Part shown: piece after piece, positions 1-41,655 of the stretch
Layout: each line of letters starts with the position of its first letter
Position numbering within the stretch: the stretch's first letter is position 1
NCBI GenBank assembly: GCA_017519865.1
Contig: JAFWRQ010000022.1
Location: forward strand, 1-41,655
From: Bacteroidales bacterium
Lineage (GTDB): Bacteria; Bacteroidota; Bacteroidia; Bacteroidales; UBA932
DNA length: 41,655 nucleotides
Reading direction: 5' to 3'
The notes under the pieces: generated by a model
The model's input: the letters and a program-made list of their open reading frames with translations, nothing else
Told to the model about the DNA's origin: nothing
Databases searched by the model: none
Translations under genes and position numbers: made by a program

Positions 1-1068
1 CAGACCCTGCTCCGTGAGGGTCTTGTCCAGGGTCTTCGAACCCTCGAAGAGGAAGTCGGCGTCACCGCAGGCAAGGAAATAGAGCTTCACGCCTGCCTTC
101 TTCAGAGTTGCCACCTGCTCGGCAGAAGCGCTGCCGGCTGCAGACAGGGGGCAGATGTAGTCGAACATCTCCGGATACATGTTCGATGCGGTGATCGTGT
201 GGCCGCCACCCATCGAAAGACCGGCGATGGCACGGGCCTCAGGCTTCGCAATCACGCGGAAGTTCTTCTCGATGAACGGGACGATCTCCTCGCAAAGACT
301 CACCACGTAGCCGTTCTGGCGACGCATCCGCTCGGCCTCCGGAAGGCTCTGCAGAGCGTTGCGGTCCATCTGCTGCTGGGGAGCGTTGGGGATGTTAAGG
401 GTCACTGCGGCCTGCTGGTTCGCATTGCCGTTAGGCATAACGACGATCATAGGCTCAGCGAGACCCTTCTCGATGAGGTTGTCCAGGATCTGCGCGGTGC
501 GGCCCATCGAAGTCCAGGCCTCCTCGTCACCGCCGGCGCCGTGCAGAAGATAAAGCACAGGGTACTTCTTCTTGGGGTTGTTCTCGTAGCCGTAAGGGGT
601 GTACACCGTCAGACGGCGGTTGATGCCGAGAACCTTGCTGTCATACCAGGGATGGCTCACGGTGCCACGCTGGTTGGCCTCCACATAGTTCGCGGTACGC
701 TCGCCCGGAACGATGAGCATGTTCAGGAAACGAGTGCCGTCGCGCTGGACGAGGATGTTCTGGGGATCGTTGACGGAGACACCGTCCACCACGAAGTTGT
801 AGGTGTAGATCTCAGGGGAAGGAAGAGGAAGCTTGACAGACCAGACGTTGTTGGCACCGCGGACCATGTCAATCGGACGTCCAGCCCAGGCGGCCTGAAG
901 CCTGACCTGAGTGGCATAGTCGGCGCGGAAGTTGAAGGTCACGCTGTCGCCCTGGATGTCAGGGGAAACGACACGCCCACCTCCCCTCTGGAAGTTGGCG
1001 AGTTCCTGGGCATTCACCAAAGAGATGGCTGCCAGGCAGAAAGCGATAGTAATAAAAAAGCGTTTCAT
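1..1068 (-). CDS. CE1-type esterase (feruloyl/acetyl xylan esterase-like), 3' end cut by window edge
   Basis: Secreted alpha/beta-hydrolase esterase, probably removing feruloyl or acetyl groups from xylan in the periplasm or at the cell surface. The product starts MKRFFITIAFCLAAISLVNAQ, a type I signal peptide, followed by an Ig-like/CBM48-like N-terminal domain (about residues 25-125) and an esterase-D-type hydrolase domain (PF00756 style). The nucleophile is S285 in GLSMGG and the acid lies in CGDADFLFEG. The catalytic His region and the stop lie beyond base 1; from the paralogue at 9764-10933 about 90 bases are missing. The two genes look about 95% identical by eye, except for a short stretch near 860-920 where this copy is 4 codons shorter. 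It has its own promoter region and a structured leader (1069-1420), and a terminator separates it from the upstream esterase. The exact substrate is inference. Confidence 0.85.
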   Translation of the reverse strand, partial: MKRFFITIAFCLAAISLVNAQELANFQRGGGRVVSPDIQGDSVTFNFRADYATQVRLQAAWAGRPIDMVRGANNVWSVKLPLPSPEIYTYNFVVDGVSVNDPQNILVQRDGTRFLNMLIVPGERTANYVEANQRGTVSHPWYDSKVLGINRRLTVYTPYGYENNPKKKYPVLYLLHGAGGDEEAWTSMGRTAQILDNLIEKGLAEPMIVVMPNGNANQQAAVTLNIPNAPQQQMDRNALQSLPEAERMRRQNGYVVSLCEEIVPFIEKNFRVIAKPEARAIAGLSMGGGHTITASNMYPEMFDYICPLSAAGSASAEQVATLKKAGVKLYFLACGDADFLFEGSKTLDKTLTEQGL

Positions 1069-1118
1069 TTGGTTGTGTTCAGCGCTGCACCTCCGGGCGG
1101 GACCCATCGCGAAGCGGA

Positions 1119-1226
1119 CCGTTTAAAACGAAAAAACCCCGGTGCCTTACATCGAGAAAACCAACAGTCGGGACGTGTCGGTCAATCGGATGTATGAAAC
1201 CAGAGTTTAGTTATCGAATTGAAGCG
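1119..1226 (-). repeat. Conserved hairpin-forming leader, copy A
   Basis: This 108-base block, about 50 bases upstream of the esterase start, matches a 110-base block (10985-11094) in front of the paralogous esterase. Read on the minus (sense) strand it can fold: an outer arm AAACUCUGG pairs with CCGGGGUUU, a middle arm around AUACAU pairs with AUGUA, and an inner stem CCGACA (1181-1176) pairs with UGUUGG (1166-1161). Several pairs are G-U on the sense strand but mismatches on the other strand, which favours an RNA structure made with the esterase mRNA. The role is unknown: leader, attenuator, or simply part of the duplicated unit. Confidence 0.6.
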
Positions 1227-1236
1227 GTAACGCTTC
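1221..1236. repeat. Small perfect hairpin GAAGCG-GTAA-CGCTTC
   Basis: A 6-bp perfect inverted repeat with a 4-base loop lies at the upstream edge of leader copy A. Only the first arm exists at the same place in copy B, so it is specific to this copy. No T-tract follows on either strand, so it is not a standard terminator. Confidence 0.4.
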
Positions 1237-1362
1237 CATCAGGACTTTAATGCCTGACGATTGCAGACATAGATAAGTTTTAGGTGGATTCAGCCTTGAG
1301 ATGCAACGGCTTCTTTGTGGTTAAACAATATTATAACAATGCTATTTTGTCAGTTATCAATG

Positions 1363-1370
1363 CAAATATA
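1363..1370 (-). promoter_or_regulatory. Bacteroides-type -7 box for the left esterase
   Basis: On the minus strand this reads TATATTTG, a full match to the TAnnTTTG -7 element of Bacteroidetes sigma-ABfr promoters. No clean TTTG is found about 20 bases upstream; a TTTTA-rich stretch stands there instead. Transcription would start near 1355, giving a leader of about 285 bases that includes the conserved hairpin. The upstream gene ends at a terminator, so a promoter is needed here. Confidence 0.5.
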
Positions 1371-1399
1371 ACAATTACAGGCCCTTTTTACGTATAAAA

Positions 1400-1417
1400 C
1401 GGTAAAAAATTTTACCG
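1400..1417. promoter_or_regulatory. Operator-like perfect palindrome CGGTAAAA-AA-TTTTACCG
   Basis: An 8-bp perfect inverted repeat with a 2-base centre lies about 30 bases upstream of the -7 box of the left esterase, where an activator or repressor would bind. Next to it are TTGTGCCGAAT (1420-1430), shared with another PUL intergenic region, and a second palindrome AAAACGTTTT (1435-1444). The bound protein is unknown. The rest of the 538-base gap 1069-1606 holds the leader, these sites and a terminator; no coding region was found in it. Confidence 0.45.
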
Positions 1418-1542
1418 AATTGTGCCGAATCATTAAAACGTTTTGTTCATTATTTTTCACCGATGTTCAATCGCAATCATAACCAACCTGTCAATCAAGA
1501 AGTTACGAAAAAGAAAAATAAGGCAAAAATCTCACTTGACAC

Positions 1543-1589
1543 AAAAACGTCCTGCGGAGGATGGAAAGACCATATCCGTCCGCAAGACG
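1543..1589 (-). terminator. Rho-independent terminator after the 1607-2812 esterase
   Basis: On the minus strand an 11-bp stem (CGTCTTGCGGA pairing with TCCGCAGGACG, one T-G pair) encloses a smaller ATGG/CCAT stem and is followed by five Ts. It lies 17 bases past the stop codon of the esterase and ends that transcript before the left esterase. Confidence 0.8.
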
Positions 1590-1606
1590 ACAAGATGCAA
1601 TGCATT

Positions 1607-2827
<1,221 letters not shown>

Positions 2828-2846
2828 TTAAACAATTCTTCGAATA

Positions 2847-3503
2847 CTATTGGGCCCAGAGTTTACATAGCTCAAGAATAGCTGATATATCATTGGCCGG
2901 CAAAGACTTATGAGAGTCGAAATACTCTTCGATGGCATCCTTGCTCTGCGGGAAGCATCTCTGGAGGTTCCTTTTGTTGAGCGCGATGACGGATTGGCCA
3001 CGACAAAGTGAAGCCGTCTCCGACACACGGTATGGAAGCTCGCGGACATCATCGATCCTGAAAATCCGTCCTTCAGCGGTGAAGCTGCTGTATTCGGTCA
3101 CCGCTGTCGTCTGAGACTGTCCCCCGTATGCTCCTGCCTTTGAATCAGTGAGAATCAACACATTGCGATGGACAGCCACGCTGACGTCCTCCGACACGGG
3201 ATAGAGCCGCAGGAAATGGTTTCCATCCTTGACGAAAGTGACATTGTCGATGCTGACCTGGACGAGATCGGTATCCTCTGCTGCGAGTTCCTGTCCGTCA
3301 GCGTCCTTGAAACGGACGGTATTGTCCACGGCGCAGATATTGAAAGACCCCCGGACAGGAGGCTGGCCCCTGTAGACTACCGAGCCATTGCCGAAGGAAG
3401 GCATCAAGTAAAACACATCCTCCGGAATCACAGTGCCCTCCTGGGCTGATAGAATACAAGGAAACACCGGGAACAAGGCCAGTAGAAGGGCTAAACGCTT
3501 CAT
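2847..3503 (-). CDS. Secreted protein of unknown function within the PUL
   Basis: A 218-residue product with a signal peptide (MKRLALLLALFPVFPCILSAQ) and no lipobox, so periplasmic or exported. I cannot assign a named domain. It contains a central GAYGGQSQTT stretch and a C-terminal FPQSKDAIEEYF segment followed by a helix ending LELCKLW. This resembles, from memory, an unnamed family of small secreted Bacteroidetes proteins. It lies between the SusCDE terminator (3544-3570) and an esterase in the same direction, so its job may relate to the glycan or to the envelope. A weak promoter (TATCTTTA on the minus strand near 3530) precedes it. Confidence 0.75.
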   Translation of the reverse strand: MKRLALLLALFPVFPCILSAQEGTVIPEDVFYLMPSFGNGSVVYRGQPPVRGSFNICAVDNTVRFKDADGQELAAEDTDLVQVSIDNVTFVKDGNHFLRLYPVSEDVSVAVHRNVLILTDSKAGAYGGQSQTTAVTEYSSFTAEGRIFRIDDVRELPYRVSETASLCRGQSVIALNKRNLQRCFPQSKDAIEEYFDSHKSLPANDISAILELCKLWAQ

Positions 3504-3543
3504 AGTAACAACAATGTTTGATCAACGGACGTATAAAGATACA

Positions 3544-3570
3544 AAAAGGGCCGGAATATCCGGCCCTTTT
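3544..3570 (-). terminator. Terminator after the SusC-SusD-lipoprotein genes
   Basis: A perfect 11-bp stem AAAAGGGCCGG / CCGGCCCTTTT with a 5-base loop, 13 bases past the stop of the SusE-position lipoprotein. A-tract and T-tract flank it, so it could work both ways, but only minus-strand genes surround it. It splits the PUL into an upstream SusCDE unit and a downstream unit. Confidence 0.85.
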
Positions 3571-3583
3571 GGCAAAGATTGTA

Positions 3584-4489
3584 TTACTCCCAGTCCGTAA
3601 CCTCGGTGAAGGAACCGAAGTCTTCGGATACTTTATATACGGAGGAGTAGTTGTAAGTCTGGTTCGGATTGACCGTTCCGTCGTTCGTATACTCGGCATC
3701 GTGGTGGACAAGGACTATCACGGATGCAGGCGGATCAGGGTAGCCGGCATAGCCGATGGCTCCCCAGGCACCCCAGTCAATGGTTTCCTCATCCCATGCC
3801 GGAACGACAGCGCAGTGCGCCGCCTGGGCGGCGATGCGGACGTAATGAGGCTGCTTGTACGTGAACTCGGACTTATTACCGCCGGTGGTCTTGATCCTGA
3901 GCTCGACGGCTCCGGCCTCGACGAATGCAGTAGTGGCCGTAACATCCTCTGCGTTGTTGTGGTTTTTGCCCACAAACCGATCAGGGGCAATCATCAGGAA
4001 CACCTTGATACCGTTGGTCTTGGCGGGATCACCGTGGGAGACATTGCACTTGGCAACTATCTCCTTGGTCGCGGAATCGTAGGAGAAGCTCACGTTGGAA
4101 ATCCGGGCATAAGGAGTCACCTTGAAATCCTTGGTGTTATCGCCCTTCTTGATTGAGAACTGCTCCGTCAGAGGATAGAAGTTGTTGGACTGAGTCGTCT
4201 GGATACGGTAATCACCGGAAAAGACGAGCTTGTTGGTATAAGATCCGTTGGTGCGGGCATACCAGGTAAGGGCGCTGGGAGCGAAATTACCCTTGGGAGG
4301 CTCGAAGTTCTCTTCGTAGACAGAGAAGCCATAGTTGTCCGGAACGCCGAACTGAATCGGGTCGTTGGTAGAGGCATCGAGGAATTTTCCTGTGATGGTG
4401 GCATCGTAGCCGTCCATGTTGTCAAAGACGAACCAGTCGCACGATGTGGCCATCAAAAGGAGGGGTATGAGATACAATATCTTTTTCAT
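3584..4489 (-). CDS. SusE-position surface lipoprotein (DUF3823-like)
   Basis: A lipoprotein of about 301 residues encoded directly after SusD. MKKILYLIPLLLMATSC carries a lipobox with C17, so it is probably exported to the outer membrane surface as a glycan-binding partner of SusCD. The start MDGYDATITGKFLDA and the Ig-like, Tyr/Trp-containing body are like DUF3823 proteins found after SusD in xylan-type PULs; that assignment is from memory. An alternative start at 4501 (MLSNMKK) would add four residues; I prefer 4489 because it gives a standard signal sequence. The gap to the SusD stop is 18 bases (6 with the longer start), so the genes are co-transcribed. A terminator follows. Confidence 0.8.
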   Translation of the reverse strand: MKKILYLIPLLLMATSCDWFVFDNMDGYDATITGKFLDASTNDPIQFGVPDNYGFSVYEENFEPPKGNFAPSALTWYARTNGSYTNKLVFSGDYRIQTTQSNNFYPLTEQFSIKKGDNTKDFKVTPYARISNVSFSYDSATKEIVAKCNVSHGDPAKTNGIKVFLMIAPDRFVGKNHNNAEDVTATTAFVEAGAVELRIKTTGGNKSEFTYKQPHYVRIAAQAAHCAVVPAWDEETIDWGAWGAIGYAGYPDPPASVIVLVHHDAEYTNDGTVNPNQTYNYSSVYKVSEDFGSFTEVTDWE

Positions 4490-4507
4490 ATTTGATAGCA
4501 TATTAGA

Positions 4508-6451
4508 TTACTCCTGACTCGGGTTAGGGGTGATTTCGTTCTTCTGCCAGTTGTTCACACCAGAATAGTATGAACGGTAATCACTGATATAAAGTCCGTT
4601 AGTGGAGGCATATACGTCTCCGTGATAGACGTTTGCACGGACCAGGATGTACTTGGGCGTACCGTCACGGAGATCCAGCGTCGGGACCAGGGCGTGCTTG
4701 CGCAGGCCGTTGGAGGCGCCGAAAGCGAACTCGCGGCGGCGGAGCAATGTATAGGAGAGGTCATTTTCGAATGCCAGCTCGACACGGCGCTCGTGCAGGA
4801 CATTGTCGACCGTCAGGTCGATATCGTCCGTGAAAGCGGCACGGTGACGGATATCGTTGAGGCACTTCTTGGCAAGGGCCTTGTCTCCCAGGCCACTCTC
4901 GGCAACAGCCTCGGCATAGGTCAGCAGGACCTCAGCATAACGGATGTCAGGCCAAGGGTTGGTCGAGTAGAGAAGGGCGCCGGAGGGATCAAGGAACTTG
5001 GCTATACCAAAACCGGTGTTGTACCAGTTGCCGGCATTGGTATTGGTCATCTCATAGAATCCGGAGAAATTGGCATCGTTCTGGGCACCAAAGGTGTAGT
5101 AAGAATTACCGCCGACCTGAACTTCCCTCTGCGTATAGAACGTGGTATTGTTCTTGTCGTCGATGATACCGCCCTGGATGGTGATCTTTTCGCCGCGGAA
5201 AGTGCAGCCGGGATAGACGACATGGGCCTGGAAGCGGGCATCCTTGTTGGCGAAAGCCTCGGAAGGATCATTGTACTTGATATAATCGGTATCCAACGAG
5301 AAGCCCGTCTGGTTGTTCAGGGAAAGGTTCACGACATATTCGTTCTCCTTGCCGTCATTACGGGTCTTCACGGTGCCGTCAACCCTGGAACGGTTGGACT
5401 TGGCATCAAGATAGTCGTCGAAGACGTCCACCAGGTCGAGGGTCACGCAGTAGCGTCCCCACTGCCAGCCGGAGCCGCCGGCCGCGTGTACCTGGTTCGG
5501 AGAGTTGCCGTAGTCGAAGCCGTTGGTCGAAGTCGCCTGACCAAGCTCATAGCTGCGTCCGAAGATGAACTCCTCGGGATGGCGGGCGATGAAAAGGTCC
5601 TGCAGGGACTTCTTAGCGGCATCCACGGAAGCAGGATTGGTGCCGCCGTAAAGGCTGTACATTCCGGAGTCGATCACATTCTTGGCGGCATCGATGGCAA
5701 TCTGGTAATAGCCATTGGCGTCGCTGGCGTCCATATAGGTAAGCTTCTGCTGGACGGCCTTGAACGTGTTGGCTATAGGGGCATCCTTCCAATACTTGCA
5801 AACGGATGCGGCAAAGAGTGCAACACGGGCCTTAAGGGCATATGCGGCATACTTGGTGGCACGGTATTCTCCGTCGCCACGGGTTGCGGGGAGAAGCTTC
5901 GCAGCTTCTTCCAACTCGTTAAGCACGAAGTCCCAGGTCTCTTTCTCGGTCGACCTCGCTACGAGCAGGCCACTTACGTCTTCGCCACCGTCGTATTTGT
6001 CATCCAACGGTTCAGTGACAATGGGAACACCACCGTACGTGCGTACCATACCGAAATAGATATAACCGCGTACGAAATGGGCCTCGCCGAGCAACGCATC
6101 GCGAAGATCCTCGCTAATGGCCTTTTTCTCGAAGGCCTCGGGAATCTGGGTGAAAAGCTTATTGACAGTACGGATGTTGGAATAGCTCCAACCGCCGTTC
6201 CTCTGAATACCATAGCCGGCCCCATGCGCATCCGTCGCGTCAATCGTATACTTGTCGAAGGAGCTGAAGCTATCCATCGGGATGTAATTGTACGCGGATG
6301 CGAGCAATCGGACAAGACCGGCCTCACTGGAAGTAAGATCGCCTTCAGTCATCTTCGAAAGGTCACCCTCAAGACTGTCGAAAATCTTGTCGCAGGAGAC
6401 CAGGGAGAGGGCGAAGAACAAAGCAGTGATATACGTAAATATCTTTTTCAT
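4508..6451 (-). CDS. SusD/RagB-family glycan-binding lipoprotein
   Basis: The surface lipoprotein that caps the SusC transporter and binds oligosaccharide. The 647-residue product has a signal peptide with lipobox LVSC (C20), an N-terminal helical TPR-like region, and RagB/SusD features such as GEAHFVRGYIYFGMVRTYGGVP near residue 125 and the C-terminal RYAEVLLTYAEAVAESG and LNDIRHRA segments. It starts 12 bases after the SusC stop, so SusC and SusD are one transcript. Size is in the upper range for the family. The glycan is inferred to be xylan-derived because of the esterases, xylose genes and GH43 nearby. Confidence 0.95.
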   Translation of the reverse strand: MKKIFTYITALFFALSLVSCDKIFDSLEGDLSKMTEGDLTSSEAGLVRLLASAYNYIPMDSFSSFDKYTIDATDAHGAGYGIQRNGGWSYSNIRTVNKLFTQIPEAFEKKAISEDLRDALLGEAHFVRGYIYFGMVRTYGGVPIVTEPLDDKYDGGEDVSGLLVARSTEKETWDFVLNELEEAAKLLPATRGDGEYRATKYAAYALKARVALFAASVCKYWKDAPIANTFKAVQQKLTYMDASDANGYYQIAIDAAKNVIDSGMYSLYGGTNPASVDAAKKSLQDLFIARHPEEFIFGRSYELGQATSTNGFDYGNSPNQVHAAGGSGWQWGRYCVTLDLVDVFDDYLDAKSNRSRVDGTVKTRNDGKENEYVVNLSLNNQTGFSLDTDYIKYNDPSEAFANKDARFQAHVVYPGCTFRGEKITIQGGIIDDKNNTTFYTQREVQVGGNSYYTFGAQNDANFSGFYEMTNTNAGNWYNTGFGIAKFLDPSGALLYSTNPWPDIRYAEVLLTYAEAVAESGLGDKALAKKCLNDIRHRAAFTDDIDLTVDNVLHERRVELAFENDLSYTLLRRREFAFGASNGLRKHALVPTLDLRDGTPKYILVRANVYHGDVYASTNGLYISDYRSYYSGVNNWQKNEITPNPSQE

Positions 6452-6463
6452 ATTGCTTGCAGA

Positions 6464-9400
6464 TTAGAAGTTGATGTTCACACCGAAACTGTACGTCTTG
6501 ATAAGCGGGGAACCACCACCGCCAATCCAACCGTAGCCACGCTCAGGGTCATACGGCTTGAGCAGCTTGTCACAGAAGGTCAGCAGGTTGGTGCCGCTAA
6601 CATAGACGCGTGCCTGGTTGATTCCAATCTTACTGGTAAGGTTACGCGGGAACGTGTAGCCGATCTCAAGGCTCTTGAGACGGAGGTAAGTGGAATTGAT
6701 CCAGTTGTAAGGCTGGGTGTATGCATAGGTACCGTTACCGGAAGTCACATAACCGCCGTCGGTCTTGCGAAGTGCGGGATAGTATCCCTCGACCCATACA
6801 CTGTTGGGGTCGAAAGGATCGGTATATCCGTCGGCAAGATGGTAATGGCTCTCGTAATTCTTATAGAACGTACCATAGTAGCCATAGCCGTATGTACCGT
6901 GCAGGGAGATGAAGCGATGGTCCATCGTAGCGCCGCTGAAGGTGGCGCTGAGGTCGAGGTTCTTGTAGTTCATGAAGAGCATGAGACCGAACTGGAGCGG
7001 AGGGTTGTTACCGGCAGGTCCGCCGAAGTTGAGACCGTCACCTGCTCCACTACCGAAGGAGTAATACATATCCGAACTGTTGATGACACCATTGCCGTCA
7101 CGGTCCTCGATCTTGTACATACCGGGAAGGAGGTTGTTGGGAGAGGTACCGGTATAGATGTTATAGTCGTTGATTTCTCCCCAGTTGTGGAACTGTACGC
7201 CGCCGTCGGCCCAATGGTAGGTCTGGCCGCCGAGAGCGTTGGACCAGCGGCCCTCCATATAACTCTTGTAGAACGCCTCGTGGGAGCCGTAATTGGCGGT
7301 CTCGTTGGACGCGGTATAGGTATTACGGTTACGTGCGTAGGTCGCGGTGGCAGTCAAACGGTAGTTGAAATCACCGATACGGTGACGATGCGAGATCTGG
7401 AGATCGATACCTACGTTCTCGGCAGAGTTGAGGTTGTACTGAGGCAGGGAGATACCATAGAAGTCAGGCACCTTGCTGGAGTAGATACTGCTCGCCGCGA
7501 TACCGCTGCGGGTACGACGGAACACATCGACGGAACCGCCGAAGAGGCCGCGCGCCACCTCGAAGTCCACACCGAAGTTCATCATGCGGACACGCTGCCA
7601 GGAGATGATGGTTTCAGCTGCAGAAGAGTTGGCGTAGCCCATGGTCGGGGCGCCGGCAGTGAAAACATAGTTGCTGGTGGTCGTATATCCGAGCTGCCAG
7701 GCATAAGGAGAACCCTGTTGCTGGCCGGTCAGACCGTCGGACCAACGGATCTTGAAGTTGTTGATCCAGGGGAAAATGCGCTTGAAGAACGGCTCATCGG
7801 AGATACGCCAACCCAAGGAATATGCAGGGAAGAAACCCCAGCGGTGACCGGGAGCATATACATACGTCGCGTCATAACGGCCGGTCAACTCTACGAGGTA
7901 CTTGCCCTGATAGTCGTACGCGATACGACCAAGGTATCCGGCAGTAGCCGAATCGCTGCGGGTACCGCTGGTGGTACCGGTCGAAGCTACACCCTGGTTG
8001 ATGGTATCGTGCGTGAAGAAGTCGTTGTACTTGACATTGCCGCCGATGGACTTGTTCCAGCCGATACGGGTCTCGGCCGCAAGCATGGTGGACAGATTGT
8101 GGTTTTCCCAACGCTTGTTATAGTTGGCCTGAAGCTTTCCATAGAGAGACATGGTCTTGTTCCAGTTCTCAGCATACTGGCTGGTACCCTTGGCAGCTTC
8201 GATGACCTCGTCCGTCCAGTAATCATAGACCGACATACTCTTGTCGAGAACGTTTGTCTGGCGCTGGGAGACATTGAACGATGCGAAGGCATCGAGCGTG
8301 AGACCCTTCAGGAACGGAGCGTCATACTTGAAATCGAGGCTGTTGTTGTAATTGTGCATAGCGGTTTTGCTGTAACCCATGGTGTCTATGTCGAGGATGG
8401 CGACAGGGTTCCAGTGCTCACCGGAAGCATAAGTGTAGTGGCTGGGGTTACCATAGACGGTCGGAGCCATGATACGCTCGGAATATGCAACATAATAGAA
8501 GAAGTTGGACTCCGAGTTGTTCGTGGACATACCGAGACGCCTGTTGGTGTCGAATGATGACTGGTAAACGACGGTGAGGTTGTCGTTGACCTTGGTTGTG
8601 ACATTGCCCTGGAAATTGAAGGCGTTGTAACCGAGGCCATCGCCTTTGTAGATGCCGTTGTCCTGATTGAAACGCGTACTCAGATAATACTGGGTCTGCT
8701 GGGTACCGCCGCTGATGGACAGTGAATGGTTCTGCTGGAAGGAATGATCCCTCAGGACCTCGTCCATCCACTTGGTGTCGACATATCCGGGATCGCCGTT
8801 CCTGTAATGCTGGATCAGCTCGTCAGAATAGCGGGCAGGATAGTGGATGTTGGCATACATCTCATTCTGGTAAAGGAGGTTGTCCACGATATCGACTTCC
8901 TGGGGGATGGCGGTAGGGAAACCTATTGAGAGGGTGTTGGTATACCTGATGGTAGGCTTTCCGACACTACCCTTCTTCGTAGTCACGAGGATGACACCGT
9001 TCTGGGAGCCGATACCATAAAGGGACGCGGAAGCGTCCTTCAGAACGGAGATGCTTTCGATGTCTTCAGGATTGAGCTGCGAGAGAATGGAGGTCGAAGA
9101 ATTGGAGAAATTGTTGCCGCCGAACTGGCGGCCACGGCGCTGCGCGGTACGGACGACACCGTCGATAACTACGATAGGCTCGCCGAAACCGCGGATGTTC
9201 AAATCGGTATCGAAGTCACCGGCGCTACCGCAGACCTGACGGATGAGCAGTCCGGGAACCTTACCCTGGAGGGAAGCCGTGACGTCGACCTGTTTGGTAG
9301 CGTTGAGTTCCTCATCGCGGATGTTTGCGATGGCCGCGGTCAGGGACGCTTTCTTCTGCGTACCATAACCGACGACGACCGTTTCATCCAACTGGGTAGC

Positions 9401-9709
9401 CTCTTCGTTGAGCGTGATATTCAACGTAGAGGAGGTAGCCTTAACCGTCAGGGTCTCATATCCGATGGCCTGGATTGTGAGATCCGCCCCCGCGGGGACG
9501 GTGAGGGTGAAATGACCATCAACGTCCGTAGCGGTTCCGTTCGTCGTGCCGGTCTGAATGACACCAGCACCGATGACCGGCTGCTTCTCAGCATCGAGGA
9601 TGGTTCCTCTGACCGTGATCGTGTTTTGTGCAAGCAGCGCCGAAGCACCCAGGACAAGTCCTGCAAGTACCGAGAAGAGCCGCTTGAGCAAAGAGTTGGT
9701 CTTCATCAT
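6464..9709 (-). CDS. SusC/RagA-family TonB-dependent outer-membrane transporter
   Basis: A 1081-residue outer-membrane transporter for oligosaccharides, energised by TonB. In order: signal peptide ending ALLAQ, a carboxypeptidase-regulatory-like domain (about 30-105, VRGTILDAEKQPVIGAGV), the SusC signature DETVVVGYGTQKK (about 113-125), a plug domain (about 130-245, with NIRGFGEPIVVIDGV), then a long beta barrel ending in GVNINF with a terminal Phe. Two ATG codons (9709, 9706) are possible starts. Only 54 bases separate it from the upstream esterase and no strong promoter is seen between them, so it may be read from the esterase promoter. It forms a pair with the SusD protein at 4508-6451. 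Confidence 0.97.
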   Translation of the reverse strand: MMKTNSLLKRLFSVLAGLVLGASALLAQNTITVRGTILDAEKQPVIGAGVIQTGTTNGTATDVDGHFTLTVPAGADLTIQAIGYETLTVKATSSTLNITLNEEATQLDETVVVGYGTQKKASLTAAIANIRDEELNATKQVDVTASLQGKVPGLLIRQVCGSAGDFDTDLNIRGFGEPIVVIDGVVRTAQRRGRQFGGNNFSNSSTSILSQLNPEDIESISVLKDASASLYGIGSQNGVILVTTKKGSVGKPTIRYTNTLSIGFPTAIPQEVDIVDNLLYQNEMYANIHYPARYSDELIQHYRNGDPGYVDTKWMDEVLRDHSFQQNHSLSISGGTQQTQYYLSTRFNQDNGIYKGDGLGYNAFNFQGNVTTKVNDNLTVVYQSSFDTNRRLGMSTNNSESNFFYYVAYSERIMAPTVYGNPSHYTYASGEHWNPVAILDIDTMGYSKTAMHNYNNSLDFKYDAPFLKGLTLDAFASFNVSQRQTNVLDKSMSVYDYWTDEVIEAAKGTSQYAENWNKTMSLYGKLQANYNKRWENHNLSTMLAAETRIGWNKSIGGNVKYNDFFTHDTINQGVASTGTTSGTRSDSATAGYLGRIAYDYQGKYLVELTGRYDATYVYAPGHRWGFFPAYSLGWRISDEPFFKRIFPWINNFKIRWSDGLTGQQQGSPYAWQLGYTTTSNYVFTAGAPTMGYANSSAAETIISWQRVRMMNFGVDFEVARGLFGGSVDVFRRTRSGIAASSIYSSKVPDFYGISLPQYNLNSAENVGIDLQISHRHRIGDFNYRLTATATYARNRNTYTASNETANYGSHEAFYKSYMEGRWSNALGGQTYHWADGGVQFHNWGEINDYNIYTGTSPNNLLPGMYKIEDRDGNGVINSSDMYYSFGSGAGDGLNFGGPAGNNPPLQFGLMLFMNYKNLDLSATFSGATMDHRFISLHGTYGYGYYGTFYKNYESHYHLADGYTDPFDPNSVWVEGYYPALRKTDGGYVTSGNGTYAYTQPYNWINSTYLRLKSLEIGYTFPRNLTSKIGINQARVYVSGTNLLTFCDKLLKPYDPERGYGWIGGGGSPLIKTYSFGVNINF

Positions 9710-9763
9710 AATAGAATGGTTAAATGATAGTGATATAATAGTAATTGGTGTGTTATGCTACCA

Positions 9764-10933
9764 TTACTTGAACAGCATCGGGGCGAAGGTGTTCAGATAG
9801 AGTCTCCAGTTGGCCCAGACGTGGCCGCCGTCGGAGACGTAGAAGATGTGGTCCAGACCCTGCTCCGTGAGGGTCTTGTCCAGGGTCTTCGAACCCTCGA
9901 AGAGGAAGTCGGCGTCACCGCAGGCAAGGAAATAGAGCTTCACGCCTGCCTTCTTCAGAGTTGCCACCTGCTCGGCAGTGGAGCTGCCGGCTGCGGACAG
10001 GGGGCAGATGTAGTCGAACATCTCCGGATACATGTTCGAAGCGGTGATCGTGTGGCCGCCGCCCATCGACAGACCGGCGATGGCGCGGGCCTCGGGCTTC
10101 GCGATCACGCGGAAGTTCTTCTCGATGAACGGGACGATCTCCTCGCAAAGGCTCACCACGTAGCCGTTCTGGCGACGCATCCGCTCGGCCTCGGGAAGGC
10201 TCTGCAGAGCGTTGCGGTCCATTTGCTGCTGGGGAGCGTTCGGGATGTTCAAGGTCACTGCAGCCTGCTGGTTCGCGTTGCCGTTAGGCATCACAACGAT
10301 CATAGGCTCAGCAAGACCTTTCTCGATGAGGTTGTCGAGGATCTGGGCGGTGCGGCCCATGGAGATCCAGGCCTCCTCGTCACCGCCGGCGCCGTGGAGA
10401 AGATAAAGCACAGGGTACTTCTTCTTGGGGTTATTCTCGTAGCCGTAAGGGGTGTAAACCGTCAGACGGCGGTTGATGCCGAGGACCTTGCTGTCATACC
10501 AGGGATGGCTCACGGTGCCACGCTGGTTGGCCTCCACATAGTTCGCGGTACGCTCGCCCGGAACGATGAGCATGTTCAGGAAACGGGTACCGTCGCGCTG
10601 GACGAGGATGTTCTGGGGATCGTTGACGGAGACACCGTCCACAACGAAGTTGTAGGTGTAGATCTCGGGGGAAGGAAGAGGAAGCTTGACAGACCAGACG
10701 TTGTTGGCGCCACGGACCATGTCGACGGTGCCACCGTAAGGGTTCGGCATCCACGAGCCGCTGAGCTTCACCTGGGTGGCGTAGTCAGCGCGGAAGTTGA
10801 ACGTTACGCTGTCGCCCTGGATGTCAGGCGATACGACGCGGCCACCTCCTCTCTGGAAGTTGGCGAGTTCCTGGGCATTCACCAAAGAGATGGCTGCCAG
10901 GCAGAAAGCGATAGTAATAAAAAAGCGTTTCAT
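9764..10933 (-). CDS. CE1-type esterase, complete near-identical paralogue of the left-edge gene
   Basis: A 389-residue secreted esterase: signal peptide MKRFFITIAFCLAAISLVNAQ, an N-terminal Ig-like/CBM48-like domain (about 25-130), and an esterase-D-type hydrolase domain with S289 (GLSMGG), an acid in CGDADFL (D340/D342) and H371 (GGHVWANW). Upstream Met (10936) and TTG (10939) codons in frame are possible, but 10933 matches the start of the paralogue. It is about 95% identical by eye to the gene at 1-1068, except that residues about 50-70 differ and there are four more here. The same hairpin leader precedes both. It stands directly upstream of SusC. Feruloyl or acetyl xylan esterase activity is inferred. 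Confidence 0.88.
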   Translation of the reverse strand: MKRFFITIAFCLAAISLVNAQELANFQRGGGRVVSPDIQGDSVTFNFRADYATQVKLSGSWMPNPYGGTVDMVRGANNVWSVKLPLPSPEIYTYNFVVDGVSVNDPQNILVQRDGTRFLNMLIVPGERTANYVEANQRGTVSHPWYDSKVLGINRRLTVYTPYGYENNPKKKYPVLYLLHGAGGDEEAWISMGRTAQILDNLIEKGLAEPMIVVMPNGNANQQAAVTLNIPNAPQQQMDRNALQSLPEAERMRRQNGYVVSLCEEIVPFIEKNFRVIAKPEARAIAGLSMGGGHTITASNMYPEMFDYICPLSAAGSSTAEQVATLKKAGVKLYFLACGDADFLFEGSKTLDKTLTEQGLDHIFYVSDGGHVWANWRLYLNTFAPMLFK

Positions 10934-10984
10934 CATCAAAAATAATAATATTGTATTTAATTATGGATTCCGGTAAGGAGCAAT

Positions 10985-11094
10985 CCGTTTAAAACGACTA
11001 AACCCCGGTGTCCTTACATCGAACGTCCCAACAAGTAGAACCTGTTGGCCAAGTCGAATGTATGAAGCCAGAGTTTAGTTATCAAATTGAAGCG
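10985..11094 (-). repeat. Conserved hairpin-forming leader, copy B
   Basis: This 110-base block lies between an esterase stop (11115) and the next esterase start (10933) and is homologous to 1119-1226. On the minus strand, ACUAAACUCUGG (11079-11068) pairs with CCGGGGUUUAGU (11008-10997) using two U-G pairs; AUACAUUCGA pairs with UCGAUGUA; and the inner stem CCAACA (11048-11043) pairs with UGUUGG (11033-11028). The inner stem of copy A has G-U where this copy has A-U, so pairing is kept. A degenerate promoter, TTTG-N20-TACATTCG, overlaps the block and is an alternative reason for its conservation. Confidence 0.6.
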
Positions 11095-11114
11095 ACATGT
11101 TTAGGGGAAAAAGG

Positions 11115-12386
11115 TCAGAACTGGGAAATCATCCACTGCATGACGCTTCCCTCGGAATAGTCGTCAAGGAGCGGCACCCAGGAAAAATGAGCTATGCTCG
11201 GGGGTAGGCCGTACTCCGCGAGGTCCTCGTCGGAATAGACACGTAGGTTGTCACCCTTGGCGCCAAGACGCTTGCGGGCCTCGATATAGGAGTACGAACT
11301 TGCAATCTTGCAGGTGCGGTCGGACGATGCATGGACGAAATACATCGGCAGGTCGACGAAAGCCTTGGTGTCGATGGGAGCCGGAGCCATGTCCGAGCCG
11401 TTCCATTTGTAGACATCGCCCTGGAAAGCCGTGACGAGGTCGTCGGCGAACTGTCCTTCGTACTTCTCCTGGACCTGATGGATAGGGACTATGGGATCCA
11501 TAGGACAACAGGGAATGGCGGCCTTGAAACGGTCGGGGAACTGCATCATGAAGCGCATCGTGCAGCCGCCGCCGCTGGAGGCGCCGGCGCAGAAAAGCTT
11601 GGTGCCATCGACCTTGCCCTCTGCGATGAGCGTATCGATGAACGCCATCTGCAGGGCGTTGTTGCGGTCGATAAGCTCGATGCGGTCGGGGAAAAGCGAG
11701 GCACTATATGAGTAATTGGGATTGGCGATGGCGAACATAAGGGCGGCACAGGGAACGCCCTCGGTGGCGAGAGATACGAGACAGCGGTTGGCCGTGGCAC
11801 AGGTCATAAGGTCCCTGTTGTACTCCCCTCCACCGATCTGCCAGACCATGAGAGGGACGTTGGGGATGATGTTGCCGTCCTTGTCCTTGGGAAGGTGGAG
11901 CATATACTCGCGAGTGAGACCTGCAAAGGTGAAGGATCCCTTTATGCAGTCGTCGAGCACGGCGATATGGCTCTCGTCAGCCTTGGCGGCAGTGACGTTG
12001 AGGGCGCTGTCGACGAGACATTTGATCTCCCAGGGGATGCGGCGGCGGAAGCCTTCGGACCTGCCGGCATTGCTGAAAGGCCTGGCCTCGATGCGAAGCT
12101 TGCCACCCTTGCGGGTGACGACGATGCCGTCGTCGGTATACTCCACCGGGGCAGCCCCGGTCTGGGGATCGATATAGGCGCCGCTGACATTGCCTGTGAT
12201 GTCGAAATCGGCGGCCTTAAGGCCCCTGAGCGAAGCGGGATTACTTACTGTGATCTCTACGGCATCGACGAGCATCCCGGTGTCCCCCACGGATGTGAAG
12301 AGATCCACCTTCTCTACCTCTGCCTGCGGTCTGCTACAAGCGAAAGCCGTCAATATGACGGCAGCGAAAAGAACGAACCGTTTCAT
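11115..12386 (-). CDS. Lipoprotein alpha/beta hydrolase (PHB-depolymerase/EstA-like esterase)
   Basis: A 423-residue lipoprotein (MKRFVLFAAVILTAFAC, C17) with an Ig-like N-terminal domain (about 30-130, like the EstA Ig-like domain) and an alpha/beta hydrolase domain (about 150-423). The nucleophile is S270 in CAGASSGGG, the acid is probably D356 in HASSDRT, and the His lies in AHFSW near the C-terminus. Related proteins act as carboxyl esterases on acylated glycans or small esters; the substrate here is unknown. It lies within the PUL, read in the same direction as the neighbouring esterases. The 160-base gap upstream carries direct repeats (12468-12494) that may be a regulator site. Confidence 0.8.
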   Translation of the reverse strand: MKRFVLFAAVILTAFACSRPQAEVEKVDLFTSVGDTGMLVDAVEITVSNPASLRGLKAADFDITGNVSGAYIDPQTGAAPVEYTDDGIVVTRKGGKLRIEARPFSNAGRSEGFRRRIPWEIKCLVDSALNVTAAKADESHIAVLDDCIKGSFTFAGLTREYMLHLPKDKDGNIIPNVPLMVWQIGGGEYNRDLMTCATANRCLVSLATEGVPCAALMFAIANPNYSYSASLFPDRIELIDRNNALQMAFIDTLIAEGKVDGTKLFCAGASSGGGCTMRFMMQFPDRFKAAIPCCPMDPIVPIHQVQEKYEGQFADDLVTAFQGDVYKWNGSDMAPAPIDTKAFVDLPMYFVHASSDRTCKIASSYSYIEARKRLGAKGDNLRVYSDEDLAEYGLPPSIAHFSWVPLLDDYSEGSVMQWMISQF

Positions 12387-12467
12387 ATAGGTTGATTGGT
12401 TAAAATTGGTTTGTCTGAGTATAACGCTTTAAAAGTAAGAACTATTTTTGAACTAGAAAAAAAAACG

Positions 12468-12494
12468 TGAACATTCGGCACAACATTGAACATT
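12468..12494 (-). promoter_or_regulatory. Direct repeats TGAACATT, 19-base period, with a shared PUL motif
   Basis: TGAACATT occurs at 12468-12475 and 12487-12494. Between and overlapping them is ATTCGGCACAA (12473-12483), the exact complement of TTGTGCCGAAT at 1420-1430. AraC-type output domains, as in HTCS regulators, bind direct repeats about two helix turns apart, so this is a candidate HTCS site for the lipoprotein esterase (11115-12386). No clear -7 box is seen; TACTTTTA on the minus strand near 12430 is the best match. Confidence 0.45.
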
Positions 12495-12546
12495 AAGGCA
12501 GTAAAAAACAACGCCCATAGGCCTTCCCTGCTCCTAATCCCTCGGG

Positions 12547-13974
12547 CTAACGCGGAAGGGGATCGGCGACGATGCGGTCACCCATAGAGGAGGCGACCGT
12601 ATCGTTGTCGTCGAGTTTGAAGACCATATACTTAGGATTCTCGCGGGTGAAAGGGGGCCACGTGTTATCTCCGGGTTTGTTGGGATTGCCGTATTTTGCG
12701 AAATTGGTCCAGCAGGTGATCATCTGCTCAGCGAGGTCGTAGTCGCCGGGGGTGAACGGACGCCAGCAGAAGCGGAGCGACTTGAACATGAACCAGAGCT
12801 CGGAAGAGTGGAAGGCTCCCTGCAGGACGCCCTGCCGTCCGTCGGTGGGCAGCCTGCGGGCAAATTGGTATGCGAAGGCATCCTTGCCGGCATCCTCACG
12901 GAGGAAGCAGAAGGTATCGATGCCGTTGGCAAGCATACCCATATCGTCAAGGGTGGAACCGATCATGTAAGGGACATCGGAAATACGGCCTGCTTGGGCC
13001 GCCTGGGCAAAGGTTTCAGGGTATGCATAGCCATCTACCACGGGGCTGGTGGTGACACGGATGAACTGCCCGGTCTCGCGACGGTATCGGTTGGAGAGGT
13101 TGAAAATGTCATCTGTCGATGCTGCACGCATCTTCTCAAGCGTATCATAGCCTGCCCAGTCCATCAGGGCCTTTCCGGCAGCTTCGCTGTCGCCGAGCGG
13201 CGAGCCTCCAAGCGCAGGCGTTGCGGTCACGCCGCCGCCGCTTTGGATGATGGCTCCGCTGATGAGATCCTTGGACAAAGGCGAGGTCACGAGCGTCTGT
13301 ACGCTCATGGCACCGGCGCTCTGTCCCATGATGGTGACGTTGTCGGGATCGCCGCCAAAGGCCGCTATGTTGGCCTTGACCCACTTCAGTGCTGCAATCT
13401 GGTCGAGCATGCCGTAGTTGCCGGACACGTGGTGCGGGCTCTCGGCGGAGAGGGCAGGATGCGTGAAGAAGCCGAAGATGCCGAGACGGTAGTTGAAGGT
13501 CACCAGCACTCCCCCGTGCTTCGCCCACTCCTCGCCGTCCATTTCAGGTTCGAATCCCCATCCTGCGGTATAACCGCCGCCATGGATCCAGAGCGTGACG
13601 GGAAGTTTCTTGGAGGGCTTGCCGGCCGCCGGAGTCCAGACATTGAGATAGAGGCAATCCTCGCTGAACTCAGGGTCACCGTCGAAGAAGAACTCAGGAG
13701 TATAACCTCCAGGCGTATGAGGAGTCTGGACCGCAGGGTGACCGAAAGTGTCAGCAAAAAGCACGCCTTCCCAAGGCTGTACGGGCTGAGGTTCCTTCCA
13801 TCGGAGGTCTCCTACAGGAGGAGCAGCGAAAGGAATGCCTTTATAAACGGTAACTCCGCGAGTCTCTGTCAGGACACCCTGGACCTGACCGCCGTCGACA
13901 GTGAGAATCGGATTCTTTTCCGAGCAGGCAGCAAACAGACAAACGGCTGCAGCGATAATAAGGATTCGTTTCAT
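12547..13974 (-). CDS. Type-B carboxylesterase lipoprotein
   Basis: A 475-residue lipoprotein (MKRILIIAAAVCLFAAC, C17) of the type-B carboxylesterase family (PF00135). It shows YKGIPFAAPPVGDLRWKEPQ near the N-terminus, EDCLYLNVWTPA, the nucleophile elbow GQSAGAMS (S219) and H389 in AFHSSELWF. The acid position reads STLDDMG (D343-D344), where most family members have Glu in a DEG motif, so Asp may serve here. It would hydrolyse ester decorations of plant polysaccharide. Reading could start at 14037, but only 13974 gives a lipoprotein signal. It is divergent from the first HTCS gene, with a shared regulatory region between them. Confidence 0.88.
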   Translation of the reverse strand: MKRILIIAAAVCLFAACSEKNPILTVDGGQVQGVLTETRGVTVYKGIPFAAPPVGDLRWKEPQPVQPWEGVLFADTFGHPAVQTPHTPGGYTPEFFFDGDPEFSEDCLYLNVWTPAAGKPSKKLPVTLWIHGGGYTAGWGFEPEMDGEEWAKHGGVLVTFNYRLGIFGFFTHPALSAESPHHVSGNYGMLDQIAALKWVKANIAAFGGDPDNVTIMGQSAGAMSVQTLVTSPLSKDLISGAIIQSGGGVTATPALGGSPLGDSEAAGKALMDWAGYDTLEKMRAASTDDIFNLSNRYRRETGQFIRVTTSPVVDGYAYPETFAQAAQAGRISDVPYMIGSTLDDMGMLANGIDTFCFLREDAGKDAFAYQFARRLPTDGRQGVLQGAFHSSELWFMFKSLRFCWRPFTPGDYDLAEQMITCWTNFAKYGNPNKPGDNTWPPFTRENPKYMVFKLDDNDTVASSMGDRIVADPLPR

Positions 13975-13981
13975 GATATCG

Positions 13982-14073
13982 TAATTTTGTACAAATTTAA
14001 TCCATTCCGCATCTTTGCGGCACGATACAATCGTCATTGAAATATGCGGAATGTTAAAAATCGTTTATATTTG
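13982..14073. promoter_or_regulatory. Divergent promoter/operator region between carboxylesterase and HTCS gene
   Basis: Minus strand: TAAATTTG at 13999-13992 is a -7 box for the carboxylesterase. Plus strand: TAATTTTG (13982-13989) and TATATTTG (14066-14073) are possible -7 boxes for the HTCS. A perfect 9-bp inverted repeat, CATTCCGCA (14003-14011) and TGCGGAATG (14045-14053), spans the region, with a third TGCGG at 14016-14020. TGCGGAATGTT differs by one base from TGCCGAATGTT in the 12468-12494 site, so both may be bound by the same regulator. If the 14066 box is used, the HTCS message would be almost leaderless. Confidence 0.55.
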
Positions 14074-14081
14074 TGTCATAT

Positions 14082-17000
14082 ATGAAAAAACTCCTTGCAT
14101 TCTTCCTCTGGGCGCTGCCCTGTGTACTGATGGCACAGGGATACGCATCCACTGAACCCAGCCAGGCAGAACTGTCCAGCCCCAACGTCACCAGCATGGC
14201 AGAAGACGCATATGGGAACATCTGGATAGGGACCATACGCGGGCTCAACCGCTACAATGGAAGTTCCTATGTCGCTTTCTATCAAGAGGAAAACGGTCTT
14301 CCAGACGATACCATCAGTGCCGTTTGCAGGGATTCCGACGGAAATCTCTGGATAGGAACAGGATCCGGCATCAGCCTTATCCGAAGCGGCAGGGTAGATC
14401 CGGATTTCCGTATTCGCGCCAACCGTGTCAACCAGGTCCAGGACTGGGACGACGGACATCTGCTGTACTCTACACGCGAGGGGCTTTTCACTGCCGACAA
14501 ATCCACCGGAGCATCGCATCCGGTCTATCTGGACAAGCGCTTGTTGTACAACACATTCATCGTAACTCCGGGGCGGAGGATCTGGATCCGCAACACATCC
14601 TCCTCCGTCGTTACGGTCCTGGACCAGGGATTCCGGGTGCTCCGCGAGTTCAGTATCAGCGATCGCGAAATAGCCGGCATACACGCCCTTCCGGAAGCGG
14701 GTGTGTGCATATATACGGATAAAGGCATACTGTACTACGACGAAGACGGCAAGCCTTCTCAGACACCCGTGGAACTCTCTGCCGGGACAAACGGCAAGAG
14801 TGTTGTGATGATGTGTTCCCATGGCTCCGACACGTACATAGGCATCAAGGGAGAAGGCCTTTTCAGGCTGACAGCCGACGGCCTGCAGCGCCAGTGGGAT
14901 GAGGAATCCCTCACCGGGGTCGATGGCTGCACGGCCCTTCTCACCGACGACAACCTCTGGATCAGCATGGACGGGCGCGAGCCGGTCAACTTCTACCGCC
15001 ACAAGGAGGAGTTCACACTAGGGCGTCCCTCGGAGTACCAGTCCGATGCACTCAACATGTTCTACTTGCTTGGAGATGGCTATATCCTGGTTATCACCAA
15101 CAAAGCCGTCTTCCGCCAGCACATCGGCTCCGGCTCATATAGGGCTATAGGCGGAGAAGGGCTGGACGGGGACGGCAAACTGGGCATTACGCTCCGCGAC
15201 CGTCGCGGAAAGCTTTGGATACAATACAATTACGACGAACTACGGCGTTATGCCATGGAACCTGACCGTCTTGTACTCGAAGCCTCCTGGCCTATCGAAC
15301 CGACGGTATGCATCTGGGACGATGCCGCCGGGAATGTATATCTGCTACAGAGCGAGGGGATCTCCCGCTTCACACCCGAAGGGCACCGCGAGGAGATCCA
15401 GGTCGGGCAGCATCCGGAGTTCTGGTTCTGCGGGCAGTTCGACTCCGGAAAGGTTTATTTCCTAGCCGACGACGCTATATGGTTCCTTGACGACGACTTC
15501 AATTTCCAACCCCTGGACGCCGCGATTCCCGAGCCAAGCTGTATATGGGAGGACGAACACGGAGACTGGTGGATCGGTACCAGACACTCCGGAGTATGGC
15601 GACATTCGCCGCAAAGCGGGAAATCCTTTCAGATAGACCTGGGAGGAAAGGACGTGGACCGCAGCATCAATTCCATTTCAGGAGATGGAAAGGGCAGCAT
15701 CTGGGCTTCTTCAAGATTCGACTTCATCCATATTTCCGATGAAGGGAATAGTGTCCTGAACCTCAAGAATCCCGCACAGGAGTCGGTCAGGAACAATACC
15801 AACAGCCTCAAGGTGACCGAGAACGGTACAGCCGTCTTCGGCACCCGTTCCAGATTCTTCTTCTTCCCGGCAGACTTCAGTTCGGAAGGGGCAGAAATCC
15901 CGCTTTTCCTCGACGGTCTGGTAATTAACGGATCTACAGTGATGCGCGAAGTTCCGAACCCGCTCGTCCTGGGACACGAATCAAGGCAACTGGTATTCTA
16001 TTTCTCCGGCAAAAACTTCAATCCCACGCTTCAACCGGCGTACCAATATAAACTCGAAGGTTTCGACAGGGACTGGATTCCAGCCTCACAACTCCTCCAG
16101 GCCAGTTATTCAGGGCTTCACAGCGGCCGTTATACCTTCCGCGTCAGGGTCCTGCAGCCCGACGGCGGATGGAGCGGAGAAGAGCTCCTCCAGCAAGTCC
16201 GCATCAAGCCCTCACCCTGGCTGGCATGGCCCTGCCTGCTGCTTTACCTGCTGCTTGCACTGTCCGCCTTCATGCTCGCGACCAGGCTCATATTCAACTC
16301 CAGGATTAACAGCGAGAAACTCGAACTCGCTGAGCAGGAAAGGGCGCTTTCTGAGCAGATAAGCCAGGAACGCACGACCTTCTTCACCAACGTTTCGCAC
16401 GAGTTCCGCACTCCCCTCTCGATGATATACGGTCCTGTCAGGGAACTCGCCCGCTCGGAGTCGCTGGGCGACAAGGAGCGTGAACTGGTCGGCATAATCG
16501 ACCGCAATGCAGAGAGGATGGTTCGCCTTACCGACCAGCTCCTGCATTTCAGCCGCTCCCAGGACACTCTCGACAGTCTTTCCATCATGCGTACGGACCT
16601 TTCCGTCCTTCTGCGCAAGATGCTCGACAACTTTGAGTACATGTTCAGCCAGAAGGACTTGCGTGTCACGACGGACATACCTGCCGGAATCATCGCCTAC
16701 TGCGATAGGGAGAAGGTGGAAAGGATAGTGTTCAACCTCCTCAGCAACGCGGTAAAGTATACTCCCGCCCACGGAGAGATCGTCATCAGCGCGAAGGCTG
16801 ATGACGGGAAGGCCCTCATAACGGTGGCCGATACCGGAATAGGCATCTCGCCCGACAAGATGACGCGGATCTTCGACCGCTATGAGCGTTTGGGTGAAAA
16901 TGTCGGCGGGGCGCTTCCTTCCGGCTTCGGAATAGGCCTCAACTATGCCCAGCATCTGGCCCATATACATAAAGGGGAGATCACCGTCAAGGCCAACGAG

Positions 17001-17882
17001 CCTATGGGATCCGTCTTCACTTTCACCTTCCCCTGCCTCAAGGAGGATTTCGAGGAGTCCAATATCTGGCAGGAGACAGAGGAGGTGGCGAACGAGGCTC
17101 CTGCCCCGGCTCAGGGCTCGTCGTCGGAAGACATCCACATCCTGGTGGTCGAGGACAACGACGACATGCGCGGTTACATCCGCGGCTTCCTCCGCGAAAA
17201 ATACAACGTGACTACGGCCGATGACGGCGAGGAAGCGTGGAAATTCATCCGCATAAGCGCTCCAGACCTCATCATCAGCGACGTGATGATGCCGTACAAG
17301 GACGGTTATACGCTCTGCAAGGAGATCAAGAACGATCCGGAGTTCTGCCACATCCCCATCATCCTCCTGACCGCCAAGGCGGACATGGAGAACCAGATAC
17401 ACGGACTCGACCTGGGAGCGGACGGATATGTCGGGAAGCCCTTTGACCCGACATACCTCACGGCCCTGGTCCAGAACCTGATTGCCGGCAGGCAGCGCCT
17501 CCAGGGCCTTCTGGCCGACCGTACCTCCTCGACGGAAACGCCCGTCGAAGACTCTTCCCTGCTTTCCTCGCAGGACAAGGCTTTCATGGACAAATGCTAC
17601 AGCATCATCGACGCCCACCTCGACGACGAATCATTCGGAGTCATCGGGCTTTCGATGGAAATGGGCATGAGCCGCACCAGCATATTCTCGAAGGTGAAGG
17701 CCCTGACGGGCCAGTCGCCCCAGGCATTCCTCACGAACTACCGGCTCAACAAAGCGATGGAACTCCTGCAGACCAGGGACTTCAACATCAGCGAAGTAGC
17801 ATACAAGGTCGGATTCGCCACCCTCACCGGTTTCTCGCGTTCTTTCAAAAACAAATTCGGAATTCCTCCCAGTGCGGTATAG
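14082..17882 (+). CDS. Hybrid two-component system regulator (HTCS), complete
   Basis: A single-chain sensor, kinase and transcription factor of 1266 residues. In order: signal peptide MKKLLAFFLWALPCVLMAQ, a periplasmic two-component-regulator beta-propeller (about 25-600, repeats such as YGNIWIGTIRGLNRYNG), a Y_Y_Y domain (about 640-705), one membrane helix (about 713-738), a DHp domain with H773 in NVSHEFRTP, a HATPase domain (NLLSNAVKYTP near 885, DTGIGISPDKM, GFGIGLN), a receiver (about 1025-1140, D1067, K1119) and a C-terminal AraC-type helix-turn-helix. All catalytic parts look intact. It probably senses oligosaccharide in the periplasm and activates the divergent PUL. A GTG at 14073 could extend it by three residues; 14082 gives a normal signal peptide. 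Confidence 0.96.
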   Translation: MKKLLAFFLWALPCVLMAQGYASTEPSQAELSSPNVTSMAEDAYGNIWIGTIRGLNRYNGSSYVAFYQEENGLPDDTISAVCRDSDGNLWIGTGSGISLIRSGRVDPDFRIRANRVNQVQDWDDGHLLYSTREGLFTADKSTGASHPVYLDKRLLYNTFIVTPGRRIWIRNTSSSVVTVLDQGFRVLREFSISDREIAGIHALPEAGVCIYTDKGILYYDEDGKPSQTPVELSAGTNGKSVVMMCSHGSDTYIGIKGEGLFRLTADGLQRQWDEESLTGVDGCTALLTDDNLWISMDGREPVNFYRHKEEFTLGRPSEYQSDALNMFYLLGDGYILVITNKAVFRQHIGSGSYRAIGGEGLDGDGKLGITLRDRRGKLWIQYNYDELRRYAMEPDRLVLEASWPIEPTVCIWDDAAGNVYLLQSEGISRFTPEGHREEIQVGQHPEFWFCGQFDSGKVYFLADDAIWFLDDDFNFQPLDAAIPEPSCIWEDEHGDWWIGTRHSGVWRHSPQSGKSFQIDLGGKDVDRSINSISGDGKGSIWASSRFDFIHISDEGNSVLNLKNPAQESVRNNTNSLKVTENGTAVFGTRSRFFFFPADFSSEGAEIPLFLDGLVINGSTVMREVPNPLVLGHESRQLVFYFSGKNFNPTLQPAYQYKLEGFDRDWIPASQLLQASYSGLHSGRYTFRVRVLQPDGGWSGEELLQQVRIKPSPWLAWPCLLLYLLLALSAFMLATRLIFNSRINSEKLELAEQERALSEQISQERTTFFTNVSHEFRTPLSMIYGPVRELARSESLGDKERELVGIIDRNAERMVRLTDQLLHFSRSQDTLDSLSIMRTDLSVLLRKMLDNFEYMFSQKDLRVTTDIPAGIIAYCDREKVERIVFNLLSNAVKYTPAHGEIVISAKADDGKALITVADTGIGISPDKMTRIFDRYERLGENVGGALPSGFGIGLNYAQHLAHIHKGEITVKANEPMGSVFTFTFPCLKEDFEESNIWQETEEVANEAPAPAQGSSSEDIHILVVEDNDDMRGYIRGFLREKYNVTTADDGEEAWKFIRISAPDLIISDVMMPYKDGYTLCKEIKNDPEFCHIPIILLTAKADMENQIHGLDLGADGYVGKPFDPTYLTALVQNLIAGRQRLQGLLADRTSSTETPVEDSSLLSSQDKAFMDKCYSIIDAHLDDESFGVIGLSMEMGMSRTSIFSKVKALTGQSPQAFLTNYRLNKAMELLQTRDFNISEVAYKVGFATLTGFSRSFKNKFGIPPSAV

Positions 17883-17883
17883 G

Positions 17884-17913
17884 AAAAGCGGCCGCCCCGG
17901 AAGGGACGGCCGC
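17884..17913 (-). terminator. Terminator after xylA
   Basis: On the minus strand GCGGCCGTCCC pairs with GGGGCGGCCGC (one T-G pair) around a 4-base loop, followed by TTTTC. The pairing is better on this strand than on the other, so it mainly serves xylBA; it may also stop the convergent HTCS transcript. Confidence 0.75.
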
Positions 17914-17948
17914 CGCACAAAGTGAAGAGTGAATGATCTAATCGGTGA

Positions 17949-19262
17949 TTAGATGTACATGTTGACTATCGTCTCGTAGAGCTCCTGCTTGCCGCTGGTG
18001 GCCTTGGGCTCTCCCTTGGTCTTGGCATACTCGACGACCTGCTCGAGGGTGAGCTTGCCTTCCTCGAACTCCTTGCCCTTGCCGGAATCGTAGGAAGCGT
18101 AGCGCTCCTTGAGCATCTTGGGCAGTTCGGACTTCTCGAGGACGTCGGCTGCCACGAGAAGGGCGCGGGCCATGATGTCCATGCCGCTGACGTGTGCGAT
18201 GATGATATCATCGAGGTCAGTGGAGTTGCGGCGGGTCTTGGCGTCGAAGTTGGTGCCGCCCACGAGACCGCCGTTGCGGAGGATGACCATCATTGCCTGG
18301 GTGAGCTCATAAAGGTCGATAGGGAACTGGTCGGTGTCCCAGCCGTTCTGATAGTCGCCGCGGTTGGCGTCGATGGAGCCGAGGAGGCCGGCGTCGGAGG
18401 CGCACTGGAGTTCGTGCTCGAAGGTGTGACCGGCCAGCGTGGCGTGATTGACCTCGATGTTGATCTTGAAATCCTTGTCGAGACCGTGGGCGCGGAGGAA
18501 GCCGATGACGGTCTCCGTGTCGGCGTCATACTGGTGCTTGGTCGGCTCCATGGGCTTGGGCTCGATGAGGAACGTGCCCTTGAAGCCCTTGCTGCGCGCA
18601 TAGTCGCGGGCCATGCCGAGCATGGTGGCCATATGCTCCTTCTCACGCTTCATGTCGGTGTTGAGGAGGCTCATGTAGCCCTCGCGGCCGCCCCAGAAGA
18701 CGTAGCACTCGCCTCCGAGTTCGATGGTGGCGTCCATAGCGTTCTTGATCTGGACCATGGCGCGGGCTGCGACGTCGAAGTCGGGATTGGTGGAGGCGCC
18801 GTTCATATAGCGTTTGTGGCCGAAGACATTGGCGGTGCCCCAGAGGAGCTTGATGCCGGTCTGGGCCTGCTTTTCCTTGAGGTATGCGACGATCTCCTTG
18901 AGATTGGCCTCATACTCCTCGATGGTGGCAGCCTCGTCCACGAGGTCCACATCATGGAAGCAATAATAACCTATGCCCAGCTTCTGCATGATCTCGAAGC
19001 CTGCGTCCACTTTCTGCTTGGCCTTGCAGATGGGGCACTCGGCATCGTTCCAGGGGAACGACTTGGTGGGTCCGCCGAACTGGTCGCCGCCCTCTGCGCA
19101 GAGAGTGTGCCACCATGCCATGGCGAACTTGAGCCAGTCCTTCATCGGCTTTCCGCAAACGATCTGCTCAGGATTGTAATAATGGAATGCAAGGGGGTTC
19201 TTGGAGTCCTTGCCTTCGAATTTGATTTTTCCCACTTCCGGGAAGTACTCTTTGGTTGCCAT
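17949..19262 (-). CDS. xylA: Xylose isomerase
   Basis: Converts D-xylose to D-xylulose in the cytoplasm. The 437-residue length is normal for class II xylose isomerases. Motifs: FHDVDLVDE (catalytic His region), [15 protein letters not shown], the signature [10 protein letters not shown], a metal-binding Glu in [28 protein letters not shown] with a ligand His, and [19 protein letters not shown]. It follows xylB by 8 bases in the same transcript and ends at a GC-rich terminator. It processes xylose released by the GH43 enzyme and other xylosidases. Confidence 0.98.
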
Positions 19263-19270
19263 AATTAGTA

Positions 19271-20758
19271 TTAGTATTTGAGTGAATTGCTGAGTTCCTG
19301 TTTCCAGTGGCCATAAGCCTCCTCGAGAGGCTTCTTCCAGGCCTGTTCAGGCTCGATGATATCAAGCCTTTCGAGGGTTGCGAACGCTTCTTCAGTGGTT
19401 TTGTAGATGCCGGCTCCGAGAGCGGCTCCGCGGGCGGCACCGAGAGAACCGTCAGTGTCGAAGAGCTCGATGCGCGCATCGCAGAGCGTGGAGAGCGTCG
19501 AGCGGAATATGGGGCTAAGGAACATGTTGGCCTTGCCGGCGCGGATGACGTCGGGCTTGAGGCCCATGTCCTTCATGATGTCGATGCCGTAGCGGAACGA
19601 GAATGCGATGCCCTCCTGTACCGCACGGAGTATGTGGGACTTGCCGTGGCGGACAAGGTCTATGCCGACCATACGTGCGCCGGTGGTGCGGTTGGCGAGG
19701 ACGCGCTCGGCTCCGTTGCCGAAAGGCAGGACGAGCAGTCCGTCGGAGCCGACGGGGGCAGTGGCGGCGAGGTCGTTCATCTGGGGATAGGAGAGTTCGG
19801 GGGCTATGTTGCGGTGTGCCCATGAATTCATGATGCCCGTGCCGTTGATGCAGAGGAGTACGCCGAGGCGAGGCTCGTCGACCGTGGCGGAGGTGACGTG
19901 AAGGAATGTGTTGACACGCGACTGCGGGTCGGCCTTGGGCACGTCGGTCACGCCGTAGACGACTCCGCTTGTGCCACCGGTAGCAGCGATCTCACCCGGC
20001 TTGAGCACGTCGAGCGAGAAAGCGTTGTTGGGCTGGTCGCCGGCACGATACGAAACAGGAGTGCCGGCAGGGATGCCGAGCTCGGCCTGGATGGCTTCAG
20101 TGGTGAGGGACTGGATGCCGATGGCGGGGACCACGGGGCAGAACTTGTCGGACTCGATGCCGAAATAATCGGCCACGAAGTGGGCCCTGCGCCTGTCGAC
20201 GAAGTCCCAGAGGATGCCCTCGGACATGCCGGTGGCGGTGGTTGTGGCCTCGCCGGTGAGGATGTATGCGATGTAGTCTCCCGGGAGCATGAAGCGCCAG
20301 ATGCGGGAGTAGATTTCCGGTTCGTTACGCTTGACCCAGGCAAGCTTGGAGGCGGTAAAATTGCCGGGAGAATTGAGCAGGTGGGTCATGCAGCGCTCAT
20401 AGCCGATGGCCTGAAGGGCCTCCGCGCCAGTGGAAACGGCCCTGGAGTCACACCAGATGATGGAGTCGCGGACGGGCTTGCCGTCACTGTCCAGCGCGAC
20501 GAGGCCGTGCATCTGATAGGAAATACCGATCGATGCGACCTGCTTCATATCATACCCTGCAGCGGCCATCTCGCGGATGCCGTCGCACAGGTACTTCCAC
20601 CACGATGCGGGAGACTGTTCCGCCCATCCCTTGCGGACGGCTTTGATGGGGGCTTCTGTCTTGGGGTTGGTGGATGAACAGGCACATTTACCGCTCTCTA
20701 TATCGAGCAATGCAACTTTTACGGATGAGGATCCGACGTCGATTCCTAAAGAATACAT
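19271..20758 (-). CDS. xylB: Xylulokinase
   Basis: Phosphorylates D-xylulose to xylulose-5-phosphate. A 495-residue FGGY-family kinase with the N-terminal phosphate loop [16 protein letters not shown], the substrate region [10 protein letters not shown] and SIIWCDSRA, the second ATPase-core motif [10 protein letters not shown], and [15 protein letters not shown]. It is the first gene of a xylB-xylA operon, 8 bases ahead of xylA. The xylBA arrangement is common in Bacteroides, where a transporter often follows; here the symporter is on the other strand at 24682-26097. Confidence 0.96.
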
Positions 20759-20798
20759 GATTGGATACGCTAGAAAAACGTGTTATTAATTCATTGCA

Positions 20799-20835
20799 TA
20801 AAGGTAGTCATTTTCTTCGAAATAACCATTCGAAG
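20799..20835 (-). promoter_or_regulatory. xylBA promoter region with palindromic operator
   Basis: Minus-strand TACCTTTA (20806-20799) is a near match to the TAnnTTTG -7 box, about 40 bases before the xylB start. Immediately upstream, at 20815-20835, is a perfect inverted repeat CTTCGAA-N7-TTCGAAG covering the -33 region, a position that suits a repressor. No regulator gene for it is seen beside xylBA. Confidence 0.5.
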
Positions 20836-20952
20836 CAAAAGGGATTGTTATAAAATTGAACCAATCTTTTTAGAATACGCAATTTAATCCTTGCGGGACA
20901 TATCCAGCAATCAAGGGATGTTTCAAAATTCACATGAAATGTCAAAATCAAT

Positions 20953-20982
20953 CTTGACACTCGGGGAAAAATATTAAATTTG
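20953..20982 (+). promoter_or_regulatory. Promoter of the second HTCS gene
   Basis: TAAATTTG (20975-20982) fits the -7 consensus and CTTG (20953-20956) stands 18 bases upstream in place of the -33 TTTG. The transcript would start near 20989, about 25 bases before the ATG at 21014. Confidence 0.6.
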
Positions 20983-21013
20983 CAAACACAGGAACCGAAA
21001 AAGAGCCGCAAAA

Positions 21014-24000
21014 ATGAAACATTCTTTCACTTTTCCTTCTGCAGTTATCGCTTTATTGTCGATTACTACTGTCCTGCAGGCTCAGACCGCAAGGCTATAC
21101 GACTCGGGCAGCGGACTGCCCAGCACGCAGATAAACGACCTTTTCCAGGGTAGCAACGGCATGCTCTGGGTTGCGACGAACAACGGGCTGTACCGTTTCG
21201 ACGGTCTTAATTTCATCGGTTTCCATCACGACAAGGAGAAGCCGAACTCCATCGGGAGCGACCTGGTCCTTAAAGTCATCGAAGACAGCCGTGGAGTCAC
21301 CTGGGTGGGCACCTCGACAGGACTTCAGACATTCGACCCAGACACGAACTCCTTTTCCGACTTCACCCTGGATGACAGCGGACGAACCCACTTCATCTAC
21401 GGGCTCGTTGAAATACCCTTGCGGCACGGGCATAACGGGATTCTTGTTTCGGCCTCGGATTTCGGTCTCTATATGCTTGACACTGACACCCATGCCATGG
21501 ATGACGTAAGGAGGAGCAAGTTCATCGCCCCCGAGGGGACCGACCATCTGAAGACGGTTTTTGTCGACTCAAAGTCCAGGATCTGGGCTTCATCGGAGAT
21601 GGGAGGAATGATAGTATACGACCAGGACGGGAATATCATCCTCGAGGAGATGTGGGACGGCATTCCCACGGCATTGCGCACGCAGGTCATAGCCACGGCA
21701 TTTACGGAAGACGAGGCATCCGAAAGGATAATCATCGGTACATCCAACTTCGGAATCCTTGTTTATGAAGGTAGTGCAAGACGCCTGACAATTCCGGCGG
21801 ACCCGGCGGCGAGGAACTGCAAGGTAATGTCACTGCTGGAGAGTGCAGACTTCACACGCCAGGGAAGCAGGACCATAATCATCGGCACGGAAAACCAGGG
21901 ACTCAGACAGTTCTCACTGGAGGACCTCACATTGTCCCCCCTTTCCATCCCAAACGTTCCTTTCCAAACCGGAAACTGGAAGGTCCATGGGCTTCTCGAG
22001 GACAACCAGGGCAATCTTTGGGTTTCGGCATACCAGACAGGGCTTATGATTGTTCCCCAGTCGATGTTCGGCTTCCGCACCGACAGTTTCAGTTATGGGG
22101 ACGGCAACAGGGGGGACAGTTCCAGCCTGACCTCCGCGTATCGTGACCACAACGGAGGAAGGACATGGGTGGGCAGTGACGGCAGCGGTATATTCTGCAT
22201 CGACAGGGACGGACGGACGGTCAACTACAACAGTACCAACTCCGGCCTCCCAGACGACTCGGTTATGAGTCTGGCCGTGGACAAGCGCGGTACGCTATGG
22301 ATCGCCACCTTCCTCGACGGTCTGGTGACATATCGCGGGAATGCCGGATTCAGGCCATTCAAGGAAGCGCTCAAAGTCGGGACTGAACGGACCTTCTGCC
22401 TGAATTACGACCCAGAGGAGGACCTGCTTTATGTCGGGACCCACGGCAACGGCATAATCATAGTGGACCCGGCGACCGAAAAGGTCGTCCGGACCATCAC
22501 CGAAGGCATCAACCACTGGATCAATTCACTAACCTTCGACAGTGCAGGGACGCTCTGGATCGCGACCTTTGACGGACACTGGTGCTACAATCCCGAGACA
22601 GGGCAGTTGTTCCGGGCGGATATCAAGGACACGGGACTGATGAGCGCACGCACTTATTCCATCGCCGAAAGCAAGGACGGTACGATGTGGATCGGTACCG
22701 GAGAAGGGCTCATCCGCCTGGACCGAAACACTGGTAAGACAACAGTATACACTGAAAAAGACGGGCTGTCCAGCAACGTCATCAGCGGGATACTCGAAGG
22801 AGACGACGGAAGCATTTGGGTCTCAACCACATACGGACTTACCCGCATCAATCCGCAGACAAATCGTTTCTCACGCTATTACGAGTCTGACGGTCTTCAG
22901 GGCAACGAATTCGGCATCGGCGCAATATTCAAAAGCAGACGAGGCCAACTGTTTTTCGGCGGCAACAAGGGCCTCACAGCATTCTACCCGCAGGTTGTGA
23001 ACCAAAAGCCGCACGACTTGCCACCGGTCATCTTCACCCGTCTCACCGTAGCCAGCAAGGAGGTCGAATACGACTCCGGAAGGGACGACAACATACTCGA
23101 CAAGCACATCACGGAAGCCGGCAGCATTGTACTCCCCTACTCCTCGAATTCCTTTACGCTCGACTTCTCCGTGCCTGAGTTCACCAACCCCGGACGAGTA
23201 CGCTACTCGTACATCCTGGACCGCTTCGACCAGGATTGGAACACCGAATCCTCCAGGAACCGCACCGCCACATACACCAATCTTCCCCACGGGCGCTATA
23301 CGTTTACCGTCAAGGCCTTCTTCGACGGAGACGAGGAGAACTCCTCCTCTCGCTCCATAAAGATACGTGTCCTTCCTCCATGGTGGTTGTCCCTGTGGGC
23401 TTTCCTATTCTATGCGGTACTGGCGGCGCTGACAGCCTTCCGGCTGATATCCCTGCGCAGGAAGAGCCTCGAGCACAGGCAGCAGCAGGAGGAATCAGCC
23501 CTCAAGGAGGCCAAGATCCAGATGTTCACGAACATCTCGCACGAGATACGCACTCCGCTGAACCTCGTGATGTCCCCCCTCCGCAAACTCATGGAGACGG
23601 AGTCCGAGCCGGACCGCAAGGAAAACTACGAGATGATGTACCGTAATGCTTCGATCATCCTGGGCAAGATGAACGACTTCGAAGAATCACGCCGCCTGGA
23701 GCTCGCCGCAGGCGGGACCGGAGCGGCCAGGGATGACTCCTATGTCCCGCCCGAGGATAATGACGACAAGGTCATCAAATCCAAGAAGAACATCATTCTC
23801 GTCGACGAGAATGCCGAGATGCGGCGCTATCTCAAGATGGAACTGCGGAAGTATTTCAACGTCGAAACCTGTGCGGACGCCGACGAAGCCTGGGCAAAGA
23901 TAATCAGTACGCTTCCCGATGCCGTCGTTACGGACATAATAACGGCAGGCAGCATGGACGGGACGGATCTGTGCGAGAAGGTCAGGCACAACCCCAGTAC

Positions 24001-24583
24001 GAGTCTCATCCCCGTACTCATCCTCACCTCACAGTGGGATGACGACACCATCCGGCGCTGCACCGAGAGCGGTGCCGACCGTTACCTGGTAAAACCGGTT
24101 CCGATCGACCTGCTCCGATCGACCGTCCAGCAGGTCATCTCCACACGCGAAGCCATCCGCAACAAGTACACCAACGACCTTTCATACGACTACAGCGGAA
24201 TCACGATCCCTTCCACCGAAGACCAGTTCCTTCCCCGCACCGTCGGGATAATCAAGGCGAACATCGGCAATCCCGTTTTCGGAGTCGAAGAGTTGAGCCG
24301 AGAAATAGGCATGAGCCGGGTACACTTGAACAGGAAACTCAAGGACATCATCAGCATGTCGCCCGGAACCCTCATCAAGTCCATCAGGCTGAAGCAGGCC
24401 GCGTACCTGCTTGTGAACAACAAAGTCAATATTTCCGAGGTCGCCTTCAAGGTGGGTTTTTCAACGCATTCCTACTTCTCGAGTACCTTCAAGGACTATT
24501 TCGGACTCTCGCCTAAAGAGTTCGTCGTGAAGTATTCGGATCCCTCCAGGAAAGGGGAACTGGACAGGCTTCTGGACATTTGA
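21014..24583 (+). CDS. HTCS-like regulator lacking the HATPase domain
   Basis: A 1189-residue one-chain regulator. In order: signal peptide (ending VLQAQ), periplasmic propeller repeats (about 25-680), a Y_Y_Y domain (about 700-785), one membrane helix (about 790-812), a DHp helix with H843 in NISHEIRTPLNLVM and a degenerate second helix (about 865-890), a linker rich in Asp, Glu and Gly, a receiver (about 925-1040; acidic pocket DE, D974, K in YLVKPV) and an AraC-type helix-turn-helix (about 1090-1180). Only some 35-40 residues lie between DHp and receiver, and the N, G1 and G2 boxes of the ATP-binding domain are absent, with no frameshift. It cannot autophosphorylate in the usual way. It precedes the symporter and GH43 genes and diverges from xylBA, so it probably controls xylo-oligosaccharide use. 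Confidence 0.92.
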   Translation: MKHSFTFPSAVIALLSITTVLQAQTARLYDSGSGLPSTQINDLFQGSNGMLWVATNNGLYRFDGLNFIGFHHDKEKPNSIGSDLVLKVIEDSRGVTWVGTSTGLQTFDPDTNSFSDFTLDDSGRTHFIYGLVEIPLRHGHNGILVSASDFGLYMLDTDTHAMDDVRRSKFIAPEGTDHLKTVFVDSKSRIWASSEMGGMIVYDQDGNIILEEMWDGIPTALRTQVIATAFTEDEASERIIIGTSNFGILVYEGSARRLTIPADPAARNCKVMSLLESADFTRQGSRTIIIGTENQGLRQFSLEDLTLSPLSIPNVPFQTGNWKVHGLLEDNQGNLWVSAYQTGLMIVPQSMFGFRTDSFSYGDGNRGDSSSLTSAYRDHNGGRTWVGSDGSGIFCIDRDGRTVNYNSTNSGLPDDSVMSLAVDKRGTLWIATFLDGLVTYRGNAGFRPFKEALKVGTERTFCLNYDPEEDLLYVGTHGNGIIIVDPATEKVVRTITEGINHWINSLTFDSAGTLWIATFDGHWCYNPETGQLFRADIKDTGLMSARTYSIAESKDGTMWIGTGEGLIRLDRNTGKTTVYTEKDGLSSNVISGILEGDDGSIWVSTTYGLTRINPQTNRFSRYYESDGLQGNEFGIGAIFKSRRGQLFFGGNKGLTAFYPQVVNQKPHDLPPVIFTRLTVASKEVEYDSGRDDNILDKHITEAGSIVLPYSSNSFTLDFSVPEFTNPGRVRYSYILDRFDQDWNTESSRNRTATYTNLPHGRYTFTVKAFFDGDEENSSSRSIKIRVLPPWWLSLWAFLFYAVLAALTAFRLISLRRKSLEHRQQQEESALKEAKIQMFTNISHEIRTPLNLVMSPLRKLMETESEPDRKENYEMMYRNASIILGKMNDFEESRRLELAAGGTGAARDDSYVPPEDNDDKVIKSKKNIILVDENAEMRRYLKMELRKYFNVETCADADEAWAKIISTLPDAVVTDIITAGSMDGTDLCEKVRHNPSTSLIPVLILTSQWDDDTIRRCTESGADRYLVKPVPIDLLRSTVQQVISTREAIRNKYTNDLSYDYSGITIPSTEDQFLPRTVGIIKANIGNPVFGVEELSREIGMSRVHLNRKLKDIISMSPGTLIKSIRLKQAAYLLVNNKVNISEVAFKVGFSTHSYFSSTFKDYFGLSPKEFVVKYSDPSRKGELDRLLDI

Positions 24584-24618
24584 GCCATTTTTCAAAGGAT
24601 TTGCTACAATTGTTGAAG

Positions 24619-24646
24619 CGCCATTGGCGTCTATTTCGTACTTTTG
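24619..24646 (+). promoter_or_regulatory. Promoter of the symporter-GH43 unit
   Basis: TACTTTTG (24639-24646) fits the -7 consensus, about 35 bases before the ATG at 24682. A short palindrome CGCCATTGGCG (24619-24629) lies just upstream where the -33 box would be and may be a regulator site. No clean TTTG is present there. Confidence 0.5.
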
Positions 24647-24681
24647 TACACTTAGAAGACTGTAACCAATAACCTTTCTAT

Positions 24682-26097
24682 ATGGACGCTAACAAGACGG
24701 AAGCGAAAGGCTTCTACAAACTCAGTTGGATGCAGAGGATAGGATTCGGTTCGGGCGACATGGCCCAGAACCTGATTTACCAGACCATCAGCATCTGGCT
24801 GCTCTTCTACTACACCAACGTATTCGGACTCAAACCGGGAGCTGCGGCGACGATGTTCCTAATCGTCCGCCTCGTGGACGTCCTCTGGGACCCCGTGGTG
24901 GGCACGATAGTCGACAAGGGCAACCCCAAATGGGGCAAATACCGTTCATGGCTGATCCTCGGCGGCATTCCTCTCGTCGGTCTGGCCATCCTATGCTTCT
25001 GGAACGGCTTCAGCGGCTCGCTCCTCTACGCATACATCACTTATGTCGGCATGTCGATGTGCTACACCCTCGTCAACGTCCCTTACGGAGCCCTCAATGC
25101 CTCGCTAACCAGGGACACTGACGAGATCACCATCCTGACCTCCACCCGCATGTTCATGGCCAATCTCGGCGCCCTCTGCGTCAAATCGCTACCGCTCATC
25201 ATCGCACTCTTCGCCCCGAAGGTGGACGGCGTCGCCGTCTATAACACTCCTGAGGCATCCCGCGCCTGGTTCATCACCATGACCATTTTCGCCCTTGCCG
25301 GCCTGTTGCTGCTCTTCTTCTGCTTTACCCAGACAAAGGAAAAGGTCGTCATGGACGCCAAGGAGTCCGCCAACGTCAAGGTCAGCGACCTGTGGATGGA
25401 GTTTGTCCGCAACAAACCCCTGCGCATAGTGGCCTTCTTCTTCATCACGGCATTCGCCATGATGTCGGTGGGCAACGCAGCCGACGCCTATTTCATGACA
25501 TACAACGTTAAGGCTACGCCGCTGCTGACCACCCTGTTCATGTGGCTCGGCACCATCCCGGCCTTCATCTTCCTGCCCCTTGTTCCCGCCATCAAGCGCA
25601 AGATCGGCAAGAAGGGCATGTTCTATCTCTTCCTCGGAGTGGCCATCCTCGGCATGGCGCTGATGTATACCTTCGTATCGATCCCGGCCACCAAGACCAA
25701 CTTCGTGCTGCTCTGCATCGCCCAGTTCGTCAAGTCTGCCGGTATCATCACCGCCACAGGCTACATGTGGGCCCTCGTCCCTGAGGTCATTGCCTACGGC
25801 GAATACACCACCGGCAAGCGCATCTCCGGTATCGTCAACGCCCTCACCGGCATCTTCTTCAAGGCCGGAATGGCCCTCGGCGGAGTGGTTCCCGGACTCG
25901 TGCTCGCCATCGTAGGCTTCAACGCCGAGGCCAGCACCCAGACCCCGCTCGCCGAGCAAGGCATCCTCTGGCTGGTTTGCGTGATCCCGGCCCTCCTCCT
26001 TCTCCTCGCCATTTGGATCATCAGCAAGTATGAACTTTCCGATGAGCGCATGGACGAGATCAATACCGCCATCGAAGCGAAGCACCTGGCAGAATAA
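24682..26097 (+). CDS. GPH-family sugar:cation symporter (xyloside/xylo-oligosaccharide type)
   Basis: An inner-membrane carrier of 471 residues and about 12 membrane helices, of the glycoside-pentoside-hexuronide family. It shows the N-terminal GFGSGDMAQNLIYQ, VRLVDVLWDPVVGTIVDKGNPKWGKYRSWLI (the conserved D-x-x-W-D-P and G-K-Y/R-P-W-like region near 75-95) and TRDTDEITILTSTRMF. It probably couples Na+ or H+ to uptake of xylosides, arabinosides or free xylose from the periplasm. It has its own promoter and the GH43 gene follows 19 bases after its stop, a pairing that suits import followed by cytoplasmic cleavage. Confidence 0.93.
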   Translation: MDANKTEAKGFYKLSWMQRIGFGSGDMAQNLIYQTISIWLLFYYTNVFGLKPGAAATMFLIVRLVDVLWDPVVGTIVDKGNPKWGKYRSWLILGGIPLVGLAILCFWNGFSGSLLYAYITYVGMSMCYTLVNVPYGALNASLTRDTDEITILTSTRMFMANLGALCVKSLPLIIALFAPKVDGVAVYNTPEASRAWFITMTIFALAGLLLLFFCFTQTKEKVVMDAKESANVKVSDLWMEFVRNKPLRIVAFFFITAFAMMSVGNAADAYFMTYNVKATPLLTTLFMWLGTIPAFIFLPLVPAIKRKIGKKGMFYLFLGVAILGMALMYTFVSIPATKTNFVLLCIAQFVKSAGIITATGYMWALVPEVIAYGEYTTGKRISGIVNALTGIFFKAGMALGGVVPGLVLAIVGFNAEASTQTPLAEQGILWLVCVIPALLLLLAIWIISKYELSDERMDEINTAIEAKHLAE

Positions 26098-26116
26098 ATG
26101 TTTATCATTCAACAAT

Positions 26117-27109
26117 ATGGCAGAGAAAGTAAAAAAGAGATACCTCTTCCCCGAGGACTACATGGCCGATCCGTCCGTACACGTGTTCGACGGCAAGCTC
26201 TACATCTATCCTTCCCACGACTGGGAGTCCGCCGCACCTGACGATGATTTCGGCAGCGAATACGACATGAAGGACTACCACGTCCTCTCGCTCGAGGGCG
26301 ACGACCCCATGACATCCCCCATCAAGGACTGGGGCAACGTTCTGGACATCAAGGACATCCCCTGGGCCCGCCGCCAGCTCTGGGACTGCGAGGTGGCGAA
26401 GGGACGCGACGGCCGCTACTACATGTATTTCCCGGCAAAGGACAAGACCGACATCTTCCGCTGCGGCGTGGCGGTGTCGGACTCCCCCACCGGTCCTTTC
26501 AAGGCCATGCCTGACCCGGTCCGCGGCAGCTATTCCATCGATTATGCCATCCTCCACGACGATGACGACGAGTACTACATGTACTTCGGAGGCATCTGGG
26601 GCGGCCAGCTCCAGCGCTATGAGGACAACCTTGCCAAGGACTGCGGCACCTCCTATCCCGCCGACGACCAGCCGGCCATCCCGGCGCGGGTAGTCAGACT
26701 CTCCGAGGACATGCTCCAGTTCGCAGAGGATCCCAAGCCCGTCGTCCTGCTGGACGAAAACGGCAAGCCCATCACCGTGGGCGACAACGAACGCCGCTTC
26801 TTCGAGGCCAGCTGGATGCACAAGTACAAGGGAAAGTATTATTTCAGCTACAGCACCGGAGACACCCATAAGATCTGCTATGCGGTCGGAGACAGCCCTT
26901 ATGGTCCCTTCACCTACAAGGGAGTGATCCTTACGCCCGTATTCGGCTGGACTACACACCATTCCATTGTCGAATTCGGTGGTAAATGGTGGCTGTTCCA
27001 CCACGACAGCGGCCCTTCCAAGGGAATAAACCGCCTGCGCAGCCTCAAAGTCTGCGAACTGAGATACAACGAAGACGGTACCATCGTACCCATCGATGGC
27101 CTCGACTGA
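26117..27109 (+). CDS. Intracellular GH43 beta-xylosidase/alpha-L-arabinofuranosidase
   Basis: A 330-residue five-bladed propeller glycosidase of family GH43. The three catalytic carboxylates are visible: the base D18 in YMADPSVHVF, the pKa modulator D142 in YSIDYAI, and the acid E230 in FFEASW; the metal/active-site His lies in WTTHHSIVEF. There is no signal peptide, so it acts in the cytoplasm on short oligosaccharides brought in by the symporter just upstream. The start at 26117 (MAEKVKK) is chosen because earlier in-frame codons overlap the symporter gene. Members of this family split xylose or arabinose from short xylan fragments; which one cannot be decided here. A terminator follows. 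Confidence 0.92.
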   Translation: MAEKVKKRYLFPEDYMADPSVHVFDGKLYIYPSHDWESAAPDDDFGSEYDMKDYHVLSLEGDDPMTSPIKDWGNVLDIKDIPWARRQLWDCEVAKGRDGRYYMYFPAKDKTDIFRCGVAVSDSPTGPFKAMPDPVRGSYSIDYAILHDDDDEYYMYFGGIWGGQLQRYEDNLAKDCGTSYPADDQPAIPARVVRLSEDMLQFAEDPKPVVLLDENGKPITVGDNERRFFEASWMHKYKGKYYFSYSTGDTHKICYAVGDSPYGPFTYKGVILTPVFGWTTHHSIVEFGGKWWLFHHDSGPSKGINRLRSLKVCELRYNEDGTIVPIDGLD

Positions 27110-27134
27110 CAGACAACCTGCACATTATGACTGA

Positions 27135-27160
27135 CCTGCGGGACAATTCCCGCAGGTTTT
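27135..27160 (+). terminator. Terminator of the symporter-GH43 unit
   Basis: A perfect 8-bp stem CCTGCGGG / CCCGCAGG with a 6-base loop is followed by TTTT, 26 bases after the GH43 stop. Confidence 0.85.
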
Positions 27161-27162
27161 GC

Positions 27163-27170
27163 TATCTTTG
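27163..27170 (+). promoter_or_regulatory. -7 box of the M16 peptidase gene
   Basis: TATCTTTG followed by CA is the standard Bacteroidetes -7 element. It sits right after the terminator, so the -33 region overlaps the terminator stem and has no TTTG. It lies 28 bases ahead of the ATG at 27198. Confidence 0.6.
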
Positions 27171-27197
27171 CAGTCAAAAATCAACTTGACACACGAT

Positions 27198-30098
27198 ATG
27201 AAAAGAAGAATCATCCTGGTGATGGCGGCTTTCGCGCTGCTTCTCACCGCATGCGGTCCCAAGTACGAAACCGTCAAGGGAGACCCGCTCAAGACCAAGA
27301 TCTACACACTCGACAACGGCCTCAAGGTTTACATGAGCGTCAATAAGGAGCAGCCACGCATCCAGACCTACATCGCGGTACGCTCCGGAGGCCGTAACGA
27401 TCCTGCGGACAATACCGGACTCGCCCACTACCTCGAGCATCTGATGTTCAAGGGCAGCAAGGTCCTCGGCACCACCGACTACGAGGCAGAGGAACCCATC
27501 CTCAACCAGATCGAGGAACTTTATGAGGTGTACAGGACAAAGACCGACCCCGTCGAACGCAGGGCGATCTACCACGTCATAGACTCCCTCAGCTATGAGG
27601 CATCCAAGATATCCATCCCCAACGAGTACGACAAGTCCATGGCCATCATCGGAGCCATCGGCACGAATGCATACACTTCCAACGATGTGACCTGCTACAC
27701 CGAGGATATCCCTTCCAACCAGGTCGAGAACTGGGCGAAAGTGCAGTCCGACAGGTTCAAGAACATGGTTATCAGAGGTTTCCATACCGAACTTGAAGCC
27801 GTTTATGAGGAGTACAACATGTATCTGAACGACGATAGCGAGAACGCAATGATGGCGATCGACTCCGTGCTCTTCAAGAATCACCCCTACGGAACCCAGA
27901 CCGTCATCGGCACCTCCGACCACCTCAAGAACCCTTCCATCAAGGCCATCAAGAAGCAGAAAGCCACCTATTACGTCCCCAACAACTGCGCCATCTGCGT
28001 GGCCGGAGATTTCGACCCCGATGAGTTCGTCAAGATCGTAGAGAAGTACTTCGGAGACTGGGAGCCCAATCCTTCCCTCCCCGTATTCACCTGCGAGCCC
28101 GAGTCGCCCATCACCACCCCTGTCGTCAAGGACGTCTACGGCACCGAGGCTGAGTTCGTGATGCTCGCCTGGAGATATCCCGGCTCCGCCGACATCTTCG
28201 AGAGCGAGACTGCCGACATCGTATCCGCCGTCCTCAACAACCGCAAGGCCGGTATCATGGACATCGACCTCATCCAGCAGCAGAAAGTCCTCTCCGCCAG
28301 CGGCCAGGCGTACGCCCGCACCGATTACAGCGAGTTCCTTCTCCAGGGCTATCCCAAGCAGGGACAGACCCTCGAAGAGGTGCGCGACCTGCTCCTTGCC
28401 AGCGTCGCCAAGCTCCGTAGCGGCGACTTCGACGAAGAACTCGTGAAGGCTTCCATCGCCAACATGAAACTCTCACAGATGCGCGCGATGGAGCGCAACG
28501 CCAGCCGCGCAAGTTCCTTCGTCAACTCCTTTGTCGACGGACATGAGTGGAAAGACGAGGTGAACCAGCTCGACCGCCTCTCCAAGGTCACCAAGCAGGA
28601 CATCATCGACTGGGCCAACAAGTATCTCGGCGAGAACAGCTACGTAATTGCCTACAAACATGTCGGTACCAACCCGAAGAACGAGAAGATCGAGGCTCCG
28701 GAGATTACCCCCATCGTCACCAACCGTGACAAGCAGAGCGACTTCCTGACCGCTCTCCAGAACACCGAGGTCAAGCCCATCGAGCCTGTCTTCGTGGATT
28801 ACTCCAAGGACATGTCGGTCTTCAAGACACAGAACGGCATCGAGGTGCTTTACAAGCACAACGACATCAACGACATCGCACAGCTCCAGTTCCTCTTCGA
28901 CGAAGGTACCCTTACGGATCCCGCACTTCCGATCGCTGCCCAGTATGTCTCGATGCTCGGATCCGAGACCCGTACTGCAGAGCAGATCGCGACGGAGATG
29001 TACTCCCTGGCGAGCAGCAACTCTTTCCGCTCCGGCGTCAACCAGACCTCCTACTCCGTCTCCGGCCTCTCCGAGAATCTCGGCAAGGCGCTCGAGATCA
29101 TGGAGGACCTGATCGCCAACGCCAAGGCTGACGAAGGCGTCCTCGCCGAGCTCAAGGCCGACATGCTGCAGAGCCGCGCCGTGAACAAGATGACCCAGCG
29201 CAGCTGCAATTCCGCGCTGAACAACTACATCTATTACGGCCCCGACTATATCAGGCAAACCACGCTCACAAACGAGCAGCTGGCAGCCCTTACTTCGGAA
29301 GAACTGCTCGCCAAGGCCACCAACCTGCTGACCAAGCAGCATACCGTGCTCTATTACGGTCCTATGAGCGAGAACGAGGTCAGGAATCTCCTCGCCGAGT
29401 ACCACAACGTAGCAGGCGATCTCCAGCCCCTGGTGCGCAAGTATCCCCAGATGATGCTCACCCCCGAGGCCAAGGTCTTCATCGCCCCCTACGACGCCCG
29501 CCAGTTCAACTACATCCAGTATTCCGACCGTGGCGAGAAGTTCGTCCTCGAGGATGCCCCCGCCATCGAAGTGTTCAACGAGTATTTCGGAGGAGGCATG
29601 AACACCATCGTGTTCCAGGAGATGCGTGAGGCCAGGGCCCTGGCATACTCCGCAGGCGCCCTCCTGTCCGAGCCCGCCTTCAAGGATGACACTTACTCAT
29701 TCTATGCCCGTATCGGTTCGCAGAGCGACAAGCTTCGCGCAGCAGTCGAGGCCTTCGACGAGATCATCAACAACATGCCGGAATCCCAGAAGGCTTTCGA
29801 CATCTCTAAGTCCTCGCTTGAAGGAACACTCCGCACCCAGCGCACCACCGGAATGGCAGTGCTCAACAGCTACTTGAACGCCCGTGAACTCGGACTTACC
29901 GAGCCCACCAGCAAGTATATCTTCGAGCATCTGGACGGCATCACGCTGGACGATCTCAGCGCGACGCAGCGCAAGTGGATCAAGGACCGCACCTACGTGT
30001 ATGGACTCCTCGGCAACAAAGACCTGCTGGACATGGACTTCCTGCGCACGCTGGGTCCAGTCAAGGAGCTCACCCTCGAGGAGATCTTCGGATACTAG
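27198..30098 (+). CDS. M16-family zinc metallopeptidase lipoprotein
   Basis: A 966-residue pitrilysin/insulinase-type peptidase with two M16 halves. MKRRIILVMAAFALLLTAC has a lipobox (C19), so it is membrane anchored, facing the periplasm or the surface. The inverted zinc motif H77-Y-L-E80-H81 lies in GLAHYLEHLMFKGS, and ELEAVYEEYNMYLND near residue 200 supplies the downstream Glu ligand; the stretch between them is longer than in the classic motif because of an insertion. The C-terminal half (about 560-966) lacks the zinc motif, as is usual for the second half. It has its own promoter and its stop lies three bases from the stop of the convergent gene. A role in peptide breakdown is inferred. 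Confidence 0.93.
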   Translation: MKRRIILVMAAFALLLTACGPKYETVKGDPLKTKIYTLDNGLKVYMSVNKEQPRIQTYIAVRSGGRNDPADNTGLAHYLEHLMFKGSKVLGTTDYEAEEPILNQIEELYEVYRTKTDPVERRAIYHVIDSLSYEASKISIPNEYDKSMAIIGAIGTNAYTSNDVTCYTEDIPSNQVENWAKVQSDRFKNMVIRGFHTELEAVYEEYNMYLNDDSENAMMAIDSVLFKNHPYGTQTVIGTSDHLKNPSIKAIKKQKATYYVPNNCAICVAGDFDPDEFVKIVEKYFGDWEPNPSLPVFTCEPESPITTPVVKDVYGTEAEFVMLAWRYPGSADIFESETADIVSAVLNNRKAGIMDIDLIQQQKVLSASGQAYARTDYSEFLLQGYPKQGQTLEEVRDLLLASVAKLRSGDFDEELVKASIANMKLSQMRAMERNASRASSFVNSFVDGHEWKDEVNQLDRLSKVTKQDIIDWANKYLGENSYVIAYKHVGTNPKNEKIEAPEITPIVTNRDKQSDFLTALQNTEVKPIEPVFVDYSKDMSVFKTQNGIEVLYKHNDINDIAQLQFLFDEGTLTDPALPIAAQYVSMLGSETRTAEQIATEMYSLASSNSFRSGVNQTSYSVSGLSENLGKALEIMEDLIANAKADEGVLAELKADMLQSRAVNKMTQRSCNSALNNYIYYGPDYIRQTTLTNEQLAALTSEELLAKATNLLTKQHTVLYYGPMSENEVRNLLAEYHNVAGDLQPLVRKYPQMMLTPEAKVFIAPYDARQFNYIQYSDRGEKFVLEDAPAIEVFNEYFGGGMNTIVFQEMREARALAYSAGALLSEPAFKDDTYSFYARIGSQSDKLRAAVEAFDEIINNMPESQKAFDISKSSLEGTLRTQRTTGMAVLNSYLNARELGLTEPTSKYIFEHLDGITLDDLSATQRKWIKDRTYVYGLLGNKDLLDMDFLRTLGPVKELTLEEIFGY

Positions 30099-30101
30099 GC
30101 A

Positions 30102-31181
30102 TCACTCCTTGAAAGCGTATTCCGTGATGTTCTGAAGGCCGGGAATACCATAGTAGGCCTCCACTAAATCACCTTTCAGAAATATTTCGGTTCCCAGGAT
30201 ATCCGGGTTGTCCACAAGGTTGAGGGCATCCCGGATATCTCCTTTCTGCAGTTGTATGGACAGGCAGGAAGCCTTGTCGGTCACGGAGGAGCGGGATGCC
30301 AGCACAAGGTTGGTCCGCGACTTGAAGGGAGGAGTGAAGGAAGCGGATGATGAACTGAGGTCACCGCCCACGATGTATCCGCATACCCAGACATCCTCGG
30401 CTCCGGCCGCAGCCCTGGCCTGGCCGACGTTATATGCGCTTACCTTGTCTCCGCCCCGGCCGTCCTCCTGCCCGATTACATAATCCTCGACGGTCCAGAC
30501 ACGAGTTGTGTCCACGCTGACGCGTATACCCTGGCCGGTCGGTGCAGAACCTGGCTGAGGGGCTGAGACGTTAAGGACCAGGATCTCCTGGCTCTCGACC
30601 GCCCTCGTCAGAAGAACCTCATCCTTCCCTCCATCGCTGAGGACCAGCGAAACATTGCCCGGATTGAAATAGGCTATGCGTTTCTCGGAATAACTGTAGA
30701 GGAGCTTACCATCGTCGCTCCGGAGCAGGAGGGAACCGCCAGGATAAGAGGTCAGGAAATTCTGTGCGATGTTAAGTTTGACCCCGGCGTTCATCTGTCT
30801 GCAGATGAGTTCCACGCAGGTATCGCGCCCCGAAGACACCACTACGACCTGGCGGTCTCCGTACTGGGGCGCGGAAAACTTGGGTGCAGAGAACTCCTCC
30901 GACACGGCGAAGACCGTATAACTGCCGGACGGGACCGACAAGGCTTCGGGCGATTCGCCGTACTTGCCCTTGTAGAGTTCGACGCCTTTGGAGTCGAGGA
31001 TGGTAAGGATGAAATCGTTGGTGTCGGGGATGTCGTAGGCAGCACGGGTGCTCAGGAAGACATCTTCGGAAAAACGCAGGGAGAGACGCCCGTCGGGACG
31101 TTCGGGGATGAATGCCTCACAGGCCTGAAAGAGGCATAATGCGGCTGCGGAAGCGGCAGGGAAAATAGATGGGTGTTTCAT
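30102..31181 (-). CDS. DUF4493/DUF6359-like lipoprotein
   Basis: A 359-residue lipoprotein with C21 at the end of MKHPSIFPAASAAALCLFQAC. The N-terminal half (about 35-215), with TNDFILTILDSKG and the PSGSYTVFA strand, looks like the DUF4493 Ig-like domain of Bacteroidales surface proteins. The C-terminal part (about 240-359), with VWVCGYIVGG, CLSIQLQKGDIRDALNLVDNP and LKGDLVEAYYGIPGLQNITEY, matches the OB-fold-like DUF6359. Both names are from memory. The function is not known; a cell-surface location is likely. A TATCTTTG promoter box lies 24 bases upstream of the start. It converges with the peptidase gene with only three bases between stop codons. Confidence 0.82.
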   Translation of the reverse strand: MKHPSIFPAASAAALCLFQACEAFIPERPDGRLSLRFSEDVFLSTRAAYDIPDTNDFILTILDSKGVELYKGKYGESPEALSVPSGSYTVFAVSEEFSAPKFSAPQYGDRQVVVVSSGRDTCVELICRQMNAGVKLNIAQNFLTSYPGGSLLLRSDDGKLLYSYSEKRIAYFNPGNVSLVLSDGGKDEVLLTRAVESQEILVLNVSAPQPGSAPTGQGIRVSVDTTRVWTVEDYVIGQEDGRGGDKVSAYNVGQARAAAGAEDVWVCGYIVGGDLSSSSASFTPPFKSRTNLVLASRSSVTDKASCLSIQLQKGDIRDALNLVDNPDILGTEIFLKGDLVEAYYGIPGLQNITEYAFKE

Positions 31182-31204
31182 GTCATCATAGTTTTAAGTC
31201 CAGT

Positions 31205-31212
31205 CAAAGATA
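31205..31212 (-). promoter_or_regulatory. -7 box of the DUF4493-like lipoprotein gene
   Basis: Reads TATCTTTG on the minus strand, a full consensus match, 24 bases before the ATG at 31181. The -33 region has no TTTG. Confidence 0.6.
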
Positions 31213-31312
31213 GCGAGAATTATCCCCTGTCATCGATAATAAGATAAGAATCTGACAGGCGTGGAAGAATTGATATGGTCCAGGTGTTTTTTTAAGACAT
31301 TTAAAATTTTCA

Positions 31313-31342
31313 CGGGGCAATCGCATCACTGCGACCGCCCCG
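31313..31342 (+). promoter_or_regulatory. Leader-like hairpin upstream of an AT-rich stretch
   Basis: CGGGGC pairs with GCCCCG and, inside, CGCA pairs with TGCG around a 4-base loop, with a 3x3 internal loop. It is followed by TTAACCTAAACTTAAACT and an ATG at 31365. From memory this arrangement resembles leaders of SusC/RagA-type genes in Bacteroidales, but no such gene follows. No T-tract follows, so it is not a normal terminator. Confidence 0.35.
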
Positions 31343-31364
31343 CTACTTAACCTAAACTTAAACT

Positions 31365-31523
31365 ATGAAAAACTTCGATACAAAAATAATCATTCGTTTT
31401 GTATTCACAATGATTTTTCAAAAAAAATATCAATTTTTTATCTCAATATTGTCAATTTCGATATACAGAAGTGATATTGATATGCCTGAAAGTTTATGTA
31501 CAAATAATCCGGAGATGGATTAA
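31365..31523 (+). other. Possible small ORF or remnant gene start, 52 codons
   Basis: An open frame starts MKNFDTKIIIRFVFTMIF and ends at TAA (31521-31523). It is much richer in A+T than the surrounding genes and has no recognisable domain; the first 30 residues are hydrophobic. It follows a leader-like hairpin, so it could be the decayed start of a lost gene, a small membrane peptide, or chance. The rest of the gap 31182-31612 holds promoter elements and two hairpins and nothing else I can support. Confidence 0.2.
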
Positions 31524-31557
31524 ACCTTCGCCAGGAGCATTTGTCTAATAACAGTCA

Positions 31558-31573
31558 CCCTCCTTATGGAGGG
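31558..31573 (+). repeat. Hairpin CCCTCC-TTAT-GGAGGG in a 5' leader
   Basis: A perfect 6-bp stem lies 40 bases upstream of the Met-rich protein gene (31613). No T-tract follows directly. It may be part of the mRNA leader or stop weak upstream transcription. Confidence 0.4.
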
Positions 31574-31612
31574 AGTCCGAGAAAAAAACAATAACATTAA
31601 ATCCAACAAATC

Positions 31613-32002
31613 ATGAAGAAGTTTTTGATGATTCTCATGTCTGCCGCGATGATGCTCTTCGCCGGAATGTCCACGGCAAATGCCCAGGGTCCCGGCGGCG
31701 GATTCAATTTCGATCCCGACGAGATGGTCAAGATGCGCGTCGACCAGATGAAGCAGTCCCTCAAGCTGAATGACAGCCAGGTCAAGAAACTCACCGACCT
31801 GTTCAAGAAGCAGAACGAAGAGATGGCCAAGATGTTCCAGGGAGGCGGCATGCCCGACATGAGCAAGATGCAGGAGAACATGAAGAAGCAGGACGAGGAG
31901 ATCAAGAAGATCCTCACTGCCGACCAGTACAAGGCCTATCAGGAAGAGCAGAAGAAGATGATGGAGCAGTTCGGAGGCGGAGGCGGCTTCGGCGGCTTCT
32001 AA
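31613..32002 (+). CDS. Small Met/Lys-rich periplasmic protein (Spy/DUF4890-like)
   Basis: A 129-residue exported protein with signal peptide MKKFLMILMSAAMMLFAGMSTANAQ. The mature part is helical and rich in Met, Lys and Gln (residues about 35-118, with LNDSQVKKLTDLFKKQNEEM and LTADQYKAYQEEQKKM) and ends in a Gly/Phe tail. The LT-x-x-Q pattern resembles LTxxQ-type periplasmic proteins (Spy/CpxP) and DUF4890 proteins of Bacteroidetes, which may act as envelope chaperones or stress sensors. The function is inferred only from this resemblance. It stands alone, with a strong terminator after it. Confidence 0.82.
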   Translation: MKKFLMILMSAAMMLFAGMSTANAQGPGGGFNFDPDEMVKMRVDQMKQSLKLNDSQVKKLTDLFKKQNEEMAKMFQGGGMPDMSKMQENMKKQDEEIKKILTADQYKAYQEEQKKMMEQFGGGGGFGGF

Positions 32003-32036
32003 TCCACCATTTTCTAATAGAAAGCCTTAGAGACTT

Positions 32037-32066
32037 CCCCGGAAACCATCGTTTTCGGGGATTTTT
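32037..32066 (+). terminator. Terminator after the small periplasmic protein gene
   Basis: CCCCGGAAAC pairs with GTTTTCGGGG (10 bp, one G-T pair) around a 4-base loop and is followed by ATTTTT, 34 bases past the stop codon. Confidence 0.85.
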
Positions 32067-32072
32067 GTATTC

Positions 32073-32108
32073 TTTTTGTGGGATTCCCGGGAAAAATGGA
32101 TAACTTCG
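32073..32108 (+). promoter_or_regulatory. Probable promoter of the BamA-like protein gene
   Basis: TTTTTG (32073-32078) and TAACTTCG (32101-32108) are 22 bases apart and resemble the -33 and -7 boxes; the -7 has C in place of one T. The ATG is at 32136. Confidence 0.4.
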
Positions 32109-32135
32109 TGGAGATTTGACCGTCCGTAACGAAAC

Positions 32136-33407
32136 ATGAAGAAGGCCCTTGCCGCGATAACCCTGCTCCTCCTGTCCTTAGCTGCTCCCGCCCAGGACAA
32201 AGTGAAGCACGGATTCAATTCCGTACCATATCCTGTGGTCGGTTACAGCGACGACCTAGGCATCCAGTACGGCATCAATTATACCCTTTTCGACTATGGT
32301 GACGGTTCCATCTTCCCCAACTACAGGCACAAAGCCGTCGTAGAACTGTCACGATATACCCGCGGACAGACCGGCCTGAAACTCACATACCAGTCCGCTT
32401 ATCTTATCCCCGGCATCCGCGTTTCAGCCGCCCTTGCATACAACATGAACCCCATGTATCATTTCTACGGGTTCAACGGCTCTGCAACGCCTTTCAACCG
32501 TGCCCTGGACCGAAAGGGCGGAGTGGCATTTTACGATTTCGACAGGAAATTCATCCGTGCCGTGACGAATTTCCAAGGTCCGATCGTAAACGGACTGGAC
32601 TGGGCTGCGGGAGTCAATTTCCTGTCCTACCGCATCGACCGGTTGAACCCCAAGTACGGATACGACCCTGACAACTCGCTCTACAACCGCTACGTCGAGA
32701 CCGGCGTCATACGTCCTGACGAAGCGGAAGGAGGAAACGTCCTGGAGTTCAATGCCGGACTCGTCTGCGATACGCGCAACGCCACGACCATCCCCTCCAA
32801 AGGTATCTGGTCGGAACTGTATTTCACGGTCGCTCCGGACGTGTTCCGCACCGGTCACGACTATACCAGGCTCAGCGCCCATTTCCGCCATTATGTAGGG
32901 ATAGTCGACAACGACCGGCTGACCTTCGCCTATCATCTTGCCTATCAGGGCATCATCAGCGGAGACCCTCCGTTCTATGTGCTGCAGAACATCACTTCGC
33001 TTATCGTCAACAGGACCGTGAACGAAGGTCTCGGCAACAAGAATACCATCCGCGGTACGCTTTACAACCGCTTCATAGGCAAGGGCTATGTCTGGGCCAA
33101 TTTCGAAACCCGTGTCAAACTCTTCAACTTCACCCTGCCGACGCATCTCTTCAGCCTTCAGAACCAGTCTTTCTACATAGCCGCCAATCCTTTCTTCGAC
33201 TGTGGCGCCATAGTATCCCCTTACCGCCTCAATGCCGCCAGGGGGAGCCAGGCATACAAGGATGCGACGAAGTTCCACGGGAGCTACGGCGCAGGCCTGA
33301 AACTGGTCATGAACCGCAACTTCGTCATGTCCGTCGAGGTAGCCCGTCCATTGAACCGTGACGACGGTCATTTCGGACTCATAATGGGCTCCAACTATCT
33401 GTTCTAA
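32136..33407 (+). CDS. Outer-membrane beta-barrel protein, BamA/Omp85-like without POTRA domains
   Basis: A 423-residue outer-membrane protein with signal peptide MKKALAAITLLLLSLAAPAQ. The mature chain starts directly with amphipathic strands and has no POTRA-type region. It shows the surface-antigen features of the Omp85 barrel: a DTRNATTIPSKGIWSELYF motif (about 225-245), an RGTLYNRFIGKGYVWANFETR motif near 310-335 (the conserved lid/RGF region) and a C-terminal strand ending in YLF. The role is uncertain: such short barrels in Bacteroidetes may export or anchor surface proteins. It stands in its own transcription unit and converges with uvrD, six bases apart. Confidence 0.82.
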   Translation: MKKALAAITLLLLSLAAPAQDKVKHGFNSVPYPVVGYSDDLGIQYGINYTLFDYGDGSIFPNYRHKAVVELSRYTRGQTGLKLTYQSAYLIPGIRVSAALAYNMNPMYHFYGFNGSATPFNRALDRKGGVAFYDFDRKFIRAVTNFQGPIVNGLDWAAGVNFLSYRIDRLNPKYGYDPDNSLYNRYVETGVIRPDEAEGGNVLEFNAGLVCDTRNATTIPSKGIWSELYFTVAPDVFRTGHDYTRLSAHFRHYVGIVDNDRLTFAYHLAYQGIISGDPPFYVLQNITSLIVNRTVNEGLGNKNTIRGTLYNRFIGKGYVWANFETRVKLFNFTLPTHLFSLQNQSFYIAANPFFDCGAIVSPYRLNAARGSQAYKDATKFHGSYGAGLKLVMNRNFVMSVEVARPLNRDDGHFGLIMGSNYLF

Positions 33408-33413
33408 AAGGGA

Positions 33414-35972
33414 TTATTTCTGCTCCGGACGCATCTTCGCATACTTGAGCAGTATGGTTTTCGGCTCCGGATAATCGTCGAAAGCTATCTTTGCCTTTAA
33501 CTCCGGAAAACTTCCGGTGATGTCCAGGATGCGTCCCGGACCGAAACGGTTGTGCTCGATGCGCTGCCCCACGCTGAAATCACGCATGGGCGAGGGCACG
33601 AACGTGGACTCGTCGTAGCGCGGCGCCGCCTGGGCAGGCGCAGACGGCCGAAAGGCCGGTCGCGGCGAAGACTGCGGCACAGCCGGGCGTGCCGCCGGAC
33701 GAGCCTCGGGGCGCTTGAAGTACGTCACACCCGAAGAGCGTCCGTACGACGACGGCCCGCGCTGGACGCCACCGCGCCCGAAGCGCGATCCGAAGCCGCC
33801 GAAACCATAGTCGTCACCGTCATCGGAATCTTCTTCGAAGGCATTGTCCTTCAGAGGATTGGCTATATACTTCGGATCGATCTCGCGGATGAAACGGCTC
33901 GGTGCATTGGACTCGTGGCGGCCGTTACGCATCCGCGTGGCGGCGAATGATATCCCGACTGCTTTCTTGGCCCTTGTCATGGCCACGTAGAAAAGCCGCC
34001 TCTCCTCCTCTATGTCTGACGGAGAGGCCAGCATGCCGCCGCTCGGGAAGAGGTTTTCCTCCATTCCGGCGATGTAGACATAAGGGAACTCCAGTCCTTT
34101 TGCGGAATGCACGGTCATCAGGGCGACCTTGTTGTTTGTGTCCTCCTCGTCCGTCAGGTCGACACTGCTCAGCAGCGAGATATTCTCCAGGAACTCCCCC
34201 AGAGTGACGACAGGAGGCTCATTGTCGAGGGTACTACCCCCCGAAACGTCCTTTGGACCCCCCCCAAGCGAGCTTGGGTCCCCCCCTCTTACGATGCCGA
34301 GGGTGGCACGGTTTCCGGGGGCAGTACCCTCGTCCAATGTCGCCTCCTGCTCCGCGAGGTACTCGTTCTGGCGGTCCTCTACGAACTGGGCGACGCTGTT
34401 GATGAGTTCTTCGACATTGGCCGTGCGGGACATGCCCTCGACAGAGGTGTCGGCCTTGAAGAAGGCATACAGCCCGGAATCGTCGGCAATCTTCTGCGCA
34501 AGGACAAGGGCGTCGGTGGATGCGGCCTTGGAGGCCAGATTGTCAATCATGCCGCAGAAAGCGCGTAGTTTGACGATTGCGGCATTCTTCAGGCCATGCT
34601 CCGGCAGGTCCTGGACAAAAACCGCCCTGAAGAGCGATACACCGTGGGCGCGCGCTGCCGTGCCAAGCGCCTCCATCGTGGTGTCACCGATCCCGCGCGC
34701 GGGCTTGTTGACCGCACGCTTGAACGACTCGTCGTCGTGGGGATTGACCACCAGCTTGAAATACGCCATCATATCCTTGATCTCGGCCCGCTCGAAGAAG
34801 GAGTTGCCGGAATAGATCATGTAGGGGATGTTTCGCCGGCGGAGCGCCTCTTCGATGGCGCGCGACTGGGAATTGGTCCTGTACAGCACGGCAAAGTCCT
34901 GATACTGTGCCCTTTCCTCACGCATCCTGTCAAGGATGCCGCTGGTGATGAGCACGGCCTCCTCCTGCTCGGTGTAAGACTTGACCAGGCGGATCTTCTC
35001 GCCGGCGTCCCCAACGGCATAACACTCCTTGGGGATACGGTTCTCGTTCTTGGCTATCAAGGAATTGGCTGCCTCCACGATGACTTTGGTGGAGCGGTAG
35101 TTGCGTTCGAGCCGGAAGACGTTACACTCGGGGTAGTCCTTACGGAAATTGAGGATGTTCTCTATCTTAGCCCCGCGGAAAGCATAGATCGACTGCGAGT
35201 CGTCCCCCACCACGCAGACGTTCCTATGGAACTGCCCGAGGCGGTTGAGAATGAGGTACTGTGCGAAGTTTGTATCCTGATACTCATCCACCAGGATATA
35301 TGAGAAACGCCCCGCGATGTCCTCCAGGGCCTCGCGGTTGTCCCGGAGAAGGATGTTCATATTGACGAGGATATCGTCGAAGTCCATCACGCCGGACTCC
35401 TTGCAACGCCGGGCATACAGGGTGAATATATCGCAGATCCGCGGTTTCTTGGCGCGGGTGTCGTTCATCACGACTGTGGGATTGGACCGGTACTTCTCGG
35501 CCGTGACGAGGTTGTTCTTGGCCATGGATATGCGGCTCAGGACCTCCTTGGGCTTATAGAGCTTGTCATCGAGGCCTAACTCCTTGATACAGGCCTTGAC
35601 GGCACTGACGGAGTCGGAAGCGTCGTAGATGGTGAATGAGGAGGGATAGCCCAGGAAACCGGCGTACTCCCTGAGGAAGCGTACGAATACGGAGTGGAAC
35701 GTGCCCATATACAGCCTGCGGGCCTTTCTCTCCCCCACCATCATCGCTATGCGCTCCTTCATCTCCCCCGCGGCTTTCTTGGTGAATGTCAGCGCGAGGA
35801 TGCGGTCCGGCTCGCAGCCCTGCTCAAGGATATGGGCGATCCTGCAGGTCAATACCCTGGTCTTGCCCGAGCCTGCACCTGCAACGATCAGCACCGGTCC
35901 CTCCACACAGGCTACAGCTTTCCTCTGCTCACTGTTCAGCCCCTCGAAAATAGCATTCACTTTGTTCTCCAT
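33414..35972 (-). CDS. UvrD/PcrA-type DNA helicase with a palindromic insertion
   Basis: A superfamily 1A 3'-5' helicase of 852 residues, for DNA repair and replication-fork upkeep. Motifs: Walker A AGAGSGKT (about 32-39), VDEYQDTN, GDDSQSIYAFRGA, RNYRSTKVI, MTVHSAKGLEFPYVYIAGMEENLFPSGG, and EEERRLFYVAMTRAKK. The C-terminal end (about 790-852, VGQRIEHNRFGPGRILDI) is the PcrA-type Tudor-like domain. Residues about 541-588 are an extra Gly/Pro-rich segment encoded by an imperfect palindrome (34210-34350), in frame and just before the VTLGEFLENISLL segment. The start at 35972 (MENKVNAI) is chosen over 36011 because helicase homology begins there. It is divergent from nqrA. Confidence 0.93.
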   Translation of the reverse strand: MENKVNAIFEGLNSEQRKAVACVEGPVLIVAGAGSGKTRVLTCRIAHILEQGCEPDRILALTFTKKAAGEMKERIAMMVGERKARRLYMGTFHSVFVRFLREYAGFLGYPSSFTIYDASDSVSAVKACIKELGLDDKLYKPKEVLSRISMAKNNLVTAEKYRSNPTVVMNDTRAKKPRICDIFTLYARRCKESGVMDFDDILVNMNILLRDNREALEDIAGRFSYILVDEYQDTNFAQYLILNRLGQFHRNVCVVGDDSQSIYAFRGAKIENILNFRKDYPECNVFRLERNYRSTKVIVEAANSLIAKNENRIPKECYAVGDAGEKIRLVKSYTEQEEAVLITSGILDRMREERAQYQDFAVLYRTNSQSRAIEEALRRRNIPYMIYSGNSFFERAEIKDMMAYFKLVVNPHDDESFKRAVNKPARGIGDTTMEALGTAARAHGVSLFRAVFVQDLPEHGLKNAAIVKLRAFCGMIDNLASKAASTDALVLAQKIADDSGLYAFFKADTSVEGMSRTANVEELINSVAQFVEDRQNEYLAEQEATLDEGTAPGNRATLGIVRGGDPSSLGGGPKDVSGGSTLDNEPPVVTLGEFLENISLLSSVDLTDEEDTNNKVALMTVHSAKGLEFPYVYIAGMEENLFPSGGMLASPSDIEEERRLFYVAMTRAKKAVGISFAATRMRNGRHESNAPSRFIREIDPKYIANPLKDNAFEEDSDDGDDYGFGGFGSRFGRGGVQRGPSSYGRSSGVTYFKRPEARPAARPAVPQSSPRPAFRPSAPAQAAPRYDESTFVPSPMRDFSVGQRIEHNRFGPGRILDITGSFPELKAKIAFDDYPEPKTILLKYAKMRPEQK
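34210..34350. repeat. Imperfect palindromic element inserted in frame in uvrD
   Basis: The arms 34226-34248 and 34310-34332 are inverted copies with only 3 mismatches in 23 bases (they share CGAGGGTACT and CCCCC). The symmetry continues outward: CAGGAGGC on the left (34211-34218) and GCCTCCTG (34342-34349) on the right, with ATTG and CAAT blocks between. A smaller perfect hairpin CCCAAGC-GA-GCTTGGG (34263-34278) lies inside. In the protein it adds about 45 residues rich in Gly, Pro, Asp and Ser between conserved helicase segments. It looks like a small palindromic mobile element (MITE-like or intragenic palindrome). No clear target duplication is seen. Confidence 0.65.
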
Positions 35973-35980
35973 ATTTACCG

Positions 35981-35988
35981 CAAAATTA
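35981..35988 (-). promoter_or_regulatory. -7 box of uvrD
   Basis: Reads TAATTTTG on the minus strand, a consensus match whose inner edge is only 8 bases from the uvrD ATG (35972). The message would have almost no leader, or another promoter is used. Confidence 0.4.
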
Positions 35989-36000
35989 CTAAAAAATACG

Positions 36001-36008
36001 TATCTTCG
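36001..36008 (+). promoter_or_regulatory. Probable -7 box of the nqr operon
   Basis: TATCTTCG followed by CA is one base off the TAnnTTTG consensus. It lies 37 bases before the nqrA ATG at 36046. No TTTG is found at -33. Confidence 0.45.
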
Positions 36009-36045
36009 CACGGCAATTTGTAAATATCCAAATTACTTATCCATA

Positions 36046-37392
36046 ATGTCAAACAGCATCAATTTGAAAAAGGGTCTGGACATTCCCCTCGCAGGAGTGC
36101 CGGACCTCGCAGTCAAGAGAACGGTCCTTCCGGACATCGTCGCTGTCCAGCCTTCCGATTTCAAGGGTCTCAACCCGAGACTCCTCGTCAGGGAGGGTGA
36201 CAAGGTCCTTGCCGGTTCGCCCGTCCTCGCAGACAAGAAGAATCCCGACATCCTCGTCACATCGCCCGTCAGCGGCACCGTGAAAGAGGTCGTCAGGGGT
36301 GACAAGAGGAAGTTGCTGGCAGTGCTCGTCAAGGCCGACGAAGAACAGGAATACCTGGACTTCAGCGTCCGCAAGGGCGACCTCACCGCTGAGGTCGTCA
36401 AGGACACCCTCCTCAAGAGCGGTCTCTGGGCGGCATTCATCCAGCGCCCCTACGGCATAGTGGCCGATCCGTCCGCTGCGCCGAAGGCCGTCTTCGTCTC
36501 AGCATTCAGCACCGCGCCCCTCGCCGCCGACACCGAGTTCACCCTCGCCTCCGAGGTCTCCCTGCTCCAGGCAGGCGTAAGCGCCCTTGCCAAACTCGCC
36601 CCGGTACACGTGTCTGTCAAGTCCGCGGACTCCGCTTTCGCGAAGTTCTCCGACGCCACGGTACATGTAGTGAAGGGCAAGCACCCTGCCGGCAATGTCG
36701 GCGTCCAGATCGCGGCGGTCAGCCCCATCCGCAAGGACGAGACCGTGCTGACCATCTCGCTGGCCCTGCTCGCTGCAGTAGGCCGCCTGTTCACCACCGG
36801 CCGCTATGACGTCCGCAGGACGGTCGCCGTAGGAGGTCCCGCCACCAACGGCCCCGCCTACATCAACACCCTCCCCGGCATCCCCATGACTTCCCTGAAG
36901 GAGTATTACGTCCACCCCGAAGGCGTCCGCATCATCAGCGGCGACGTCCTCACCGGACGCAATGCCGGTGAGGCCGGCTACCTCGGGTTCTACGACACGC
37001 AGGTCACCCTCCTCAAGGAAGGCACCGAGCCTGAACTCCTCGGCTGGGCCCGCCCGTTCCGCTTCAACCAGTACAGCGCCGACCACACCTACTTCAACTG
37101 GTGCCTCGGCCTGATGGACAAGGAAAGGGACATGGACACCAACCTCCACGGAGGTCCCCGCGCCTTCGTCATGCCTGACTCGTACTACGCCAAGTACCTC
37201 CCCATGGACATCTATCCCCTCTATCTTGTCAAGGCCTGCCTCGCAGACGACATCGACAACATGGAGAAGTACGGCATCTACGAAGTGCTTCCTGAGGATT
37301 TCGCCCTCATCGAGTTCATGGATCCGTCCAAGAACTATGTCCAGGACATCATCGCAAACGGCATCGACCTGATGCTCAAGGAAATGGCTTAA
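36046..37392 (+). CDS. nqrA: Na+-translocating NADH:quinone reductase subunit A
   Basis: The cytoplasmic-side subunit A of the sodium-pumping NADH:ubiquinone/menaquinone oxidoreductase, 448 residues, the usual length. It begins SNSINLKKGLDIPLAGVPD, a typical NqrA start, followed by a lipoyl-like region (LVREGDKVLAGSPVLADK, about 50-67) and a C-terminal half with RFNQYSADHTYFNWCLGLMDKERDMDTNLHGG. Frame reading extends upstream across uvrD, but homology starts at 36046. It is the first gene of nqrABCDEF; nqrB follows after 10 bases. Confidence 0.96.
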   Translation: MSNSINLKKGLDIPLAGVPDLAVKRTVLPDIVAVQPSDFKGLNPRLLVREGDKVLAGSPVLADKKNPDILVTSPVSGTVKEVVRGDKRKLLAVLVKADEEQEYLDFSVRKGDLTAEVVKDTLLKSGLWAAFIQRPYGIVADPSAAPKAVFVSAFSTAPLAADTEFTLASEVSLLQAGVSALAKLAPVHVSVKSADSAFAKFSDATVHVVKGKHPAGNVGVQIAAVSPIRKDETVLTISLALLAAVGRLFTTGRYDVRRTVAVGGPATNGPAYINTLPGIPMTSLKEYYVHPEGVRIISGDVLTGRNAGEAGYLGFYDTQVTLLKEGTEPELLGWARPFRFNQYSADHTYFNWCLGLMDKERDMDTNLHGGPRAFVMPDSYYAKYLPMDIYPLYLVKACLADDIDNMEKYGIYEVLPEDFALIEFMDPSKNYVQDIIANGIDLMLKEMA

Positions 37393-37402
37393 AGAAAGTA
37401 AT

Positions 37403-38539
37403 ATGAACAAGATATTTGAAAAAGGCGGCAAGCTTTACTGGCTTCACTCGACCGTCGACGCTTTCGAGACATTTCTCCACGTACCGGGCACCGTAACCCG
37501 CAAGGGAGCCCACGTCAGGGATGCCGTCGACCTCAAGCGCATAATGATCATCGCAGTGATCGCCGCCGTTCCCGCAGCCCTGTTCGGTATGTGGAACACC
37601 GGCTATCAGCATGCCCTCGCCACCGGAGCCGACCCGCGTTTCTGGGCCGACCTCTGGTTCGGTTTCCTCAAGGTCCTTCCGCTGTTCATCGTATCCTACG
37701 TCGTAGGTCTGGCCATCGAGTTCGCCTCCGCCCAGATCCGCGGTGAGGAAGTGAACGAAGGATACCTCGTCTCCGGTTTCTTCATCCCGCTGATCGTCCC
37801 CGTCGACGTTCCGCTCTGGATGCTCGCAGTCGCCGTTGCCTTCGCCGTCATCTTCGGCAAGGAAGTCTTCGGCGGTACCGGCATGAACATCTGGAACCCC
37901 GCGCTCCTCACCCGCGCCTTCCTGTTCTTCTCGTACCCGAACAGCATGTCCGGTTCCGAGACCTGGATTGCCCTGCGCAAGGGAGAGACCCTCGTGGACG
38001 GTGCCACAGGCGCCACCCCGCTCTCCTTCATCGGTGACGGCATGGACGCCCTTACCAATTCCGGAGCCCAGTACGGCACCGGTTTCTGGGACATGTTCAT
38101 AGGCATCGTTCCCGGATCGGTCGGAGAGACCAGCGTCATCGCCATCCTCCTCGGCGCCATCATCCTTCTCTGGACAGGTGTCGCAAGCTGGAGGATCATG
38201 CTCTCCACCGTCCTCGGAGCCCTCTTCGTAGGCGGTCTCGCACAGCTCTGCGGCGGTACCGACGTCCCTTGCCTGTACCACCTCGTGATGGGCGGCTTCG
38301 CTTTCGGTGCCGTATTCATGGCCACCGATCCGGTCACCTCGGCCCAGACCGACTGCGGCAAGTGGATCTACGGATTCTTCATCGGCGCCGTCTGCGTCAT
38401 CATCAGGCTCTTCAACCCGGGCTACGCCGAAGGCATGATGCTCGCCATCCTCCTCGGCAACACCTTCGCTCCGCTCATCGACTACTATGTAACGGACCGT
38501 CACATCGCCCGCAGGAACAAAGTTGTCAAAGCCGCATAA
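37403..38539 (+). CDS. nqrB: Na+-translocating NADH:quinone reductase subunit B
   Basis: A membrane subunit of 378 residues with about ten helices that carries covalently bound FMN. The flavin-attachment motif DGATGATPL places the acceptor Thr at T205; other NqrB signatures are FGKEVFGGTGMNIWNPALLTRAF and FMATDPVTSAQT. The riboflavin and quinone sites are also in this subunit in known complexes. It lies between nqrA and nqrC in one transcript; nqrC starts 12 bases after its stop. Confidence 0.96.
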   Translation: MNKIFEKGGKLYWLHSTVDAFETFLHVPGTVTRKGAHVRDAVDLKRIMIIAVIAAVPAALFGMWNTGYQHALATGADPRFWADLWFGFLKVLPLFIVSYVVGLAIEFASAQIRGEEVNEGYLVSGFFIPLIVPVDVPLWMLAVAVAFAVIFGKEVFGGTGMNIWNPALLTRAFLFFSYPNSMSGSETWIALRKGETLVDGATGATPLSFIGDGMDALTNSGAQYGTGFWDMFIGIVPGSVGETSVIAILLGAIILLWTGVASWRIMLSTVLGALFVGGLAQLCGGTDVPCLYHLVMGGFAFGAVFMATDPVTSAQTDCGKWIYGFFIGAVCVIIRLFNPGYAEGMMLAILLGNTFAPLIDYYVTDRHIARRNKVVKAA

Positions 38540-38551
38540 ACGTACAGGGAT

Positions 38552-39292
38552 ATGAATACAAACAACAACGTATATACAGTGATATACACTACAGTAGTGT
38601 GTGTCCTGGTGGCTGCGGTCCTCGCGCTCGTCTCGTCCTCGCTCAAACCCAAGCAGGACGCCAACGAGAAGGCCGAGACCATCAGCCAGATCCTTACCGC
38701 GGCCCAGTTCGGAGACAAGTCCGAGTGGCAGAAGAAAGGCAACGCCGCCGTGCTTGACTTCTACAAGCAGAACATTGCCGAGGCCGTCCTCATCGACGCT
38801 TCCGGCAACAAGACCGGCGAGCTCAGCACCGCCGACGCCACCGTCTACGGCAAGTCGGAGCTCAAGGCCCAGAACTACAACATCAAGGACGGCAAGGGCA
38901 TGAAACTTCCCGTCTACATCTTCAAGAACGGCGTCTCGGTCGTTCCGGTGTACGGAGCCGGCCTCTGGGGTCCGGTCTGGGGCTACATCGCCCTCGGTTC
39001 CGACCTCAAGACCATCTCCGGAGCATATTTCGACCATGAGAGCGAGACTCCCGGACTCGGCGGCAAGATCAAAGACGACCCCGCTTTCCGCGCACAGTTC
39101 AATGGCAAGTCCATCGACTTCAACGATCCCAAGGCGGCTTTCAGCATCGTCAAGGGCGGCGCTCCGGCCGGCAAGGCCAATGCCATCGACGCCATTTCCG
39201 GTGCCACGATGACCTCCAAGGGCCTCAGCGACGCCATCGATGTCTGGCTCCAGGCCTACAAGGCATACCTTACCAAAAACCCTGAAGAATAG
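38552..39292 (+). CDS. nqrC: Na+-translocating NADH:quinone reductase subunit C
   Basis: A 246-residue subunit with one N-terminal membrane helix (about 8-30) and a periplasmic flavoprotein domain. The FMN-attachment motif SGATMTSKG gives T219 as the acceptor; YGAGLWGPVWGYIAL and HESETPGLGGKI are typical family segments. The stop codon overlaps an AGGAGG that serves the next gene. The flavin transferase ApbE that loads FMN onto NqrB and NqrC is not in the window. Confidence 0.96.
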   Translation: MNTNNNVYTVIYTTVVCVLVAAVLALVSSSLKPKQDANEKAETISQILTAAQFGDKSEWQKKGNAAVLDFYKQNIAEAVLIDASGNKTGELSTADATVYGKSELKAQNYNIKDGKGMKLPVYIFKNGVSVVPVYGAGLWGPVWGYIALGSDLKTISGAYFDHESETPGLGGKIKDDPAFRAQFNGKSIDFNDPKAAFSIVKGGAPAGKANAIDAISGATMTSKGLSDAIDVWLQAYKAYLTKNPEE

Positions 39293-39303
39293 GAGGAACA
39301 GCC

Positions 39304-39918
39304 ATGAATGCTAAATTGAAAGAAACCATCCTGAACCCCATTCTCAAGGGCAACCCCATCACCGTCCTCGTCCTCGGCATCTGCTCTTCGCTGGCAGTTA
39401 CCGTCGAGCTCAAGGGTGCCCTCGTGATGGCTCTGTCGGTCATCGTCGTTTGCGGAATGTCCAGCCTCATCTGCTCGCTGCTCCGCAAGACCATCCCCAA
39501 CCGCGTACGCATCATCATCCAGCTGGTGGTCGTGGCAATGATGGTCATCCTCGTGGACCAGGTGCTAAAGTCCTTCGAAGGCACATATCCGCTGGACAAG
39601 CAGCTTTCGGTGTACATCGGCCTCATCATCACGAACTGTATCGTGATGGGCCGCATCGAGGCTTTCGCCCTCGGCAACAAGCCCATCCCGTCCCTGCTTG
39701 ACGGTCTGGCCAACGGAGTAGGCTACGGCCTCATCCTCATCATCGTGGCGTTCTTCCGCGAGCTCTTCGGCTCCGGAACCCTCTTCGGGATCCCGGTGCT
39801 CTCGGCCCTCGGCTACACCAACAACGGCCTCATGATCCTGCCTCCGATGGCGCTCATCCTCATCGGCTGCATCATCTGGGTACAGCGTTCGATCCAGAAG
39901 GATCTCCAGGAAAATTAA
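39304..39918 (+). CDS. nqrD: Na+-translocating NADH:quinone reductase subunit D
   Basis: A six-helix inner-membrane subunit of 204 residues that, with NqrE, forms a pseudo-symmetric pair around an iron centre. It shows GICSSLAVTVELKGALVMA with a Cys in the first helix and ITNCIVMGRIEAFAL, where a second Cys lies; both are expected ligands. AGGAGG (39291-39296), 7 bases before the ATG, is a clear Shine-Dalgarno site, which is rare in this phylum. Confidence 0.96.
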   Translation: MNAKLKETILNPILKGNPITVLVLGICSSLAVTVELKGALVMALSVIVVCGMSSLICSLLRKTIPNRVRIIIQLVVVAMMVILVDQVLKSFEGTYPLDKQLSVYIGLIITNCIVMGRIEAFALGNKPIPSLLDGLANGVGYGLILIIVAFFRELFGSGTLFGIPVLSALGYTNNGLMILPPMALILIGCIIWVQRSIQKDLQEN

Positions 39919-39936
39919 TGAAACACATTATCGGTT

Positions 39937-40551
39937 ATGGAATATATAAGCTTATTCGTAAAGTCAATCTTCGTTGACAATATGATTTTTGCATACTTCC
40001 TCGGTATGTGTTCATACCTGGCGGTATCCAAGAATGTCAAGACGGCCAACGGTCTCGGCATCGCCGTGATCGCCATGCTGATCATCACGCTTCCACTCAA
40101 CTATCTCCTCAACAAGTTCGTCCTTCAGCCCGGAGCGCTCTCCTGGCTCGGCGACAAATTCGCAGGCGTGGACCTGAGTTTCCTCAGTTTCATCCTGTTC
40201 ATCGCCGTCATCGCCGCCTTCACCCAGGTGGTCGAGATGGTAGTGGAGAAGTTCCTTCCCGCACTCTACTCCTCGCTCGGCATCTATCTCCCGCTGATCG
40301 CCGTGAACTGCGCCATCCTTGGTGGATCGCTGTTCATGCAGCAGAGGGACTTCGGCAACATCGGCGAGGCTGCGGTCTACGCCCTCGGTTCCGGCATCGG
40401 CTGGTGGCTCGCCATCGTCGCCCTTGCCGCCATCCGTGAGAAGCTTTCCTACAGCAACGTCCCCGCCGGCCTCAAGGGCATCGGCATCACGTTCATAACG
40501 GTCGGCCTGATGGGCATCGCCTTCATGGCCTTCATGGGTATTTCACTATAA
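39937..40551 (+). CDS. nqrE: Na+-translocating NADH:quinone reductase subunit E
   Basis: A six-helix membrane subunit of 204 residues, partner of NqrD. It begins [32 protein letters not shown], the usual NqrE start, with a Cys in the first helix and a second in [16 protein letters not shown]; these are the expected iron ligands. It starts 18 bases after nqrD and its stop is 16 bases before nqrF. Confidence 0.96.
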
Positions 40552-40567
40552 TAAGGAGGACAAGATT

Positions 40568-41655
40568 ATGACAGGTACTATCATTTCTTCCATGCTCTTC
40601 ATGGTTCTGGTCATCCTCTTCCTGGTGGCCATCCTCCTCTTCGTGAAAGCAAAACTCACCCCGAAGGGCACAGTCCAGATCGACATCAACGACGGCAAGA
40701 AGGTCCTCAGCGTCCAGCCCGGCGGAAACCTCATGGGCACCCTCGCCGAGAACCAGATCTTCCTCCCTTCTGCCTGCGGCGGCAAGGCCAACTGCGGCCA
40801 GTGCAAGGTCCAGGTCCACGAGGGCGGCGGCACCATCCTCCCCACCGAGGTCGGCTTCTTCAACAAGAAGCAGATCAAGGATGACTGGAGGCTCGGCTGC
40901 CAGGTCAAGGTCAAGGACAATCTCAAGATCCAGGTCGCGGAGTCCGCTCTCAGCGTCAAGAAACTTGAGTGCGAGGTCATCTCCAACGAGAACGTCGCTA
41001 CCTTCATCAAGGAATTCACCGTCAGGCTTCCTGAAGGCGAGCACATCGACTTCAAGAGCGGCGAGTACATCCAGATCGACATCCCCGCATACGAGGCTGA
41101 CTTCTCCGACATGGGAGTCGACGACATCTATATGGGCGACTGGAAAAAGTACGGCATCACCGACCTGAAGTTCAAGAACACCGTTCCGACCATCAGGGCA
41201 TACTCGATGGCCTCGTATCCGGCAGAGAAGGACGTCATCAAGCTCAACGTACGTATCGCCACCCCTCCTTTCGACAGGACCCAGCCCAAGGGCGTATTCA
41301 AGTTCGTTCCCGGAGTGCCTCCGGGCATCGCCTCCACCTACGTGTTCTCCCGCAAGCCGGGTGACAAGGTGTGGATAAGCGGCCCTTACGGCGAGTTCCT
41401 TCTCCCGAAGGACGATCCCGAGGATCTGGAATACATCTTCGTTGGTGGTGGTGCCGGTATGGCCCCTCTGAGAAGCCACATCATGCACCTCTTCAAGACA
41501 TTGAAGACCGGCCGCAAGGTCAGCTTCTTCTATGGAGCCCGCGCCCTTGTCGAGGCCTTCTATCTTGAGGACTTCGCAGAGATTGAGAGGGAGTTCCCGA
41601 ACTTCAAGTTCTATCTCGCCCTCGACCGTCCGGATCCCGCCGCGGATGCCGCCGG
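40568..41655 (+). CDS. nqrF: Na+-translocating NADH:quinone reductase subunit F, cut by window edge
   Basis: The NADH-oxidising subunit: an N-terminal membrane helix (about 4-27), a 2Fe-2S ferredoxin domain with C70, C76 and C79 in ACGGKANCGQCK and a fourth Cys in RLGCQVKV (near 111), then a ferredoxin-reductase module with the FAD motif RAYSMAS and the nucleotide-binding GGGAGMAPLRSH. About 362 codons are present; the last 45 or so, up to the normal length near 410-420, lie beyond the right edge. AAGGAGG (40553-40559) is a good Shine-Dalgarno site. Confidence 0.95.
   Translation, partial: MTGTIISSMLFMVLVILFLVAILLFVKAKLTPKGTVQIDINDGKKVLSVQPGGNLMGTLAENQIFLPSACGGKANCGQCKVQVHEGGGTILPTEVGFFNKKQIKDDWRLGCQVKVKDNLKIQVAESALSVKKLECEVISNENVATFIKEFTVRLPEGEHIDFKSGEYIQIDIPAYEADFSDMGVDDIYMGDWKKYGITDLKFKNTVPTIRAYSMASYPAEKDVIKLNVRIATPPFDRTQPKGVFKFVPGVPPGIASTYVFSRKPGDKVWISGPYGEFLLPKDDPEDLEYIFVGGGAGMAPLRSHIMHLFKTLKTGRKVSFFYGARALVEAFYLEDFAEIEREFPNFKFYLALDRPDPAADAA

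Follow-up and report, generated by a model that had tools for sequence, protein, structure and literature searches.

A kinase-less HTCS-type regulator maintained at a xylose/xylo-oligosaccharide locus in Bacteroidales

Results

The window, by which we mean the whole stretch of 41,655 nucleotides that was analysed, encodes an HTCS-type regulator (21014..24583, + strand, 1189 aa) with DHp, receiver and DNA-binding domains and no kinase catalytic (CA) domain, as a first-pass annotation had proposed and as Pfam, a search of the linker and an AlphaFold model confirm. Judging from the sequences compared, at least four genomes descend from an ancestor that lost the CA domain in frame, and purifying selection has since kept the protein at a conserved locus. 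We tentatively suggest, with somewhat less than even confidence, that it is a maintained kinase-less HTCS derivative at a xylose/xylo-oligosaccharide locus, whose receiver would be charged externally and dephosphorylated under the control of a sensor-governed DHp domain.

The reading frame is uninterrupted throughout, in agreement with the annotation. A signal peptide, recognised by inspection, precedes a periplasmic sensor of Reg_prop propeller repeats and a Y_Y_Y domain (residues ~25-790, 21086..23383, with Y_Y_Y at 723-787; Pfam), the PDB relatives of which are 4a2l, 3v9f and 3ott. A transmembrane segment (residues ~791-813, 23384..23452; inspection and model) runs into helix 1 of the HisKA/DHp domain (residues 834-895, 23513..23698; Pfam and model), which carries the motif HEIRT and scores 29.3 bits in Pfam (match at 834-893) against a cut-off of 26.9. 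A short linker (residues 900-925, 23711..23788) stands at the place of the CA (HATPase_c) domain of relatives, followed by the receiver (residues 926-1040, 23789..24133; Pfam Response_reg at 927-1038), in which D931/E932, T1005 and K1027 are present, and by an AraC-type DNA-binding domain (HTH_18, residues 1094-1170, 24293..24523; Pfam); the receiver and DNA-binding domains (REC-DBD) match PDB 12aw. All these features lie on the + strand, and an alignment places H843 (codon 23540-23542) and D974 (codon 23933-23935) where they had been assigned. The protein thus has the propeller/Y_Y_Y sensor, the HisKA domain with its His, the acidic-pocket receiver and the AraC-type output of an HTCS, and lacks HATPase_c (N, G1 and G2 boxes) and the S/CHIP-DK latch of most members: at the S/C-H-I-P position it reads S997-L-I-P1000 (24002..24013, +), with Leu for His, accompanied by E1069 and K1108. 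As in a transmembrane transcription regulator (TTR), a DNA-binding domain (HTH_18) and a transmembrane helix (by inspection and model only) share one chain.

No HATPase_c match was returned by Pfam for the protein at E<=0.001, and the 90 residues around the linker gave no Pfam match of any kind, HATPase_c included, at E<=10. Structure prediction, which had been proposed as a check, likewise revealed no CA fold: the AlphaFold model has helices at 794-862 and 866-899, a low-confidence stretch at 901-921 (pLDDT <50) and then the receiver, in a domain arrangement that is poorly defined (pTM 0.41) and cannot place the latch. Because the helices reach 899 and the receiver begins soon after, a linker length of 26-30 residues is more accurate than the 35-40 first claimed, and of that claim the shortness stands and the length does not. 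A structure search of the PDB with the model aligned the receiver in the 50 VIA-align matches listed. A six-frame search of the protein's own assembly (75% complete) found 12 HATPase_c domains, eight of them in HTCS-type chains with HisKA and the others in a 299-aa kinase adjoining an NtrC-type regulator gene, GyrB, a second GyrB-like subunit and HSP90; a separate CA protein serving the DHp domain was sought among these 12 and not found. The sole such domain on the contig (residues 878-987, Pfam) belongs to the neighbouring complete HTCS (14073..17882, +), in which a kinase domain had been reported correctly. These results support the view that the window protein cannot phosphorylate itself, and we infer that it cannot load H843 from ATP on its own.

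On one side of the gene lie, on the - strand, xylA for xylose isomerase (17949..19262) and a divergent FGGY kinase gene (19271..20758), probably xylB for xylulokinase, this being the best NCBIfam match, below the model's cut-off. On the other side, on the + strand, lie a GPH-family pentoside/hexuronide symporter (24682..26097) and a GH43 glycoside hydrolase (26030..27109), whose real start codon probably comes after the symporter stop. Ahead of the symporter, in the intergenic stretch (24584..24681, +), we note a candidate promoter resembling the TAnnTTTG consensus, seen by eye in 4/4 orthologous loci. The window has no Rfam match.

The same architecture occurs in three further genomes of the genus, at 65-73% identity to the window protein and beside xylAB and GH43; all loci share xylAB, the GPH symporter, GH43 and M16, a conserved synteny that upholds the proposed xylose/xylo-oligosaccharide setting. 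At least 4 of 400 genus genomes, the protein's own included, encode this architecture as one match across the whole cytoplasmic part. The neighbouring HTCS gene is present in the window and L031 loci; upstream of xylA in G081 there are GH3 and Peptidase_S9 genes and no neighbouring HTCS, and the G169 contig ends inside xylA. The four orthologues have intact frames of 1186-1189 aa and differ by up to about 35-39%, with pairwise dN/dS, saturated pairs left out, of 0.04-0.30 for DHp, 0.03-0.16 for REC and 0.01-0.10 for HTH. In the tree, kinase-bearing relatives surround the window clade, so the CA domain was lost in one lineage. A sequencing error and intact HATPase domains in all close orthologues had been named as possible objections; four assemblies share the architecture and HATPase is missing from some of the close orthologues, which supports a maintained protein rather than a sequencing accident. 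G025 has an N-terminal fragment (L155) that matches the G081 orthologue at 99.7% identity across 395 residues; it stands outside the count of four, its contig ending before the DHp domain with the CA region unseen; a REC-DBD fragment from the same genome (L154) was considered as an orthologue and rejected, as it reads NHIP and belongs to another HTCS.

Within the clade, helix 1 of the DHp domain is well preserved: a set of 32 kinase-bearing subfamily members conserves 17 positions there, and 14 of these, including H843, E844 and T847, are kept in 4/4 proteins and none is lost in 4/4. The receiver pocket is likewise present in 4/4, with T or S at 1005. Helix 2 has lost 7/15 conserved positions in 4/4 proteins, an erosion (Fisher p 0.0019 vs helix 1) that we considered as a sign that CA had been lost and then rejected, the kinase-bearing pair L109/L110 being similarly eroded (9/19 positions). 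The latch His is Leu in 4/4 window-clade proteins. A first alignment suggested that CA loss and latch loss were coupled, and a later one did not uphold this: kinase-bearing relatives also have altered latches (SLLP in L109 and L110, NYLP in L108, DSIP in L095, DSIS in L096), and the latch His is kept in 5/5 other kinase-less proteins aligned; kinase-less L125, too, reads CHIP.

At least six further kinase-less HTCS lineages were found in the order, making at least seven in all. Most genome searches scored the best 3-4 candidates per genome in samples of larger groups, and we claim no frequency. The number of independent losses is approximate: six are forced by supported branches in one tree, and a second, quick tree gives seven at its best and forces four. 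Across the seven lineages (10 proteins) the phospho-acceptor His is retained in 6/7 and Thr at H+4 in 7/7, and the kinase-specific acid at H+1 is lost in 4/7 vs kept in 97/97 kinase-bearing HTCSs; a tree-corrected pair test of CA loss against H+1 loss, in which the second followed the first in about 2/4 supported pairs, was not significant (p 0.5). Six of these proteins (L054, L055, L105, L106, L107 and L125) come from one genome each, several on long branches. The alignments exclude frames that duplicate or lie within another and those lacking a usable tail, and the H+1/H+4 comparison excludes the own copy L124 and L049 (no motif). In 19 short-frame loci chosen by eye the CA domain was present in all. 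L055 has lost the His and has Glu in place of the receiver Asp; it was considered as a conserved second type and rejected, 8/200 genus genomes (a sample that did not include G268) matching at E<=1e-120, mainly over the sensor, in frames of 1287-1376 aa.

Discussion

Because related genomes keep the shortened protein intact beside the xylose genes, control of this sensor probably relies on something other than a kinase of its own. The evidence is better accommodated by a receiver that is phosphorylated externally and dephosphorylated under sensor control than by either mechanism in the first-pass annotation. Since the protein cannot load H843 from ATP itself, D974 would be phosphorylated from outside, by acetyl phosphate or cross-talk; Acetate_kinase and PTA_PTB matches were found in 4/4 genomes. 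The sensor, acting via a DHp bundle with a complete HExxT motif, would switch dephosphorylation of D974 on or off. Without the latch His, small donors should charge the receiver more readily and DNA binding should set in at a lower threshold; latch substitutions in two other HTCS receivers had effects of this kind (PMC11253607). Regulation would most likely be directed at the symporter-GH43 genes next door, and perhaps at xylAB. For the HisKA proteins of PMC3510030, kinase activity alone depends on the H+1 acid and phosphatase activity alone on the H+4 T/N, and the pertinent part of PMC7005713 reports phosphatase activity of HK853 without CA at pH 8.0 and not at pH 5.0 and cites a paper titled for CA-less phosphatase activity in EnvZ.

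We note that the H+1 decay pattern comes from the other lineages, one genome each, because the window clade keeps E844 in 4/4, and retention of this kinase-specific residue counts against the favoured mechanism. Retention of the H+4 Thr alone is no proof of phosphatase use, because this Thr is part of RTPL, a segment that is conserved in general. L055 fits no phospho-chemistry and also speaks against the mechanism, as does the finding that loss of the latch occurs independently of loss of CA.

Alternatively, the protein might regulate independently of phosphorylation, a possible though fairly unlikely scenario in which the DHp domain only dimerises and relays the conformation of the sensor, the broken latch freeing the DNA-binding domains to act without phosphate, as in a transmembrane one-component regulator such as SusR. 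The first-pass suggestion of conformation-only signalling agrees with the lost latch, Leu in 4/4, and disagrees with the intact H843/T847 and receiver pocket, which together with E844 are kept in 4/4 despite ~35-39% divergence. The S/C-H-I-P latch has been described for HTCSs in the sections of PMC11253607 that concern it, according to which substitutions in two HTCS receivers gave faster small-donor phosphorylation, with phosphate-free DNA binding possible and obtained with the AG and AD substitutions, and BT4236, with Q for the latch His, is suggested to be phosphorylation-independent. The same sections state, however, that BT4663 latch variants kept a strong response to phosphorylation, and kinase-bearing relatives of the window protein also have a changed latch. 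RocA functions with its DHp His mutated, as the corresponding part of PMC7028121 indicates, and L055 shows that loss of both His and receiver Asp is possible in a kinase-less HTCS.

It is unlikely, in our view, that the protein is a slave output taking its phosphate from a full-length HTCS, either on H843 within a mixed dimer or straight onto D974. H843 and D974 are kept in 4/4 and the genome has eight chains with HisKA and HATPase_c, but the trans-phosphorylation first proposed has found no conserved candidate partner: for the closest full-length paralogue, G000:C28, no close counterpart turned up in the three other genomes, which is no proof, as two of these reach 85 and 96% completeness and carry up to 7% contamination. 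The neighbouring HTCS, found in the window and L031, is not upstream of xylA in G081, and the helix-2 residues lost in 4/4 also argue against a mixed dimer or direct transfer, though a kinase-bearing pair is similar. Spo0B and ChpT are examples of HPt-like phosphotransfer by DHp domains. A comparable hub shuttling phosphate between receivers seems very unlikely here: helix 1 is retained with H843, and a receiver and DHp domain in one chain could conceivably serve both ends, but we found no receiver that might stand before or after it in such a relay, and the H+1 acid that is kept would be superfluous for an HPt. A decaying gene or an assembly artefact, which the 75% completeness of the protein's own assembly might favour, is extremely improbable given intact frames, low dN/dS and an architecture shared by four assemblies, one also present as a water-buffalo rumen MAG.

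Returning to sensor-gated dephosphorylation, it is conceivable, if rather doubtful, that kinase-less HTCSs form a recurrent Bacteroidales class with inverted logic, in which the sensor gates phosphate removal and so links glycan sensing to the acetyl-phosphate (metabolic) state. The usual view of HTCSs is that of a self-contained phosphorelay; the conserved natural kinase-less HTCSs of at least seven lineages are a set of proteins in which evolution may have split the two DHp activities, kinase and phosphatase, and they bear on the control of a fused receiver that lacks a kinase of its own. Calling them histidine kinases would mislead. A full-text literature search on kinase-less HTCSs and HKs, outside which most subscription papers lie, found no description of a kinase-less HTCS, and the part of PMC3878776 concerned says that the HTCSs identified there all have a kinase domain.

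Like the window protein, the Bacteroides HTCSs BT4663 and BT4124 join a propeller and Y_Y_Y sensor, membrane helix, HisKA, receiver and AraC output in one chain, whereas the window protein lacks CA/HATPase_c, has its latch His replaced and cannot take phosphate from a kinase domain of its own. Among pseudokinases, DivL keeps a degenerate CA domain and has a partner kinase as its target. RocA also keeps a degenerate CA and acts on a partner kinase (PMC7028121, relevant part), whereas the window protein has no CA at all and carries its own output domain; in both RocA and DivL (PMC9430884, relevant part), as in the window protein, the DHp domain is kept and kinase function is gone or doubted. SusR and the TTRs likewise combine a sensor, a membrane helix and a DNA-binding domain in a chain that contains no kinase (passages of PMC10269533 and PMC3878776), but the window protein keeps a DHp domain with H843 and a receiver pocket, and SusR is a functional analogue only. 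Archaeoglobus HK-like proteins with HK architecture and no HATPase are noted in a census, the passage on which, unlike the case here, mentions no receiver and AraC output (PMC1183210). CA-deleted HK853 (and EnvZ, by title) shares the DHp domain with HExxT and no CA (PMC7005713, pertinent part); those are laboratory constructs, whereas the window protein is a natural, fused and conserved architecture.

Architecture and conservation of the regulator

The regulator at 21014-24583 (+) is a stop-free frame of 1189 residues in which Pfam recognizes propeller, Y_Y_Y, HisKA (DHp), Response_reg and HTH_18 domains; no HATPase_c (CA domain) match was found in it, and 90 residues around the linker matched no Pfam family at E<=10. 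In the predicted structure a long helix leaving the membrane continues as DHp helix 1; after it come helix 2, about 20 low-confidence residues, the receiver fold and an AraC-type domain. The neighbouring HTCS at 14073-17882 (+) matches HisKA, HATPase_c and Response_reg. The first-pass annotation had described an open frame without a kinase catalytic domain next to a complete HTCS, and this description stands, H843 and D974 being where it had placed them. Without one defining HTCS feature the regulator is classed as an HTCS variant, and we have very little doubt that the original observation is right and that this is an HTCS derivative which lacks the kinase and has been maintained.

When the cytoplasmic part of the regulator was searched against 400 genomes of the genus, at least four, its own included, proved to encode the same architecture. 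Identity over that part is 79% in G190, 67% in G169 and 66% in G081 (73%, 65% and 65% over the whole protein), and all four frames are uninterrupted, at 1186-1189 aa. Pairwise dN/dS among the orthologues, saturated pairs excluded, is low in the DHp (0.04-0.30), receiver (0.03-0.16) and HTH (0.01-0.10) domains; the linker mostly gives higher values (0.07-0.60). In remoter relatives (36-48% over the sensor) the frames are open and for the most part 1337-1426 aa long, and the close kin among them that were scanned carry the CA domain. The four orthologues group as one clade (100/100) in a tree built from 79 REC-DBD sequences, nested in an otherwise kinase-bearing subfamily, and we therefore infer that the CA domain was lost once, in their common ancestor, and the product kept. 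A fifth genome, G025, probably has a kinase-less orthologue as well: its N-terminal fragment (contig C136, L155:2-1216) is 99.7% identical to the G081 protein, the contig end falling before the DHp.

In the CA domain, the Asp of the G1 box has a role in adenine binding. This residue is Asn in all 32 kinase-bearing subfamily members (alignment rows L020-L109), whereas 17 other HTCSs have Asp (14), Ser (2) or Asn (1) at the position. All 49 kinase-bearing HTCSs compared have the N-box Asn and the G2 glycines. If the G1-box Asp binds adenine, the parental kinase would already have been unusual prior to its loss in the window clade.

With those 32 members as reference, 14 of the 17 conserved positions of DHp helix 1 are kept in all four orthologues (H843, E844 and T847 among them) and none is lost in all four. 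In helix 2, 7/15 conserved positions are lost, which is suggestive only, since a kinase-bearing control pair (L109/L110) has likewise lost 9/19. The receiver has its pocket, position 1005 being T or S. At 23933-23962 all four orthologues carry an extra residue after D974 in the receiver loop, and in all four Thr replaces Met at D+3.

A REC-DBD latch in HTCSs is described by Gao and co-workers (PMC11253607). Its His is Leu in all four window-clade proteins; it is kept in 64 of the 70 kinase-bearing proteins counted (Leu in 2, another residue in 4) and in all five other kinase-less proteins of that count. A further kinase-less HTCS, L125, has it too (CHIP). These counts indicate that latch loss belongs to the window clade and some relatives and is no consequence of losing the kinase.

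Other kinase-less HTCSs

A wider search of 393 genomes of the order and 385 of the class (partly overlapping samples) found further kinase-less HTCSs; together with two examples from the genus these are at least L054, L055, L105, L106, L107 and L125. Five of these six have HisKA above the Pfam cut-off and no HATPase_c, and L055 has neither; with the window clade they make up at least seven kinase-less lineages and 10 proteins. The phospho-acceptor His is kept in six of seven lineages (Asn in one) and Thr stands at H+4 in all 10 proteins, while four of the seven lineages have another residue (K, S, Q, K) where the H+1 acid should be. Among kinase-bearing HTCSs H+1 is acidic in 97/97 and the His present in 96/97, the sole exception being L103:1387-5247, a CA-bearing HTCS with Asn in its place (NEMKTPL). 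Comparing H+1 between kinase-less and kinase-bearing lineages, Fisher's test gave p 8e-6, the rows being related by descent; a tree-based pair test, with too few pairs, was not significant.

The HisKA proteins studied by Willett and Kirby (PMC3510030) depend on the H+1 acid for kinase activity alone and on the H+4 Thr/Asn for phosphatase activity alone. The H+1/H+4 pattern reads as decay of the kinase function while the phosphatase face was preserved, although the window clade still has its H+1 acid. L106:7170-9728 and L107:8022-10229 have a Peripla_BP_4 periplasmic-binding-protein sensor in place of the propeller.

Possible mechanisms

Sensor-gated dephosphorylation is our first choice of mechanism, held tentatively. 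The receiver would be charged with phosphate from outside, the sensor would govern its discharge via the DHp domain, and an open latch would permit faster charging by small donors. HK853 without its CA domain is reported to have phosphatase activity at pH 8.0 and not at 5.0 (PMC7005713), and faster small-donor charging was measured for latch variants of BT4124 and BT4663 (PMC11253607). Acetate kinase and phosphotransacetylase families have matches in all four genomes.

Alternatively, the regulator might act by conformation only or be phosphorylated in trans, as the first-pass annotation proposed, and both are live rivals. With regard to the former, in L055 (7045-10389) Asn stands in place of the DHp His and Glu in place of the receiver Asp, and the usual receiver acidic pair is missing; with the His and the Asp both lost, at least one kinase-less HTCS seems to work without phosphate. 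With regard to the latter, cross-talk from other HTCSs could occur. The own assembly (about 75% of the genome) has 9 HisKA and 12 HATPase_c domains, both in 8 chains, the remaining four HATPases being an NtrC-partnered kinase, GyrB, a second GyrB-like subunit and HSP90. No orphan CA domain was found in this assembly, and nothing closely matching the nearest full-length paralogue (G000:C28) turned up in the other three genomes; hence no conserved dedicated partner was found.

Genomic setting

The same gap recurs beside xylBA and GH43 in other genomes, a check the first-pass annotation had suggested: all four loci share xylA, a xylB-like kinase, the regulator, a GPH symporter, a GH43 enzyme and an M16 peptidase in synteny (the G169 contig begins within xylA). 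Among kinase-bearing relatives, five of seven loci (L058-L064) are also near that symporter and GH43, and the regulator's own paralogue L056 is not. The synteny points to xylose or xylo-oligosaccharides as the putative signal.

The stretch between xylB and the regulator holds Pfam-confirmed SusC-type and SusD-type genes in G081 (L053:3238-8253); G169 is spaced alike, with a SusC match there. At 20759-21013 of the window and in orthologous locus L031 these genes are missing, xylB and the regulator being about 250 bp apart; the regulator stayed, and the pair of transporter genes was lost or moved. The listed GH43 ORF (26030-27109) overlaps the symporter ORF (24682-26097) at 26030-26097, and its homology to two of three orthologous loci begins at residue 30, so its true start is probably further downstream. 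Near the complete HTCS, at 3584-9709 (-) and past genes for esterase and peptidase, a DUF3823 gene accompanies a second susC/susD pair.
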